DNA of 64,000 nucleotides from Gordius sp. MW1 (lineage: Eukaryota > Nematomorpha > Gordioida > Gordea > Gordiidae), in the NCBI GenBank assembly GCA_964036665.1, contig OZ038531.1, positions 8,866,168 through 8,930,167 of the forward strand, given 5' to 3'. Shown here in pieces: positions 1 through 64,000 of the stretch. Made by a program: the position numbers and the translations under genes. The notes beneath the pieces were generated by a model. It saw only the letters and a list, made by a program, of their open reading frames with translations, did no database searches and was not told the DNA's origin. How positions within the stretch are numbered: position 1 is the first letter of the stretch; every line of letters begins with the position of its first letter.

Positions 1-587
1 ATGAAGTTATTGACCCTCGCATTAATCTAAAAATTGCTGCCATTTTAAGCGCAAACACTTGATAAATGGTAAAAAGGGGGTGCTGACAAATATATTGAGT
101 AATTTATTGAGTCTTAACTGGCACGCCATATTAAATATAAAGCGGGATTTATCCAGGACTCAAGCTCCGTCTAAAAGACCGGAACAGTAATTTATTGAAT
201 ATCACTTTAACAAAAGCAAATGGTTTTCTTAATGAAACAGGCTCTGTTTAAGGTAGCTTAGCACGACAAGTAATAAATGCTTTTATAATAGGTGTGTTTA
301 TACAATATATACATTAATGATATTAGCTAAGCTAGGGTGTTGCGATTTTTGGAGACGGGACGGGGGGGGGGAAATGAGCCCTAATTAGTTGCTAAGTGTT
401 TTGAACGACGGGATATTACCATTTGAACATGGTGGTAGGATACATTTATCATAAGATTATAAATATAAAGTATTGCCTTTTTGCTTACATTTTAATAAAT
501 CGTTCCACACACACACTCTGACTTCAATGCTCGTTCGAGAAATATAATACGAGAGATCTTTGGAGAGTCCCATTGCATTGGAAAAAT
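1..587. other. AT-rich non-coding DNA
   Basis: No coding region with family resemblance or splice structure is visible. There is a short G run near 361-372 and nothing else of note before the hAT element begins. Confidence 0.6.
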
Positions 588-1407
588 ATTACTATCAGAG
601 GTCAGATTTGTTAGGAATTTTCTGCCCGAACCCGGCCCGGTTTAATTATCTAACCTCATTGCCCGCCCGAGCCCGCCCGAACCCTTCTGGTGTCCGCCCG
701 AGCCCGCCCGAAACATTAATGCTGCCCGAAATGCCCGGCCCGAAATATTAAATTTGCCTGTTGGGCCCGAAATTTTGCTACCTCAAATTCTTTCAATATT
801 TAAGAGTCGAATGATTTTTTTAAATGAAACTTTTGTACTTTAATTTTAATCATAATTGGTTAAAAAACTAGTATTTGGTCTTTCTAAAATATTTGAGCTT
901 TGCGATAGCGATGAGTGATAAGGGAATAACAAAGGCGAATTGGAGAAGCCTTGTTAAATCATTTGTTAAAAAAATTAAATGATATTATAATGAAACTTAA
1001 CACTTTCAGGCGTTGTATCAATTTGGGCGTGACGATTTTGTACTATGTATAGACGGCACATGCGAATTACGAACAATGAAAGGGCTGCATAAATATAAAT
1101 ATTTTAATCCTTTCCACCTAGCTAGAAACTTGATGGAAATAAAGGGGTTCTGGCACAAATTGTAAAAATAACTTGGGGACGGATGGCGATTTTTTAGCAT
1201 TTTCATATGCAATTTAATGAAAAGTAAAATACACTATCTAAAAAATCTCATTAAGCCCGAATTGCCCGAATCCTATCTTCTTGTGCCCGCCCGAGCCCGC
1301 CCGAAAATAAAATTTAAGAAAGTTGCCCGGCCCGACCCGGCCCACGGGCCGGGCCGGGTCTGTTCGGGCAGCGGGTCGGGCCGGGCAATCTGATCTCTGA
1401 TTACTAT
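588..1407. mobile_element. GC-rich-ended hAT-type MITE with perfect 8-bp TSD
   Basis: The element proper is 596-1399 (804 bp). It starts CAGAGGTCAGATT and ends in the inverted form AATCTGATCTCTG. Both sides carry the identical 8-bp duplication ATTACTAT (588-595 and 1400-1407), the hallmark of hAT transposition. Just inside the ends are runs of GCCCGAACCCGG-type sequence in opposite orientations, which could form a GC-rich stem. The interior is AT-rich and no intact transposase is visible, so it is non-autonomous. A longer relative lies at 28502-29767. Confidence 0.9.
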
Positions 1408-1787
1408 TTTATGATACAAAACAAAATGTATATAAACACTTTAATGAGTGGGCAATAAGGTCGCTAAACAAATCTCATATGTTATTTATTAGGTGTTGCT
1501 CTATTTATACAGTTTTTTATTATTACTATAAGCAAGCTGCTGATTTAGATTTCTGACAACCTTTTTTAATAAACATTATCATTAATAACTAATTTTAATA
1601 GAAACAAGTGCTTAGTGCTTTCAATTTGAAAAGACATCGTCCCCAATATAATTAACACATTTTGATAAACAATAAATTATTAAAAATAAAAAATTTGTTT
1701 AAATATGTTTATTTGTAATGACATTATAATACATTTTACATCTACCCGCAACATTATCTAAAGCTAAACTGTTAAGCTTAAGTTATA

Positions 1788-1978
1788 AACATGCCCATGG
1801 GCGTACCCAGGGAAGGGGGCATTTTTTTTGCTCACCGGAGAATTTATGGATAGTGAAGGACCTTTTTTTTTGCTCGCCGGAAAATTTGTGAATAGTCAAG
1901 CAAAAAAATTTTGTTAAAAATAATCTGCCCCCCCCCCCCCCCCCTAATTTAAAACCTAAGTACGCCCATGAACATGCC
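1788..1978. mobile_element. Poly-C/G MITE, CATGGGCGTA family, 8-bp TSD
   Basis: The element is 1796-1970 (175 bp). It begins CATGGGCGTACCCAGG and ends TACGCCCATG, and is flanked by perfect 8-bp repeats AACATGCC (1788-1795, 1971-1978). It contains a run of about 18 C near the right end. The 8-bp duplication points to hAT-type mobilisation. Relatives are at 4472, 36008 and 36926. Confidence 0.85.
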
Positions 1979-4463
1979 ATTATTACAAACGGCTTTTAGT
2001 TCTAATTTTTCATCATATCTACGAAAACAAAAGAAATTAATAATCTAACCTTTAAAAAATTTCTTAGAAACATTTTTATAATTATATTAAAATTGAAACT
2101 TAAACTTTGACAATTAAAATTTTAAATTCGCCTCATTTAAAAACTTACAAAGTTCATCACATAGAGACAATTTAGTTCATTTTATTAAGTTGTATTTGTG
2201 TTAATACATTTTATTAATGCAAGTTAAGCTCTATATAAAATAAAGCTGGATTGAAGGTTGTAGCACAAATTTAGATTAATAACGGGAAAATTGCCAAGTA
2301 GCGGGATCGAAAGAATATTAATGTTTTTAAGAAATATTGACAAATTTTTTAAAAGTTTAAAAAGAGCTGTCACAAACCTATAAATAAACATATTAAGAAC
2401 GTTTATGACTTAATATCACGTTTATAATGGCAGAGATATATTTACCCAAAAATATTTAATGTTTTCGGCTAAATAGAAAAATTAGAGCAACATTGAAGAC
2501 AGTAAAGTTTACTGTCAAACACGTTGACAAACTAGCAAGTCAGGCTAGATTCAAAAAAAATCAGCATCTTTGCCACCTTCACGGTTTGTGTCAGAAGTTT
2601 GGTTTTAAGTTGTTGAACGATTTCAGGAGGGGGGGGGGCGGTTAAAAATGTTAAAGTTAAAATTTTCATTTTACATATAAAGAAATAGAAATCGATCGGG
2701 GGTTTTCCTAAAAGGTGTATTGGTATATTTACAAATTATGGAATATCTACATTGATCCTCAAAATGTATCGTTAAGAATTTAAATAGAAGCAATCTACTT
2801 AGTAACTCGTCAAAATCTATGTTTGCTTCCACTACTTTCATTCTGTCGATGATAATAGTCGATAAATTAACTTTTAAATAGGAGTCGTCAGAGAGGACTT
2901 TTATGACCACATTGTTGACCATTAGAGTTTAATGCAATGAAACAGTAATTAATCGTTGACAAGCTTTAAGTGTCTTCAAGGTTAGAGGCAATTCCTAAAC
3001 AAAACACCCCAAGTTCATAAATAATTGCTCATTTTATGTCTCCTCGCACCCTTAACGCCGCTTAAAAGCTAACCACCGTCAATTTGAGGGTGAGAAACAC
3101 AATGGTTCTAATAAAATACCTCACCATTAAACGGATTTGAGCAACCTCTATAATTGACTCCACACTCTCCCAAGGTAGGTTTGGTAGTTTAATTTTAATA
3201 AGTCTTATCTCTGATCCCTCGCATAAAGGCTCCAAAGTATTTAGCGCGCGCGCGCCCCTTTTAAAAATACGCTGCGCATTGGGGTTATCTCAGGTAATGA
3301 TCTTAAAATGGGGACTCGTCCTCCCCTCTTATGTTATGACCTCAGGAGATGTTAGTTAAAATTTGATATAACAATTAATAAATAAATTGCCAGTACGGAG
3401 CTTGTTTTGTTACAGTTGGAGCATCTAAGTTTTTGTTTGGGCTAAAAATAAAGTTTAAAACAACTAAAAGGTGTTAATGCGCAAATAACAATCAGATGAG
3501 ATAGTACTACGTACGGCCGCTAGTCAAATATTAAACTTGTGAACGGGACACTTAAAGGCTTCACAATGAGAGGTGTTTAATCTAATTACCAGTATTATTG
3601 TTCGTTGTATGAACAATACGTTCATCTTCCATCACAATAAAAGATTTATATCTTATCTTTAAAGATCCAAAATTAATTAATATATAGTGGTGATACTTCC
3701 AGATATTTACCATTAAAAATTATGTGAATGAAAAGCGATATAATCTATATAGTTCAAATTACCTATACAAACAAGGGTGGGGTAGATCAAAATGGTATTT
3801 AATATAAATTAAAAGATACAATTATTTTTTCCTATTTACTGGGAATAAAAAAATCTTTAAACAACCTGTATTACTTTATACCATAGTAAACTCTATTATT
3901 ATTATAGATGTGTTAAATTGTTCGTATGAATAGCATTTTGTACCTGCTAAGTTATTCTAAAACTCATTGCAATCTTTAAAAAATAGTGTCAATTCAGTAT
4001 ATTTGATCTGTTCAAAATATTCTGCATTTTAGAAAGGATCCTCAACACAACATTGGTGCAGGATTTAAAGCGTCTTAACACATCTCAAATAAGTCATAAT
4101 ACTCCAGAGAATAACTAACCTACATTAATTTTTAACAATTGCGGTTTAAAGACCTTGACGTGACTGGGTGGGGAAACGAAGCTAGTTATTAAAGAGAGAC
4201 AAAATCGAAATTATAATCGTTGTTTACACTCAATTTAATCTAATTAACTATAATTATTATGGCACATTTGAGACACATTTTCTTAAGTGTGCATCATGCT
4301 TATGCCTTTTTTGTCACATTAAAATGGTTATGGGAGGGAAGACCTATTTTACTGTGTATACTATTTATGACACATCTAGATAGTAATGTAATTGACGTGT
4401 CATTTAGCTCAAATGGAAACTAACTTCTTAGTTATCGCACACTTCTTAATGATACCTTCATTG
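1979..4463. other. AT-rich non-coding DNA
   Basis: No gene supported. It holds a G9 run near 2629, a short GC alternation near 3244, and otherwise AT-rich unique-looking sequence. Short open frames here have no recognisable features. Confidence 0.5.
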
Positions 4464-4736
4464 ACTGATGCCAGTGGCGTAAATGACGGGGAGGGGGGGG
4501 GGGAACGGGAAATCCCCCCCCCCCCTAAAAAAATTATTTTAGATCTAAAGTTTATATTTTATAGTTGTGCAACGTAACTGACTAAGTAAGACACTTATTA
4601 ATTATTATGAATGACTTTCTTTATGTTTTATACCAGATTTTATAATTTTGATGTTGAAATAAAAATGTTATAGGAAAATTTTTAAAAATTCCCCCCCCCC
4701 CCAGGAGAAAATCCTGGCTACGCGCCTGACTGATGC
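4464..4736. mobile_element. Poly-G/C MITE, CAGTGGCGTA end, 8-bp TSD
   Basis: The element is 4472-4728 (257 bp). It starts CAGTGGCGTA and ends TGGCTACGCGCCTG, and is flanked by perfect 8-bp repeats ACTGATGC (4464-4471, 4729-4736). G runs near the left end and C runs near both ends could pair. There is no coding capacity. It is the same general family as the element at 1796, with more diverged tips. Confidence 0.85.
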
Positions 4737-7700
4737 AATTTGCAAGAATAATGTAAAAGAATATTTAACATAAAAAATATGGATTGTATTAACTAATTAA
4801 TAATTTAAAGTCCAATGTAAATTTAACAAAACCCTATCACAAGCTCATGGTATAAAATAAAACAATAAAAAGGTAGTTTTTTATGTAATTTTTGACCTAT
4901 TAATAGTAATCCTTCGCAAAATATCTAGTCATTTTATAACAAAATACTAGTTGTAAATAATTTTTTATCACTATTTTTTAACGGATGATAACATTTCATA
5001 ATATAAATACGAAATTCTGATGTTAGTTACAATAAAATAATTATTAAATTAGATGGTTTTATTGACGATTTCATTATGATGACTAAATTTAAAAAGCGTG
5101 CACTGTTTAAATTTTAAAGTTTGAAATAGATCGCTGTTGTCTAACTTAATATAGGTATACTCATAATATTTAAAAATTAGCGCTCTTTAATTTAACTTGG
5201 AAAACAACCTTCTAAACTTCTCAATTTTACGTAATGATTCACATAGTAAGGGCGCAAAATTCGAATTTGGGACAAGACTAAAATATAATTTTGATTAAAA
5301 CCCTTTGATGTTTAACATATTTAGTCTATGCTGTAGCCTCAAACAATGCTTGAAAGAATAGGTAGAATAGTAATTACATAAATTAATAATTACCAAGAAA
5401 AGACTTAATTCATTCTTCACACTAGGAGCGAGCGTCAAGGGAATCGAATATAGACAAATTAAAAGTGTTAAACGTATAAAATGAGCGGCATCTTTTATTT
5501 CAAGTAGCTGCAAAAGGGAGTTGGTTTTTCCTGAGGCCCTAACTTGATAGAAATTAGTAAATGTCACTTGTAAAACCACTTTTTTGTCCTTATTAAAAAA
5601 GGGTCGACATACTATACAATTATAAATTCAGTAAATTCTTATTAAATTTACTCAAATGCCTATCAGGGTACATCGATAGTTGATTATTTGTAAACGTAAT
5701 ATTTTTTAAATATTCCTTTTATTGACATCTATAAGTGTAAATACACAAATTTCAAATTAAATTCAAAATTTAGAATAAAATTAGATATTAATTTATATGT
5801 TTATTTAAAATTCCCTACGGATCGACTCTAAGTTTAATTATTGGTTGCATTGCTGAACGAATTTATTACGTCGGAGTAAATGCTTAATTTTTCGAAGTGT
5901 TTCTAACATTAATGGACCATAAATTTTAATGACTTTTCCTCATTAAGTCAAATGAATATCATCCCATTTAACATCTGGTTAATTTAACAATTGGTTACAT
6001 TACATAAAGAGCAGCTTTTAGCAATGACACTAAAACATTTATGGTATTTAGTAAATTATTGCTGAAAGATTTCGGTCTCATCTTGATACATCGAGGAGAG
6101 GACAAAGAGGGTAAATTTGATGTGGAATAATAATAATAATAATAAGGTTAAGGAGTATATCAAAATGAAAGGAAAAGTTTTGTTTCGTATACATAATTTC
6201 AATCAACCACATATAATATTTGACTTATGTCTGTTATTAATGCACTTAGTGGCCATTACTTTTAAGGTTTTTAAGGACATTTAATTATAAGTGGATATAT
6301 GACCTGACTATTTACCACAAGTTGCAATTTGGGAGGATCAAATGCATTGTTTCATGTGATGATGTGTAGGTGTAAATTACTATCACTTTGTTATATGTAT
6401 TAGACTGAGCGGTGTTGCGAGGATTTATAGCATTGTGGCCAAAACATTTTGCATTAATGTATAATTAAATATTAATATGCAAAATAGATTTTAATTTGTT
6501 AGTACCCCACTCTTTCGTGCACCCTAATATATGTAAATAGGGGACTTAACGTTGCATTAACATTTAGCAGGTTTACTATATCATAGGTCGATAGACTTTT
6601 TATCGTTTGAAAATTGGATTTGGATGTAATACACTTTTTAATGGGCAGTTCTCCATGGTTAATCTTCTAATTTGTTAGAACTATTTGTTATAAACAGCAA
6701 TGCTCACTTACTTAGATATGATATCTAAACTATTTTTAAAGCTCTTATAAGCTTTGTATTTTATAACGATTTTCATTTTAACTTAATATTTAAGTTCATA
6801 ATATCATCAATGCCAAAGATAGCCGTCTAAAAATCTATATGTTATTTATTATTAATTTGACTAATAGCAAATACTTTAGACTGTTCGATCCTCATTAATT
6901 AATCAGTCTATGATAAGAAAATGCTTAGGCTTAAAAAGTAAAATAGTGATAACATGATGACATTCTAATTCTTTATTTTCAAATAAACTTACTTTCTATT
7001 ACTTTCGTTTAGCTTAACTATTGCATTTTAATATAAACATCATAAAGCTCTAAAAATAAAATCTTTTGTTATAACTATATTTTCATAATTATACCTGGTA
7101 TTTCGAAGGTTTGAAAACTCGGTGTATAAATTATAAGATGCGATTTGATTTGCAATGATCCAGTATTTATTAAAAAGGCCATTCCTCTTAGACAACCTTA
7201 TTATTTAATAAAAATTGGCCTAGGTAAGAACTTTAATAATCGCAAAAGTGCCGCTGCTACGTCTGAAATTTTAAAGTCCACCTTGCTTATGGCAGGACCA
7301 GTCGATATAAAAATGATAATTATAATATATCTATTAATAAATTGAATCATAGAAGAAAGAAATTATATAATAAGCTTAAATGTTACAATTTAGAAAAAGA
7401 TTAGCCGTTTACTGCTTTTGATTAATTATCGATATAAAAATAGGTTACATTCTAACTTTTACAAATTTATCTTATATGCTTTAATAGATATTAATCATTG
7501 ACAAATGTAATTTAATGTGAAAACATTGATTATGGAAGAATGATATTAACAAATTTGCCTCTAAAATATGGTTTATTTTAAGGGAATTTAGAATAATTTA
7601 TGAATATTTTATTAGTCTACGGGGGAAGGCCTGTTATGCCACGTTAATTTCCATTTTCCTTATAATAGAATGACCCTTAAATTTCATTGATTATACTATT

Positions 7701-10057
7701 ACCATCCAATCATGCTTCAAATATTTTATCACTTAAAGATGGAAAATTTGTGCTATTTATTGGTGAGGTGGGACAACACATTTTAATAATATAGGTAGGG
7801 CCAAATCTTTTTAAATTCCTTTGGGCGCTAAATATAAATAGATTTGTACCAAATTATAATAATGTTATAATACATTAGCAAATTGAAAAATCTAGGCACT
7901 TAATTGTTTGTAATTGAGATCTGCACGGGCCGGGCACGCGTAGACGAGCTTTTAAAATGAAAAGATTTAACCTACCGGTCTCGGGCAGATCAGAGAAGTT
8001 TCATAGCGGGTATGATAGGGCTTAAAATTCTGTAAACGGTTTTGGAGTTTATATTAAATTTAGAGCGCGAAGGGGCTTTTAGAGAATAGATTCACAAAAA
8101 TGGATTCTTAGTAATTAAAACCTAAAATATTATGACATAATAAAATTTGATTACTTTAATCCGTATTTGATTATGGGAGTATTTATATTTGTTTAATTAT
8201 TTATTTAGGAACATTCTTGCATATCACGTTCATTCAATTTGTATTTCGTGCTATATTAATTTTAAAATGTGCTCATATTCATATTGAAAATGGCTACAAT
8301 TTTACATTACTTTTTAAAATAGGACCTTCGGGCCTAGCTGCCGTTAAGGGCTCCGCCCCCGAACCCCTGCTTAGCCAAACACATTGCCCACTTCACATAT
8401 CTCTGGTCTAAATTATCAACAAAGCACATTTTCTATGCAATTTATGATTAAATCGGAAGGAGCATGGTGGAGAATTTGATATTGGAAAAGGCTAAGGGTT
8501 GAACGTGGGGTAAATTCATGCCCGACTTGTGTGCAGTCCGGAATGCAGGGACAGCTGCTATTGTTAGCTAATTCGCCCTTAACACCACCCTGGGGGCTCC
8601 GTTTATACAAAAAATAATATTCAAATCACACTTTGGCAAATGGGCATTTTTCCAGTGCTCCGTAGCGAGCTGACGGTCAATTATTAATGATATTAACAAA
8701 AACACGTTGAAAATTGTGATATGCTATTGGGCCGAAAATATTAAAATGCTTTAGGGTCGGGTTCGCGTTTTAAAAAAATGTCGGGTCTAAAGCTATAAAT
8801 AGCCCATCTGTGGAAGCAATGGCCTTTGTAGGGAGGAGGTGCGGTGATACGCGGGAAAGAAACTCTATAGGGGCATGACACTTTAAACATGCTAGTTGTT
8901 GCAGCGACATGCAATAGCTCCATTATTGCCTGTACCGACGGCGCATTGGTCAGCAGTCAGTAGACGGGCAAAAAGCGAATAAATAACATATATAAAATTT
9001 TTTTGACAATAGGGAGACGAGATTGGCGGTAGATGCTTCGATGTTGGGAGCCGGCGGAGTATTGTTAAATTTATAAGAAAGGGTTTAGAGGCCAGTTTTA
9101 TATTTTCCCCGGAAGTTAAGGGACTGTGAAGTGTGGATAGAACATGTTTGGACAAGGCAGATATGGAAATTTTACTTATTTTAGCCTAATCCATTTAAAT
9201 ATACCCTCTAACACTATCTTTACATCTATTCTACATAATATTTCTAAATGTATTTTTCTAAAGTTAATTATCAGGATGTATAGAAGCATGGGGCAAATGT
9301 TTAGTTGCAAAGGTCGCAATTCAATATAAAAAATATATTTCTCAGTGAAAACAATCGCGATTTCGCAATAACATTACGTACAGAAATATAACTTAAAAAC
9401 TGTATTTTCCATTTGTTCGCATAAAATTATATACAGAGAGATAACATAATAACTGTTTTTCCATTTCGATTGAAACATTTTAACGGTCGCGGATTTAAAG
9501 AGTTGATATTGATGTGGTAAAATTTGTAGATTGGTCTTAAATGTATGATTTTGTGTACTCACTCCTTTTCTTTGAAAAAAAAAAAAAGTAAAAAAAAAAA
9601 ATATATATATATATATAAAGGGGAGGTGAAGTGAGGATTTTATTTAGTTATGAAAAGATAATATAACCATTGTAGTTCCTCCGTATCATATATGTGTTGG
9701 TTGTATTAGTTCGATTTGATATTTGAATTTCATTTTTTATATATTTGTATTCGCATTTTTTTTATTTATATTGATTTTTGTATTTGTATTCATTCTCATT
9801 GTTCGCGTAGCTGTAGATGTGTTATGGATTTAAGTCGGCTACGAATTTGTTACGTCAAATTTGAAATATCGTAATTGTGTCGCAATCTTTATACGGGAAA
9901 TTTGAGTGTGAGATTGTAGAGGATGTTATTGTTTTATTTTTGAATCGCGCACAATTATTCGTATGTATGTATTTTTGAAGGTGCCTGTAAGGGGTTGGCA
10001 CCGACGTAAAGGGTTAAGCGCTTATGAGTTATATGTATCGATGCGGTGTCTCTGTTA
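4737..10057. other. Long AT-rich gene-free stretch
   Basis: No gene or intact element is supported in this 5.3 kb. Small items are a (TAA)n tract near 6128-6145, an A-rich plus (AT)n microsatellite at about 9576-9618, and a GC-richer patch near 8330-9100 without a convincing reading frame. An unannotated host exon cannot be excluded. Confidence 0.45.
9576..9618. repeat. Poly-A / (AT)n microsatellite
   Basis: Two A runs separated by GT are followed by about eight AT dinucleotides. Confidence 0.8.
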
Positions 10058-11655
10058 TCTATATATATAAAGTAAAGTGTATATATGTATGTATATATGT
10101 ATATATGTATGTAAGGGCTAATCTCTGAAACTACCGGCCCGATTCGCGCGAAAATTTACCCCTAGGTTCCCAGGGCGGCCAGGGGTAAAATAGCTTTTTC
10201 AGAATCCTAAAATTCCTTTTAATTTTCGAGATATTGGGTTTTATGCGTTTTGACGTTCAATAAAATGTCAATCAAACGCACCTCCTCGCGTTCGTCGAAA
10301 ATTTGAATATACAGACAGTTCTGTAGTAAAAGTGTATCACTTATAGTAGTTTGTAAAACGTAATCTTTTCTTAACGGTGACAACTTAAATTTTATGAATT
10401 AAATTCCTTAAACGTCATCTTTTCTTAACAGTGACAATATAAAATTTATGAATTAAATTTCTTAAACGTCATCTTTTCTTAACGGTGACAAGACAACATA
10501 AAATTTATGAATTAAATTTCTTAAACGTCATCTTTTCTTAACGGTGACAACATAAAATTTATGAATTAACCTGAAATAAATAAAATTATAGATTATTTGA
10601 GAAAATATATAGGTGAAGAAGATGAATTTTTCTCATTATCATTTAATGAGATATTTTAAATGAGAAAGATGAAAGTATATATAATTTAAATGTAATATAA
10701 AATATCTCCAAAGTTGATTATTCTGAGTAAATGCTATTTATATATAAATGTCATTATTTATCTATCATTAATTTTTATTAAATGAGATATTTAAATGAGA
10801 ATAAATTCTGAAACTACCGGCCCGATTCGCGCGAAACTTTACCCGTAGGTTCTCAGGGCGGCCAGGTGTAAAATAGTTTTTTCAGATTGCTAAAATTCCT
10901 TTTAGTTTTAAAAATATCGGACATTTCTCGGCCTTTTGGTTTTAAAAAAGGGCTAAATTCTGAAACTACCGGTCCGATTCGCGCGAAAATTAAGCCGTAG
11001 ATGCCCAGATAGGCCAGGGGTAAAATAGCTTTTTCAGATTCCTAAAATACCTTTTTGTTTTAAAAATATCTGACATTTCCCGTCCAGTTTCATTTATAGC
11101 AGCATATACAATAATGACGTCATACATACAAAGCTGAAGTTTTCTCGAATTAGATATTTAAAAGTATAATAAAAATGTTACAGTATACGGTTAAAATTAT
11201 TGGGGTTTAACAGACTATTTAAATTAAATAAATAAAATTTAAATATACAGTTTTTGTCATTATTATCACGTGGTCGATCATAAAAGCATATTTTTAATAA
11301 TTATCCATCCTTCAATTAATTAATTTATTATATTAAAGAAAATTGTATTTCAATTAAATCAGCAAACTAGAAAAATAAAATAATGGTATTATTGTATAAT
11401 AAGTAACAGCATTAATAAGCAATTTTTTCAAAAACATTTAATTTTAGTCGGATTTGATAACTAAAACAGAATTTGCATTTGGTTTGTCTTATATAAATAT
11501 ATACTAAAAATAGTGGGTTCATAAAATCATTCGGACCTTTCACATTATAAATTATTTCATATATGACCCCATTTTAGATAAGTCTTATTAATAGCTTATA
11601 CTTAATTAACCACTTAAGGACTGAGCCAAAGCAACGCTTGGCCGGGCACAGCTAG
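10058..11655 (+). mobile_element. Non-autonomous Helitron
   Basis: The 5' end is TCTATATATATAAAG preceded by A (10057). The 3' end is CTAG (11652-11655) followed by T, so the element sits between A and T as Helitrons do. Just upstream of the 3' tip is a hairpin, with stem GCCAA(A)GC pairing with GCTTGGC. The 1598-bp element has no Rep/helicase ORF. It contains a 63-bp minisatellite (10355-10566). A subterminal 5' module containing ACTACCGGCCCGATTCGCGC occurs three times (about 10131, 10813, 10964). A reverse-strand fragment of this module lies at about 42700-42840. Confidence 0.85.
10355..10566. repeat. 63-bp minisatellite inside Helitron
   Basis: About 3.5 copies of a roughly 63-bp unit built around TCTTTTCTTAACGGTGACAA and AAATTTATGAATTAAAT. 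Copies differ by single bases and by one short insertion (GACAA). Confidence 0.85.
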
Positions 11656-12307
11656 TAATATTATAAATAAAAGATAAGGTGCGGTAGATGTGAGCAAATA
11701 AAAAAGGGGAATAAAAAAGGGGAATAAAAAAGGGAGGCGTCGTCTATGTGAATGATAAGTTCGGGAAGGGGGAGGCTAAATTACGATTGGATTAACGATT
11801 AAAACCGATTTCCTAAAAAGTTTATCATATACTATTTACCAACATGATGCAAAATAATCAAAACATGATGATTTGATGCTAGAACGAAATCAATTTACAA
11901 TCTTAACCAGGGCATTTAGGCGTTACCTAATGTCATCCCCTGCGATTTTGCTTACTAACAATGAATGTTAAATTAATCCTAAACTTACCCAATGAAGCTT
12001 ACTTTTGGGACATTTTGATTCTTATATTATAGACACGTAATAATACATAAATCTATTTAATGAAATTGCGAAATTTTGTCATCTTTTAGTGTTCATTCGT
12101 GTACTCAACCATAATGGAATGATAATATATATATTGGAATAATTTATTAGTTATTCGATGGCAATATAAATTAACGTACATATAATAAATAACAGGAATA
12201 AATAAATTTTGTTTTAAAATGTGTCTATATTATATATAACTAAATCAGCAATATAACAATTAATATAACAAAATTATAAATAATAACATAAGGGCTATTG
12301 TTGTTTT
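11656..12307. other. AT-rich downstream flank of WDR76-like gene
   Basis: Non-coding. It includes a short GGGGAATAAAAAA repeat at about 11699-11735. It lies 3' of the WDR76-like stop codon (minus strand), so 12200-12307 may hold its 3' UTR. No polyadenylation site is assigned. Confidence 0.4.
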
Positions 12308-12475
12308 TCACATAGGGTGTTCTGAGAGATCTGAAAACAAGAAAACTTTTCCGGCTGAATTTGCTCCTGCTAGGGCGTTTAGAGTTGGATGGAAAACGTT
12401 TAGGGATGTGATAGAATCCAAGTATTTTGAGGTTAGACGTGCGACCAAATCCCCAGCTCCCGAATATATTTGAAT
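12308..12475 (-). CDS. WDR76: WDR76-like terminal exon
   Basis: 168 bp including the TGA stop at 12308-12310, acceptor TGTGGAAAG, phase 0. It begins [10 protein letters not shown], continuing PRQ of the exon ending at 32736, and ends [13 protein letters not shown] plus a short tail. The codon-level continuation of a conserved motif across the 20-kb gap is the evidence that these exons belong together. The larger open frame extending to 12580 is intron read-through. Confidence 0.85.
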   Translation of the reverse strand: MQIYSGAGDLVARLTSKYLDSITSLNVFHPTLNALAGANSAGKVFLFSDLSEHPM

Positions 12476-15400
12476 CTTTCCACAATAAGGGCAAATTGAG
12501 ATTAACAAATAATAGTAGATGTCAATCAACAATAAATTTGAACAATTTTTAAGGAAAAAATATATTGCATATAAATACAAACTGTGAGAAATTTAAAAAT
12601 TATTATTAAAACGTAATGTAATATATTCCTGTAGAAAATTAAGACGTGCATAAGCAAATGACCGGGAGCATATTAGCACCTATTAGATATTGTATTTCAA
12701 TTTTTTAAACCTGATCAAAAGAATAACAAAGTCCATAAAATTTTAAACAAATGGCAACATTTAGGCTTGGGTTCAAATTGGACCTAAGAAACTTATCGTG
12801 CTTTTTAGTCTGGCATTAGATTCGTTTAAGCTGGCTATCATGTTCCATCCGCGCGGAGAAAGGAAAAAAAAGAAAAAGGTCCGCTGGAACACGATTTAAA
12901 AAAGGTTTAAAGGGGAATCAGGAATATTTAGGAGAATTGAGGAGGATAGGGGGAATATATCGGGAAGACGGCAGGTCAGGGATATATGCCTTCCCAGGAG
13001 ACTTACTTTTATTTCTATACGCTACATCTTTATTATACTAAAGACTTTGTAAAAATCTCAGAATCTAAAAAATGATCGAAACGCGTTACAAAATTCAATG
13101 ATGCGTGTTCGTGTTGATCAATAATAATATATGGGGGAAAGAAATAACACACACGTATAAGCGCGTGAGGGGGGGGGGACACGTAAGTAAAATTAAATGT
13201 AAAAGAAAAGACGTGTACTCCAGTATACCACAATCGTGTTCCGGCGGCGGAATAAGATAAAGGAAAAGGTCCGCTGGAACACGATTTAAAAAAGGTTGAA
13301 GGGGAATCAGGAATATTTGGGAGAATTGAGGAGGATAGGGGGAATATATCGGGGAAACGGCAGGTCAGGGATATATGCTTCCCCAAAAAGAGACTTACTT
13401 TTATTTCTATAGGCTAAATCTTTATTATACTAAAAACTATGTAAAAATCACAGAATCAAAAAAATTATCGAAACGCGTTACAAAATTCAATGATGCGTGT
13501 TCGTGTTGATGAATAATAATATATGGGGAAAAATAACAAAAACATATAAGCGCCTGGGGGGTGGACTGAAAGTAACACACACGTAAGTAAAATTAAATGT
13601 AAAGGAATAGACGTGTAAGACGTGTATAATCCAGTATACCAAACCTTATCATGTCCCAGCGGCGCGGAATAAAATAAAGGAAAAGGTCCGCTGGAACACG
13701 ATTTAAAAGAAAAAGGTTTGAAGGTAGAATCAGGAATAAGTTAGGATATATTGAAGAGGATAAGGAAATATATAGGGAGGACGGCAGGTCAGCGATATAT
13801 GCCTCCCCAAAGAGAGACTTACTTTTATTTCTATACGTTACATCTTTATTATACTAAAAAACTATGTAAAATTCACAGAATCAAAAAAACGATCGAAACG
13901 CGTTACAAAATTCAATGATGCGTGTTCGTGTTGATCAATAATAACACAGCTCGACAAATATTGACTTTGAGATTGTATCCCGCAATCCGACCAATATGAT
14001 AGAAAATTTTGCGCTGAAAAATAATATGCTTTTAGTTTTTTTCTACGATTACCAGCTCTTAAGATATATGAGTTTGAAAGTGCCAAAAATGCCCTTTTTA
14101 AGGCTAAATTGCCATGGTATTTTCAATATTTAGTGAAAATGTAGATTAAAGTTTCATCTATAGGTCCATTCTTATATTTTTTATATCTCCCTTATACTCA
14201 AATTTATACGCGTTTGCGTAGTACCCCTCTCCTTATCAAAATTCGTCCCACTATGTCTGGAAAAAGGAGTTCATTAGAGTTCATACTACACACGCGCTGT
14301 TTACAAACAGATCTCCCTCTCTCTTTCTCCATCTCTTCCACTCCCGCCCTTATTCTATCCAAGCACACTTGAAGGGAGCGGGAGTGGAGGAGAAAGAGAG
14401 GAGAGTAGGTAAAGGGAGAGATATATGTGTTAGTAAACAGCGCGTTTGTAGTATGAACTCTAATGAACTCCTTTTTCCAGACATAGTGGGACGAATCTTG
14501 ATAAGGAGAAGGGGTTTACGCAAACGCTTATAAATTTGAGTATAAGGGAGATATAAAAAATAAAAGAATGACTATAGATGAAACTTTAATCTACATGAAT
14601 ATATTACTATTTTTTACTAAATATTAAATACCATGGCAATTTAGCCTTAAAAAGGGCATTTTTGGCACTTACAAACTCATATATCTTAAAAGCTGGTAAT
14701 CGTAGAAAAAAAACTAATAACATATTATTCTTCAGCGCAAAATTCTCTATCAGAATTATTGGTCAAATTGCGGGACCTGTGTAATATACGGGGGAAAGAA
14801 ATAACAAACACGTATAAGCGCGTGGGGGGGGGGGGGGGGTGGAGGGAAAGTAACACACACGTAAGTAAAATTAAATGTAAAGGAAAAGACGTGTATATTC
14901 CAGTATACCACACTGGCAATGTTTAGATTAAAATGTAACACAAGACGTTCAAATTTACTATATGTCGCATCTATCAGCAACATATAGAAATTGGTTGGTT
15001 TCAAGATTTCAAACTAATGGTTTAAATGAAAAAAACACCCGTGCACACCAAAAATGTTGTAAGTCAAGGAAATAAGGCATTCCTTAGATTACCTTTTAAA
15101 CCTCATATTAGAGGTTACTTGTCTCAAATAACGGATTAATAGCAACCAAATTCATTATTATCTTTCTAAAAGTTTATTTGAAAAAGAACGGACTCGAAAC
15201 AAGGCAAAAACAAAATAAGGAATTTCGGGCTCGGACAAAAAAAATTTAAATATCGAACTGTATTTGGGCCAAAGAAAATCCATTTTGCAAGGTTCTAGAC
15301 ATGTTATGCAGCATTTTTTATGAAGCAGCCAATTTAAAAAAACCTATATGGTAGAACTCTTTCAGGAGGATGAAGTTAGGACACAAGTGAACAAGATTCA

Positions 15401-18400
15401 AAAGAAAAGGTAATGGCCCAGATGGAATACCTATGGAAGCATTGCTCGGGTGTCGTGAAGAAGGTGTAACCACCATGACGAATGCTTTAACAAGATATTG
15501 GTAGAAGAGCGAATTCCTAATCAATAAAAGGCATGCACGGTTATACCCTTATTTAAAGGCAAAGGAGACCCTCAGGATTTTGGCAATTACAGAAGTATCA
15601 ATCTAACATGCCACTTTTTGAAGCTTATGGAAAGGATCTTAGTAACAAGGCTGAAAAACTAGGTGGAAATATCGGCTAAACAATTCAGATTTGTGGCCGG
15701 CAAATTCACAACCGATCCAATCTTCGCACTAAGACAAATGATGGATAAATATGGTAAAAATTTATCGACTTGGAGAAAGCTTATGACACGGTCCTTGTGA
15801 TTTAATATGGTGGTGCCTGAGAAAACAATATATCCCTGACGCATATATACAACTTATGAAAAATATTTATGAAGCCTCAAACTCTTGTCGTCACAACAGT
15901 TGGAGACTCTAAACCTTTCGGGTTAAAATTGGATTACACCAAGGATCTGCTTTAAGTCCCTTTTTATTTAATATAATTATAGACACGATAACGAGAGACA
16001 TTCAAAAGCTATGGCCATGGTGTATGCTATATGCCGTTGATATAGTACTATGCGAGGAAACGAAGGAGAAAGTATTTGAAGAAGCCGAAAAGTGGTCAAA
16101 GCGTTTAGCTGGATATGGTTTAAAGGTCAACGATCAAAAAACGGTAGGGGAGACCGAGCTATCGTAGCCATAAAAAACCAAACATGCCAGGACAAAAATG
16201 TTCAACCGATTTTCATATAATTTTTTCAAAAAAATGTTCTTGTCCACTTGTTTACTATAGGAAAAAATATTATGGCAATACAGCTAATAGATTTTTTATA
16301 GGAAGGTTTCAAAAAAAAGACAACTCTCATAACTTTAAATGACCGGGGTTAAGGTGACCTTCAAAAGAGGCTAAGGTGTTCTCTATAATTTAAAGTTGAA
16401 ATAGTATAAATAACTTAAGTGATGTGTTTAAATATTAAAAGTTTGTCTTTTGTAGTATATCAAGAATCATATAATAATTTATAATTGCTAAAATAGTAAA
16501 AGATTATCTTTCATAACATACTAGATGAACCTGGCAAACGTTGTTTTACCATTTACCCGGGTGTATTAGCAGAGGATAATATCATATTAGCCTTGTCAGA
16601 GTCGGGCGTCGTCTCTACACATTCACCTGGTCCGTAGTCCCTAAGTCTGGACCATTTACGACCACTACCCTGTACTAGAGGCCTGCAAACCCGAACCCAA
16701 AAGTGTTTTTAAATTTTCAACCCAAACCCGACCCGAAAGCGTTTTTAAAAACCCGACCCGAAGGTGCTTTTAAATTTTCAACACGGACCCGACCAAGTAG
16801 AAAAATTTGAGGATAAAAAATTTATTCGACAGAAATGATCATACAAAATTTGATTAATAAATTTATTAAATTGATTTACTATAATTATGTATAAATATTG
16901 TGGCGTCTACAATTTCGGGGCGTAAATTAGCCCTTCTCTCTTCTATAATTCTCCCAGCAGTGGAAAAGGACCTCTCGCTACTGGTAGACTATAGACTATA
17001 AAAAATAATAAATAATCATTTGTTAATATTTTGCCTTTCGGGATTCAGCTTTAAATTTCAATTTGAATTCAAATTAAAAAAATAGAAAAGGAAATTGATT
17101 AAATGAATGATTGATTACAATTAGTTAATACAATTCCATATTGTTTTACAAATATTATAAATAGCATAAATTTAACAAATACGTTTCGTTCATTTTGTAA
17201 TGTAAGATTCATATCCTTTGACCCGACTCTATAAATCCAACCCGACCTGAAAGCATTCTAAAATTTTCAACCCAAACCCAAAAGCGTTTTTACCGAACTC
17301 GACCCGACCCGACTTCGGGGCGGGTTCGGGTGACCCGTGCAGGCCTCTACTTTGTACGCGCAATCGGGTAGGGCGTCGGGTTGACCGTGCAGATCTCTAT
17401 TTTAACACATCCCCTTTCGAGCCATCCGTATCTCGCTCTCTTCGTAATACTATTTCACCTGGTTGATACATCCAACATAACATGTCGCAGTAAAGATATA
17501 TTGGCAGGACGGGTGATCATAGCAATGCGAGAGGATATACGACATTTTTGGTTTTTCCATCAGGTGCGAAAATGAACAGATTCTTGGGTGTGACAACTCT
17601 GGAGCAAGCACATATAATTGACCATGTGAAAAACATGGTTTTTCCAAATTCAATCCAGCAACGCTCAGTGATTGTCCTTGGGCTTTATTGATTATAATTG
17701 CAAAAGCTAGGCGCACAGGTAACTGCAGGCGCTTGATTTCAAAGGAAAAATGGGTTGGACGCATTGGCCTGCGCAGAATCAGTACATCTTCTCCTTTACT
17801 TTTGCCGCTGATGATTGTCGCTTCAATGACGTTTGGCAGTAGTTGTTCTACAAGTCTGGTTTCGTTACACAGCTTAGGTGGATTTAAATTGCGAAGGATC
17901 ATTATAGGTGAGCCAATTTGTGAGGTGGCATTCCCGATGGTTCCAATGAATTTAGAAATTCAGTTGGATAATTCACCGCCTGATCTGCATTGATAACTGT
18001 GTCAACAGATGTGTAAGTAAATGGTTCACCGGGAATGTTCAATAGGATGCGATTATTTAATTTGTTGACGTCGTCATACTTCGGCGCCAAGATTGCCCGT
18101 TCACAAAGCCAGTCGTGATTTGTGAAGTTAATAGCAATTTCCGGGAACACCATATTTTCGACATCTTCAATTGATGACTGTATTTTGCAAAAGTGCGATG
18201 GAAATGATAATTCGTGCGTTGTAGGTTCAATTGGAAATTTACCGTTTCCCAAGTCCAACAGTTGATTGGCAAATGATTGCGCAGAAGCATCTAGAAGTAA
18301 ATGAACACGCATGTTGGTGGTTAGCGTGATTATCTTCACACTTCTCCAAAAATATGACGCTTTTAGGCAAGCATTGAGCTCATCAGAGGGTGTTGACTTT

Positions 18401-21400
18401 GGGATGACTGGCAAAGTTTGACGGAAGTCACCGGCTAGCAGCAAGAGAGCTCCTTCCATTGGACGTGCAATTTGTCTCAAATCGGAGTGTAGGATCCAGC
18501 GCCTCGAGTGCTTTTTTATGTGCCATCGTACATTCATTTTAAATGATGATTGTGAATGTCTTAAGTACCGTGGCAATACCCGAGTTCCTACTAATGTTGC
18601 AAGTAGGAGTTTCATTAAATATAGATTCAATGGGAGTTTCAAAGTTGAATGCGCTGTGCGGCCTCCATCGAGTAGCGTGGCTGCTACGCCCGATGACGCG
18701 ACAGCGAGAGCTATCTTATTATTTGTCCGAATTTCAGCCAATATCAGATTAAAAATAAATGTTTTTCCGGATCCTCCTGGCGCATCTAGGAAAAGTAGGC
18801 CTCCGTTACCGTTTGCGACGTATTTCATGACGGTGGTATAGGCATGTTTTTGGTCAGCGACTAAGAGTATTTCCTGAGCGTTGACAAACAATTGTAGCTG
18901 AGCCACGTCGTATTGTTTTTCACGCCATAAGTCACTGTCGTGAACGTTGCTTCTGTCACGTTTAGGTGCAGGCAATCCGAGCTGACATAACATTTCATTG
19001 TTTATGGATAGACATATGTCCTCAAGTAATATAAGAGCTCGATTGAAGATGTCCTCAGAAAATGGTATCTCCATATCCGGAGGCACTCTACGTACTTGTA
19101 AAAGGATATCTTCACTGAGGCTTTCTTTGTGTGTATCCCAAAGATCTTTCGAATTAGACGGTGCGCAAGTTGTCAAAATGATCGCAAATAAAGTGCGTAT
19201 TTGGTGCGGGATACATGTGAGCGATGCTTCCTCTAATGTCGTATTCCAATGTCGGTCATTTTCAAGCAAGCGAAGTTTGAGACATGCTTGTCTATATGTC
19301 TCACACACTTCACTAATATAGGTCCTTTGACATTGTGGAGCAACATTCTTAAAAAATAGCATTCGGCGTTATTGGGATGAACAGTATACATTCGACCCAA
19401 AGCATAAAACATACGTACGCCTGAATATCCAGGAACTATTGTGCCTTGTTTTCTTCTTTGAAATACTTTTTTGATGAGTTCCTAGTGTAATATTTTGGGA
19501 TTTCGTGGTAGAGCAAAGTTTTTGCGAAAAGATCCGTTATGCACAACAGGAAAAAAGCTGTCAGTGTTGTATTCGGTGGTTGCGCCGCTCTTTGCACAGC
19601 GTTCTCTTCCGTGAAGTAGACACATTGGCCATTTTCCAAGTGAACGGCGAGATGTACAACAGTTGGATAGCGTTCGTGAATGTGGAACCCGAGAATGCGC
19701 CAGACAGCTTCATTACTGCTGATGTAACGTCCCATTTGAAATTGTATTACATCGGTTGCGTATTAGTAAGTCCAAAAACTGCCATATCACTGCCTTTGGT
19801 GACGTATTTGCAGATGTATTTGATAGACTTCACTGAATTGCAATACTCCACGTTTATGTGGGCCTTGAACATTTTTGAAAGCAACGGAGTGTATGGGACG
19901 ACCCATCTATTGTCGACATCTACGGGAACAGTTTTCACTTTGATGGTGACTCTATGACCTCCATCGTTTGGATTACGGCGTCTATACAGCGGATAGCCGT
20001 CGCCACCAGTTATCGTTTCTTGGCTCATTTCTCTTGCATATTTTTTGGTGCATTTTCCGTCTTTCATACATGGTGAATCTCTATTCATTGCTCTGCAGGG
20101 TCCATGAATCATATGACGACTGATGATTTCAAATAGTAGCGGATCTTCTTGCCGGGCAGTAGGCTGATATAATATTATCAATATGAGTAGGGAAAATTGT
20201 GTCCTTCAGCCAAACTAGGATGTGAGCGTGTGGTAAGCCTCTTTTTTGCCATTCTATGGAATATAGCCAGCAGGTAGTTTCTCCGTAAATGTGATTTTTG
20301 GTGATGACATCGATGAGGCGCATTAGTTTTTGCCTGAAAAATTTGGCGGTGAGATCATGTCGATGAGATGATGCTTGGCGTGCCCAAAGCAAATGAGTGA
20401 TCTCAGTCCAAGCCGGATTGCAGGTGAAGGTAATGAAAAGATCTGGACATCCGTATTTGGGCACATATGTCATCGCATCTTGTGTATATTGATGCATGTG
20501 TCTAGGACTGCCGGTATACGTAGCTGGAAGTATGACCATTTGTCCAACATTGCTTGCGTGTCCATCATGTTCGATTGCATCTCGCAAGTGAATTTAATTT
20601 TCGGCACGGAGTAACCTCGGATTAAGACGGATGAAAAGAAGGCGTTCGCTCGATTTTTGCGTACATATCGACAATGTATTGGTGGAATAGGTGTCGGCAC
20701 TTCAGGATGTGGTTGTATTGCTGAGCTCTAATCATTATGCGATATGCCTAAAAATCCATAGAAGACACCTGTAAGAGAAAGAATTTCAGTAGATTAAGAT
20801 CACATATTATCATTTTCGCTAGAACATCGTAAAAAAAAGAGTATAACATTCACCTTTTTTGTTGTCGCGGCCCCTGAATCAGGAATAATTTGCATCACAT
20901 TAAAGTGGTATCCGTCTTCTCCTTGGCAAAATAGTATGGAATATTGAAGGGCATCATATGATCTGTGTGTTGCATCAATACTTTGCAGGTTGTCATCCCT
21001 TCTGTAGAAATGATATCTCGACGATCAAATTCTATTCCGACCATTACGATTGCCACTTCATCGATTGTTGGTGCATTAAAGCTTCTTTCATGTGCGCCTG
21101 ATGGTGATCTATCTGCTTTGATTGTAATCATCCGTTGGCATTCGCTCTAATGCGATTTTGAATAATTTAATATGATTTTTGTTGTGGAATAAATGTTGCA
21201 ATTCTATGATGATTTCACGTTTGACTCCTGCATGAATCCCACAACGTCGATCAGCCTCCGTATTGCCCATGAAATAAGTTTGCAGAAACCTTAGTTCGAT
21301 ATCTGATATTGGAAGAAGGGAACCGATTTGATGGTAAATTTGGCCTTGTACTTTGAATGTGGGCATGTAACCTCCATCATTAAAATTTTTCGTTGCTCCG

Positions 21401-24400
21401 AACAATGTCATTTGGAAGCATGCGTTGTACTTGCGAATGTGTTGGAGGAAGTGTTTGGACAATGTATTAGTTCCAGATACATAAGATAAGAGCGGTTCAG
21501 GTGGATCAACCAGAGGGAGCAAATTGACTTTGCCATTCGAACAACACATTCCAGGATTTTCTTTATGGAACCGCAAAGCACGACAATGCAAACACATCGT
21601 ATTCATTTGGCCAATCATAACATTGGGGTGCATGCTATAATCAAACGCTACATCATAATGGAACGCTGCTAATTTCAAACTGGCTCGCGAACTATATGTT
21701 GAGCGTCTGTATCGTGAGCGCATATTGTCTAGTCTTTCGATTCGCTCTTCAGCTGATTATGTAGCTCGTAAAGTTGTGGCTCGTGAAGTTGTGGCTCGTG
21801 AGCGTTTAGTGGCTAGTCTTTCGACGCTCTTCAGCTGATTCGGTGGCTCGTGAGCGTTTAGTGGCTAGTCTTTCGATTCGCTCTTCAGCTGATTCGGTGG
21901 CGCGTGAAGTTGTGGCTCGTGCGCCTAAATTTTCTAGTCTGTCGCTTCGCTCTTCCGATGTCTCAGCTGCTATTGTAGTTAAGTTTCTCTTGCGATTGTC
22001 GCGCAATCGTACTTCACGATTTTGAGGAGTTTCAGCTCCTCTCCTTGTTTTATTTATTTTTGATTTAGGTATTATTCTGCCGAATAATTTTTTTCGCATT
22101 GGCATTTGTATAACTTTTCAACTGGTAAAAATATATATTGAACATGATCTATATAGAGTACTGCAATATAAAAATTCTCTTGGCAAAGCATACATGCAAT
22201 AAATTGCTGATTTATTAAATAAACTTTATTTTTACTTCAATAACCGCTTTGTCATCATATATGCCCTAAAATTTCAACATAATTGAGGTAAAATAATCAA
22301 CTATTTTGCAATAATTATAAAATTTACCATTTAATAAATCAGCAATTTATTGCATGTATGCTTTGCCAAGAGAATTTTTATATTGCAGTACTCTATATAG
22401 ATCATGTTCAATATATATTTTTACCAGTTGAAAAGTTATACAAATGCCAATGCGAAAAAAATTATTCGGCAGAATAATACCTAAATCAAAAAGAAATAAA
22501 ACAAGGAGAGGAGCTGAAACTCCTCAAAATCGTGAAGTACGATTGCGCGACAATCGCAAGAGAAACTTAACTACAATAGCAGCTGAGACATCGGAAGAGC
22601 GAAGCGACAGACTAGAAAATTTAGGCGCACGAGCCACAACTTCACGCGCCACCGAATCAGCTGAAGAGCGAATCGAAAGACTAGCCACTAAACGCTCACG
22701 AGCCACCGAATCAGCTGAAGAGCGTCGAAAGACTAGCCACTAAACGCTCACGAGCCACAACTTCACGAGCCACAACTTTACGAGCTACATAATCAGCTGA
22801 AGAGCGAATCGAAAGACTAGACAATATGCGCTCACGATACAGACGCTCAACATATAGTTCGCGAGCCAGTTTGAAATTAGCAGCGTTCCATTATGATGTA
22901 GCGTTTGATTATAGCATGCACCCCAATGTTATGATTGGCCAAATGAATACGATGTGTTTGCATTGTCGTGCTTTGCGGTTCCATAAAGAAAATCCTGGAA
23001 TGTGTTGTTCGAATGGCAAAGTCAATTTGCTCCCTCTGGTTGATCCACCTGAACCGCTCTTATCTTATGTATCTGGAACTAATACATTGTCCAAACACTT
23101 CCTCCAACACATTCGCAAGTACAACGCATGCTTCCAAATGACATCGTTCGGAGCAACGAAAATTTTTAATGATGGAGGTTACATGCCCACATTCAAAGTA
23201 CAAGGCCAAATTTACCATCAAATCGGTTCCCTTCTTCCAATATCAGATATCGAACTAAGGTTTCTGCAAATTTATTTCATGGGCAATACGGAGGCTGATC
23301 GACGTTGTGGGATTCATGCACAAACGTGAAATCATCATAGAATTGCAACATTTATTCCACAACAAAAATCATATTAAATTATTCAAAATCGCATTAGAGC
23401 GAATGCCAACGGATGATTACAATCAAAGCAGATAGATCACCATCAGGCGCACATGAAAGAAGCTTTAATGCACCAACAATCGATGAAGTGGCAATCGTAA
23501 TGGTCGGAATAGAATTTGATCGTCGAGATATCATTTCTACAGAAGGGATGACAATCTGCAAAGTATTGATGCAACACACAGATCATATGATGCCCTTCAA
23601 TATTCCATACTATTTTGCCAAGGAGAAGACGGATACCACTTTAATGTGATGCAAATTATTCCTGATTCAGGGGCCGCGACAACAAAAAAGGTGAATGTTA
23701 TACTCTTTGTTTTACGATGTTCTAGCGAAAATGATAATATGTGATCTTAATCTACTGAAATTCTTTCTCTTACAGGTGTCTTCTATGGATTTTTAGGCAT
23801 ATCGCATAATGATTAGAGCTCAGCAATACAACCACATCCTGAAGTGCCGACACCTATTCCACCAATACATTGTCGATATGTACGCAAAAATCGAGAGCGA
23901 ACGCCTTCTTTTCATCCGTCTTAATCCGAGGTTACTCCGTGCCGAAAATTAAATTCACTTGCGAGATGCAATCGAACGTGATGGTCACGCAAGCAATGTT
24001 GGACAAATGGTTATACTTCCAGCTACGTATACCGGCAGTCCTAGACACATGCATCAATATACACAAGATGCGATGACATATGTGCCCAAATACGGATGTC
24101 CAGATCTTTTCATTACCTTCACCTGCAATCCGGCTTGGACTGAGATCACTCATTTGCTTTGGGCACGCCAAGCATCATCTCATCGACATGATCTCACCGC
24201 CAAATTTTTCAGGCAAAAACTAATGCGCCTCATCGATGTCATCACCAAAAATCACATTTACGGAGAAACTACCTGCTGGCTATATTCCATAGAATGGCAA
24301 AAAAGAGGCTTACCACACGCTCACATCCTAATTTGGCTGAAGGACACAATTTTCCCTACTCATATTGATAATATTATATCGGCGAACTGCCCGATCCGCA

Positions 24401-27400
24401 AGAAGATCCGCTACTATTTGAAATCATCAGTCGTCATATTCATGGACCCTGCAGAGCAATGAATAGAGATTCACCATGTATGAAAGACGGAAAATGCACC
24501 AAAAAATATCCAAGAAAAATGAGCCAAGAAACGATAACTGGTGGCGACGGCTATCCGCTGTATAGACGCTGATGGAGGTCATAGAGTCACCGTCAAAGTG
24601 AAAACTATTCCCGTAGATGTCGACAATAGATGGGTCGTCCCTTACACTCCGTTGCTTTCAAAAATGTTCAAGGCCCACATAAACGTGGCGTGGAGTATTG
24701 CAATTCAGTGAAGTCTATCAAATACATCTGCAAATACATCACCAAAGGCAGTGATATGGCAGTTTTTGGACTTATTAATACGCAACCGATGTAATCACAC
24801 AATTTCAAATGGGACGTTACATCAGCAGTAATGAAGCTGTCTGGCGCATTCTCGGGTTCCACATTCACGAACGCTATCCAACTGTTGTACATCTCGCAGT
24901 TCACTTGGAAAATGGTCAATGTGTCTACTTCACGGAAGAGAACGCTGTGCAAAGAGCGGCGCAACCACCGAATACAACACTGACAGCTTTTTTCCTGTGC
25001 CAAAAGGATGTTTTCGCAAAAACTTTGCTCTACCACGAAATCCCAAAATGTTACACTAGGAACTCATCACAAAAAGTATTTCAAAGAAGAAAACAAGGCA
25101 CAATAGTTCCTGGATATTCAGGCGTACGTATGTTTTATGCTTTGGGTCGAATGTATTCTGTTCATCCCAATAACGCCGAATGCTATTTTTTAAGAATGTT
25201 GCTCCACAATGTCAAAGGACCTACATTATTTCAATCCATCAAAACCATCTATGGTGAAGTGTGTGAGACATATAGACAAGCATGTATCAAACTTCGCTTG
25301 CTTGAAAATGACCGACATTGGAATACGACATTAGAGGAAGCATCGATCACATGTATCCCGCACCAAATACGCCCTTTATTTGCGATCATTTTGACAACTT
25401 GCGCACCGTCTAATCCGAAAGATCTTTGGGATACACACAAAGAAAGCCTCAGTGAAGATATCCTTTTACAAGTACGAAGAGTGCCTCCGGATATGGAGAC
25501 ACCATTTTCTGAGGACATCTTCAATCGAGCTCTTATATTACTTGAGGACATATGTCTATCCATAAACAATGAAATGTTATGTCAGCTCGGATTGCCTGCA
25601 CCTAAACGTGACAGAAGCAACGTTCACGATAGTGACTTATGGCGTGAAAAACAATACGACGTGGCTCAGCTACAATTGTTTGTCAACGCTCAGGAAATAC
25701 TCTTAGTCGCTGACCAAACATGCCTATACCACCGTCATGAAATACGTCACAAACGGTAACGGAGGCCTACATTTCCTAGATGCGCCAGGAGGATCCGAAA
25801 AAACATTTATTCTTAATCTGATATTGGCTGAAATTCGGACAAGTAATAAGATAGCTCTCGCTGTCGCGTCATCGGGCATAGCAGCCACGCTACTCGATGA
25901 AGGCCGCACAGCGCATTCAACTTTCAAACTCCCATTGAATCTATATATAAATGAAACTCCTACTTGCAACATTAGTAGGAACTCGGGTATTGCCACGGTA
26001 CTTAAGACATTCACAATCATCATTTGGGATAAATGTATGATGGCACATAAAAAAGCACTCGAGGCGCTGGATCGTACACTCCGATTTGAGACAGATTGCA
26101 CGTCTAATGGAAGGAGCTCTCTTGCTGCTAACCGGTGACTTCCGTCAAACCTTGCCAGTCATGCCAAAGTCAACACCCTCTGATGAGCTCAATGCTTGCC
26201 TAAAAGCGTCATATTTTTGGAGAAGTGTGAAGATAATCACGCTAACCACCAACATGCGTGTTCATTTACTTCAAGATGGTTCGGCGCAACCATTTGCCAA
26301 TCAACTGTTGGACTTAGGAAACGGTAAATTTCCAATTGAACCCACAACGCACGAAATATCATTTCCATCGCACTTTTGCAATACAGTCCTCAATTGAAGA
26401 TGTCGAAAATATGGTGTTCCCGGAAATTGCTATTAACTTCACAAATCATGGCTCTGTGAACGGGCAATCTTGGCTCCGAAGTATGACGACGTCAACAAAT
26501 TAAATAATCGCACCCTATTGAACATTCCCGGTGAACCATTTACTTAAACATCTGTTGACACAGTTATCGATGCAGATCAGGCGGTGAATTATCCAACTGA
26601 ATTTCTAAATTCATTGGAACCATTGGGAATGCCACCTCACAAATTGACTCTGAAAATTGGCTCACCTATAATGATCCTTCGCAATTTAAATCCACCTAAG
26701 CTGTGTAACGAAACCAGACTTGTAAAACAACTACTGCCAAAAGTCATTGATGCGACAATCATCAGCGGCAAAAGTAAAGGATAAGATGTACTGATTCTGC
26801 GCATGCCAATGCTTCCAACCGATTTGCCATTCCAATTCAATCGCCTGCAGTTACCTGTGCGCCTAGCTTTTGCAATTATAATCAATAAAGCCCAAGGACA
26901 ATCACTGAGCGTTGCTGGATTGAATTTGGAAAAACCATGTTTTTCACATGGTCAATTATATGTTGCTTGCTTCAGAGTTGGCACACCGAAGAATCTGTTC
27001 ATTTTCGCACCTGATGGAAAAACCAAAAATGTCGTATATCCTCTCGCACACCCGTCCTGCCAATATATCATTACTGCGGCCTGTTATGTGGTATCATTAC
27101 TGCGACATGTTATGTGGTATGTATAAACCAAATGAAATTCTTAGTTATGGTAATACGAAGAGAGTGAGATGTGGATGGCTAGAAAGGGGATGTGTTGCAG
27201 GTAGAGCCCTGCACGGTCAACACGACGCCCGACCCGATTGCGGGTACAGTGTAGTGGTCGTAAATGGTCCAGACTTAGGGACTACGAACCAGGTAAATGT
27301 GTAGAGACGACGCCCGACTCGGACAAGGCTAATATGATATTATCCTCTGCTAATACACCCGGGTAAATGGCAAAACAAAGTTTGCCGGGTTCATCTAGGT

Positions 27401-30400
27401 GCTAATATTGTTTAATATTAAATTTGTCTTTTATAGCTTATAAAGCTTCATAAACAAATTTATAAGGTAAATCTGTTTTTACAGACATTATTATGTTGAA
27501 ATCATTGATTTAAATGCATTATATATAAAAGTGTCACATAAACTTGACAATCATAAAATGGAACAAAGTTTACATATTGGTTCTGGCGTCCTTGATGATA
27601 TCAGGTCTTTTAATAAAAGATGAAAACCAATCAGCACCTGCTTATTCCTATTCTACCCATGAATTAGGCATTGATAAATTCAATTAGGCATTGATAAATT
27701 CAATTGTATTGCCATTTGATAAGCCAAATACCAAACCTTAACAAATTTGACCATATAATGATAAAATACTTGTTTAATGGTCACACCCAAATAAAGTTTG
27801 CTTAATTAAATATGATGCTAACTTCTCCTCCTGCTACTTATTAAATATCATTCTTGTTTTACGTTCCTTAACAAATGATTCTCCTTTTAAATTTATTGTG
27901 ATATCTTTTTGAGGTAGAATAGCTAAAGTTGTTTGTAAGGCGAAATCTTTCAGTCTAATCTTCTCTGTCATAGCTTTAAGTACTTTATTTTTCATTTCAT
28001 AATCTTGTACAAATTTGTTTTACATTTGTAAGTTTGCACCATTTTTAATGTATGAATGAATTAGAAATATTTATAGCCCCGCTCTAGATAGCCCCATGAT
28101 TAAAATTTTTTGCAAATTGTTTTGAAATAGTCATCTTCAAAAAAATCATTTATTTCTAGTTAATTATTATAGAAAAATTCATACGTTTTTACCTAAAATT
28201 AAATTGGAGCTGAAAGATGATATAGTTTTAAAGTAATTAGCAAAATAGAAAAATTAAAGGAGCTTTTAGCCCCCAAAAATCTTGTTTTTACTATTTTTTA
28301 TACCTGAGATGCGACTATATAAAGTACATTTAAAATATAAATTTGACTGGGTACAAATTAATAACATGAAAATTATTTAAGAAGATAAGGATAGCCCCGA
28401 GACACGTATAGCCCCGGTCTCCCCTATACATGGAAATGAACGTTACAGGCAGCCATCGATAGATGACCATCTAAAATACCTAAAAGTAGACAGGTTTACA
28501 TCAGAGGTCAGATTTGTTTGGAATTTTATGCCCGAACCCGGCCCGGTTCAATTTTTTACTCAACCCTTCTCGGTGTCCGCCCGGGCCCGTCCGAAACTTA
28601 GAAGCTGCTCGAACTGCCCGGCCCGAAATATTAAATTTGCCAGGCCCGAAATATGCGATCTCAAATTCTTTCGACCACTATTAAAAAATAAGCATTAAAT
28701 TAATGGCATATTTAAAACAAATAAAATCTAATTACTATATTCTCTAAAAGTCGAATGATTTTTTTAAATTAAACTTTTAATCCTAAATTTTAATCCTTAT
28801 AGGCCAAAAAAAGTTAGTATTTGGTCTTTTTAAAAAATTTGGCCAGATAGCACTGGCTAAACCGCTCTAGGTCACAATATTTCGATAGGTTGATTGCTAA
28901 TGCATTGAACAAACATGTTAGAACGTTTAAAAATCATATAATAGCAAAATATTTGAATGCAGCCGATGTTTATAAATATATTTATGAAGCAATTTTTTTA
29001 ATTAAGTTTAAAATATACGTATTTAATAAATAATCTTACAATAAACAAAATTATACTCCCCTTTTAAAGTTAACCCGTTTTCCCTACCCTATAAATAAAC
29101 TTCTTAATGAATAAAATTAGTTTAATTAGTGAATCTGCGCTCTGTTAAAATTTACTTTTTTGATAAAAAAAACCAATAATTTATCAGTAGAATCTAAATG
29201 CAATTTATGGATAACTTTTTTAACTTAATGCAAAAAAAAGTTATAGAAATTTATTATCATAAAAATTAGTAGTAGCTTAGCGAGAGCGACGATAAGGGAA
29301 TAAAATAGGCGAATTGGAGAAGCTTTGTTAAACTATTTGTTAAAAAAATAAATGATATTAGAATGAAATTAAACACTTGCAGGCAATGTATCAATTTGGG
29401 CGTGACGATTTTGTACCATGTATAGACGGCACATGTCAATTACGAACAATGAAAGGGCTACATAAATATAAATATTTCCATCCTTTCCATAGACCTAGCT
29501 AGGGACTTGATGGAAATAGAGGGGTTCGGGCGAATATTGTAAAAATAACTTGGGGACGGATAAAGAAATCAAGTTTCTTAACTTTTTTAGCATTTCATAT
29601 GCAATCAAATAAAAAGTAACAAAATAATACACTATCAAATAAATCTCATTAAGCCCGAATCCTATCTTCGCGCCCGCCGGAAAAGAAAAATTTAGGACAG
29701 TTGCCCGGCCCGATCCGGCCCACGGTCCGGGCCTGTTCGGGCAGCGGGCCGGGCAATCTGGTCTCTGATTTACATACCTCGACTCGATGCTACATCAAGA
29801 GGGAGGTTGCGTAACAGAAGTCAATGCCCCGACCCAAAAAGGATGGCTTAAATGGCGAAGTATATCCGATGTAATAAGCGACAAGAAAATGCTAATATGG
29901 TTGATGAGCAGTGCTTACAAATCCATCGTAAGACCGGTGTTACTCTATGGAAGTGAAACACGGGCATTAAACACCACGTAAAGAAAGCTATAACAAGCCA
30001 CAGAAATGAGAATGACACAGTGGAGCTTAGGGTATATTAAGCTCGACCATAAGACGAATGACTTTTTCATGACAAAAATGGGTATTCAAACTATGGCGGA
30101 CATAATTAACGAAAATCGGCTAAGGTGGTATGGGCATATATTAAGAAGGGACACGAATGACTTAAATCGAAAAGTAGTGGACATGGAGGTACCGGGGAAG
30201 AGAGGAAGAGGACGACCCCGTGTCATGTGGAAAGGGAAAGTCGATAACGTTATGAAAACTAAAGAGATTAGTCAAGACATGGCACTCACCCGGTCATGTT
30301 GGAAGAAACTTATCAAAACAAACCCCACGACTGAGGGATCAAATAACCGAAAAAGAAGAAGCATGTTATCTTAATACCAAAAAATTACAGCCAAAAAAAT

Positions 30401-33400
30401 TATATATATGAAATTTTTTTTTAGCAAAGCCCTGTCTTGTTTCATTCGAGTCTATAAATCATAAATATATGCTAATGATAAATTTTTGAGAAGGCAAATC
30501 CAAGAGTGTTTTGCTTAAACATAATGTAATGTAGAGAACCGCAAAGTCACTTTTTTTCAACCCGAACCCGACCCGAAATTATTTTCAAATTTTCTACCCG
30601 GACCCGACCCGAAATCATTTTCATATTTTCTACCCGAACCGAAAGCAACTTCAACCCGAACCCGAAAAATTATTAAAACAAATTACTTTCGAGCGCGAAA
30701 ATTGCTGTGTGTAAAATTAAATAGACAAATAAAAGCCATGATGATTTGTATTCTTTAAAGGAGTTGGTGGAAAAAAACTCATATTATTTATCTATATTTA
30801 GTTTTCTAATATCAAGTAAACTGCTCATATGTTTTAGACTTGAGACAACTATTTAACATCCATTTATTGTTATTATAAAACCATTATTATATAGCTGATT
30901 ATAATCAATATAGTAAATAATTAAATTTATAGTGACTGTTCAAATGTTTTAAGTTTGAAGTGCAATTTAAGATAAATTCATTTAATATAAAACTTAAAAT
31001 AATTATAAATTATTATAAAAAATAAACAACTTTTATTTATGTTTATTATATAATAGATAATTTAACAAATCTTATATATAACACACCGAGGGAGATAGAG
31101 ATGAGGGGTGGGGCACCTCTTACTTATGCATTAATTCAAAAAATAACACAGCGAGGGAGATAGAGATGAGGGGTGGGGCACCTCTTTCTCATGCATTAAT
31201 TTAAAAAAGCGATAACCTAATATACCCAATGCAAATAGATAGGGAGGGTAACGGACGGACAGACGGACGGACAACAAAAAACGAGCCCATAAATTGCATA
31301 GCAATTAAAAAATATTATATAATTAAATTTGCAAATGAAACATTTATAAAATTATAACTTACTTTTAAGTAGGCTTTTGAATACGTATTAAATGTTTAAA
31401 TTAACGATGAGGATTAGCTAAAACTTCACGGTTAACACTAAAAAAATTAAAAATATGACTTTATTGAATTAATTTACCTTTTATTAGTCAAATTAAAATC
31501 AGGAGTAATTTATGTAGTTTGAATTAGTGATGAGAATTAGTTAGCAATTCAGAGTTCGGAGTTTTAAAATTTAAAAAAAGAGGAAGAGAATTAAATGAAT
31601 GAATGATCCAAATAGTTGTACATTTCGATATTTAAAAACACCTTTGCTTAGCAATTAACATTAATTAAAAAAATAGGTCTCGCGTGTTTTTTACAATGTA
31701 TAAACCTTGGACCCGACTCTATAAATTTGACCCGACCAGCCCCGAAAGCATTTTCAAATTTTCTACCCGGACCCGACCCGAAATCATTTTCAAATTTTCT
31801 ACCCGATCGGGTCGGGTCTTGGGTCACCCGTGCAATTCTCTGTATAAAGAATTTAAATTGCTAATGCTAATTATATTATATCTAAGCTTACTCAAGATGT
31901 ATATATCATTTTCATCTAAACGACGCAAAATTTTGAATAATACCTACTAAACTATTTCCAAACGGCTCGACTAACTAATCCAGCTTATCCTGGTTAAGAT
32001 AAACAAAACATCGGTGGCTCTTATAACAAGCTCAATATTTTCGTGGAGATAACTGAATCCAACCTAACCACCCTCTTTTTTTAAATCGAAAAAATGTTTC
32101 GAATAATTCTCATTTTTAAGGGAGGTTGAAATTTCATATGGCCTACGGCTTAACACTGTTAGGCCGTAAACAGGCGTTTAATGGGTATCATGCAATGATA
32201 ATGAAATAGTGCACAATTAACGTGGGCACAGTGGAAAAAGTATTATTTCGCTGTTTTGGGAAATAGGAATGGAGGCCATTAAATATTCCTCTGGTTATTA
32301 TATTTAAACCGGGAAAGCGGCACAAGTGAATATTTGTAATCTTAACCATGTTCCCTTGATTAGTCGGAGAGTTAATTGATAAATTACTTATCATTTCTCG
32401 CACTTTTTAATATTCATAAGACACACAGTGCTTTTTACAAAAGAAGGGGGTGAATTAAGCTATGGCTGTTCTATACAACTATTTGGCAAGGAAAAGAAGA
32501 GATGGAGAGACGCATAGTACAGGTATGTAGGGATCGGATATTGAATAGCACATTGGCCATTAGATAAAATAATTACACATACTACCTCTTGCAATAAGTT
32601 AAGTAAGAGGTGAAAAATAGTAAATTAATTTTCAAAAAATTTTAAAATTTTTATTGAAAATATGAACGAATTTCATAGAATCCACAACACATGCATAATA
32701 AATCACTGAAAAAATGAACATTTGTAAAATCCTACCTGTCGGGGGGCATTCATGCTGCCTATGACAAAAAACGATTCGTACACTGGATGCCACACCGCTT
32801 GAAATTCCTTGAGCCAAATTCCAACCCTATTATCGTGGCTACACACGTAAAAATGTAAAATGCTGTTTTCTTAATTTACCCAATTTCACATATTTGATCA
32901 CTCCCAACATTTTTCCCATCGCATCGAATACCAAACACGTTCACAGTATCATCTGAACAAACCGTCAAAATTTTGGATGCGCTGAGAGGGTTAAAATAAG
33001 CACAACTCACGCCTCCCGCAGACTGCTTTATTTTTAATATTGATTGAGGCCGATTGCTAGACATCATTCTCCTATCCCAAAGTGATACGGTGCTAAGGAA
33101 ACGTGAAATATGCGACATAAACCATTTGTTTACCCTATGTTTAATAATTTTTATAAGCGCCGAAGAAGAAAGGAAGGGTAGGACCTCGTGTTAGGCGGAG
33201 AAGGCAAGTGGAAAAAGTAATATGGAAACTAAAAGGAGAAATAAGGACATGACCCTTACCCGATCAAGACGGAAGAAACTTATTAAAACAAATCCCACGA
33301 CTGTGCGACTCAATACATGATAAAGAAATGAAAATGCCGATAAAAGAAAATATGTATGCAAATCTGCTCATTTAATTTAATTTATTTCACACGCCTCAAC

Positions 33401-35680
33401 AATCCGACAATTAGTTCTTAAATTCTTTGTCCATTAATAGCGCAAAAAATTAGATCGTAACATTTTTAATAAATTGCCGATAGATGATATAGCAAATGTC
33501 AAATTTTTATAAGGCGGGGATGAGTCAAATGAAATTTTAAATGCGCCCCTTTCAGCCCAAAATTTAAGTTAACGCGCAAAATTTCATTAATAAAAAGACC
33601 CTAATTATAAAACGACAAAGTTATATTAAACTAATCAATACAAACTGATAAATATAATTACAAATAGTTACCTTCCAGCAGTAGCAGTGATAAATTGGTG
33701 GGGATTCAACGGGTGAATCTGCAAAGTATTGATGGCTTTGTTGTGGCATTTGTAAACTTTTTCGTATGATTTGCTTTAAAAAATATAAAATGATTATAAC
33801 TAAAATAAAAAATTAAAAGCTCTTCATTTTACAAACTTTTGGATCGATACACAACTAATAAAACATGCCATATTTAAAAAAAAACTTGTTATTGCGGATG
33901 TCAATTGCAGACACGTTCCCTGTATGGGTTCCTATTAAAATTTCGTTACCCCGTTCATCTACCATATCAAATGTGGCGCTGATAATGGCCTTTTTCGGGT
34001 CCGGTTTATGAACCTAAATAAACATTAGCTATTGGTGTATGTAGAACCTCTGTAAATAATAGTTATAAAAATGGCTTATTGTAAGCTTTAAAGAAAGACT
34101 TATTTTAAAAGTATTTTATAACGTTCAATCTAGAAACCTGCAAGGCTGACTTAAACCCGATCATAGGGCGCTGGTTTAAATTTAAATTCAACTTTAAGTC
34201 AGGTCCGGGTAGATGCTTTTAAAACAAACTTTGTGTTAGGACCGTTACGCGTGATATCTTACTTTAGCTTTCCATTAATACGTTAGCGGTTAAGCGAAAT
34301 TGCGTTTTTTATATTTATTTTGCAAAATTACTACTCATTCAAGTCTCCCACATATGATGCTGAAATTTCTATGATCTGGAGCGAAATTTTGTATGACATT
34401 GATTACTTTACATGTCGGGTTGGGGTCAGGTTAAAATGTCCAAAATGAGAATATATCGGTTTTGCAAGACAGACTTCACTAATTCACAAGTCTTAAAATA
34501 AAAAGGGGAGTGAGGAAGTTTTCATACTTTATTATTTAGATAAAAAGCGTTGAAGCTAAACAAAAGTTAATCACAGACCTGGGAAAAACACTCAAAACCC
34601 ACATTCATATCGCATCTAGCGATCACACTGTCGTGTGAAAGAGCATACACAAGCTCGGGGTTGCCTTTTGGTACTGCAATCTGTTCAACGGCCGAATCTT
34701 TAAATAAATTGTGGTACTTTACATCTTGAGTTTCTTTTATTTCCCCATTTTTGGAAGTCTGTAAATAAATTAAGGCTCAGCTTAATAGGTGTATATATAT
34801 TCTGCTAGCCCTCATGTTACCACTTAAATTAATTTCGTAAGTTAGCAACCAGGATATAAGCGCATCCACCACGAAATTTTTAATTAACATCGACCTTTAA
34901 AAAGTATAAATGGGTTTTCGAAAGGATTAATAAAAATGGAGGAGGGCTACCTCATATGGCATTCTCTAAATTACATATTAACGTTAAAAATGAATTTTTA
35001 AATTTAACTCAAAATTCAAATTTAAAAATTATATTATGACACGTTATCAAGAGTTTTGGCGTTAAGTTATCGATATTCAACATTTTCATCATCTATTAAA
35101 GGTGACAATATAGAAAGGGGGTTTAACAAATATAAAATAAGCAGGAAAATACAACATGATTCCCCAATCAGGACGTCAATCTCGGCTTTCCCTTATAGAA
35201 TTGATCGCCAATATTTTAAAAATATATTTTTATGTACTCATAATTACTTAAGTAACAGCGGTTATTAATGTGCACTCACCCCATTATCACTTTTAAAATA
35301 ATTTTCGTTCAATGAATTATTTTTAAAACTAAAATTCATTTGAACCACCTTAAATGAATGATTATTTTTAAAAAAATTCTTGAGATTGACCATACATAAA
35401 ATTTAATAAAGTGGGCCCGAGTGCCAACATAAGAGTTTTAAATTTAATAATCTTGCTAGATTAAAGTTGAATTTTAAATTTATTAACAATTTATTATTCT
35501 TATTTCTAAAACTTAAAACACACCTGAATTATCCATCTGCCAAAATTGCCATATTTGTCACCAGCCATAACAATTGGTTCATCAGCATGTAAAGACCAAC
35601 ATAGTGAGGTTATTTGGGCAGGAACAACTTTTTGCACAGAGTTAGCTCCCATCTCTAAGTTTGATATGGAGTTTGTCATC
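12308..35680 (-). CDS. WDR76: WDR76/CMR1-family WD40 repeat protein, 3' seven exons
   Basis: Seven exons join in phase on the minus strand: 35680-35524, 34758-34579, 34013-33886, 33773-33672, 33092-32880, 32838-32736 and 12475-12308. They give 349 residues plus stop TGA. All introns are GT-AG; sizes are 765, 565, 112, 579, 41 and 20,260 bp. The product is a run of WD40 blades, with landmarks [66 protein letters not shown] and [12 protein letters not shown], ending [10 protein letters not shown]. From memory of the family, the [13 protein letters not shown] and ANS.GKV.VF signatures match WDR76/CMR1, a DDB2-like propeller linked to chromatin and DNA-damage responses and to CUL4-DDB1. The N-terminal exons were not found and may lie upstream of 35.7 kb or outside the window. 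Confidence 0.88.
12860..14915. repeat. Triplicated ~390-417 bp tandem repeat, third copy interrupted
   Basis: Three direct copies start at about 12870, 13260 and 13677, each beginning near AAAAGGTCCGCTGGAACACG. Each continues through a G-rich stretch, AAACGCGTTACAAAATTCAA and ACACACGTAAGTAAAATTAA to CCAGTATACCA. Copies differ by indels and a variable G run. The third copy is split by the palindromic element 13944-14782 and resumes at 14783-14915. There is no coding potential. It lies in the last intron of the WDR76-like gene. Confidence 0.8.
13944..14782. mobile_element. 839-bp palindromic (long-TIR) MITE
   Basis: It starts ACACAG and ends CTGTGT. Almost the whole element is an inverted repeat: about 13975-14340 pairs with 14390-14775 around a ~50-bp purine/pyrimidine-biased centre. 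Shared landmarks in both arms are CTCATATATCTTAA(G/A)A, GCCATGGTATTT and GTCCCACTATGTCTGG. It carries no transposase. It interrupts copy three of the surrounding tandem repeat. The exact TSD is ambiguous because the target is ATA-rich. Confidence 0.8.
14916..15344. other. AT-rich intronic DNA
   Basis: Non-coding stretch between the tandem repeat and the RTE fragment. No element boundary was recognised. Confidence 0.4.
15345..16146 (+). pseudogene. RTE reverse transcriptase fragment (dead)
   Basis: A degraded RT domain read in more than one frame. It holds [28 protein letters not shown] and a [17 protein letters not shown] block. Next comes MLYAVDIVL, where the second catalytic position is Val instead of Asp. 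It ends at LKVNDQKT, where the TA-flanked element inserts. The Val substitution plus frameshifts mean no activity. Confidence 0.8.
16676..17349. mobile_element. hAT relic with hATC transposase remnant
   Basis: The TIRs are TAGAGGCCTGCA at both ends. The 8-bp flanks are CCCTGTAC (16668-16675) and CTTTGTAC (17350-17357), an imperfect duplication of CACTGTAC seen at the empty site in the right Helitron arm (reverse strand). On the minus strand, 16982-16884 encodes [20 protein letters not shown], the hAT C-terminal dimerisation signature. The outer parts are rich in ACCCGACCCGAA motifs. Confidence 0.85.
16884..16982 (-). pseudogene. hAT transposase C-terminal (hATC) fragment
   Basis: About 33 codons. 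The block [10 protein letters not shown], then [12 protein letters not shown], is the conserved dimerisation segment of hAT transposases. Nothing else of the transposase remains in this 674-bp deletion derivative. Confidence 0.85.
17450..19362 (-). pseudogene. Helitron PIF1-type helicase region, left arm
   Basis: The long frame 19362-17902 holds Walker A ([10 protein letters not shown]), the [10 protein letters not shown] block and [11 protein letters not shown]. The last part, 17902-17450, holds [13 protein letters not shown] and FSHGQLYV, helicase motifs near the C-terminus. The Walker B segment is damaged: where the right arm keeps IIIWDK, a frameshift and substitutions occur near 18530. 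It follows the Rep part in the normal Helitron order. Confidence 0.88.
19436..22105 (-). pseudogene. Helitron Rep (HUH) region, left arm
   Basis: Opens at MPMRKKLFG (22105) and runs through a low-complexity tract of repeated [13 protein letters not shown] units. The Helitron-like N-terminal domain follows ([18 protein letters not shown], two CxxC-like pairs), then the Rep domain. Rep landmarks are [10 protein letters not shown], the HUH motif in [11 protein letters not shown], and the downstream YICKYVTKG tyrosine/lysine motif. An 85-bp GT-AG intron can be placed at 20769-20853. Breaks: a stop after RRKTSH (shared with the right arm), frameshifts near 21.1 kb and 20.6-20.7 kb, and one near 20.18 kb. 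Rep would nick DNA for rolling-circle transposition; this copy could not be made intact. Confidence 0.88.
20769..20853 (-). other. Putative 85-bp intron in left Helitron
   Basis: In minus sense the donor is AAAAAG|GTGAAT and the acceptor TCTCTTACAG. The mirror intron in the right arm is 23691-23775 and has the same length. Confidence 0.65.
22221..22328. other. Unique 108-bp loop of the Helitron palindrome
   Basis: AT-rich spacer between the inverted arms with no internal symmetry. It is flanked by matching AAATTGCTGATTTATTAAAT in opposite orientations. No ORF. Confidence 0.85.
22444..24793 (+). pseudogene. Helitron Rep (HUH) region, right arm
   Basis: A mirror of the left-arm Rep, starting MPMRKKLFG at 22444. 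Pieces are 22444-22743 (repeat-rich N-terminus), 22826-23329, 23413-23649, an 85-bp intron at 23691-23775, then 23959-24462 with [10 protein letters not shown] and [11 protein letters not shown]. The shared stop after RRKTSH and the shared break between the first two pieces pre-date the inversion. Private lesions include a ~14-bp deletion near 24570, where the left arm still reads [10 protein letters not shown], and a stop in place of the last part of Rep. Confidence 0.88.
23691..23775 (+). other. Putative 85-bp intron in right Helitron
   Basis: Donor AAAAAG|GTGAAT and acceptor TCTCTTACAG. It interrupts the region between the N-terminal and Rep domains, and its length matches the mirror intron at 20769-20853. 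Confidence 0.65.
24809..27126 (+). pseudogene. Helitron helicase region, right arm
   Basis: 24809-25759 covers the linker from [18 protein letters not shown] to the start of the helicase. 25737-26138 has Walker A as [10 protein letters not shown] (Gly to Glu change relative to the left arm's GGSGKT) and an intact-looking Walker B, IIIWDK. 26086-26397 has [11 protein letters not shown]. 26584-27126 has [13 protein letters not shown] and FSHGQLYV. Frameshifts separate these pieces. Each arm keeps a different part of the helicase intact. Confidence 0.88.
28494..29775. mobile_element. GC-rich-ended hAT MITE (1266 bp)
   Basis: The element is 28502-29767, starting CAGAGGTCAGATT and ending AATCTGGTCTCTG. 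The flanking 8-mers GTTTACAT (28494-28501) and ATTTACAT (29768-29775) differ at one base. It is a relative of 596-1399 and shares the interior segment CAATTTGGGCGTGACGATTT. It interrupts the RTE LINE between KVDRFT and the following SML. Confidence 0.88.
29768..30374 (+). pseudogene. RTE LINE C-terminal fragment
   Basis: 29787-29981 and 30006-30374 encode the post-RT region: [14 protein letters not shown], then [36 protein letters not shown] and [14 protein letters not shown] stop separates the two frames. It ends in an AT-rich tail near 30374-30410. Similar fragments are at 33158-33330 (plus) and 61360-61740 (minus). Confidence 0.85.
30533..31842. mobile_element. ACCCGACCC-family hAT-like element, degraded
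   Basis: Begins TAGAGAACCGCAAAG and ends (reverse strand) CAGAGAATTGCACGG. ACCCGACCCGAAA repeats lie just inside both ends, as in the hAT relic at 16676. No convincing 8-bp duplication and no transposase are visible, so the boundaries are approximate. Confidence 0.55.
31081..31206. repeat. Two-copy ~63-bp direct repeat
   Basis: The block around GAGGGAGATAGAGATGAGGG followed by GTGGGGCACCTCTT and ATGCATTAATT occurs twice in tandem. Confidence 0.85.
31843..32735. other. Intronic DNA before the WDR76-like penultimate exon
   Basis: AT-rich, with no element ends or coding signatures recognised. It is the 5' end of the 20-kb intron (minus-strand sense). Confidence 0.45.
32736..32838 (-). CDS. WDR76: WDR76-like penultimate exon
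   Basis: 103 bp, separated from the previous exon by only 41 bp of intron. Acceptor GTGTGTAG, donor CGACAG|GTAGGA. It encodes [13 protein letters not shown] and [10 protein letters not shown], the most diagnostic WDR76-type stretch in the window. The next exon is 20 kb away. Confidence 0.9.
32880..33092 (-). CDS. WDR76: WDR76-like exon
   Basis: 213 bp, acceptor TTCCTTAG, donor ATTGG|GTAAAT. It encodes TVSLWDRR, then the blade [16 protein letters not shown] with [10 protein letters not shown]. The in-frame stop just below 32880 lies in the intron, because the donor removes it. Confidence 0.9.
33158..33330 (+). pseudogene. RTE LINE 3' fragment in WDR76-like intron
   Basis: Matches the end of the RTE at 30190-30350 (GCCGAAGAAGAAAGGAAGGG, later GACATGACCCTTACCCG and AAACAAATCCCACGACTG) with indels. 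It lies antisense within the 579-bp intron 33093-33671. Confidence 0.75.
33672..33773 (-). CDS. WDR76: WDR76-like exon
   Basis: 102 bp, acceptor TTTAAAG, donor GGAAG|GTAACT. It encodes [13 protein letters not shown] and [10 protein letters not shown], a typical blade whose closing SLWD lies in the next exon. Confidence 0.88.
33886..34013 (-). CDS. WDR76: WDR76-like exon
   Basis: 128 bp, acceptor TTATTTAG. It encodes a blade with [16 protein letters not shown]. The donor is AACAA|GTTTTTTT, a weak splice site placed by phase (2 bases carried over), so this boundary is the least certain in the gene. Confidence 0.78.
34579..34758 (-). CDS. WDR76: WDR76-like exon
   Basis: 180 bp, phase 0 at both ends, acceptor TTTACAG, donor CCCAG|GTCTG. 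It encodes a linker plus blade ([15 protein letters not shown]). It is shorter than the open frame around it would suggest, because splice sites bound it. Confidence 0.85.
35524..35680 (-). CDS. WDR76: WDR76-like exon (most 5' found)
   Basis: The acceptor TTTTTAG lies just above 35680 and the donor CAG|GTGTG is at 35524. One base completes a codon from an unseen upstream exon; the rest encodes a blade ending [14 protein letters not shown]. The apparent open frame above 35680 is intron read-through. Confidence 0.85.
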
Positions 35681-35999
35681 CTAAAAATTATGCCAAATTT
35701 ATAATTTGCATGTTTCTTATTAGTTGTATACTTATAAAGTTTTATATACATTATGTACTATATAAAGGCTGATATCGATTCTATATTAAGACCTAAATTA
35801 AACCTAATAAAATATATTAATTTATAAATAATTTAAGAGTTTATTTCTATGAGATAAATATATAAGAGTTTTAACCCTTTAACATGTGTTATGAATGGCC
35901 AGACGTTTTTAACATTTTTTGTTTAAAGTTAAAAGATTTACAAGGTCTCAAACATCAAAAAATGTAATGTATGATATAGCGTAAAGTATGTTGTTAAGG

Positions 36000-36144
36000 A
36001 AAACATACATGGGTGTAGCCAGGGAGTGGTGACTGCCCCCTCTAAATTGATAAATTTTCAAATGTAAAATTTTTTGATTTTGCCCTTCCCTAAAGCGTTA
36101 TTGCCGCCCTCTATTTTTAATCTAGCTAAGTCCATGCATACATA
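36000..36144. mobile_element. CATGGG(T/C)GTAGC-family MITE, diverged
   Basis: Element 36008-36136. It starts CATGGGTGTAGCCAGG and ends CTAGCTAAGTCCATG. The flanks AAAACATA and CATACATA agree at six of eight positions. The poly-G/C tracts are reduced to short runs. Confidence 0.6.
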
Positions 36145-36532
36145 AATTCATCATATGCAGAAAAGCTGAATAATATGTACATTCTAAATTTAGTGTCAAT
36201 TTTCTACATAGTGCTATACATAACCAATTAAAGAATTGCTCATTTATATCAGTTTAACATAAAATACTTTTTTAATAAAAATCAAAGATTAAAATGAGGT
36301 CAAAAACAGTATCTTTGTAAAACTATATGACCCAACTTAAGCCTTAAATATTTTCTAATGGTGTTTAATAAAGAATGTATTTATAATTTATTTCTTTAAA
36401 TTACCATAAATTCAAATTATAAAAAATTTGAAGAAAAAATGTTAGATTAATAATCAAATTTAATTCAACTTAGCATTAGCTTAGCATTCATATCCAAATA
36501 CTTAGATATGTATTTATGTAATATCAATCCGT

Positions 36533-37571
36533 TATAATTTATAAAGTTAGTTTCCAATAATGGTAGTTTAGGATTGATAAAATGCGAGGGTGGAAATGGG
36601 TTTAGATATTTCGGTCGTCCAGCGACCATTATCAATAAAAAAAAAAGAGAAAAAAAGGCAACTTACAAGTGATGTGAATTACCAATGAACGAGAAGGTGT
36701 CGACAAGTTTTAATTTATAAACAAAAATAATGAAAACTAGTTGAAATAGGAGGGTGAATAATAGCGAACACCGGTTGGAACAAGAGAGTTAACACTTATT
36801 GAAATAATGGGATAAACATTAAGATAAAGATGGGGTAAACAACTTTAAGATAAGGATAAGGTAAAATACAAAAGGGGATTATAAAAATGAAGCAATAGCA
36901 ACTATAAGAATAGTATACTATTCTTCATGGGCGTAGCTAGCTTAGAATTAGATAGGAGCAATAATTATTCAAGGAGGGGCAAAATCAAGGGCGTAGCCAG
37001 GTTTAGGATTAGGGGGAGGCAAAAAGTTCAAAAGTCCAATTAGGGGGGGGGGGGCGAAACACTATTTTTTCCAATTTTTACAAAAATTTACATTGAAAAA
37101 AAAAGAAAAATTCTCATTTAGGGGGGGGGGGGGGCGGCCGCCCCCCCTGCCCCCCCCCCCCCCCCCCTGCCTACGCCCATGCTATTCTTATAGTTGCTAT
37201 TGCTTCATTTTTATAATCCCCTTTTGTATTTTACCTTATCCTTTATCTTAAAGTTGTTTACCCCATCTTTATCTTAAATTTGTTTATCCCATTATTTCAA
37301 TAAGTGTTAACTCTCTTGTTCCAACCGGTGTTCGCTATTATTCACCCTCCTATTTCAACTAGTTTTCATTATTTTTGTTTATAAATTAAAACTTGTCAAC
37401 ACCTTCTCGTTCATTGGTAATTCACATCACTTGTAAGTTGCGTTTTTTTTTTCTCTTTTTTTTTTTATTGATAATGGTCGCTGGACGACCGAAATATCTA
37501 AACCCATTTCCACCCTCGCATTTTATCAATCCTACACTACCATTATTGGAAACTAACTTTATAAACTTAGA
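36533..37571. repeat. Long perfect-centre palindrome (~390-bp arms)
   Basis: The left arm is 36533-36915. The right arm is 36916-36925 plus 37190-37571. Before the MITE inserted, the two arms met with no spacer (centre TAGTA|TACTA between 36915 and 36916). The arms are nearly identical, with landmarks TTTCGGTCGTCCAGCG, AACACCGGTTGGAACAAG and GAGGGTGAATAATAGCG. The flanks carry a direct ACTTAGATATGTAT on both sides (36500-36513 and about 37566-37579), possibly a target duplication. No ORF. It is a foldback-type or long-TIR element. Confidence 0.85.
36918..37189. mobile_element. Poly-G/C MITE at the palindrome centre, perfect TSD
   Basis: Element 36926-37181 (256 bp): CATGGGCGTAGC at left, GCCTACGCCCATG at right. 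The 8-bp duplication CTATTCTT is perfect (36918-36925, 37182-37189). It contains several G13-like and C18-like runs that can fold on each other, and a second internal GGGCGTAGCCAGG start near 36989. Confidence 0.9.
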
Positions 37572-37865
37572 TATGTATACCAGTGGTTCTTAACCTTTTT
37601 ATACACGCGACCCCCCAAATATTTTATAATTTTTTTGCGGCCCCCCATTTTTTTCATAATAATTTATATTTGTTATATTATCTATAATATATTGATTTTC
37701 TATTATTTTTTCATTTTATTATATAATAAACATAAAACACAACTTTATTATTTCATTATCTATTTAAAATTTAAATAGATAATGAAATAATCATAACATA
37801 AAAACTTAATAATTAAACATAAAAACAATTCATTTATAATAAAAAATATATGCATTCGGATATAT

Positions 37866-38165
37866 TTAATGAGATTTCTGCCGCTGAACATCATCAACCA
37901 ATTTGTTAATTTTTGGTTCAATTGATTGTAATGCTATCCTCATGCAGGAATCTAGTCGCAATCGATTGCGTTTTTTAGTTTTTATATCCACCATAGTTGA
38001 GAAACCTTTTTCACACAAATATGTACTAGCGAAAGGCAGCAAATTTTGCATTGCTGCTTAAATTAATGGAGGATATTCTGCACGAATTTGTATCCAAAAT
38101 TGCGGGAAACTTTTCGTTTTAAACAAAGATTTTAAATTACAATCATTTATTAATTCTAATAATGA
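37866..38165 (-). pseudogene. hAT (ZBED5-like) transposase C-terminus
   Basis: In minus sense it reads FPQFWIQIRAEYPPL, a stop, then NLLPFASTYLCEKGFSTM and KTKKRNRLRLDSCMRIALQS, ending QRQKSH. This is the hATC dimerisation region of ZBED-type transposases, including the LPF.STYLCE.GFS signature. One in-frame stop precedes the signature. Confidence 0.85.
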
Positions 38166-38210
38166 ATCTTCATCATCTGATGATAAATTATAGTAATTTA
38201 CATTTTAATT

Positions 38211-39525
38211 GCTATGCAATTTATGGGCTGTTTTTGGTGCGTCGTCCGTCGTCCGTCGTCCACCAAGTTATTGGCGCCAGCTTTGTGACCTGGATATCCC
38301 GGGTTCAAGCCAGGGAGAGGACGAATTTTTTTTTAATATTTTAAATTAAATTAATATTTTGTTCTTGTTAATACCATTGATAATATGAATTTTTGACCAT
38401 CCGCTGGCTACTGACCAATGAAAAAAATGAACATTGGCCAAATAAAGCGAAATTTTTAATTGCTATATGCAATTTATGGTATTTTTTCGTCTTTGAATAG
38501 GTTAACATTGATAATTACCCTATGCCCTTTTCTACAAGGGCCTACGCCTCTACTGATATGGGTCCCTGTACCCCTTACCAAAGCCTATGCCTTTACTGAT
38601 ATGGGTCCCTGTGCCCCTTACCAAACCCTATGCCTTTACTAATGTGGGTTCGAATCCCGGAGAGGGCAAAATTTTTTATTTATTTTTTAAATTAAATTAA
38701 TTAATTGTTCTTGTTAATACCATTGATAATGTGACCTTTTGGCCGTCCGCTGGCTACTGACCCATGAAAAAAATGACCATTGGCCAAAATGTGTATCGAA
38801 ATTATTTTTTTCTTTTTTTTTTGACTATTATGATTGTTCCTGTTACTACCATTGCTATTGTGACTTTTTGGCCGTCCGTTGGCTGCTGACCAATGGAAAA
38901 AAATGACCATTGGCCAAAATGTGTATCGAAATTTTTTTTTCTTCGTTTTTTTTTTACTATTATGATTGTTCCTGTTACTACCATTGCTATTGTGATTTTG
39001 GCCGTCCGTTGGCTGCTGACCAATGGAAAAAATGACCATTGGCCAAAATGTGATTCGAAAATTTTTTTTTCGTTTTTTTTGACTATTATGAATTTATATC
39101 CACTTTTACCGTGTCCTGGCTGCTGACCAATGGAAAAAAATGACCATTGACCAAAATGTTATTCGAAAATTTTTTTTTAGTTTTTTTTGACTATTATGAA
39201 TTTATATCCACTTTTACCGTGTCCTGGCTGCTGACCAATGGAAAAAAATGACCATTGGCCAAAATGTGATTCGAAATTTTTTGTTTTTGTTTTTTTGACT
39301 CTTATGAATTTATATCCACTTTTACCGTGTCCTGGCTGCTGCCCAATGGAAAAAAATGACCATTGGCTAAATTGTGAATCGAAATTTTTTTTCCGTTTTT
39401 TTTGACTCTTATGATTGTTCCTGTTAATACCATTGAAATATGACTTTTTGGCCGTCCGCTGGCTGCTGACCAATGGAAAAAAATGACCATTGGCCAAAGT
39501 GAGCATCAAAATTTTTTTTCCGTTT
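38211..39525. repeat. SINE-body minisatellite array, left of LINE
   Basis: Repeated units of roughly 100-120 bp contain GGCCGTCCGCTGGCTGCTGA and CCAATGG with AATGACCATTGGCCAAA, each followed by a T run and GACTATTATG. About eight units are recognisable between 38380 and 39525. Before the array are tRNA-like tails (GGGTTCAAGCCAGGGAGAGG near 38292; GGGTTCGAATCCCGGAGAGG near 38646). The short palindrome AATGACCATTGGCCA recurs in every unit. Confidence 0.8.
38523..38640. repeat. ~43-bp direct repeat
   Basis: CCTATGCCTTTACTGATATG followed by GGTCCCTGTGCCCCTTACCA occurs about three times with small changes, next to a tRNA-like B-box. Confidence 0.7.
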
Positions 39526-42121
39526 GATAACCTCCATAACTAATGATCCTATGAACCTTGCTAATTGGGACAAAATCCTTAAATTCTTATACCACACTCT
39601 CTTTATCAGGCCTCCCGAAGACTTAAACCTATCTAAACAAATAAAAGACTCCATCGTTACTTTTGATATCAATAAACCCTTATGTTCTTCCCATACAAAA
39701 CCTGCTTTTGCATCATCACTGAAACATACTGCAAAGCTAGTATCTAACAAAATTAACCACTTTAATCCAAAAGGAGCTCTGAGGGTGTTTTATGGCAACG
39801 ATACAATCGCCCCAAGCACACAGGAAACTTACAACCAGCTTATACTAAAACATCCTCCTTCTTCATCCTCAGATAAATATCCCCACTCTAAATCCAACAT
39901 ATCCTTAGATTCCGCTGAGGTCGCCGAAGCCATTAACTCATTTCCCCTAGATTCTGCAGCTGGCCTAGACGGAATCCGCCCTATATATCTCCAAGATTTA
40001 CTTAAAATGAATAACCTTAACTCAACATGCCTCTTAAAGGCCATAACATCTTTATGCAACCTTATTGTTAATGGGAACATACCTTATGAAATAATACCTA
40101 TTCTGTTTGGCGCCAAATTGATAGCGATTAAGAAGCCAGATAATTCCCTAAGACCTATCGCTATTGGCGGAGTATTTAGGAGGATTATTTCGAAAATAAT
40201 ATGCAATAAAATTAAACCGATTCTTTCCATCAACCTAAGTCCACATGCGAAGCTGCTAGTCATGCCGCTAGGCTAGCCCTCGAATTCATACCATCGGACC
40301 ATTGCATGGTCAAATTAGACTTTGCTAACGCTTTCAATTGCATTCGTAGAGACGTCCTTATTAAAAATTTTCTCGAGGATTTTCCAGAGTTCCATAACTA
40401 CATCCTATTAAGTTATGGCTCAACATCCTTTTTAAGATTTGGGGATTTTACAGTTAAATCAACTGAAGGTATCCAACAGGGTGACCCATTGGGTCCGCCA
40501 TTATTTTGCTTAGGTATTCAAAGTTTAGTAGAAAAAATATCGCACGAATGCGACCTATCATTAAATATATGGTACTTGGACGATGCCACCCTTTGTGGCC
40601 ATCCTCGCGAAGTTTTTAAAGCTATCAAAATTATAAAAGAATTCGAACCAATTTTAAAACTTAGACTAAATGAGACCAAATGTGAGATCTTTCAACCCCC
40701 TGACTACACATTATATCCCCACGTTACCCCTTTTTTAGCAATCAAGAAAGACGCTATGTGCCACCTTGGATCGCCCATAAGCGGTAGAGTTGGACTCGCT
40801 ACTTATTTGGAGAAAAATCTCTCTATTTTAAAGTCAAAATTAGATCTCTTAAAGTGTCTGCCTTCACACCACGCTTTTTACATAATAAAAAACTATTTTA
40901 ATATTTCAAAGATTCAGCACTGTTTTCGCTCTTCAAGTGCTTTTTTACACTCGGAAATTTTAAACCTCTTCGAACAAAATATTAAATCTATTTTGCAATC
41001 TATTTTAAATATTAAATTCAATACTCATAGCTGGTTACAAGCTTCCCTACCAACCAAATCGGGTGGTTTAGGGATTCGCTCACCGGCCTCAATATCTCTA
41101 GTCTCCTTTATTTCTTCTTATAAATCCGTACAAGATACCATTTTTAAGTTGTATCCGGTTAAAGAAGACCCGCTTCTACCCATTGCTTTAGCTACTTGGG
41201 AAAACAACACCAATCCCGAAACACCTTTGCCACAAACCTCACGACAAAGAGATTGGGATGCCGGACTTGTGTTGCACTCCGTTGATTATCTAATTTCGAG
41301 TTGCGATGCAAGTCAGTGTTCTAATTTTAGGTCGTTTTTGTTTGATGGCTCAGGTCACGAATGGCTAGAGGCCTACCCAAGCTGTCTCACCGGGATGATG
41401 CTGGAGGACTCGGAGCTTTCGTACTCCATAGCACTCCGACTAGGGGTGAAATTTTCGAAGTTATTTACTTGCCGAAATTGCAGCATACTCGTAGACGAAC
41501 AAGCCAGGCATCCCTTACACTGCCTGGCAAACAAATTCAAATATGCTAGACACAATAAGGCCAACGCCTTAATTCAAAGTGCCCTGAAGAGAGCAAAGAT
41601 TCCATCCATCTTGGAGCCATCGGACCCCGCCTTGGAGGGACGTATGCGTCCTGATGGATCTTCTTTAGTCCCATGGAGCAATGGTCTTCACCTTAAATGG
41701 GACTTCACATGTATTGACCTATTTGCCCCCTCTAACTGCAACAATGATTCTTTAGCTGTTGCAGAGGGGCGGAAAACCAATAAATATAAAGCCCTATTAT
41801 CCTCAAATATTTTTATTCCATTGGTTGCTTCGTGTTCAGGCACCTTTGGCAAACAGGCCTTAGCTTTTTTTAAAGAGGTTGGAAGACGTTCTCCCCCGTC
41901 TAAACATTCGGTACCCTTTTTACTAAAACAAAGACTTGGTATTCTTATAGCCAAGTACAACTTTAAATCGTTCGCGGATTCTTGGCCAATTTTGGAAGAT
42001 CCCCTCGATGATGATATATCCGAATAGTGTATTATTTTATTCGGCGCATTTTGCCTTTTATATTTCATGTATTTATATTATATTACTGTCAGTAGATTTT
42101 TAACAAATAAACTTTTAATTT

Positions 42122-42156
<35 letters not shown>

Positions 42157-42245
42157 AATATGACTTTTTGGCCGTCCGCTGGCTGCTGACCAATGGAAAA
42201 AAATGACCATTGGCCAAAGTGAGCATCAAAATTTTTTTTCCGTTT
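39433..42245 (+). mobile_element. Endonuclease-bearing LINE with 93-bp target duplication
   Basis: The element is 39526-42152 (2627 bp), ending in about 28 A. Its flanks 39433-39525 and 42153-42245 are identical over 93 bp, a very long target-site duplication. The 5' end is truncated inside the coding region. It inserted into one unit of the SINE-body minisatellite. The near-intact ORF, long A tail and identical flanks all suggest a young insertion. Confidence 0.92.
39526..42027 (+). pseudogene. LINE reverse transcriptase plus restriction-like endonuclease (one frameshift)
   Basis: 39526-40276 carries the RT fingers (AAGLDGIRPIYLQDL; LIAIKKPDNSLRPIAIGGVF). 40306-42027 carries the palm (VKLDFANAFNCIRRD; IQQGDPLGPPLFC; catalytic WYLDDATLCG, with YLDD rather than YADD) and the thumb. 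The C-terminal endonuclease follows: CRNC...HPLHC zinc-binding residues, RHN, then RPDGSSLVPW and WDFTCIDLF, the PD-(D/E)XK-type layout of REL-bearing LINEs. A single frameshift or small deletion between about 40240 and 40262 splits the frames; out of frame the bridge reads EAASHAARLALEF. The clade within REL LINEs is not assigned. Confidence 0.85.
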
Positions 42246-43310
42246 TTTTTGGCTATCATTGACTTATAGAGTATCTGTTGGTACTGACCAATGAAAAAAA
42301 ATGACCATTGGCCAAATTTTATATATAACCTAAAAATTTATTATAGATGGTCTAACAGACAGCCAACTATGTAATATATATTTTTAACATTATAAATGCA
42401 TTTATATTTTTTTATTGGGTTAATATATTTCATTTAATTAGATTGTGATTTCATAGAAAAGAAGTAATAGTTAAAAAAATATAGGTATTAGATTCTAATT
42501 TACGATACAATATATTGATAGAAACTAACACAAAATTCGAAACCTCCTTCAAAGGTGTAATCATAGCCCGTTCTTTCTAATTAAATTCAATCTACTATTA
42601 AACTATTAAAACACGAATTGTACTTTATTAGATGGCGCGCGTAAGTTTATATAATTAGTAAAATTTTCTACGTGTTATAGATATTACACCGCACGTGTGG
42701 CCGGAAAATGTCCGATATTTTTAAAACGAAAAGGTATTTTAGGAATCTGAAAAGGCTATTTTACCCCTGGCCGCCCTGGGCACCTACGGGTAAAGTTTCG
42801 AGCGAATCGGGCGGGGAGTTTCAGAATTTAGCCCTTTTTTAAAACTAAAAGGAATTTTTATAAAATTAAATTAATATTATGTTCTTGTTAATACCATTGA
42901 TAATTTGACTTTTTGACCGTCCGCTGGCTACTGACCGATGAAATATATTGATTTTCTAAACATAAAACAGAACTTTATTATTTCATTATCTATATAAATA
43001 ACATAATAACTTCTAGTATTTTAATACCACCATGGTGTGACGGGTTGCAGCGCACGGCTTGTAAACAGGGTGACCTGGATATCCCGGGTTCAAGCTTGGG
43101 AGAGGGCAAAATTTAAATTTTTTTTTTAAATTAAATTAATATTTTGTTCTTGTTAATATCATTGATAATATGACTTTTTGATCGTCCGCAGGCTACTGAC
43201 CAATAGAAAAATGACCATTGACCAAATAAATCGAAATTTTTTTCGTTTTTGAATTGGTTAACATTGATAATTATCCTATGCCCTCCCCTACAAGGGTCTA
43301 TAACTAATTA
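42153..43310. repeat. SINE-body repeats, right of LINE, with Helitron fragment
   Basis: Continues the array: GGCCGTCCGCTGGCTGCTGA units at 42168 and further diverged units near 42890-42940 and 43170-43230. A tRNA-like tail (GATATCCCGGGTTCAAGC) is at about 43077. Between them, 42700-42840 is a reverse-strand fragment of the Helitron module at 10130 (CCCCTGGCCGCCCTGGGCAC). Confidence 0.75.
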
Positions 43311-43469
43311 TTTTGCATTTAATACCCCCCTATAGGCATTCTCGCCCCTTCCTACCTTTCTCGCCTATAAATTGCATAGCAAATATGCTACGTTTATACG
43401 GAGTATAGATGAGTCGCCCCCCCCCCTCCTTCCCTTCCCCTACTCCCCTTCCCACGAGGGCCGAAGGCC

Positions 43470-43735
43470 CGAGTTTTTCTTTCTCGAATTGAAATTTTGA
43501 ATCAGAGAATAGTTGTGAATAGAATGGAAACATTTCATATATATTTGAGTCTATTCTTTGAATCCATCTTTGTAATTTCATTTTCATAGCCTCAATTTTG
43601 TTATGCATAGTAAAAATATCAGATTTAGGTCCTTGCATAGATATATTCAACTGATTTAGAATTGTAAAAATATCCGCTAGATATGACAATTTATCGACCC
43701 AATTATTGTCATCAAAATAGCAGGGTGTAAGTGGT
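43470..43735 (-). pseudogene. hAT (ZBED5-like) transposase middle fragment
   Basis: In minus sense: VDKLSYLADIFTILNQLNIS, then MQGPKSDIFTMHNKIEAMKM and RIDSNIYEMFPF. This matches the region of ZBED-type hAT transposases upstream of the hATC domain. A low-complexity GC-rich insertion follows at about 43400-43470, and a tRNA-like sequence lies just upstream (43722-43797). Confidence 0.8.
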
Positions 43736-43797
43736 TATAGCGAACGTCTTGTAAATGTAAACAAACAGAAGGCAACGAGTTCGAATCCCCTGGTGAG
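43722..43797 (+). repeat. tRNA-Thr-like SINE head / tRNA pseudogene
   Basis: GTGGTTATAGCG (A-box-like), CTTGTAAA (an anticodon loop that would read TGT, Thr) and GAGTTCGAATCCCC (B box) occur in tRNA order with an enlarged middle. The acceptor stem does not pair and there is extra sequence, so it is not a functional tRNA. A related form is at 43045-43100 (GGCTTGTAAACAGGGTGACC). These probably supply the promoter half of the SINE whose body forms the array. Confidence 0.6.
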
Positions 43798-43922
43798 TAT
43801 TTTTTCTAAAGCTTTTCTGAATATTTTTATTTTATTCTAAAAAAATTTGGCGACCCCCCGGCAAACTTCTCACGACCCCCTAGGGGGTCGCGACCCCCAG
43901 GTTAAGAATCACTGATGTATAC

Positions 43923-44885
43923 TACTTATTTAATAAAAATACTTTTATCAACTGGAGATTAATCTTTATTATTACAAAATCATAACAAATTTCAAAATTA
44001 AATACTATTTCATACTTTTACTATAAAAAAGTATCATACTCCAAATTTGTCACCCTTAAGCATTGTTATAAACTTGCAAGACAATAATGTTCTAAATAGA
44101 AATAATTTCTCGTCTAAATGGGAAGCTGGACAATTAAAAATAGTGATTGGCTCAATAACTAAAAAGTCCCCCAAAATTTTACCTATTTACTTCTAGTTCA
44201 TGATCTTGATAAGTTCTAGAAAACTTCATATTTTGTAAATTCTTTGTAATTAAATTTGGTTTAACGCATAAATATTTGGCTTCTGAAGTATTCTAAAATC
44301 TTATGGTATTTATATATAAAATCTACCAATGACGCTGTACAATCCTGCTCTTTGAGTCTTAGACTTTTTCTAATAATGGTATTTTCTTTTTTATGCCTTT
44401 TTAACAAATAAAGTCATAAAATATTTAAAAAACACTTTTTTCTCTTTGGTGCTATAGCATCTCGACTTAGTCCTGGAACAGCTTTACTTCTTAGATAGTC
44501 ATCTTTTACCTATATATTTAATTAGTGCTTTAATGTACCACTTACATTTTGTATATTTAATGAGGCTAAATATTTTAATTTTTCTTCTATGTTTTTCTGT
44601 CGCTCAAGCTCGTAAGGCGTAAGCTTAAGCCGTTGACTAAGACAAGTTATAAATAAGCGTGCGTTAGTAACCTTAAATTTTGCTTAAATTTTCTTTTCAT
44701 CGTACATAACAAGTTAAAAATTTAAAAACCAGCTGATCTTGTTTGCACTATGGATTCCAAATTCAGATTTGGGTACATCCAGTCTAATTTTTGTATGCAT
44801 GAATCAAAAATTCGGATCATATGAAATATTTAATTTGTACATGTAAATATATGGATATTATAACATATTTTAATAAAATAGTATC
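43923..44885. other. AT-rich non-coding DNA
   Basis: No element ends or coding features recognised between the hAT transposon and the duplication that follows. Confidence 0.45.
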
Positions 44886-45180
44886 AAATAAATTAGATTC
44901 AATTGTTAATAATAATAATAGTTAATAATTAATGAACATGTGTTACTATCAATTGGTTTAATGTGTATATATAGCATAATTATAGTTAGAGTAAGGCTAT
45001 AAAACGTTTATAATTATTTTTAATGTTATATAAAACATTTCAATTACATTGTAACAAATAAACTAGATTAAATTGTTAATAATAATAATAGTTAATAAAT
45101 GAACATGTGTTACTATCAATTGGTTCAATTTGTATATATAGCATATGAAAAGCTAAAGTAATGCTATAAAACGTTATACA
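44886..45180. repeat. Two-copy ~170-bp direct duplication
   Basis: The block with AATTGTTAATAATAATAATA, GAACATGTGTTACTATCAAT and GCTATAAAACGTT occurs at 44886-45020 and again at 45057-45180. Confidence 0.8.
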
Positions 45181-45479
45181 TTTTATATCTGTTATAATAT
45201 GTATCTTATATAACTAACATATAACAATAGTTAATGATATATATAAAATGAATAGATATTATCTCTTGTGCATATTCTATCTGTTGTAATATCTATGGGA
45301 TTTAACATATAATAATAGTTATTCTATGTATAAAATAAATAAATATTATCACTAATGTGTTTAATGTACAATATAGTATAAGTAAAATAAGCTTAATACA
45401 ATAAAACATACTATTGTTAGATTTAAAAATAAATAGTGTGTAAAATAATGTATGAAAGTAGTTAAAAAAGTATGGTTAC

Positions 45480-45720
45480 ACTAACCTTTCTTATTTGAAT
45501 ATACCTCTTGGAATTATATCGTTACCTAGGAAAAAATTTAACCTTCTAGGTAATTTGAATAAAGCAACTCGCTCATCAGTTACCTAGGCAAAAACTTAAC
45601 CCTTATTATTTGAATATATAAACTCGATCGATGGTTACCTATTCATACAACTTAACCTTTATTATTCGAGCATTCACAACCCTCACTATTCATATTCTTA
45701 ACCTTATTATTTGACCACTA
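45480..45720. repeat. Degenerate ~60-bp repeats (TTAACC / TTACCTAGG)
   Basis: Four or five diverged units contain CTTAACCTTTATTATT, TTGAATATA and GTTACCTAGG. They lie directly upstream of a TATATAAAC motif (about 45749) and the exon-like ORF at 46098. Whether they are regulatory is unknown. Confidence 0.5.
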
Positions 45721-46097
45721 ATTATAATTTAAATAACCCCGATAGTTGTGTATATAAACAAGACGTTTTAAATAAATTCATTCACTTAAATCATTTGTAG
45801 AGAACATATTTCTCTACAAAGGATAAATTTTTAATAGTTCATGTTATGTTATGTTAGAATTAGCAAGAATCAACTTAGACAATTTATTTGTATAATGTTA
45901 GCTGATATAGGATTTAATTATTGATAATAAACATAATTATGTCCTAGTCAACTTTAATAACGTCTATTGCCACATTTATCTTTAGTATCGGGAAACTTAA
46001 ATGAGTATGGCTGATCTGTTAAGTATTTAAAGGTAATTAAAATTTTCTTGCGTTACTTTTATAGAACTTTCTCATATTTAAAACGTGAATATTATAT

Positions 46098-46322
46098 ATG
46101 CTATCTTTTAATATATGCCCAGTAGTATTAAAAGATTATTTAAAGCCGTTCCAAACAATTTATATGTTGGAGCTTGTAATATCAGCAAAAGTAATTCAAA
46201 TTAATTCTGACAGGAGACATATGGGCAAAAGATTTTTAGAGCGTGAAATTGAAACGTTTAATAATAAAGATCATTTACTATTGGCATGCAACCAATATAG
46301 TAAAGACATTCCAAAATATTTG
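46098..46322 (+). CDS. Exon-like ORF, unrecognised
   Basis: 75 codons from ATG, then a possible donor (TTG|GTGAGA) at 46322/46323. The start is MLSFNICPVVLKDYLKPF, with later segments HMGKRFLEREIETFNNKDH and CNQYSKDIPKYL. The charged, low-bias composition looks more protein-like than neighbouring frames. No family was recognised and no partner exon can be proven. It could be a first exon of a host or transposon gene, or chance. Confidence 0.3.
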
Positions 46323-46705
46323 GTGAGATGATTTAATTTTCCTTAAATATACAATTAAGTCTAATAAATAATATAAGATGGTCTATGAGTAAATATAAAA
46401 CACATGCAGCGCAAAATATTAACATATTTTCAAGCTTGTATTTAAAAATTAAACAAATTTTATTTATTATTGTAAATCAATTTTGTCATATAACGGGGCA
46501 TCGTGACATTAGAGATGGCATCAACACATGAAAATAGGGGCATAGGGTTAGATACATTTGTATATGGAGCTGTAAGACAATTTATATTATAATTTATAGA
46601 AGCGTATTATTATTTGTTTCATACACTCTCTTGCCCTGAGAGATGTGTAGCAAATCAACATTAGTTTTTTCTTGCAGGCCTTGCAGGAAATCAACAAACA
46701 GTAAT

Positions 46706-47478
46706 TTTGCCCTAAACACATTTAAAAAGAGATATTTTGATATGATAACTGAGAAATTTTGACAGATAAACTTACAGCAGTTCAATTTGAAATCTTAAAT
46801 GTATAGTAATCATAAATCAATATCCCAGAGTTTTTAAATTTGTATCATGAGCAACACAAAAACATAATATATAAAATTAAATATTAAGACATAATTGTAA
46901 AATAAACATAATGCATACTTTTAATGTAGTTAAAAATATCGTAAGTAATTTTCTAAACACATTTAAAAAGAGAGATTTTGATATGATAACTGAGAAATTT
47001 TGACAGATAAACTTACAGCAGTTCAATTTGAAATCTTAAATGTATAGTAATCATAAATTATATCCCAGAGTTTTTAAATTTGTATCATAAGCAACACAAA
47101 AATATAATATATAAAATTAAATATGAAGACATAATCGTAAAATAATTAACATGCATACTTTTAATGTAAAAAATATTGTAAGTAATTTTGCCCTAAACAC
47201 ATTTAAAAAGAGATATTTTGATATGATAACTGAGAAATTTTGACAGATAAACTTACAGCAGTTCAATTTGAAATCTTAAATGTATAGTAATCATACAAAA
47301 ATATAATATATAAAATTAAATATGAAGACATAATCGTAAAATAATTAAAATCCATACTTTTAATGTAGTTGAAAATATTGTAAGTAATTTTGCCCTAAAC
47401 ACATTTAAAAAGAGATATTTTGATTTTGATATAATAACTGAGAAATTTTAACAGATAAACTTACAGCAATTCAATTTG
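46706..47478. repeat. ~240-bp tandem repeat, about 3.3 copies
   Basis: Units start near 46706, 46950, 47189 and 47390. Each contains AAACACATTTAAAAAGAGA, GATAACTGAGAAATTTTGAC and ACTTACAGCAGTTCAATTTG. Copies differ by indels, and the last is truncated where the long-TIR element begins. Confidence 0.85.
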
Positions 47479-47949
47479 AAATTTGTCGCTTCGAAAAAGT
47501 CTTACGAAAAAGTCTCACGATCGTGAGACTTTGACCCGAAGGGCATTATACCGGTTGCCCCAAAACGCAAATTCATGTCCTGTAAAGCGTTCAGACATTC
47601 GATTTTCTTATTCAATCCAAAAAAGAACAAAGACCGATTCGTGTTTTTAGCATTCGGAAAAACACGAATCGTAAGAAATAAACAAAATTTCTTACTCACG
47701 TTTTTATATTGTGATTTCGGGCTCGCAAGAGCATATTGGTTGATAAATATTTACTGACTATTTTATGTATTTAATTTTTTATAATTGTGATACTTTTAGG
47801 TAAGTTTTGTATGTTTAATAATTTACATTTATCTTTTTAGGATCAAGATACATAAATACTTTCTTATGGTTAACTATAACATGTGTTTAATTTTTTTATA
47901 TCTTTAGATAAGTTTGTATGTTTATTGTTTAATAATATCATTTAAAGGA

Positions 47950-48375
47950 AGATATATTGAGGAACCTGTTAAATTCATGGAATCAACTAATTAAAGCTAA
48001 GGCTACAAAAATTGATATTCCTTTATCCCGACAAAATATCTATCAGAGCACAACTATTCCTTAGGTCTATTAATAATTTTTATTAATTTGTATATAATCA
48101 TTGTATATTTTAGATGAAGATTATTTTCATCATCTTCCTAAGGAAAGAAAATTAGATATTAAAGAAACAGAGGTTGTTGAAAATGTATTAAACATTGATG
48201 CCAATGTCCTTAAGCTCCAAAATATTTAAAAATAATCTGGAAAAATTGTTCTTCTACGAGATCTTTATAATATAAAGATTAAAAAGTCCAATGAAAAGCA
48301 AGAGGAGTCAAAAGAGTTGCTTTCTCTCATCAACCTCTTAGATGATGGGAATCATGTAGACGTCCATGTCTTTTA
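47950..48375 (+). pseudogene. Possible MULE-type transposase fragment
   Basis: Separate open segments read EDILRNLLNSWNQLIKAK (from about 47950), EDYFHHLPKERKLDIKETEV with NVLNIDANVLKLQNI (48117-48228, after an ATTTTAG acceptor-like site), and GKIVLLRDLYNIKIKKS with LLSLINLLDDGN (48238-48375). The HLP..RKL, N-x-L and LLRDLYNIK spacing recalls the N-terminal region of MULE/ZSWIM-like transposases. No catalytic domain is present and stops separate the segments. Confidence 0.35.
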
Positions 48376-49408
48376 GATCTTAACAATGTATTTATGCCAC
48401 CAAAGCTTAGTCGTGGATATGGCAAGGCCTAACACCTAAAAAGTATCGTTTAGTTAGCCTAATAAAATATGAATTTAGATATGCTTAAAAGTCCTAAAGG
48501 CACTAAGAAAATATCTTATTCGGAAAACAGTGTTTGGGATGTTATGAACATAATTGTAAATGGTATAATATAATTTATTTTGGCAAAATTATGTTTTAGA
48601 TAAAGAAAATATTCAGAAACATCAAAGAAATCAAATCAAATTTAGATTTTATTAAAAAAAATTATTATAATTATTTTCTTAGTGCAATACATGTGCAATA
48701 ATATATGAGTATTTTCTTTAAACAAGTTTAGCTAGATTAATTTTACATAAATATTTATTAGTTTTTTTTAAGTGTAAACTTCTGTAAATGCTTATTCAGT
48801 TTCTAAATATAAATGTGATAAAATAATCAAACACTTGGACCTGAAAATAGTATCAAAATATTTTAAAGATATATTTATACTAAAGAATAACAAAATGCAA
48901 TTCTAAAAAATAAATGCTAATTTTTATAAAATTTGAAAATTAAAATATGAAGTCATTTTATTTTAGTGACATAACCTTATATAAGGTATATGATATAATA
49001 ATTTATAAGTCTTTGTAAAATGAGGTAAATTTGGAATTGGTCAAAATGTATCTTGATTCTAAAAATAAGAATTATTAAACATAACCACATACCATAGTTA
49101 GCCAAATTTATGTATCTTGATCTCCATAAAATTGATAAAAAATACAATCAAAAACTTACTAAAATAATATAAATTCTTAAGAGATTAAAAACTGTATAAA
49201 ATTTATAAAAAAAAGATCAGCAAAATAATGTATACCTTTCAAAATGTATAAATGAAAAATATAAATTATTAAACATACAAACTTATCTAAATATATAAAA
49301 AATTAAACACATACCATAGTTAGCCAAAATAAAGTATTAAGGTATCTTGATTAAAAAGATAAATGTAAATTATTAAACATACAAAACTTACCTAAAAGTA
49401 TTACAATG

Positions 49409-49590
49409 TGTAGAGAGGTAATTGGGGTGTGAAGTGCCTTAGGGGATACGTTATTTACCGATGTATTTTCAATCAAATTATCGTTAATTGATTGTAACTT
49501 ATATATGTGTTTGATATACACGTTTTACTCACTTTTCTCTTATTGTATCGCGTCGAAACATGTAGTAAATAAAGTTTCCTAGACGTAACA
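49409..49590 (+). repeat. 5' LTR of Gypsy element
   Basis: 182 bp, TGTAGAGAGG...GACGTAACA. It contains the polyadenylation-like AATAAA near 49569. It differs from the 3' LTR by roughly 15 substitutions and small indels by eye, so the insertion is not recent. Confidence 0.92.
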
Positions 49591-49629
49591 GTGGCGTCGT
49601 GAAACCTACGCATCGACGCTTTTATAATA

Positions 49630-50160
49630 CAATTTGAACTATTCCTAAGGAGCAATAAGACGGAGACAGATGAGCAAAAAGCAGCTCTATTATTAACCAG
49701 CCTTGATGGGGAGGCATTCCAATTAATACTAGAGGATTATAGACCTCAAGACTTGACAGGAATTACATATAAAGAAGCTAAAAATCGGTTAAGAAAATTA
49801 TTCCAGAGGAATTCATGCGCGAGGACAAAGAGGTATGAATTCTCATAGGTTCGACAAGGCCAGGGAGAGACGATACACGCGTACGCTAATAGACTCAAGG
49901 CCGGAGCTAACAGCTGCATTTTCGGAAAGGAAGAATTGCAGAACAGAATCGTCGACCAATTTATTATAGGATTGCGCGATAGAAGCTTACAGGCGAGACT
50001 GTTGGCAGAAAATGACATCAAATGGGACCGCCTACTAAAGCTGGCGTTAACGGCCGATTTGATAAATGGGGGGCTAAGCACCTTGCAAGACGGGTCCAAA
50101 GAGGCGTGGAGCGTAGTGGCGAGACGAGAAGCGTGGCCTGGGCTGGTCCGAATTCCTAGG
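49630..50160 (+). pseudogene. Gypsy gag (capsid) remnant
   Basis: Reads FELFLRSNKTETDEQKAALL, then LLTSLDGEAFQLI, a TAG stop at 49846-49848, and continues ETIHAYANRLKAGA, DQFIIGLRDRSLQARLL. This is the retrotransposon gag/capsid fold pattern. The frame begins only 40 bp after the LTR, so the gag N-terminus appears lost. No zinc knuckle is visible before the protease. Confidence 0.8.
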
Positions 50161-50223
50161 TTAAACCATGCTTTAGATGTGTTAACAGTAGATATATATA
50201 TATTAATAACGAGTTATTCCAAT

Positions 50224-52932
50224 GCATCTTCGATACCGGAGCCACGGTATCGATAATACCGGCGCGAAGATGGGCGAAGGAGATCCCACGCAACAAAGAG
50301 CCCATCCCGAGGGTGTACGCGTACGGCCAAGAGGAAATAAAGATCGTAGCCAAGGTGCAAGCCGATGTCCGAATTGAGGATACGAGAAAACAGCTGTCGT
50401 TATTTGTAGCAGACGTAGCTGGGCCGCCGTTGTGTGGGATCGATTGGATCCAAGAATTCGAGCCCGAAATTTGTCGACGAATTCGTTGGAACTCCAGAGC
50501 CGCGGCGGAACGGTTCGCGGTCAAATACGTGAAAAGACCGAAGGATACCAAGTCCGCGATCCGGCACGTGATGAAGCAATGGGATGGCCAGCTAAACAAA
50601 TTACCAAAAGCAGTCAAGGGAATAAAGGTGGAAGTACCGTTAAAAGAGGGCATAGATCCGTATTTATCCCCGCACGAATGGTGCCGATGGCGTGGAAGAA
50701 AGAAGTAGAAGAAGAGCTTGATAAATGAGTCAGAGACGGGGTAATAGAACCGCTCGATTTCTCAAGATGGGCTAGTCCAGTGGTACCCGTGGAAAAAAGC
50801 GATGGGACTCTTCGATTATGTATTGATTACCGGTTTACTATAAATAAATACGCACAAGGGTTGTTGTACCCCTTACCCAAAATCGACGATTTGTTAAATA
50901 AACTCGATAACGCGTGTCGTTTTACTAAGCTGGACCTAACTAAAGCGTACCTACAGCTTGAATTAGGTCCAGAGACAAGCCAACGATTGACTATCTCCAC
51001 GCACAAGGGCCTATTTAAATTTAACCGAATGCCTTTTGTATTAAATTGCGCCGCGGCGATTTTCCAAAAAACAATGGATCAATGTTAGGAGGCATGGAGG
51101 GGGTAGCGGTATACATCGATGATATACTAATTGCAGGAGAAACGGAAGAAATCCTCAACGAGCGGTTACTCAAAGAACTAGAAACGTTACAAAAGTGGGG
51201 TTTCGTGCCAAACATTTTTAAGAGCATCTTGTGGGCGAAGGAAGTAACATTTTTGGGATAAGTGACAAGGGAATTCAAATCAACGACAATAAAGCCGAAC
51301 TGGTCAAGCAGTGGAACAATTTAATAAACAAAAATGAAATAAAATCGTTCCTTAAGTTAACAGCATATTTTTCAAAGTTTATTAGGGACTACGCCAAAAT
51401 CGTGTACCCAATTCAGGAACTCATGAAAAAAACGTGTTGTACCACTGGGGTGGAGAACAACAAAGCGCATTTGAAGCCATCAAGTCCGCGCTTACTAAAG
51501 GTCCCGTACTGGCATACTTTAATAGAGATTGGGAGACTGGCCTGGTCGTAGACGCCTCTGGTACAGGGTTAGGGGCCATCTTACGGCAACGAGCACCAGG
51601 GGAGAATTGGAGAGTGGTGGCTTATGCTTCAAGAGCGTTAAACGATAGCGAACGGTATTCGACGATCGAACGAGAGGCCTTTGTGGTGGTTTATGGACTA
51701 AAAAAGTTCAATGAATATATACAAGGACGAAGCGTTACTATTATGACGGATCATAGACCCCTAGTATATATATTTAATCAGAGCAAAAGGGGCAAGGAAC
51801 AATGGTCACCACGTCTAACTAGGTGGGCGCTCATGGTATCAGGCTACAAGACCAAGTTTGTGTACAACAAAAGATCCGAAAACGCGTCAGATTTCTTGTC
51901 TAGAAAACCGAACGAAAACGCGTATCAGGTAAGCGAGGAAATGCCAGAAGACTCAACGAATCCGTTTATATCATTGGACGTAGTAAGACAACACACCTTG
52001 GACGACCCGGGGCTGCGACAATTAAAAGAGTGGATTAGAGGTAAACAAAACACAATGATCACGTATGGGCTAAAACGCTCTTACGAAAAACACCTGCCAA
52101 AGTTACACGAAGCCAAAAACATAATATTTTACAAAGGACGACGAATATTAATTCCGGCTAAGTTACGAGGAGCGGTACTCCAAAGATTACATAGGGGCCA
52201 CGTGGGTATCAAGCGAATGCAAGAAGTGGCGGGGCAGTATATATGGTGGCCTAATCTCGACGATGACTTATTGAGCGTAGCGAAAGGGTGCCGGAATTGC
52301 AATTACACTGCCGCGGCGGCGAAGAAGGCACCGTTGATAGAGTGTCAACCTAGCCATAGACCTTGGGTTAAAGTACATATCGATATCATGGGTCCCCTCA
52401 AGGTAAGTCATACCTGGTGATGGTGGACAATAGCTCGAAATGGGTAGAAGTGGTCAAATTAGAAGACACCACAGCGACCACCATTATAAAAAAACTTGCC
52501 GAAACGTTTGCTAGATTTGGAAATCCGCCATGGTTTAATCAGATAACGGCCCGCAATTCAGCAGGAATTACAAAATTTTTGCAAGATGAAAGGGATTAAT
52601 CAGCGATGGACAGCTCCTTACCATCCTGCGTCTAACGGTCTGGCAAAGATATGTACGAATAATTAAAGAAGCCATTATTAGAAACGAGTCGGGAGTAGGG
52701 CTAAGAAGATTTTTGGATAACTACAGATCTACAAATACCCCACAACCAATAAAAGCTTAGCAGAGGTGATGCTAAAAAGGCGTATGCGAACCGAATGGGA
52801 GGTATTGAGGGAAACCGTACCACAACAATGGTTAGAGACCGGGAACCCGCGGATGTTCAACGTAGGAGGCTTGGTTTGGGTACGCATGTTTTTGGGACCA
52901 AGCAAATGGGTAGAAGGCACGATAAAAGCCAA
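50224..52932 (+). pseudogene. Gypsy pol (protease, RT, RNase H, integrase) remnant
   Basis: Protease: FDTGATVSIIP at about 50229. RT: ASPVVPVEKSDGTLRLC, FTKLDLTKAYLQLEL and the catalytic YIDDILIAGE (51115-51144). RNase H: GLVVDASGTGLGAIL, then STIEREAFVVVYGLKKF and TDHRPLVYIF. Integrase: LHRGHVGIKRM..CRNC zinc finger, HIDIMGP and VDNSSKWVEV. Breaks lie near 50727 (stop in the PR-RT linker), 51075, 51260, 51430 and 52419, and the third integrase acidic region is eroded. Sequence style places it in the Mag lineage. The 328-codon frame 51434-52420 is the largest intact part. Confidence 0.88.
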
Positions 52933-53237
52933 GCACGGTAGTCGTTCCTGAGATGTATGGGCACAGGGAAGAAAGCACCACCGACACCTGGATCAAGTAA
53001 GGAAACAAAAAATCCTGGATTAGACCACACTGGGACAAGAGAACGGGTGGCCGCAAAGGATATCATCAGAAAGGGAAGCGGGAACAAGTGCTTCAAGGGA
53101 ACAAATGCAAAACCGGGGAACAAGTGCTACAAGGGAACAAAACAAAACCAGTCAGGAGGCCTAGAGAAGAATTTAGATACCCGCAGCGTAGTTCGAAACC
53201 GCCAGCATTTCTTAAGGATTTGTGAAAAGGGGGGAAC

Positions 53238-53416
53238 TGTAGATAGGTAATTGGAGTGTGAAGTGCCTAAGGGGATACGATATTTACCGATGTGTTGTCA
53301 ATCAAATTATCGTTAATTGGTTGTAACTTAATGCGTTTGATATACACGTTTTACTCACTTTTCTATTATTATATCGCGTCGAAACATGTAGTAAATAAAG
53401 TTTCCCAGACGTAACA
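53238..53416 (+). repeat. 3' LTR of Gypsy element
   Basis: 179 bp, TGTAGATAGG...GACGTAACA, a direct repeat of 49409-49590. Confidence 0.92.
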
Positions 53417-53902
53417 CAGTGTATAAAAAATTAAACCCATACCATAGTCAGTAAGTATTTTTATCAACCAATATGTCTGCTCTTGCGAGCGAAGTCACAA
53501 TATGAAAACGTAAGTAAGAAATTTTATTTATTTCTTACGATTCGTGTTTTTCCGAATGCGAAAAACACGAGTAGGTCTTCGTTATTTTTTGGATTGAATA
53601 AGAAAATGGAATGTCAGAACGCTTATACAGTACAAGAATTTGGATCGTGTACATCGGCCTGCACTATAATAAGAATGAATTATACCAGTATTTAAAACTT
53701 AAAATCTAAGATTTTAATTTTCTACAGCTCAAAGTTGAGTTTTCTTAATAATATGACCGAGAGGAGTAAATAGATCTCAAATTTTTAATAAGGGGATTGG
53801 CTGCTGATAAAGTTATTTTTAATGGAAATTGATTTTTAAATGTATGGAAACATAATTTTCATTTATTCAAATTTCTTGGCAACCAGAAAAACAGAATATA
53901 TC

Positions 53903-54000
53903 CAGTAACGTAGAAAGGGGGGGGGGGTTGGGTTAGAACCCACCCACCATTCCTCCCCGTTGACAAAAAATTAAATTTTTTCCAAAAATTATAGGGGAAA
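53903..54000. mobile_element. Poly-G MITE fragment
   Basis: CAGTAACGTAGAAA followed by a G12 run and a C-rich stretch resembles the left end of the poly-G/C MITE family, but no matching right end or TSD was found. Confidence 0.4.
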
Positions 54001-56890
54001 ACTCAATGATTATAAATAGAGTCTTGTTAGTGTTGCGCATATATAATTATAAAATATCATAATTTTGATACTTAAATTTAGATAATGTCTACTAATTCTA
54101 AATTTATTTATACAAAAATTTTCTATCCCAAGTGCGTGTTTTTTACTAAGAAGAAATTTAATTCTTAGTTATTTATGTAAAAAACAATCTCAACCAAAAC
54201 AAATGAGGAAGATGCTAATACAAGCCACATTTTAGTTATTATAAAAGTAATTAATAATTTAATTTTTCGAATTATTTTACATGATTATTTAAACCTACAT
54301 AAGTTTCTTGTTAATACAAATTGCGGGAAGAGTATAATAATAAAATACAAATAATTAATACTCATTGTAAATGATAATTTTACAACGCGTTTTGCATATT
54401 TCATTCATGCATGCTTTATCCTTTAAACACACTTCAAATTTTATTGTGAGAGCACATTTTCTAAATAGAAATAGATGTAAAATTTCAACAAAAAATTAAT
54501 TTTCGTCATGGTTTAGTAAATTCATTTTTAAAGTTCGCTTTTTGATGATCATGATATAGCTAACTTTATTAATGCAGATACAGCTGGCACCGTTAAAGCC
54601 GGGGCATGGATGAGCTTTTTGTTAAAAATTGCTGGCTGGATTGGACGAGCGCTATTGTAATAAAACGGACTCGGACGGGCCTAGCTATAAGTAGGGGCAA
54701 AATATTTTATTGATGTATTTTAATATATGAAATATTTTGTTTATTATGATGTTTATCAAATCTTAATATTTCAACTTTACAATATGATTAAATCCATATT
54801 AATTTTTGTTCGTTATTTATTCATATAACTTGTGATTTTTAAATAAGTGGATTCCAAGAGTTTTGATTTTTGTAAGGGATTGTAAAAAATTAACAAAAAT
54901 AGGTGTATTTAGTTATATAAAATTAACCCTGCATATTCAATTATTATAAATGGTTTTTGCAGCTTCAAGTGCTACTAGTGAAAATTTAACGTCGCGTTTC
55001 TTTTTGGAAGAAACAAAAGCCTATATGTGACAAATTTTTAACATGATTCATATTAAACATTTTTAATATATTAATAAATGGTTGTTTTAGTATTGACAAT
55101 AAATGTTTAAAAAGCCATTATTTTTTTGGAAAGGGTGTAGACTGGACCTGTGCTTTGCAAAAATTAATGGAGCGATCTTGGGCTTATAAATTTAATTTTA
55201 ACGGTCCTGGGGCGGGACAATTTTTGATACTGGTGCGCGTATAAGTTTAAAAGGCTGAGGCATGTGTTTAGTTCAAAAAATGGTCCTAATTAGCACAGAA
55301 CAATTGAAAGGGGTCTTTGCAATTTGAGTCACGATACTAATTTCATTAGTAACCCATCGTAAATATGGAATTTTTGTGTTTGTTTTTGTTTAATCGAAAT
55401 TCTTTGGCACACTATTTATCCCCCTCCCCTTTGATTGGAGAGTTCTGCCTCAGCCACTAGTGTATATAATCTTACTAAACTTTTGTTTAATTGTATTATT
55501 TATCACTAGATGAGACATTAAATTTTTTTTTAATTATTTAAATAATATTATGACAACAAGAGAATTTCAAACCATGTTTATCTTAACGATTTTCCCAGCT
55601 TAAATATCAAAAATTTAACTAAATATTTTAGATTATAACTCATGATTGAGCCAATATAAAGAAGAATTGTCGAAAATATCCAGATGTTGTAGAAATGTTT
55701 AACCGTAAACGTCATAAATATATTACGTTTTGTGTTTCCATAAAAACTTTTTATTTCTACGTGTCATATTTGAAAAAAGATTTGTAAATAACTTCTCACA
55801 TTTTATGTTTTTGACTAACTATTTAAAAACGAATTTCACCTAAAGTCTTAACAAAACTTTGATTTCATTCTTTAATTATATTTCATCATCGAAGTTTATA
55901 TATAATAAAAAATTTTAATTCTTATGGTACAAAATTAAAGCCAAATATAACTCTTTTTATCAATCACATATGCTGATACTCTATGTCAAATTTGCTTAAA
56001 AAAAACTCGACATCAAATATGATCAAGCTATAAATGCTCATAAGTGTAACCTAATCACAGAGCCAAGGCTTGCTATTATACTCTAGTTTAACTTTAAAAT
56101 ACAAGATTTGCGTCTTTGTAGTCTATTTGCTCAGTTTTACTTAGAGTTAATTATGAACAAGGTTATATTCTTATATAATTTTTAAGTGGGATTAATGCTA
56201 AATTATTTAAGGTCAGATACAAATTCAAGGTCGTCTAAAAAATGAAATATAATAAGGCCCTATTTAGGTCTACATATTCCAGCTATGCAGTTTCAGTGCA
56301 ACAATAAATATTTGGGTTGCCCATCAAGTTTTGAATAAAACTTACTTTACCCTAGATTTCATTTTTGAAAAATTTAGTTCGTCTAAAAAGAAGCAAAAAT
56401 TGTTGAAAGAGTTTATCAATTATTTTTACTATTGTTATGTTAAATTCAATCCCAACCTATCTGAAATTTAATAAGTCGTTTAAAGTATCTCATCTGTGGG
56501 ATTAATCTACAAATCTCCTATTAAAGCGACTTAGGGGCTATAACTAATAAACGAACGTGCTTAGAAATGTGTTTTATTAAATGTATAAACATCAACAATC
56601 AAAGAAAAAATCATATATGATTTCACAACATCGGCGTTGCATTGCATAAATATAAATACTAATAGTTTTAAGTATATCTTAAACACATAAAATTGTAATC
56701 CTTTAAAGGAGGCAATTTTCTGGCTTCCGACACTTGAGACTTCATTGCAACTTTAATTTAGTTTATACAAACACCAATCTTGGACAGACGAAGGCCGTTT
56801 CTCTTCCGTGTTCTCGTGGATTCTTTATAAGTTGTAAACAATGAAATGTTTAGTATAGTATCTATATTATTTGCTAATTGATATATTTAT
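54001..56890. other. AT-rich gene-free stretch
   Basis: No gene, element boundary or repeat array recognised in about 2.9 kb. There is a weak GC-richer patch near 54580-54690. Confidence 0.45.
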
Positions 56891-56894
56891 TTAT

Positions 56895-58730
56895 TTTATG
56901 AGGTATTGTAATAACTTATCTTTGTGGAGGGGGGTGTAAAAGGGTGATTCCGTTTTGTCATGGATTCTTGATAATTTTAAATAGGAAAATAATTAGTAAG
57001 GTAACCATATATTCGTTAAATGTTATATTTATTCAATTTATGAGGTATTGTAGTAACTTATCTGTGTGGGGGGGGGATAAGGGGCCGATGATTAAGGGTA
57101 TATAGTGCACGACTCCCAGGGACGCCAATTGATCATCGGTTAAAAAATGCAAACAATTTTAATATTTTATATGCAAATATTTTTATAAATTTATTATAAA
57201 ATATATGTATATGGTTAAATATTGTAAACTATTAGAACGCATTAAATAAAATCATTGAATAAAAAGGAGCATGCAAATCGATTACGAAGATGATTGCATA
57301 TAAATATGAGGCAAATGTATGATGAAAAATTATTGTATGCTATATACACATTACCTCGGATGAAAGCCGTCTAGTTATATTTGGAGGCCAAATATTGGTA
57401 GTGGTACACATTATTGTCTTTAATCTTTCTCCTTAATAAAGTTATTATTGCAAATATAGATTAGTTATTTTTTTATTTACCTCTCTTGGTGTAGAAGAGT
57501 ATTTACCCAAATTCCCATGCACTGGCTATCTTCGCATATCGGCTCCGTATATACATAAAACAATATCAATTATAATGTGTTGAAATACGGACTTTCATCT
57601 CAAACATTATTTCCCTTGAAAAACGGCCCAATATTTAATCGAATGGGGAGCATAACTTTTAACAAAAGACACGATTTAATATAAATAGAGTCAGGTTATT
57701 TACTCAGACAATATGCGAAACATTTTACTCAGCATATTGAAGCAGGGTACTGATAGAATGTTTATTAATATGATAACCCCTTAATATAAAGATATTTTTC
57801 AAAGGAGTTTTGATATTCTGCCTACTACTCCAACTTTAGACTGTTCAGATACAAAAGCATATCCATTTAGGAAAATTTTGTAAGTTTTAGCATTGCTCCC
57901 TGAATGATTTCTAGTATTATTGAAGGATTCAAAAAGTCATGTTTTCTCTTTAACCAATAAAGAAAGTCGGTGAAGGATTTAAAAACGTTTTCTTCTCAGA
58001 GTAGTGTCTGATAGTTGAGACACAACACCTTATAGTTTCACCCCTCGTCTTTCCCCAAAGAAAATGCATCCAATAAACAGGACACTAGTCAAGATGATAG
58101 TAAATCTAGGTCGCCACGGATGGGCTAAATATAAAAAAAATACGATATTAATCTTGTACAAATTAACTGATTCTTAAATAATTAATTAAGTTAGTTGCAT
58201 TTACTTTTCGGGAATAATTTCCTGGTGGTGCGGGTACCAGGAACTGAATAAAAGAATCAAACAAAATAAAATGATTAGTATAGTATCCATAAATTTTTTT
58301 TATTGTCATGTTTATTTAATTTATGAGGTATTGTAATAACTTATCTGTGTTGGGGGGGGGGGGGGGGTTGGGGGACGGTGAGAGGATGGAGGATAGATTA
58401 GTGCACGGCTCCCAGGCGGCAATTGATCGTCGGTGAATATAATATGATAAATTTTAACATCATATATGCAAAATATTTATATATATATGTATATATTATA
58501 TGAAAATTGTGAAATATTGTAAAACATTAGTTAAAAACACATTAATAAAAATCATTATTTAATAAGAAACATGCAAAAAATAGATTGTGATTTAAAAAGT
58601 ATATCCAATAAAATCTGAATAAAATGTATGATATAGAAAAATTTATAAGTATGCTTTGTACACATTACCTCCGATCAATGCCGCCTAGTCGGATTCGGAT
58701 GCCAAATCTTCGTACGCAATATCCTGAGTA
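56895..58730. repeat. Diverged direct repeats including a duplicated gene 3' end
   Basis: TTTATGAGGTATTGTAATAA plus CTTATCTGTG and a G run occurs at about 56895, 57038 and 58318. The longer copies 57038-57400 and 58318-58712 align over about 370 bp, including CACGACTCCCAGG, AATTGATC(A/G)TCGG and ACACATTACCTC. The 58.7-kb copy covers the stop codon of the unrecognised gene; the 57.4-kb copy keeps a matching stop context without the upstream exon. Confidence 0.75.
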
Positions 58731-59723
58731 GGATTAGTTGAGACACCTGAAGAAATCCTTAATGGAAGTTCTATCGCTCTTTCTTTGTAATTGAATGGAG
58801 GTGGACCTCTGAAAATAAAATTTGGATAAAAAAAATTATTAAAATTACTTGAAAGAAACTGTCCTTCGTGTATCTTCACCAACGACAGGAGGAATATCCA
58901 TCCCTAGGTCACGACTTACTATCAACTCAATTAATCTCCTATTTATAGGATGCATGTCTCCGTTAGGAAGAGACAAAGTAACGAAAGGAAGTGAACCAAT
59001 AAGCTTTTGGTCCAAGACATGTTGTGGTCTTAACCGTGAAAACAATTTTTTAAATCTATTCCCTATAATTCTTTCGTTAGTCAAAGCAGAAAAGGGCGAA
59101 AAACTAAGGTTTGCCAACTTTCGTGAATCTCTATCTAAGAAATGACTAGAAATTACCGCAGGGGCAATGTTAAATCCGTCAAAGCTTTTATAAATGGGCA
59201 CAATTTCGCGCCCAAACATTCTAATGCCCGAATGATAGGCGAGATGAAGTATGACCTCATCAAATCGCCTTTGAAACTTATCTGTATACTTTGGTGTTCT
59301 GATGGGGAAATAATAAACATTGGACCTGTGCTCGGCCTCAACGTACTTCTCAAATCTTTCCCCAGATTGTCTGGGTAAATAAGCATATTCCATGTTTATT
59401 AAATCATCGATGGTGTTGGAAGCTGTAGATTCCAACGACCATCTTTGGCGTCTTTGGTTAAAAACAAAGGCTCTTATAATATTGTAAAAGCCGTGCATCA
59501 ATTGATAACATGTTTGAAAAATATTTGAATGTACATAGATTGTCAAATCTCGCCGTTTATAATTACGCCCAAAAGATTTAAACCCATGAAAATATATTAA
59601 ATTTATAAACCAATAATAAAAATAACCAACGCTACTTGTTAAGAATTTCCATCCTCGCACCATACATCCCCCACAACACAGCAATATTAGTTGATTAAAG
59701 ATAAGGTTTCCAATGAATCGCAT
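58685..59723 (-). CDS. Unrecognised two-exon gene
   Basis: Join of 59723-58849 and 58808-58685 (332 codons) across a 40-bp GT-AG intron (58809-58848; donor TTCAA|GTAATT, acceptor TTATTTTCAG). The reading frame continues exactly: SF-K-GPPPFNYKERAIELP, ending DLASESD. The N-terminal ~45 residues are hydrophobic (LILLCCGGCMV; SSVGYFYYWFINLIYFHGF), perhaps two membrane segments or a mis-set start. The rest is basic and polar, with FNQRRQRWSLES, YFPIRTPKYTDKFQRRFDE, FSRLRPQHVLDQKLIG and LPNGDMHPINRRLIELIV. No family was recognised. Long open frame, intron phase and a duplicated 3' end support a real gene; more 5' exons are possible. No neighbouring gene hints at its role. Confidence 0.55.
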
Positions 59724-60597
59724 AATTATAATGGAACGTTCTTTTTAGAATTACTTACTACCGATAATTATTACACCCGACCCGACGAGTTGAAAACTTT
59801 AAAATGCTTTCGGGTCGGGTTGGATTTAAAGTGTTGGATCAAAGGTTATGAATCTTAAAGTGCAAAATACACGGTACATACCTTTTAAATTAATGCAATT
59901 ATGTGTAATATTAATTGCTATTTTTAATTGATATCGAAATGTAAAATATTTAGATCATTCCGTTAATTAATTTTTTGTTTATTTAAATCTTATTGTTTTA
60001 GTTTGGACGCAAAATTTGACTCATGAAAAGTAAAATATACCACCAAAATAATATTTTTAAATTGTATTTAGATAGTGTGAAGTGGTAATTCATTATTAAT
60101 TTAAACTACATAAATATATACTCATAAACCAAAATAAATGTATTAAATTTATTAAATTATTCATTTGCAAAATATATCTCAAATTAATTGCGACCCTTTT
60201 ATAGATGCTATCATATTTATACATCACTATAATTAATCATTCAAATAAATTTAGTAATCAACATCTGTGGTATCAATTAGTTTCATAAATCGCACTTTAA
60301 TTTGTCAATTATATTTTGCGCACAGCAATTTTGCTTATTCTCGCTTTGGATACCAAAATTTCAAACGCGTTTGGGTTAAAAAATTTATAGGCATTGGGGC
60401 CGGATCGGATTTTGGTTGAAAATCTTTTTCGGATTCGGGTTGAAAATGTCTTTCCCTAGAAAAGATATGTTCGGAGGAGCTGGTAGATTGAGCAAATAAA
60501 TCCACCGTAGGAGAGTCGCATAAAGCGTTTTTAAGTTTATATTTAGTTTTTTTTGCAACAAACGCTATTTTTATAATTATCTATATATATATAAATA
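59724..60597. repeat. Fragments of the ACCCGACCC hAT family in AT-rich DNA
   Basis: Two islands lie in AT-rich sequence: CACCCGACCCGACGAGTTGA near 59769 with TTTCGGGTCGGGTTGGAT, and GGGGCCGGATCGGATTTTGG near 60397 with TCGGATTCGGGTTGAAAATG. They resemble the subterminal repeats at 16690-16790 and 17260-17330 in opposite orientation, so 59769-60450 may be one decayed element. Confidence 0.5.
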
Positions 60598-62932
60598 CCA
60601 GCTGACCCGGCAAACGTTGTTTTTCTATGTACATTATTTCTAGAAAATACTATAAGTGATGTGCATGCTCATCGTTATGCCTCGATCATATAATGAGCGA
60701 TTAAAATATAATTGTCCTATGGGAGATAATTCACGAACTTAATGTAGGAAGAATTAAAACGCTAAATACAAAATATAAACACATAAAGCAAAGTACTTAA
60801 CATCCAATTTTTTATTGCTTTGCTTTACACATTTGCCTATATAAATATACTGTCAAATAAATTAATACATACCTAAAGAATCATTTAATTTGTAAATTGC
60901 CACAGGTTTGTTTTTTTATTAAAGATGCTAAAACATTTTTTGGTCCTACCGCAAAATCACCATTCTGGCAAATGGCCCTTTTCGGACTTCAATCAAAACC
61001 CCACCCGCCCTGAAAATCTGTTTTATTTTTGCGCCTGAACGTACTTTAGCGCGTCCAGCTTTTCACTTATTTGGGCAAACTACAATTCTGCTTACATCAG
61101 CTTATAAACTTTAGGTATATCATTGGCCGCCAACCGAGCTTTATTGCAATAGGGTCTCATTGTTATCATGTTTTACTGATATATTGTGTAGTTTAAGCCA
61201 ACAGGTACCATTATAGACGTAGCCCGACCCTCTACCCTCAATTTGCCCTCCGCTAATTTTTACTATTGCTTGAATTGCATAGCAAATAAATGCTCCCATA
61301 CGAATTTAAAAAGAGCCTAATAAGGCCACACAAAGACAGCAAGAAGACGAGGTTATATCAGTTATTTGGTCCCACGGTCGTGGGGTTTGTTTTGATTAGT
61401 TTCTTGCATCTTGACCGGGTGAGTGCCATGTCTTGACTACTCTTTAGTTTTCAAAACTTTATCGCCTTGCCCGTTCCACGTGACACGGGGTCGTCTTCTT
61501 CCTCTCTTCTCCGGTACTTCCATGTCCAGTACTTTTCGATTTATGTCATTCGTGTCCCCCTTAGTATATGTTCATACCACCTTAACCGCTTTCGTTAATT
61601 ATGTCCGCCATAGGGTGAATATTCATTTTTGTCATGAGAAAGTCAATCGTCATATGGTCGAGCTTAGTTTACCCCAAGCTCCACCGTATAATCCTCATCT
61701 CTGTGGCTTTTATAAGCTTTCCTTCCCTGGTGTTTAATGCCGATGCTTATTAATCAATTTTTAATTCCTTAATTAATTTATTATCATAATGTCAAGTTCG
61801 ACAAAAAATAAGGTTTCTTGAAACACACTTTGTTGTTCACATGTATTCTATCTTTATTTAATTATTTTAATAATCCACAGTCCAGTTTTAAAATGCTCCA
61901 TAAAATGACCATTGTCTTACGTTAATTTGTATGAGTAGGCCCGAGGCGAAAAGCCATTTTTATTTTTGCGCCCGAATCGAGCCTGGAGCAACATCATTAA
62001 TATTGGTTATTTCCGAAACATGCGAATATCCCCTTACTTCCTAAGCAAATCCTCCTTTTTGTTTAAAATATGCCTAGAGATGCAGCATTAAAACTGAGAT
62101 ATTATGAGGGGTCATAAAAAATCATTGCCCACAACTTACTTTGGTCAATATCAGATAATTGATAAAAACTTAAAGCAACCGGTATAACCATGGACGTAGC
62201 CAAGCCCTGGAACATTAAGGTCCGTTTTTCTCCCCTGCTTCAATTCACAGCAAACGAAATGTTTTTCAACGAAGTGTAGAAGAGTTTAGGTTAAAGGCTC
62301 AACAAAAAACAACACGGGGCCCGGGGGCGCTACCTAACACCAAAGATCCGACTTGTTAGGAGTTAGGGCCGGAGCCCTTCTTAGAGGTCCGAATTATTGA
62401 GATATATCAACATTTATTGGCACTTTGTTAAAAGTATTTTCATTTTTCTCCTTATTTAACGCGCAAAAAATGACAAAATTAGATTTTTAAATTTATTTAG
62501 CCACGCAGGAGGGGACACGACCGTCCTTGAATTATAATTGACGTGAAAAATAAGCAAAAAAAATGACTTTGATTTAATGTTTCAAATTGGAAAAAGTTTC
62601 CATTTTCCGCAGCACATGCCTACATTTATCACACTACACTACCTACACGCATGACGTTCTAGAAAATACTATATATTAAAGAACTATATTCAAATTTTAA
62701 AAGAACACGATAGATACGCATTACGTCATGAGGTTGCGTTTGATTGACATTTTATCAAACGTCAAAACAAAACTAAATAACTTGACCGTCTTATCACTTA
62801 GAGATTTGGAATATAGTTTAAAACCTAGGCTCAGACCTACCAAATATTCGCAGAAAATTTCATAAAAATCGGTTCAGCCGTTTCAGAGGAGTTTATAAGC
62901 CACACTGTTTCACGAGAATTTTATATATTAGA
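60598..62932 (-). mobile_element. Non-autonomous Helitron, minus strand
   Basis: In minus sense it starts A|TCTAATATATAAAATTCTCG at 62932 and ends GCCGGGTCAGCTGG|T at 60598, so it has the TC...CTRR tips and the A/T target. The 5' subterminal sequence (AAACGGCTGAACCGATTTT) is a widespread Helitron signature. The 5' module GTTTTGACGTTTGATAAAAT followed by GTCAATCAAACGCA is shared with the Helitron at 10058. No Rep or helicase. It has picked up an RTE fragment (61360-61740). Confidence 0.85.
61360..61740 (-). pseudogene. RTE LINE 3' fragment inside the Helitron
   Basis: In minus sense it matches 30040-30345: CTCATGACAAAAATGAATAT, ATGGCGGACATAATTAACGA, AGGAAGAAGACGACCCCGTG and AAACAAACCCCACGACCG. 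Frameshifts are present. The plus-strand open frame here (61423-61737) is a shadow of this antisense LINE. Confidence 0.8.
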
Positions 62933-64000
62933 TAATCCGTTTACTTTGTCCCCTAATAACTCCTAAAGTTCTCGACCGATTGCCACCAAATTTGGCCAGA
63001 TCATTGCCTTAGCATCCTAGATGGTTTGTATACACTTATTATCGACCTGCGACAGCTGAAACATTTTTTTTGGTAGTGCTTGCCGCCATCTAGCGGATGA
63101 GAGATACAACGTGTTTATTCTTAGTTTTTTTATGGTGTTACTTTTTGCCTTAAAAAGCTTTTCCACTATTGCTTTGTCATTTGTTTCTCAAATTTTTACT
63201 TAATTACTGCCGTTTTTTCCCAATATATAAGCCTGTGACGAAAAAATATTATCTCTACCCTAAAACATCAACATTTTCTTAAATATAGCGCGCGCTTTTT
63301 CAAACATAGCTGGAGATTGATCTAAAGATTATATACTAACAGAAGCAAAATTTGACTGAAACTGCTAAATGCAAGGTTGTTGGAGGCAGTATTGCACATG
63401 ATCTCATAGCAAGAGATTGATCTAAAAGGTAAAAATAAATGCAATGCTTATATACTAGCATAGCAGAAGCAAAATTTTGGACTGGAACTGCTAAAGGCCC
63501 TAATTCAAATCAAAAAAAAATTATACACAAAGTATTATTACTAATAGGCTGCCGCTTTAATGTTTGGGGAATTGCAGAAAATTGACTCATATTGCTAAAT
63601 TCCTATTAAATCGGAAAGAAGGATTGCGCGTCTTAATTGTGTAAAAATTAATATAAATGTAAAATTGGAACTCTTTTGCGATAATATGATTGGTTGTTAA
63701 ACTTTATGTTATAACACATAGCTTAAGTGTTATGAGGCATGATGTTAGTGTTGACATTACTTGAGCAAATATTTGGGTGAATTTGAAGTTAAGATTATAT
63801 TTTTTTTATAATTTGGTGGTTTTTGTCAAAATTTGTCAATGTTTTTGCTAAATATTTTAAGGGATTAACATTAAAAAAAAAGCTAAAAAACTTGGTCGAA
63901 AGTTTAAATTTAAAGTTACATTTTTAATTAAGTTTTTTTAATAATATTTTTAAGGTTTAAATTAAAATATTTATTGGATTCTTTTTTAAATAAACTTTTA
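62933..64000. other. AT-rich end of window with a diverged direct repeat
   Basis: No gene supported. A block with GAGATTGATCTAAA, TATATACTA and CAGAAGCAAAATTT followed by (A/G)AACTGCTAAA occurs at 63311-63370 and 63412-63500. The stretch 62945-63055 (TTCTCGACCGATTGCCACCA) resembles sequence often found next to Helitron ends, but no tip is seen. Confidence 0.5.

What the first reader, a model, noticed from the sequence alone, without database searches (positions are those of the whole stretch)
16521..27398. Two Helitrons fused head-to-head into a ~10.9-kb palindrome
Arms of about 5 kb mirror each other around a 108-bp unique loop. Both outer tips carry the Helitron 3' CTAG plus hairpin, and both 5' sides meet at the loop. 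The arms share old lesions (the stop after RRKTSH, the break before the next Rep segment) but have private ones (left Walker B frameshift; right Gly-to-Glu in Walker A and a ~14-bp deletion). So an already decayed Helitron was duplicated in inverted orientation and then both halves diverged. One 3' tip is followed by T as expected, the other by G, which fits one true insertion end and one rearranged end. Inference: a rolling-circle or break-repair template switch created the inverted dimer.
Basis: partly seen in the sequence, partly recalled or inferred. Interest (0 to 1): 0.75.

Follow-up and report, generated by a model that had tools for sequence, protein, structure and literature searches.

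The report
Mirrored Helitron pair with gene conversion
Two dead jumping genes of the same family lie head-to-head as a near-perfect mirror, and the DNA near the mirror's centre appears to have been copied from one side to the other more than once while the outer ends stayed about as different as strangers.

Summary
The palindrome is real: left arm 16521-22220, 108-bp loop, right arm 22329-27398. Both arms are dead Helitrons with 3' tips outward. (1) Neither arm keeps its 5' end: the family's TCTTAT terminus lies 224-239 bp upstream of 22221 in 8 relatives checked, so the loop is right-element sequence that the left arm lacks. (2) Both outer flanks are parts of one other repeat, from which about 150-160 bp is missing; this argues against a misassembly. 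(3) Arm divergence is stepped: 0.45% in the 2 kb next to the loop, 2.65% in the next 2.4 kb, 6.7% in the outer 0.7 kb, while other copy pairs average 5-6% throughout. Derived bases that only the two arms share are dense near the loop; 3 lie in the outer 0.7 kb and none in the last 0.4 kb. Arm-to-arm gene conversion, strongest near the loop, explains the shared lesions there. Best reading: two Helitrons inserted head-to-head in one repeat, a central deletion removed both 5' ends, and conversion then zipped the inner arms. A copy made at insertion time is not excluded. The loop junction is unique in the genome (1 match against 465 normal ones). Palindrome conversion is a known kind.

The parts
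16521..22220 (-). Left arm: Helitron with 3' end (CTAG + hairpin) at 16521 and 5' part truncated; lacks about 332-347 bp of the family 5' end
22221..22328 (+). Loop: 108 bp of Helitron sequence kept only in the right element (element positions 1-108 of the right copy)
   Evidence: continuation upstream present in relatives
22221..27398 (+). Right element: Helitron with 3' CTAG at 27395-27398; lacks about 224-239 bp of the family 5' end
22329..27398 (+). Right arm proper (mirrored part of the right element)
22329..24330 (+). Inner zone, element 109-2110: arms differ 9/2000 = 0.45% (mirror on the left roughly 20220-22220)
24331..26722 (+). Middle zone, element 2111-4502: arms differ 62/2340 = 2.65%
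26723..27398 (+). Outer zone, element 4503-5178: arms differ 39/582 = 6.70% (columns 4825-4905 masked), like other copy pairs
16676..17349 (.). Private hAT-like nonautonomous insertion in the left arm, TIR TAGAGGCCTGCA, imperfect 8-bp TSD (CCCTGTAC/CTTTGTAC, 6 of 8 alike); empty site in right arm reads CACTGTAC
   Evidence: family label from recall, not from a database hit
23953..24459 (+). Right-arm Rep fragment, Pfam Helitron_like_N PF14214, E 2.9e-42
20132..20593 (-). Left-arm Rep fragment, Pfam PF14214, E 3e-42
17905..19368 (-). Left-arm helicase fragment, Pfam PIF1 PF05970, E 2.1e-41; Walker A (GGSGKT) intact, frame change before the Walker B stretch (motif names from recall)
16146..16520 (+). 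Left flank: part of a repeat with about 60-bp internal units, interrupted by the palindrome
27403..28400 (+). Right flank: further part of the same repeat; 27399-27402 (GTGC) is unmatched filler or mutated target

Best explanation
Two Helitrons of one family inserted in opposite orientation, 5' ends facing, about 150-160 bp apart in the unit-repeat part of one other repeat copy. A central deletion with an end-joined junction then removed both 5' ends and the DNA between them, leaving two 5'-truncated dead elements as a palindrome with a 108-bp asymmetric loop. Since then arm-to-arm gene conversion, most likely started by breaks or stalled forks at the loop and running outward to different distances, has rewritten the inner 2 kb recently and the next 2.4 kb longer ago, and has left at most traces in the last 0.7 kb. 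Shown: the palindrome, the truncation, the interrupted repeat, the stepped divergence and the outward loss of shared derived bases. Inferred: two separate insertions rather than one copied, the order of events, and that conversion starts at the loop.
For: Stepped divergence 0.45 / 2.65 / 6.70%; a three-segment fit has the best BIC of one to six segments, 1016.4 against 1062.2 for one and 1018.9 for two. Other copy pairs average 6.15 / 5.30 / 5.90% in the same zones, and 0 of 52, 0 of 36 and 56 of 66 pairs lie below the arms, so regional constraint does not explain it. Of 149 derived sites unique to the palindrome, 65 are shared (mean element position 2138) and 84 private (mean 3683); 0 of 100000 permutations reach this separation. 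Both tips end exactly at CTAG while the junction lies inside both elements, as expected for two insertions plus one central deletion. Both flanks belong to one repeat, with 153-163 bp between the two points in 8 of the 12 relatives where both could be placed (17 given). Other inverted Helitron pairs show conversion-like stretches: in L009/L010 about 3.2 kb at about 1% with a shared 2.4-kb insertion, bounded by 15% and about 30% divergence.
Against: The right tip is followed by GTGC, not by a clean T plus target. Three derived bases unique to the two arms lie in the outer 0.7 kb (element 4627, 4659, 4770), where other pairs average 0.37 (unmasked), so the tips are not wholly unrelated. The outer divergence is raised by a cluster of left-arm changes at 4584-4616. 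Relatives share few derived bases with each other, so no pre-insertion marker separates two insertions from a copy made at insertion; an apparent left-arm/L038 marker proved to be an alignment artefact. The third step gains only 2.5 BIC units over two. 'Loop newest, tips oldest' rests on one locus, and in L009/L010 the stretch alike between arms does not touch the spacer: the half nearer the spacer differs more (6.62% against 1.59%).
Confidence: 0.55

Rival explanations
1. One Helitron inserted and was later copied in inverted orientation by break repair or template switching, with or without later conversion.
For: Arms share unique derived bases out to element position 4770; the right end is not a clean CTAG|T; target DNA is missing.
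Against: The copy would have to stop exactly at CTAG of the second tip although the target flank shows no Helitron homology there. Outer-zone divergence equals that of other copy pairs, so the copying must be about as old as insertion. Without conversion the stepped divergence is unexplained.
Confidence: 0.25
2. The inverted dimer arose during transposition itself (rolling-circle template switch or fold-back at the 5' side), inserting a unit with two 3' ends, followed by conversion.
For: Exact CTAG at both tips; outer zone about as old as the family; one unit inside one target.
Against: The loop junction occurs once in the genome against 465 normal continuations, so no such unit amplified. Passages read on Helraiser report head-to-tail junctions and tandem arrays; the word head-to-head does not occur in the main text of PMC5876387.
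Confidence: 0.15
3. Assembly artefact: a fold-back read or two haplotypes joined.
For: Perfect 992-nt inner match; reads are not available here.
Against: The flanks are successive parts of one repeat, not mirror copies; private insertion, private 10-bp deletion and 84 private derived sites.
Confidence: 0.03
4. The inner zone is alike because it is under constraint, not because of conversion.
For: The inner zone includes the 5' part of the element.
Against: Other copies differ 6.15% there on average, and the arms differ 5.35% from other copies there; both arms are broken.
Confidence: 0.02

Closest known systems
Canonical Helitron (Helraiser/Helibat type; PMC4778049, passages read)
   Same: 3' CTAG with hairpin near the 3' end; in relatives 5' TC and insertion next to A and T; Rep (PF14214) and PIF1 (PF05970) fragments
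   Different: Both copies here lack the 5' end and are coding-dead; they lie head-to-head
Mammalian Y chromosome palindromes kept alike by arm-to-arm gene conversion (P6: PMC3723533, passages read)
   Same: Inverted arms homogenised by conversion with multi-kilobase tracts (mean 2068 bp there)
   Different: Those arms are nearly identical (about 0.02% arm-to-arm per the passage); here divergence climbs in steps from loop to tips and the arms are dead transposons
Caenorhabditis inverted-repeat gene pairs (PMC1803023, passages read)
   Same: Kilobase arms, 126-bp spacer at one locus, arms kept alike beyond sequence conservation; conversion proposed
   Different: Genes rather than transposons; the word gradient does not occur in that text
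Asymmetric central deletion of palindromes, 'center-break' (PMC8701086, passages read)
   Same: Unequal loss of the two inner ends leaving a short unique spacer
   Different: Described there for transgene concatemers; here inferred for a natural transposon pair
Template switching that homogenises short inverted repeats in yeast (PMC8604942, abstract read)
   Same: Homogenisation of inverted-repeat arms around a spacer
   Different: Short arms there; 2-4 kb here

Membership tests
Helitron (RC transposon) | RepHel: Helitron_like_N plus PIF1 helicase | tested here: met
   PF14214 E 2.9e-42 (right) and 3e-42 (left); PF05970 E 2.1e-41 (left only; right-arm pieces past 25759 were not submitted); fragments only
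Helitron (RC transposon) | 3' CTRR with hairpin just upstream | tested here: met
   CTAG at both tips, hairpin ends 8 nt before the tip
Helitron (RC transposon) | 5' TC terminus | tested here: not met
   Absent from both arms by truncation; present as A|TCTTAT in 7 of 8 relatives checked and G|TCTTAT in the eighth (L022)
Helitron (RC transposon) | Insertion between A and T without TSD | tested here: inconclusive
   Left tip CTAG|T; right tip CTAG|G; the other 3' ends (25 rows, 23 distinct places) are all followed by T
Palindrome under arm-to-arm gene conversion | Arms more alike than their age, with shared derived bases | tested here: met
   for the inner 4.4 kb
Palindrome under arm-to-arm gene conversion | Observed conversion between alleles or species | not testable with these tools
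   Single assembly; no relatives are held for it
Inverted duplication of one copy | Uniform arm divergence and shared pre-duplication mutations along the whole arm | tested here: not met
   Stepped divergence; 3 shared unique sites in the outer 0.7 kb, none beyond element 4770
Mobile palindromic element family | Loop junction repeated elsewhere | tested here: not met
   1 genome match with up to 3 mismatches, this locus

The most novel reading that the evidence does not exclude
Inverted Helitron pairs act as local conversion machines: breaks at the loop start conversion tracts that run outward by varying distances, so a dead transposon pair records a dated staircase of repair events, and conversion can move whole insertions between neighbouring elements (as L009/L010 suggests).
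Probability: 0.3. Interest if true: 0.55.

Novelty: new member of a known kind. Interest (0 to 1): 0.4.

Why it matters
Dead transposons evolve largely without selection, and the hundreds of relatives elsewhere in the same genome supply a built-in clock. A truncated inverted pair therefore lets one date when each stretch of a palindrome was last converted and how far tracts run from the loop. It also warns that lesions shared by two palindrome arms do not prove that one damaged copy was duplicated.

Tried and rejected
Duplication of an already decayed copy as the cause of shared lesions: weakened by the outward loss of sharing.

A left-arm/L038 subfamily marker: rejected after reading raw sequence; the two lost different units of a 26-bp repeat, and columns 4825-4905 were masked afterwards. 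The figures for the outer 0.7 kb are therefore superseded, except the 0.37 quoted as a rough yardstick.

Nested insertion of the right element into the left one: rejected, because the 5' part of the left element does not follow 27398 (right flank).

The idea that the right 3' tip was copied from an L017-like locus (flank TGGCTAATATT): the longer flanks printed do not look alike; judged by eye.

Target variant TTGCTAATATTG: the pattern search found only the window itself (1 mismatch) and one place reading TTTATAATATTG.

That sample is biased toward this Helitron family and its target repeat. In the three L015 pairs the inner half differs less than the outer (7.38 against 13.75%, 3.31 against 6.59%, 5.23 against 9.09%), but I have no family yardstick for them.

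Dropped rows: one search used 20 of the 23 relatives (L025, L026 and L039 left out), matches under 84% identity or 120 bp and matches on a relative's other strand were not used, and columns with fewer than 5 relatives were skipped in the derived-base counts. One search gave 17 target copies (L030 left out) and placed both points in 12.
Full report
Observation. The window lies at C5:8866168-8930167 of a 211.8-Mb assembly in 12 contigs. The palindrome described is present: inverted match of about 10 kb at 95.0%, arms 16521-22220 and 22329-27398, 108 bp between, the innermost 992 nt of the arms identical. Both tips carry CTAG and a hairpin. Pfam finds Helitron_like_N (PF14214) in both arms and PIF1 (PF05970) in the left arm (right-arm pieces past 25759 were not submitted). 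The left arm further carries a private 674-bp insertion with inverted ends at 16676-17349; the hAT-like label is from recall.

The 5' ends. In the 26 other 5' copies listed, the sequence matching 22221 onward is preceded by a conserved stretch (agaacatatagacatc and close variants). In 8 copies checked the family begins with TCTTAT, preceded by A in 7, 224-239 bp upstream of the base matching 22221. So the right element is truncated, the left one is truncated 108 bp further, and the loop is simply right-element sequence that the left one lacks. I see no microhomology at the join (sequences printed). The junction pattern occurs once in the genome with up to 3 mismatches; the normal continuation occurs 465 times.

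The target. The left flank from 16146 to 16520 and the right flank from 27403 on match the same copies of another repeat, which carries internal units of about 60 bp. Of 17 copies given, both points could be placed in 12; the distance between them is 81-163 bp, 153-163 in 8 of 12. In the window this piece is absent. Flanks that are successive parts of one repeat are not what a fold-back misassembly would give. The right tip is followed by GTGC before the match resumes; whether this is filler or mutated target is open.

Divergence along the arms. Relatives were projected on the right element. One search used 20 of the 23 relatives, each counting only where it covers a bin, and columns 4825-4905 were masked because of an alignment artefact found. 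Arms differ by 9/2000 (0.45%) in element 109-2110, 62/2340 (2.65%) in 2111-4502 and 39/582 (6.70%) in 4503-5178. Other pairs average 6.15% (n = 52), 5.30% (n = 36) and 5.90% (n = 66); the number of other pairs below the arms is 0, 0 and 56. A three-step model has the best BIC among one to six steps, though two steps are close (1016.4 against 1018.9). Bases shared by both arms and seen in no other copy used number 65, those private to one arm 84, with mean positions 2138 and 3683; none of 100000 permutations reaches this separation. Sharing does not fall smoothly: per bin it runs 9, 10, 7, 9, 6, 6, 5, 8, 2, 3, 0. Three shared sites (4627, 4659, 4770) lie in the outer zone, and a cluster of left-arm changes at 4584-4616 raises the divergence there. 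Overall, the time since the arms were last alike grows from the loop outward, and in the outer zone it is close to the age of the family.

Interpretation. Conversion between the arms explains the inner and middle zones; constraint does not, since other copies differ normally there. How the two elements came to lie head-to-head is less certain. Two insertions plus one central deletion explain exact 3' tips on both sides, absence of both 5' ends, missing target and outer divergence of family age. A copy made at the time of insertion would also give tips of family age, and the unclean right junction and the three shared outer sites lean that way. Asymmetric central deletions of palindromes are described for transgene concatemers (PMC8701086, passages).

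Other inverted pairs. In 316100 bases held (the window and loci fetched for this family or its target repeat) several inverted pairs occur. C3:8720-8730 kb (L009/L010) has arms about 1% apart over about 3.2 kb, including a 2.4-kb insertion in both, with 15% divergence outside and about 30% inside, although both borders are still Helitron; at element 714-900 both arms differ 22.6% or more from the other copies compared but 1.69% from each other, and at 950-1432 they differ 26.4% from each other. This looks like a conversion tract that carried an insertion across; it does not touch the spacer. L024 rises from 2.42% near the spacer to 6.14% outward, where its two copies differ from others by a median of 4.86% and 7.95%. 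L012 is 3.51% against a median of 5.2% on only 228 sites. The L039 pairs are shifted matches of one tandem array without a consistent direction; the three L015 pairs differ less in their inner halves, with no family yardstick.

What is known. Arm-to-arm conversion is established for Y palindromes (PMC3723533, passages) and proposed for Caenorhabditis inverted repeats (PMC1803023, passages); inverted repeats redirect break repair in yeast (PMC6103520, abstract). Helraiser papers report circles with head-to-tail junctions and mention tandem arrays (PMC4778049 and PMC5876387, passages). In the listings I saw no title or abstract start describing a Helitron palindrome with graded arm divergence, and one search listed no paper; most full texts were not read and most subscription journals are not held.

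Verdict. A real, well-formed natural record of a known process, with one useful correction: shared lesions in a palindrome are not by themselves evidence of a duplicated wreck.

Noticed in passing
L009 and L010 (C3:8719900-8730999): Second inverted Helitron pair with a sharp-edged stretch of about 3.2 kb at about 1% divergence that includes a 2.4-kb insertion in both arms, bounded by 15% and about 30% divergence.
   Followed up: partly
L013, L019, L022, L037: Helitron 5' ends (TCTTATATA, in L019 TCCTATATA) sit directly after the CTAG (in L022 a variant ending CAGCTAG) of another Helitron: tandem head-to-tail insertions.
   Followed up: no
window 39503-42027 +: Two overlapping long open frames, the second with a reverse transcriptase domain (RVT_1 E 4.9e-12 in 40216-42024); repeats lie on both sides.
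   Followed up: no
window 50160-52420 +: LTR-retrotransposon-like fragments: aspartyl protease in one frame, RNase H and integrase zinc-binding domains in another.
   Followed up: no
window 58845-59744 -: 299-aa open frame without a Pfam match at E 0.001.
   Followed up: no
window 13978-14775: A stretch that matches its own reverse complement at 84.6%, a separate smaller palindrome.
   Followed up: no
window 36535-37569: Short inverted pair, 96.7% arms of about 380-390 bp with a 262-bp spacer; inner half 1/192, outer half 3/190 differences.
   Followed up: no
L052-L071: 20 fetched loci hold further relatives that share the region around element 4680-4878 and then leave the full-length family, many with a similar TTTTTAAATG continuation.
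   Followed up: no
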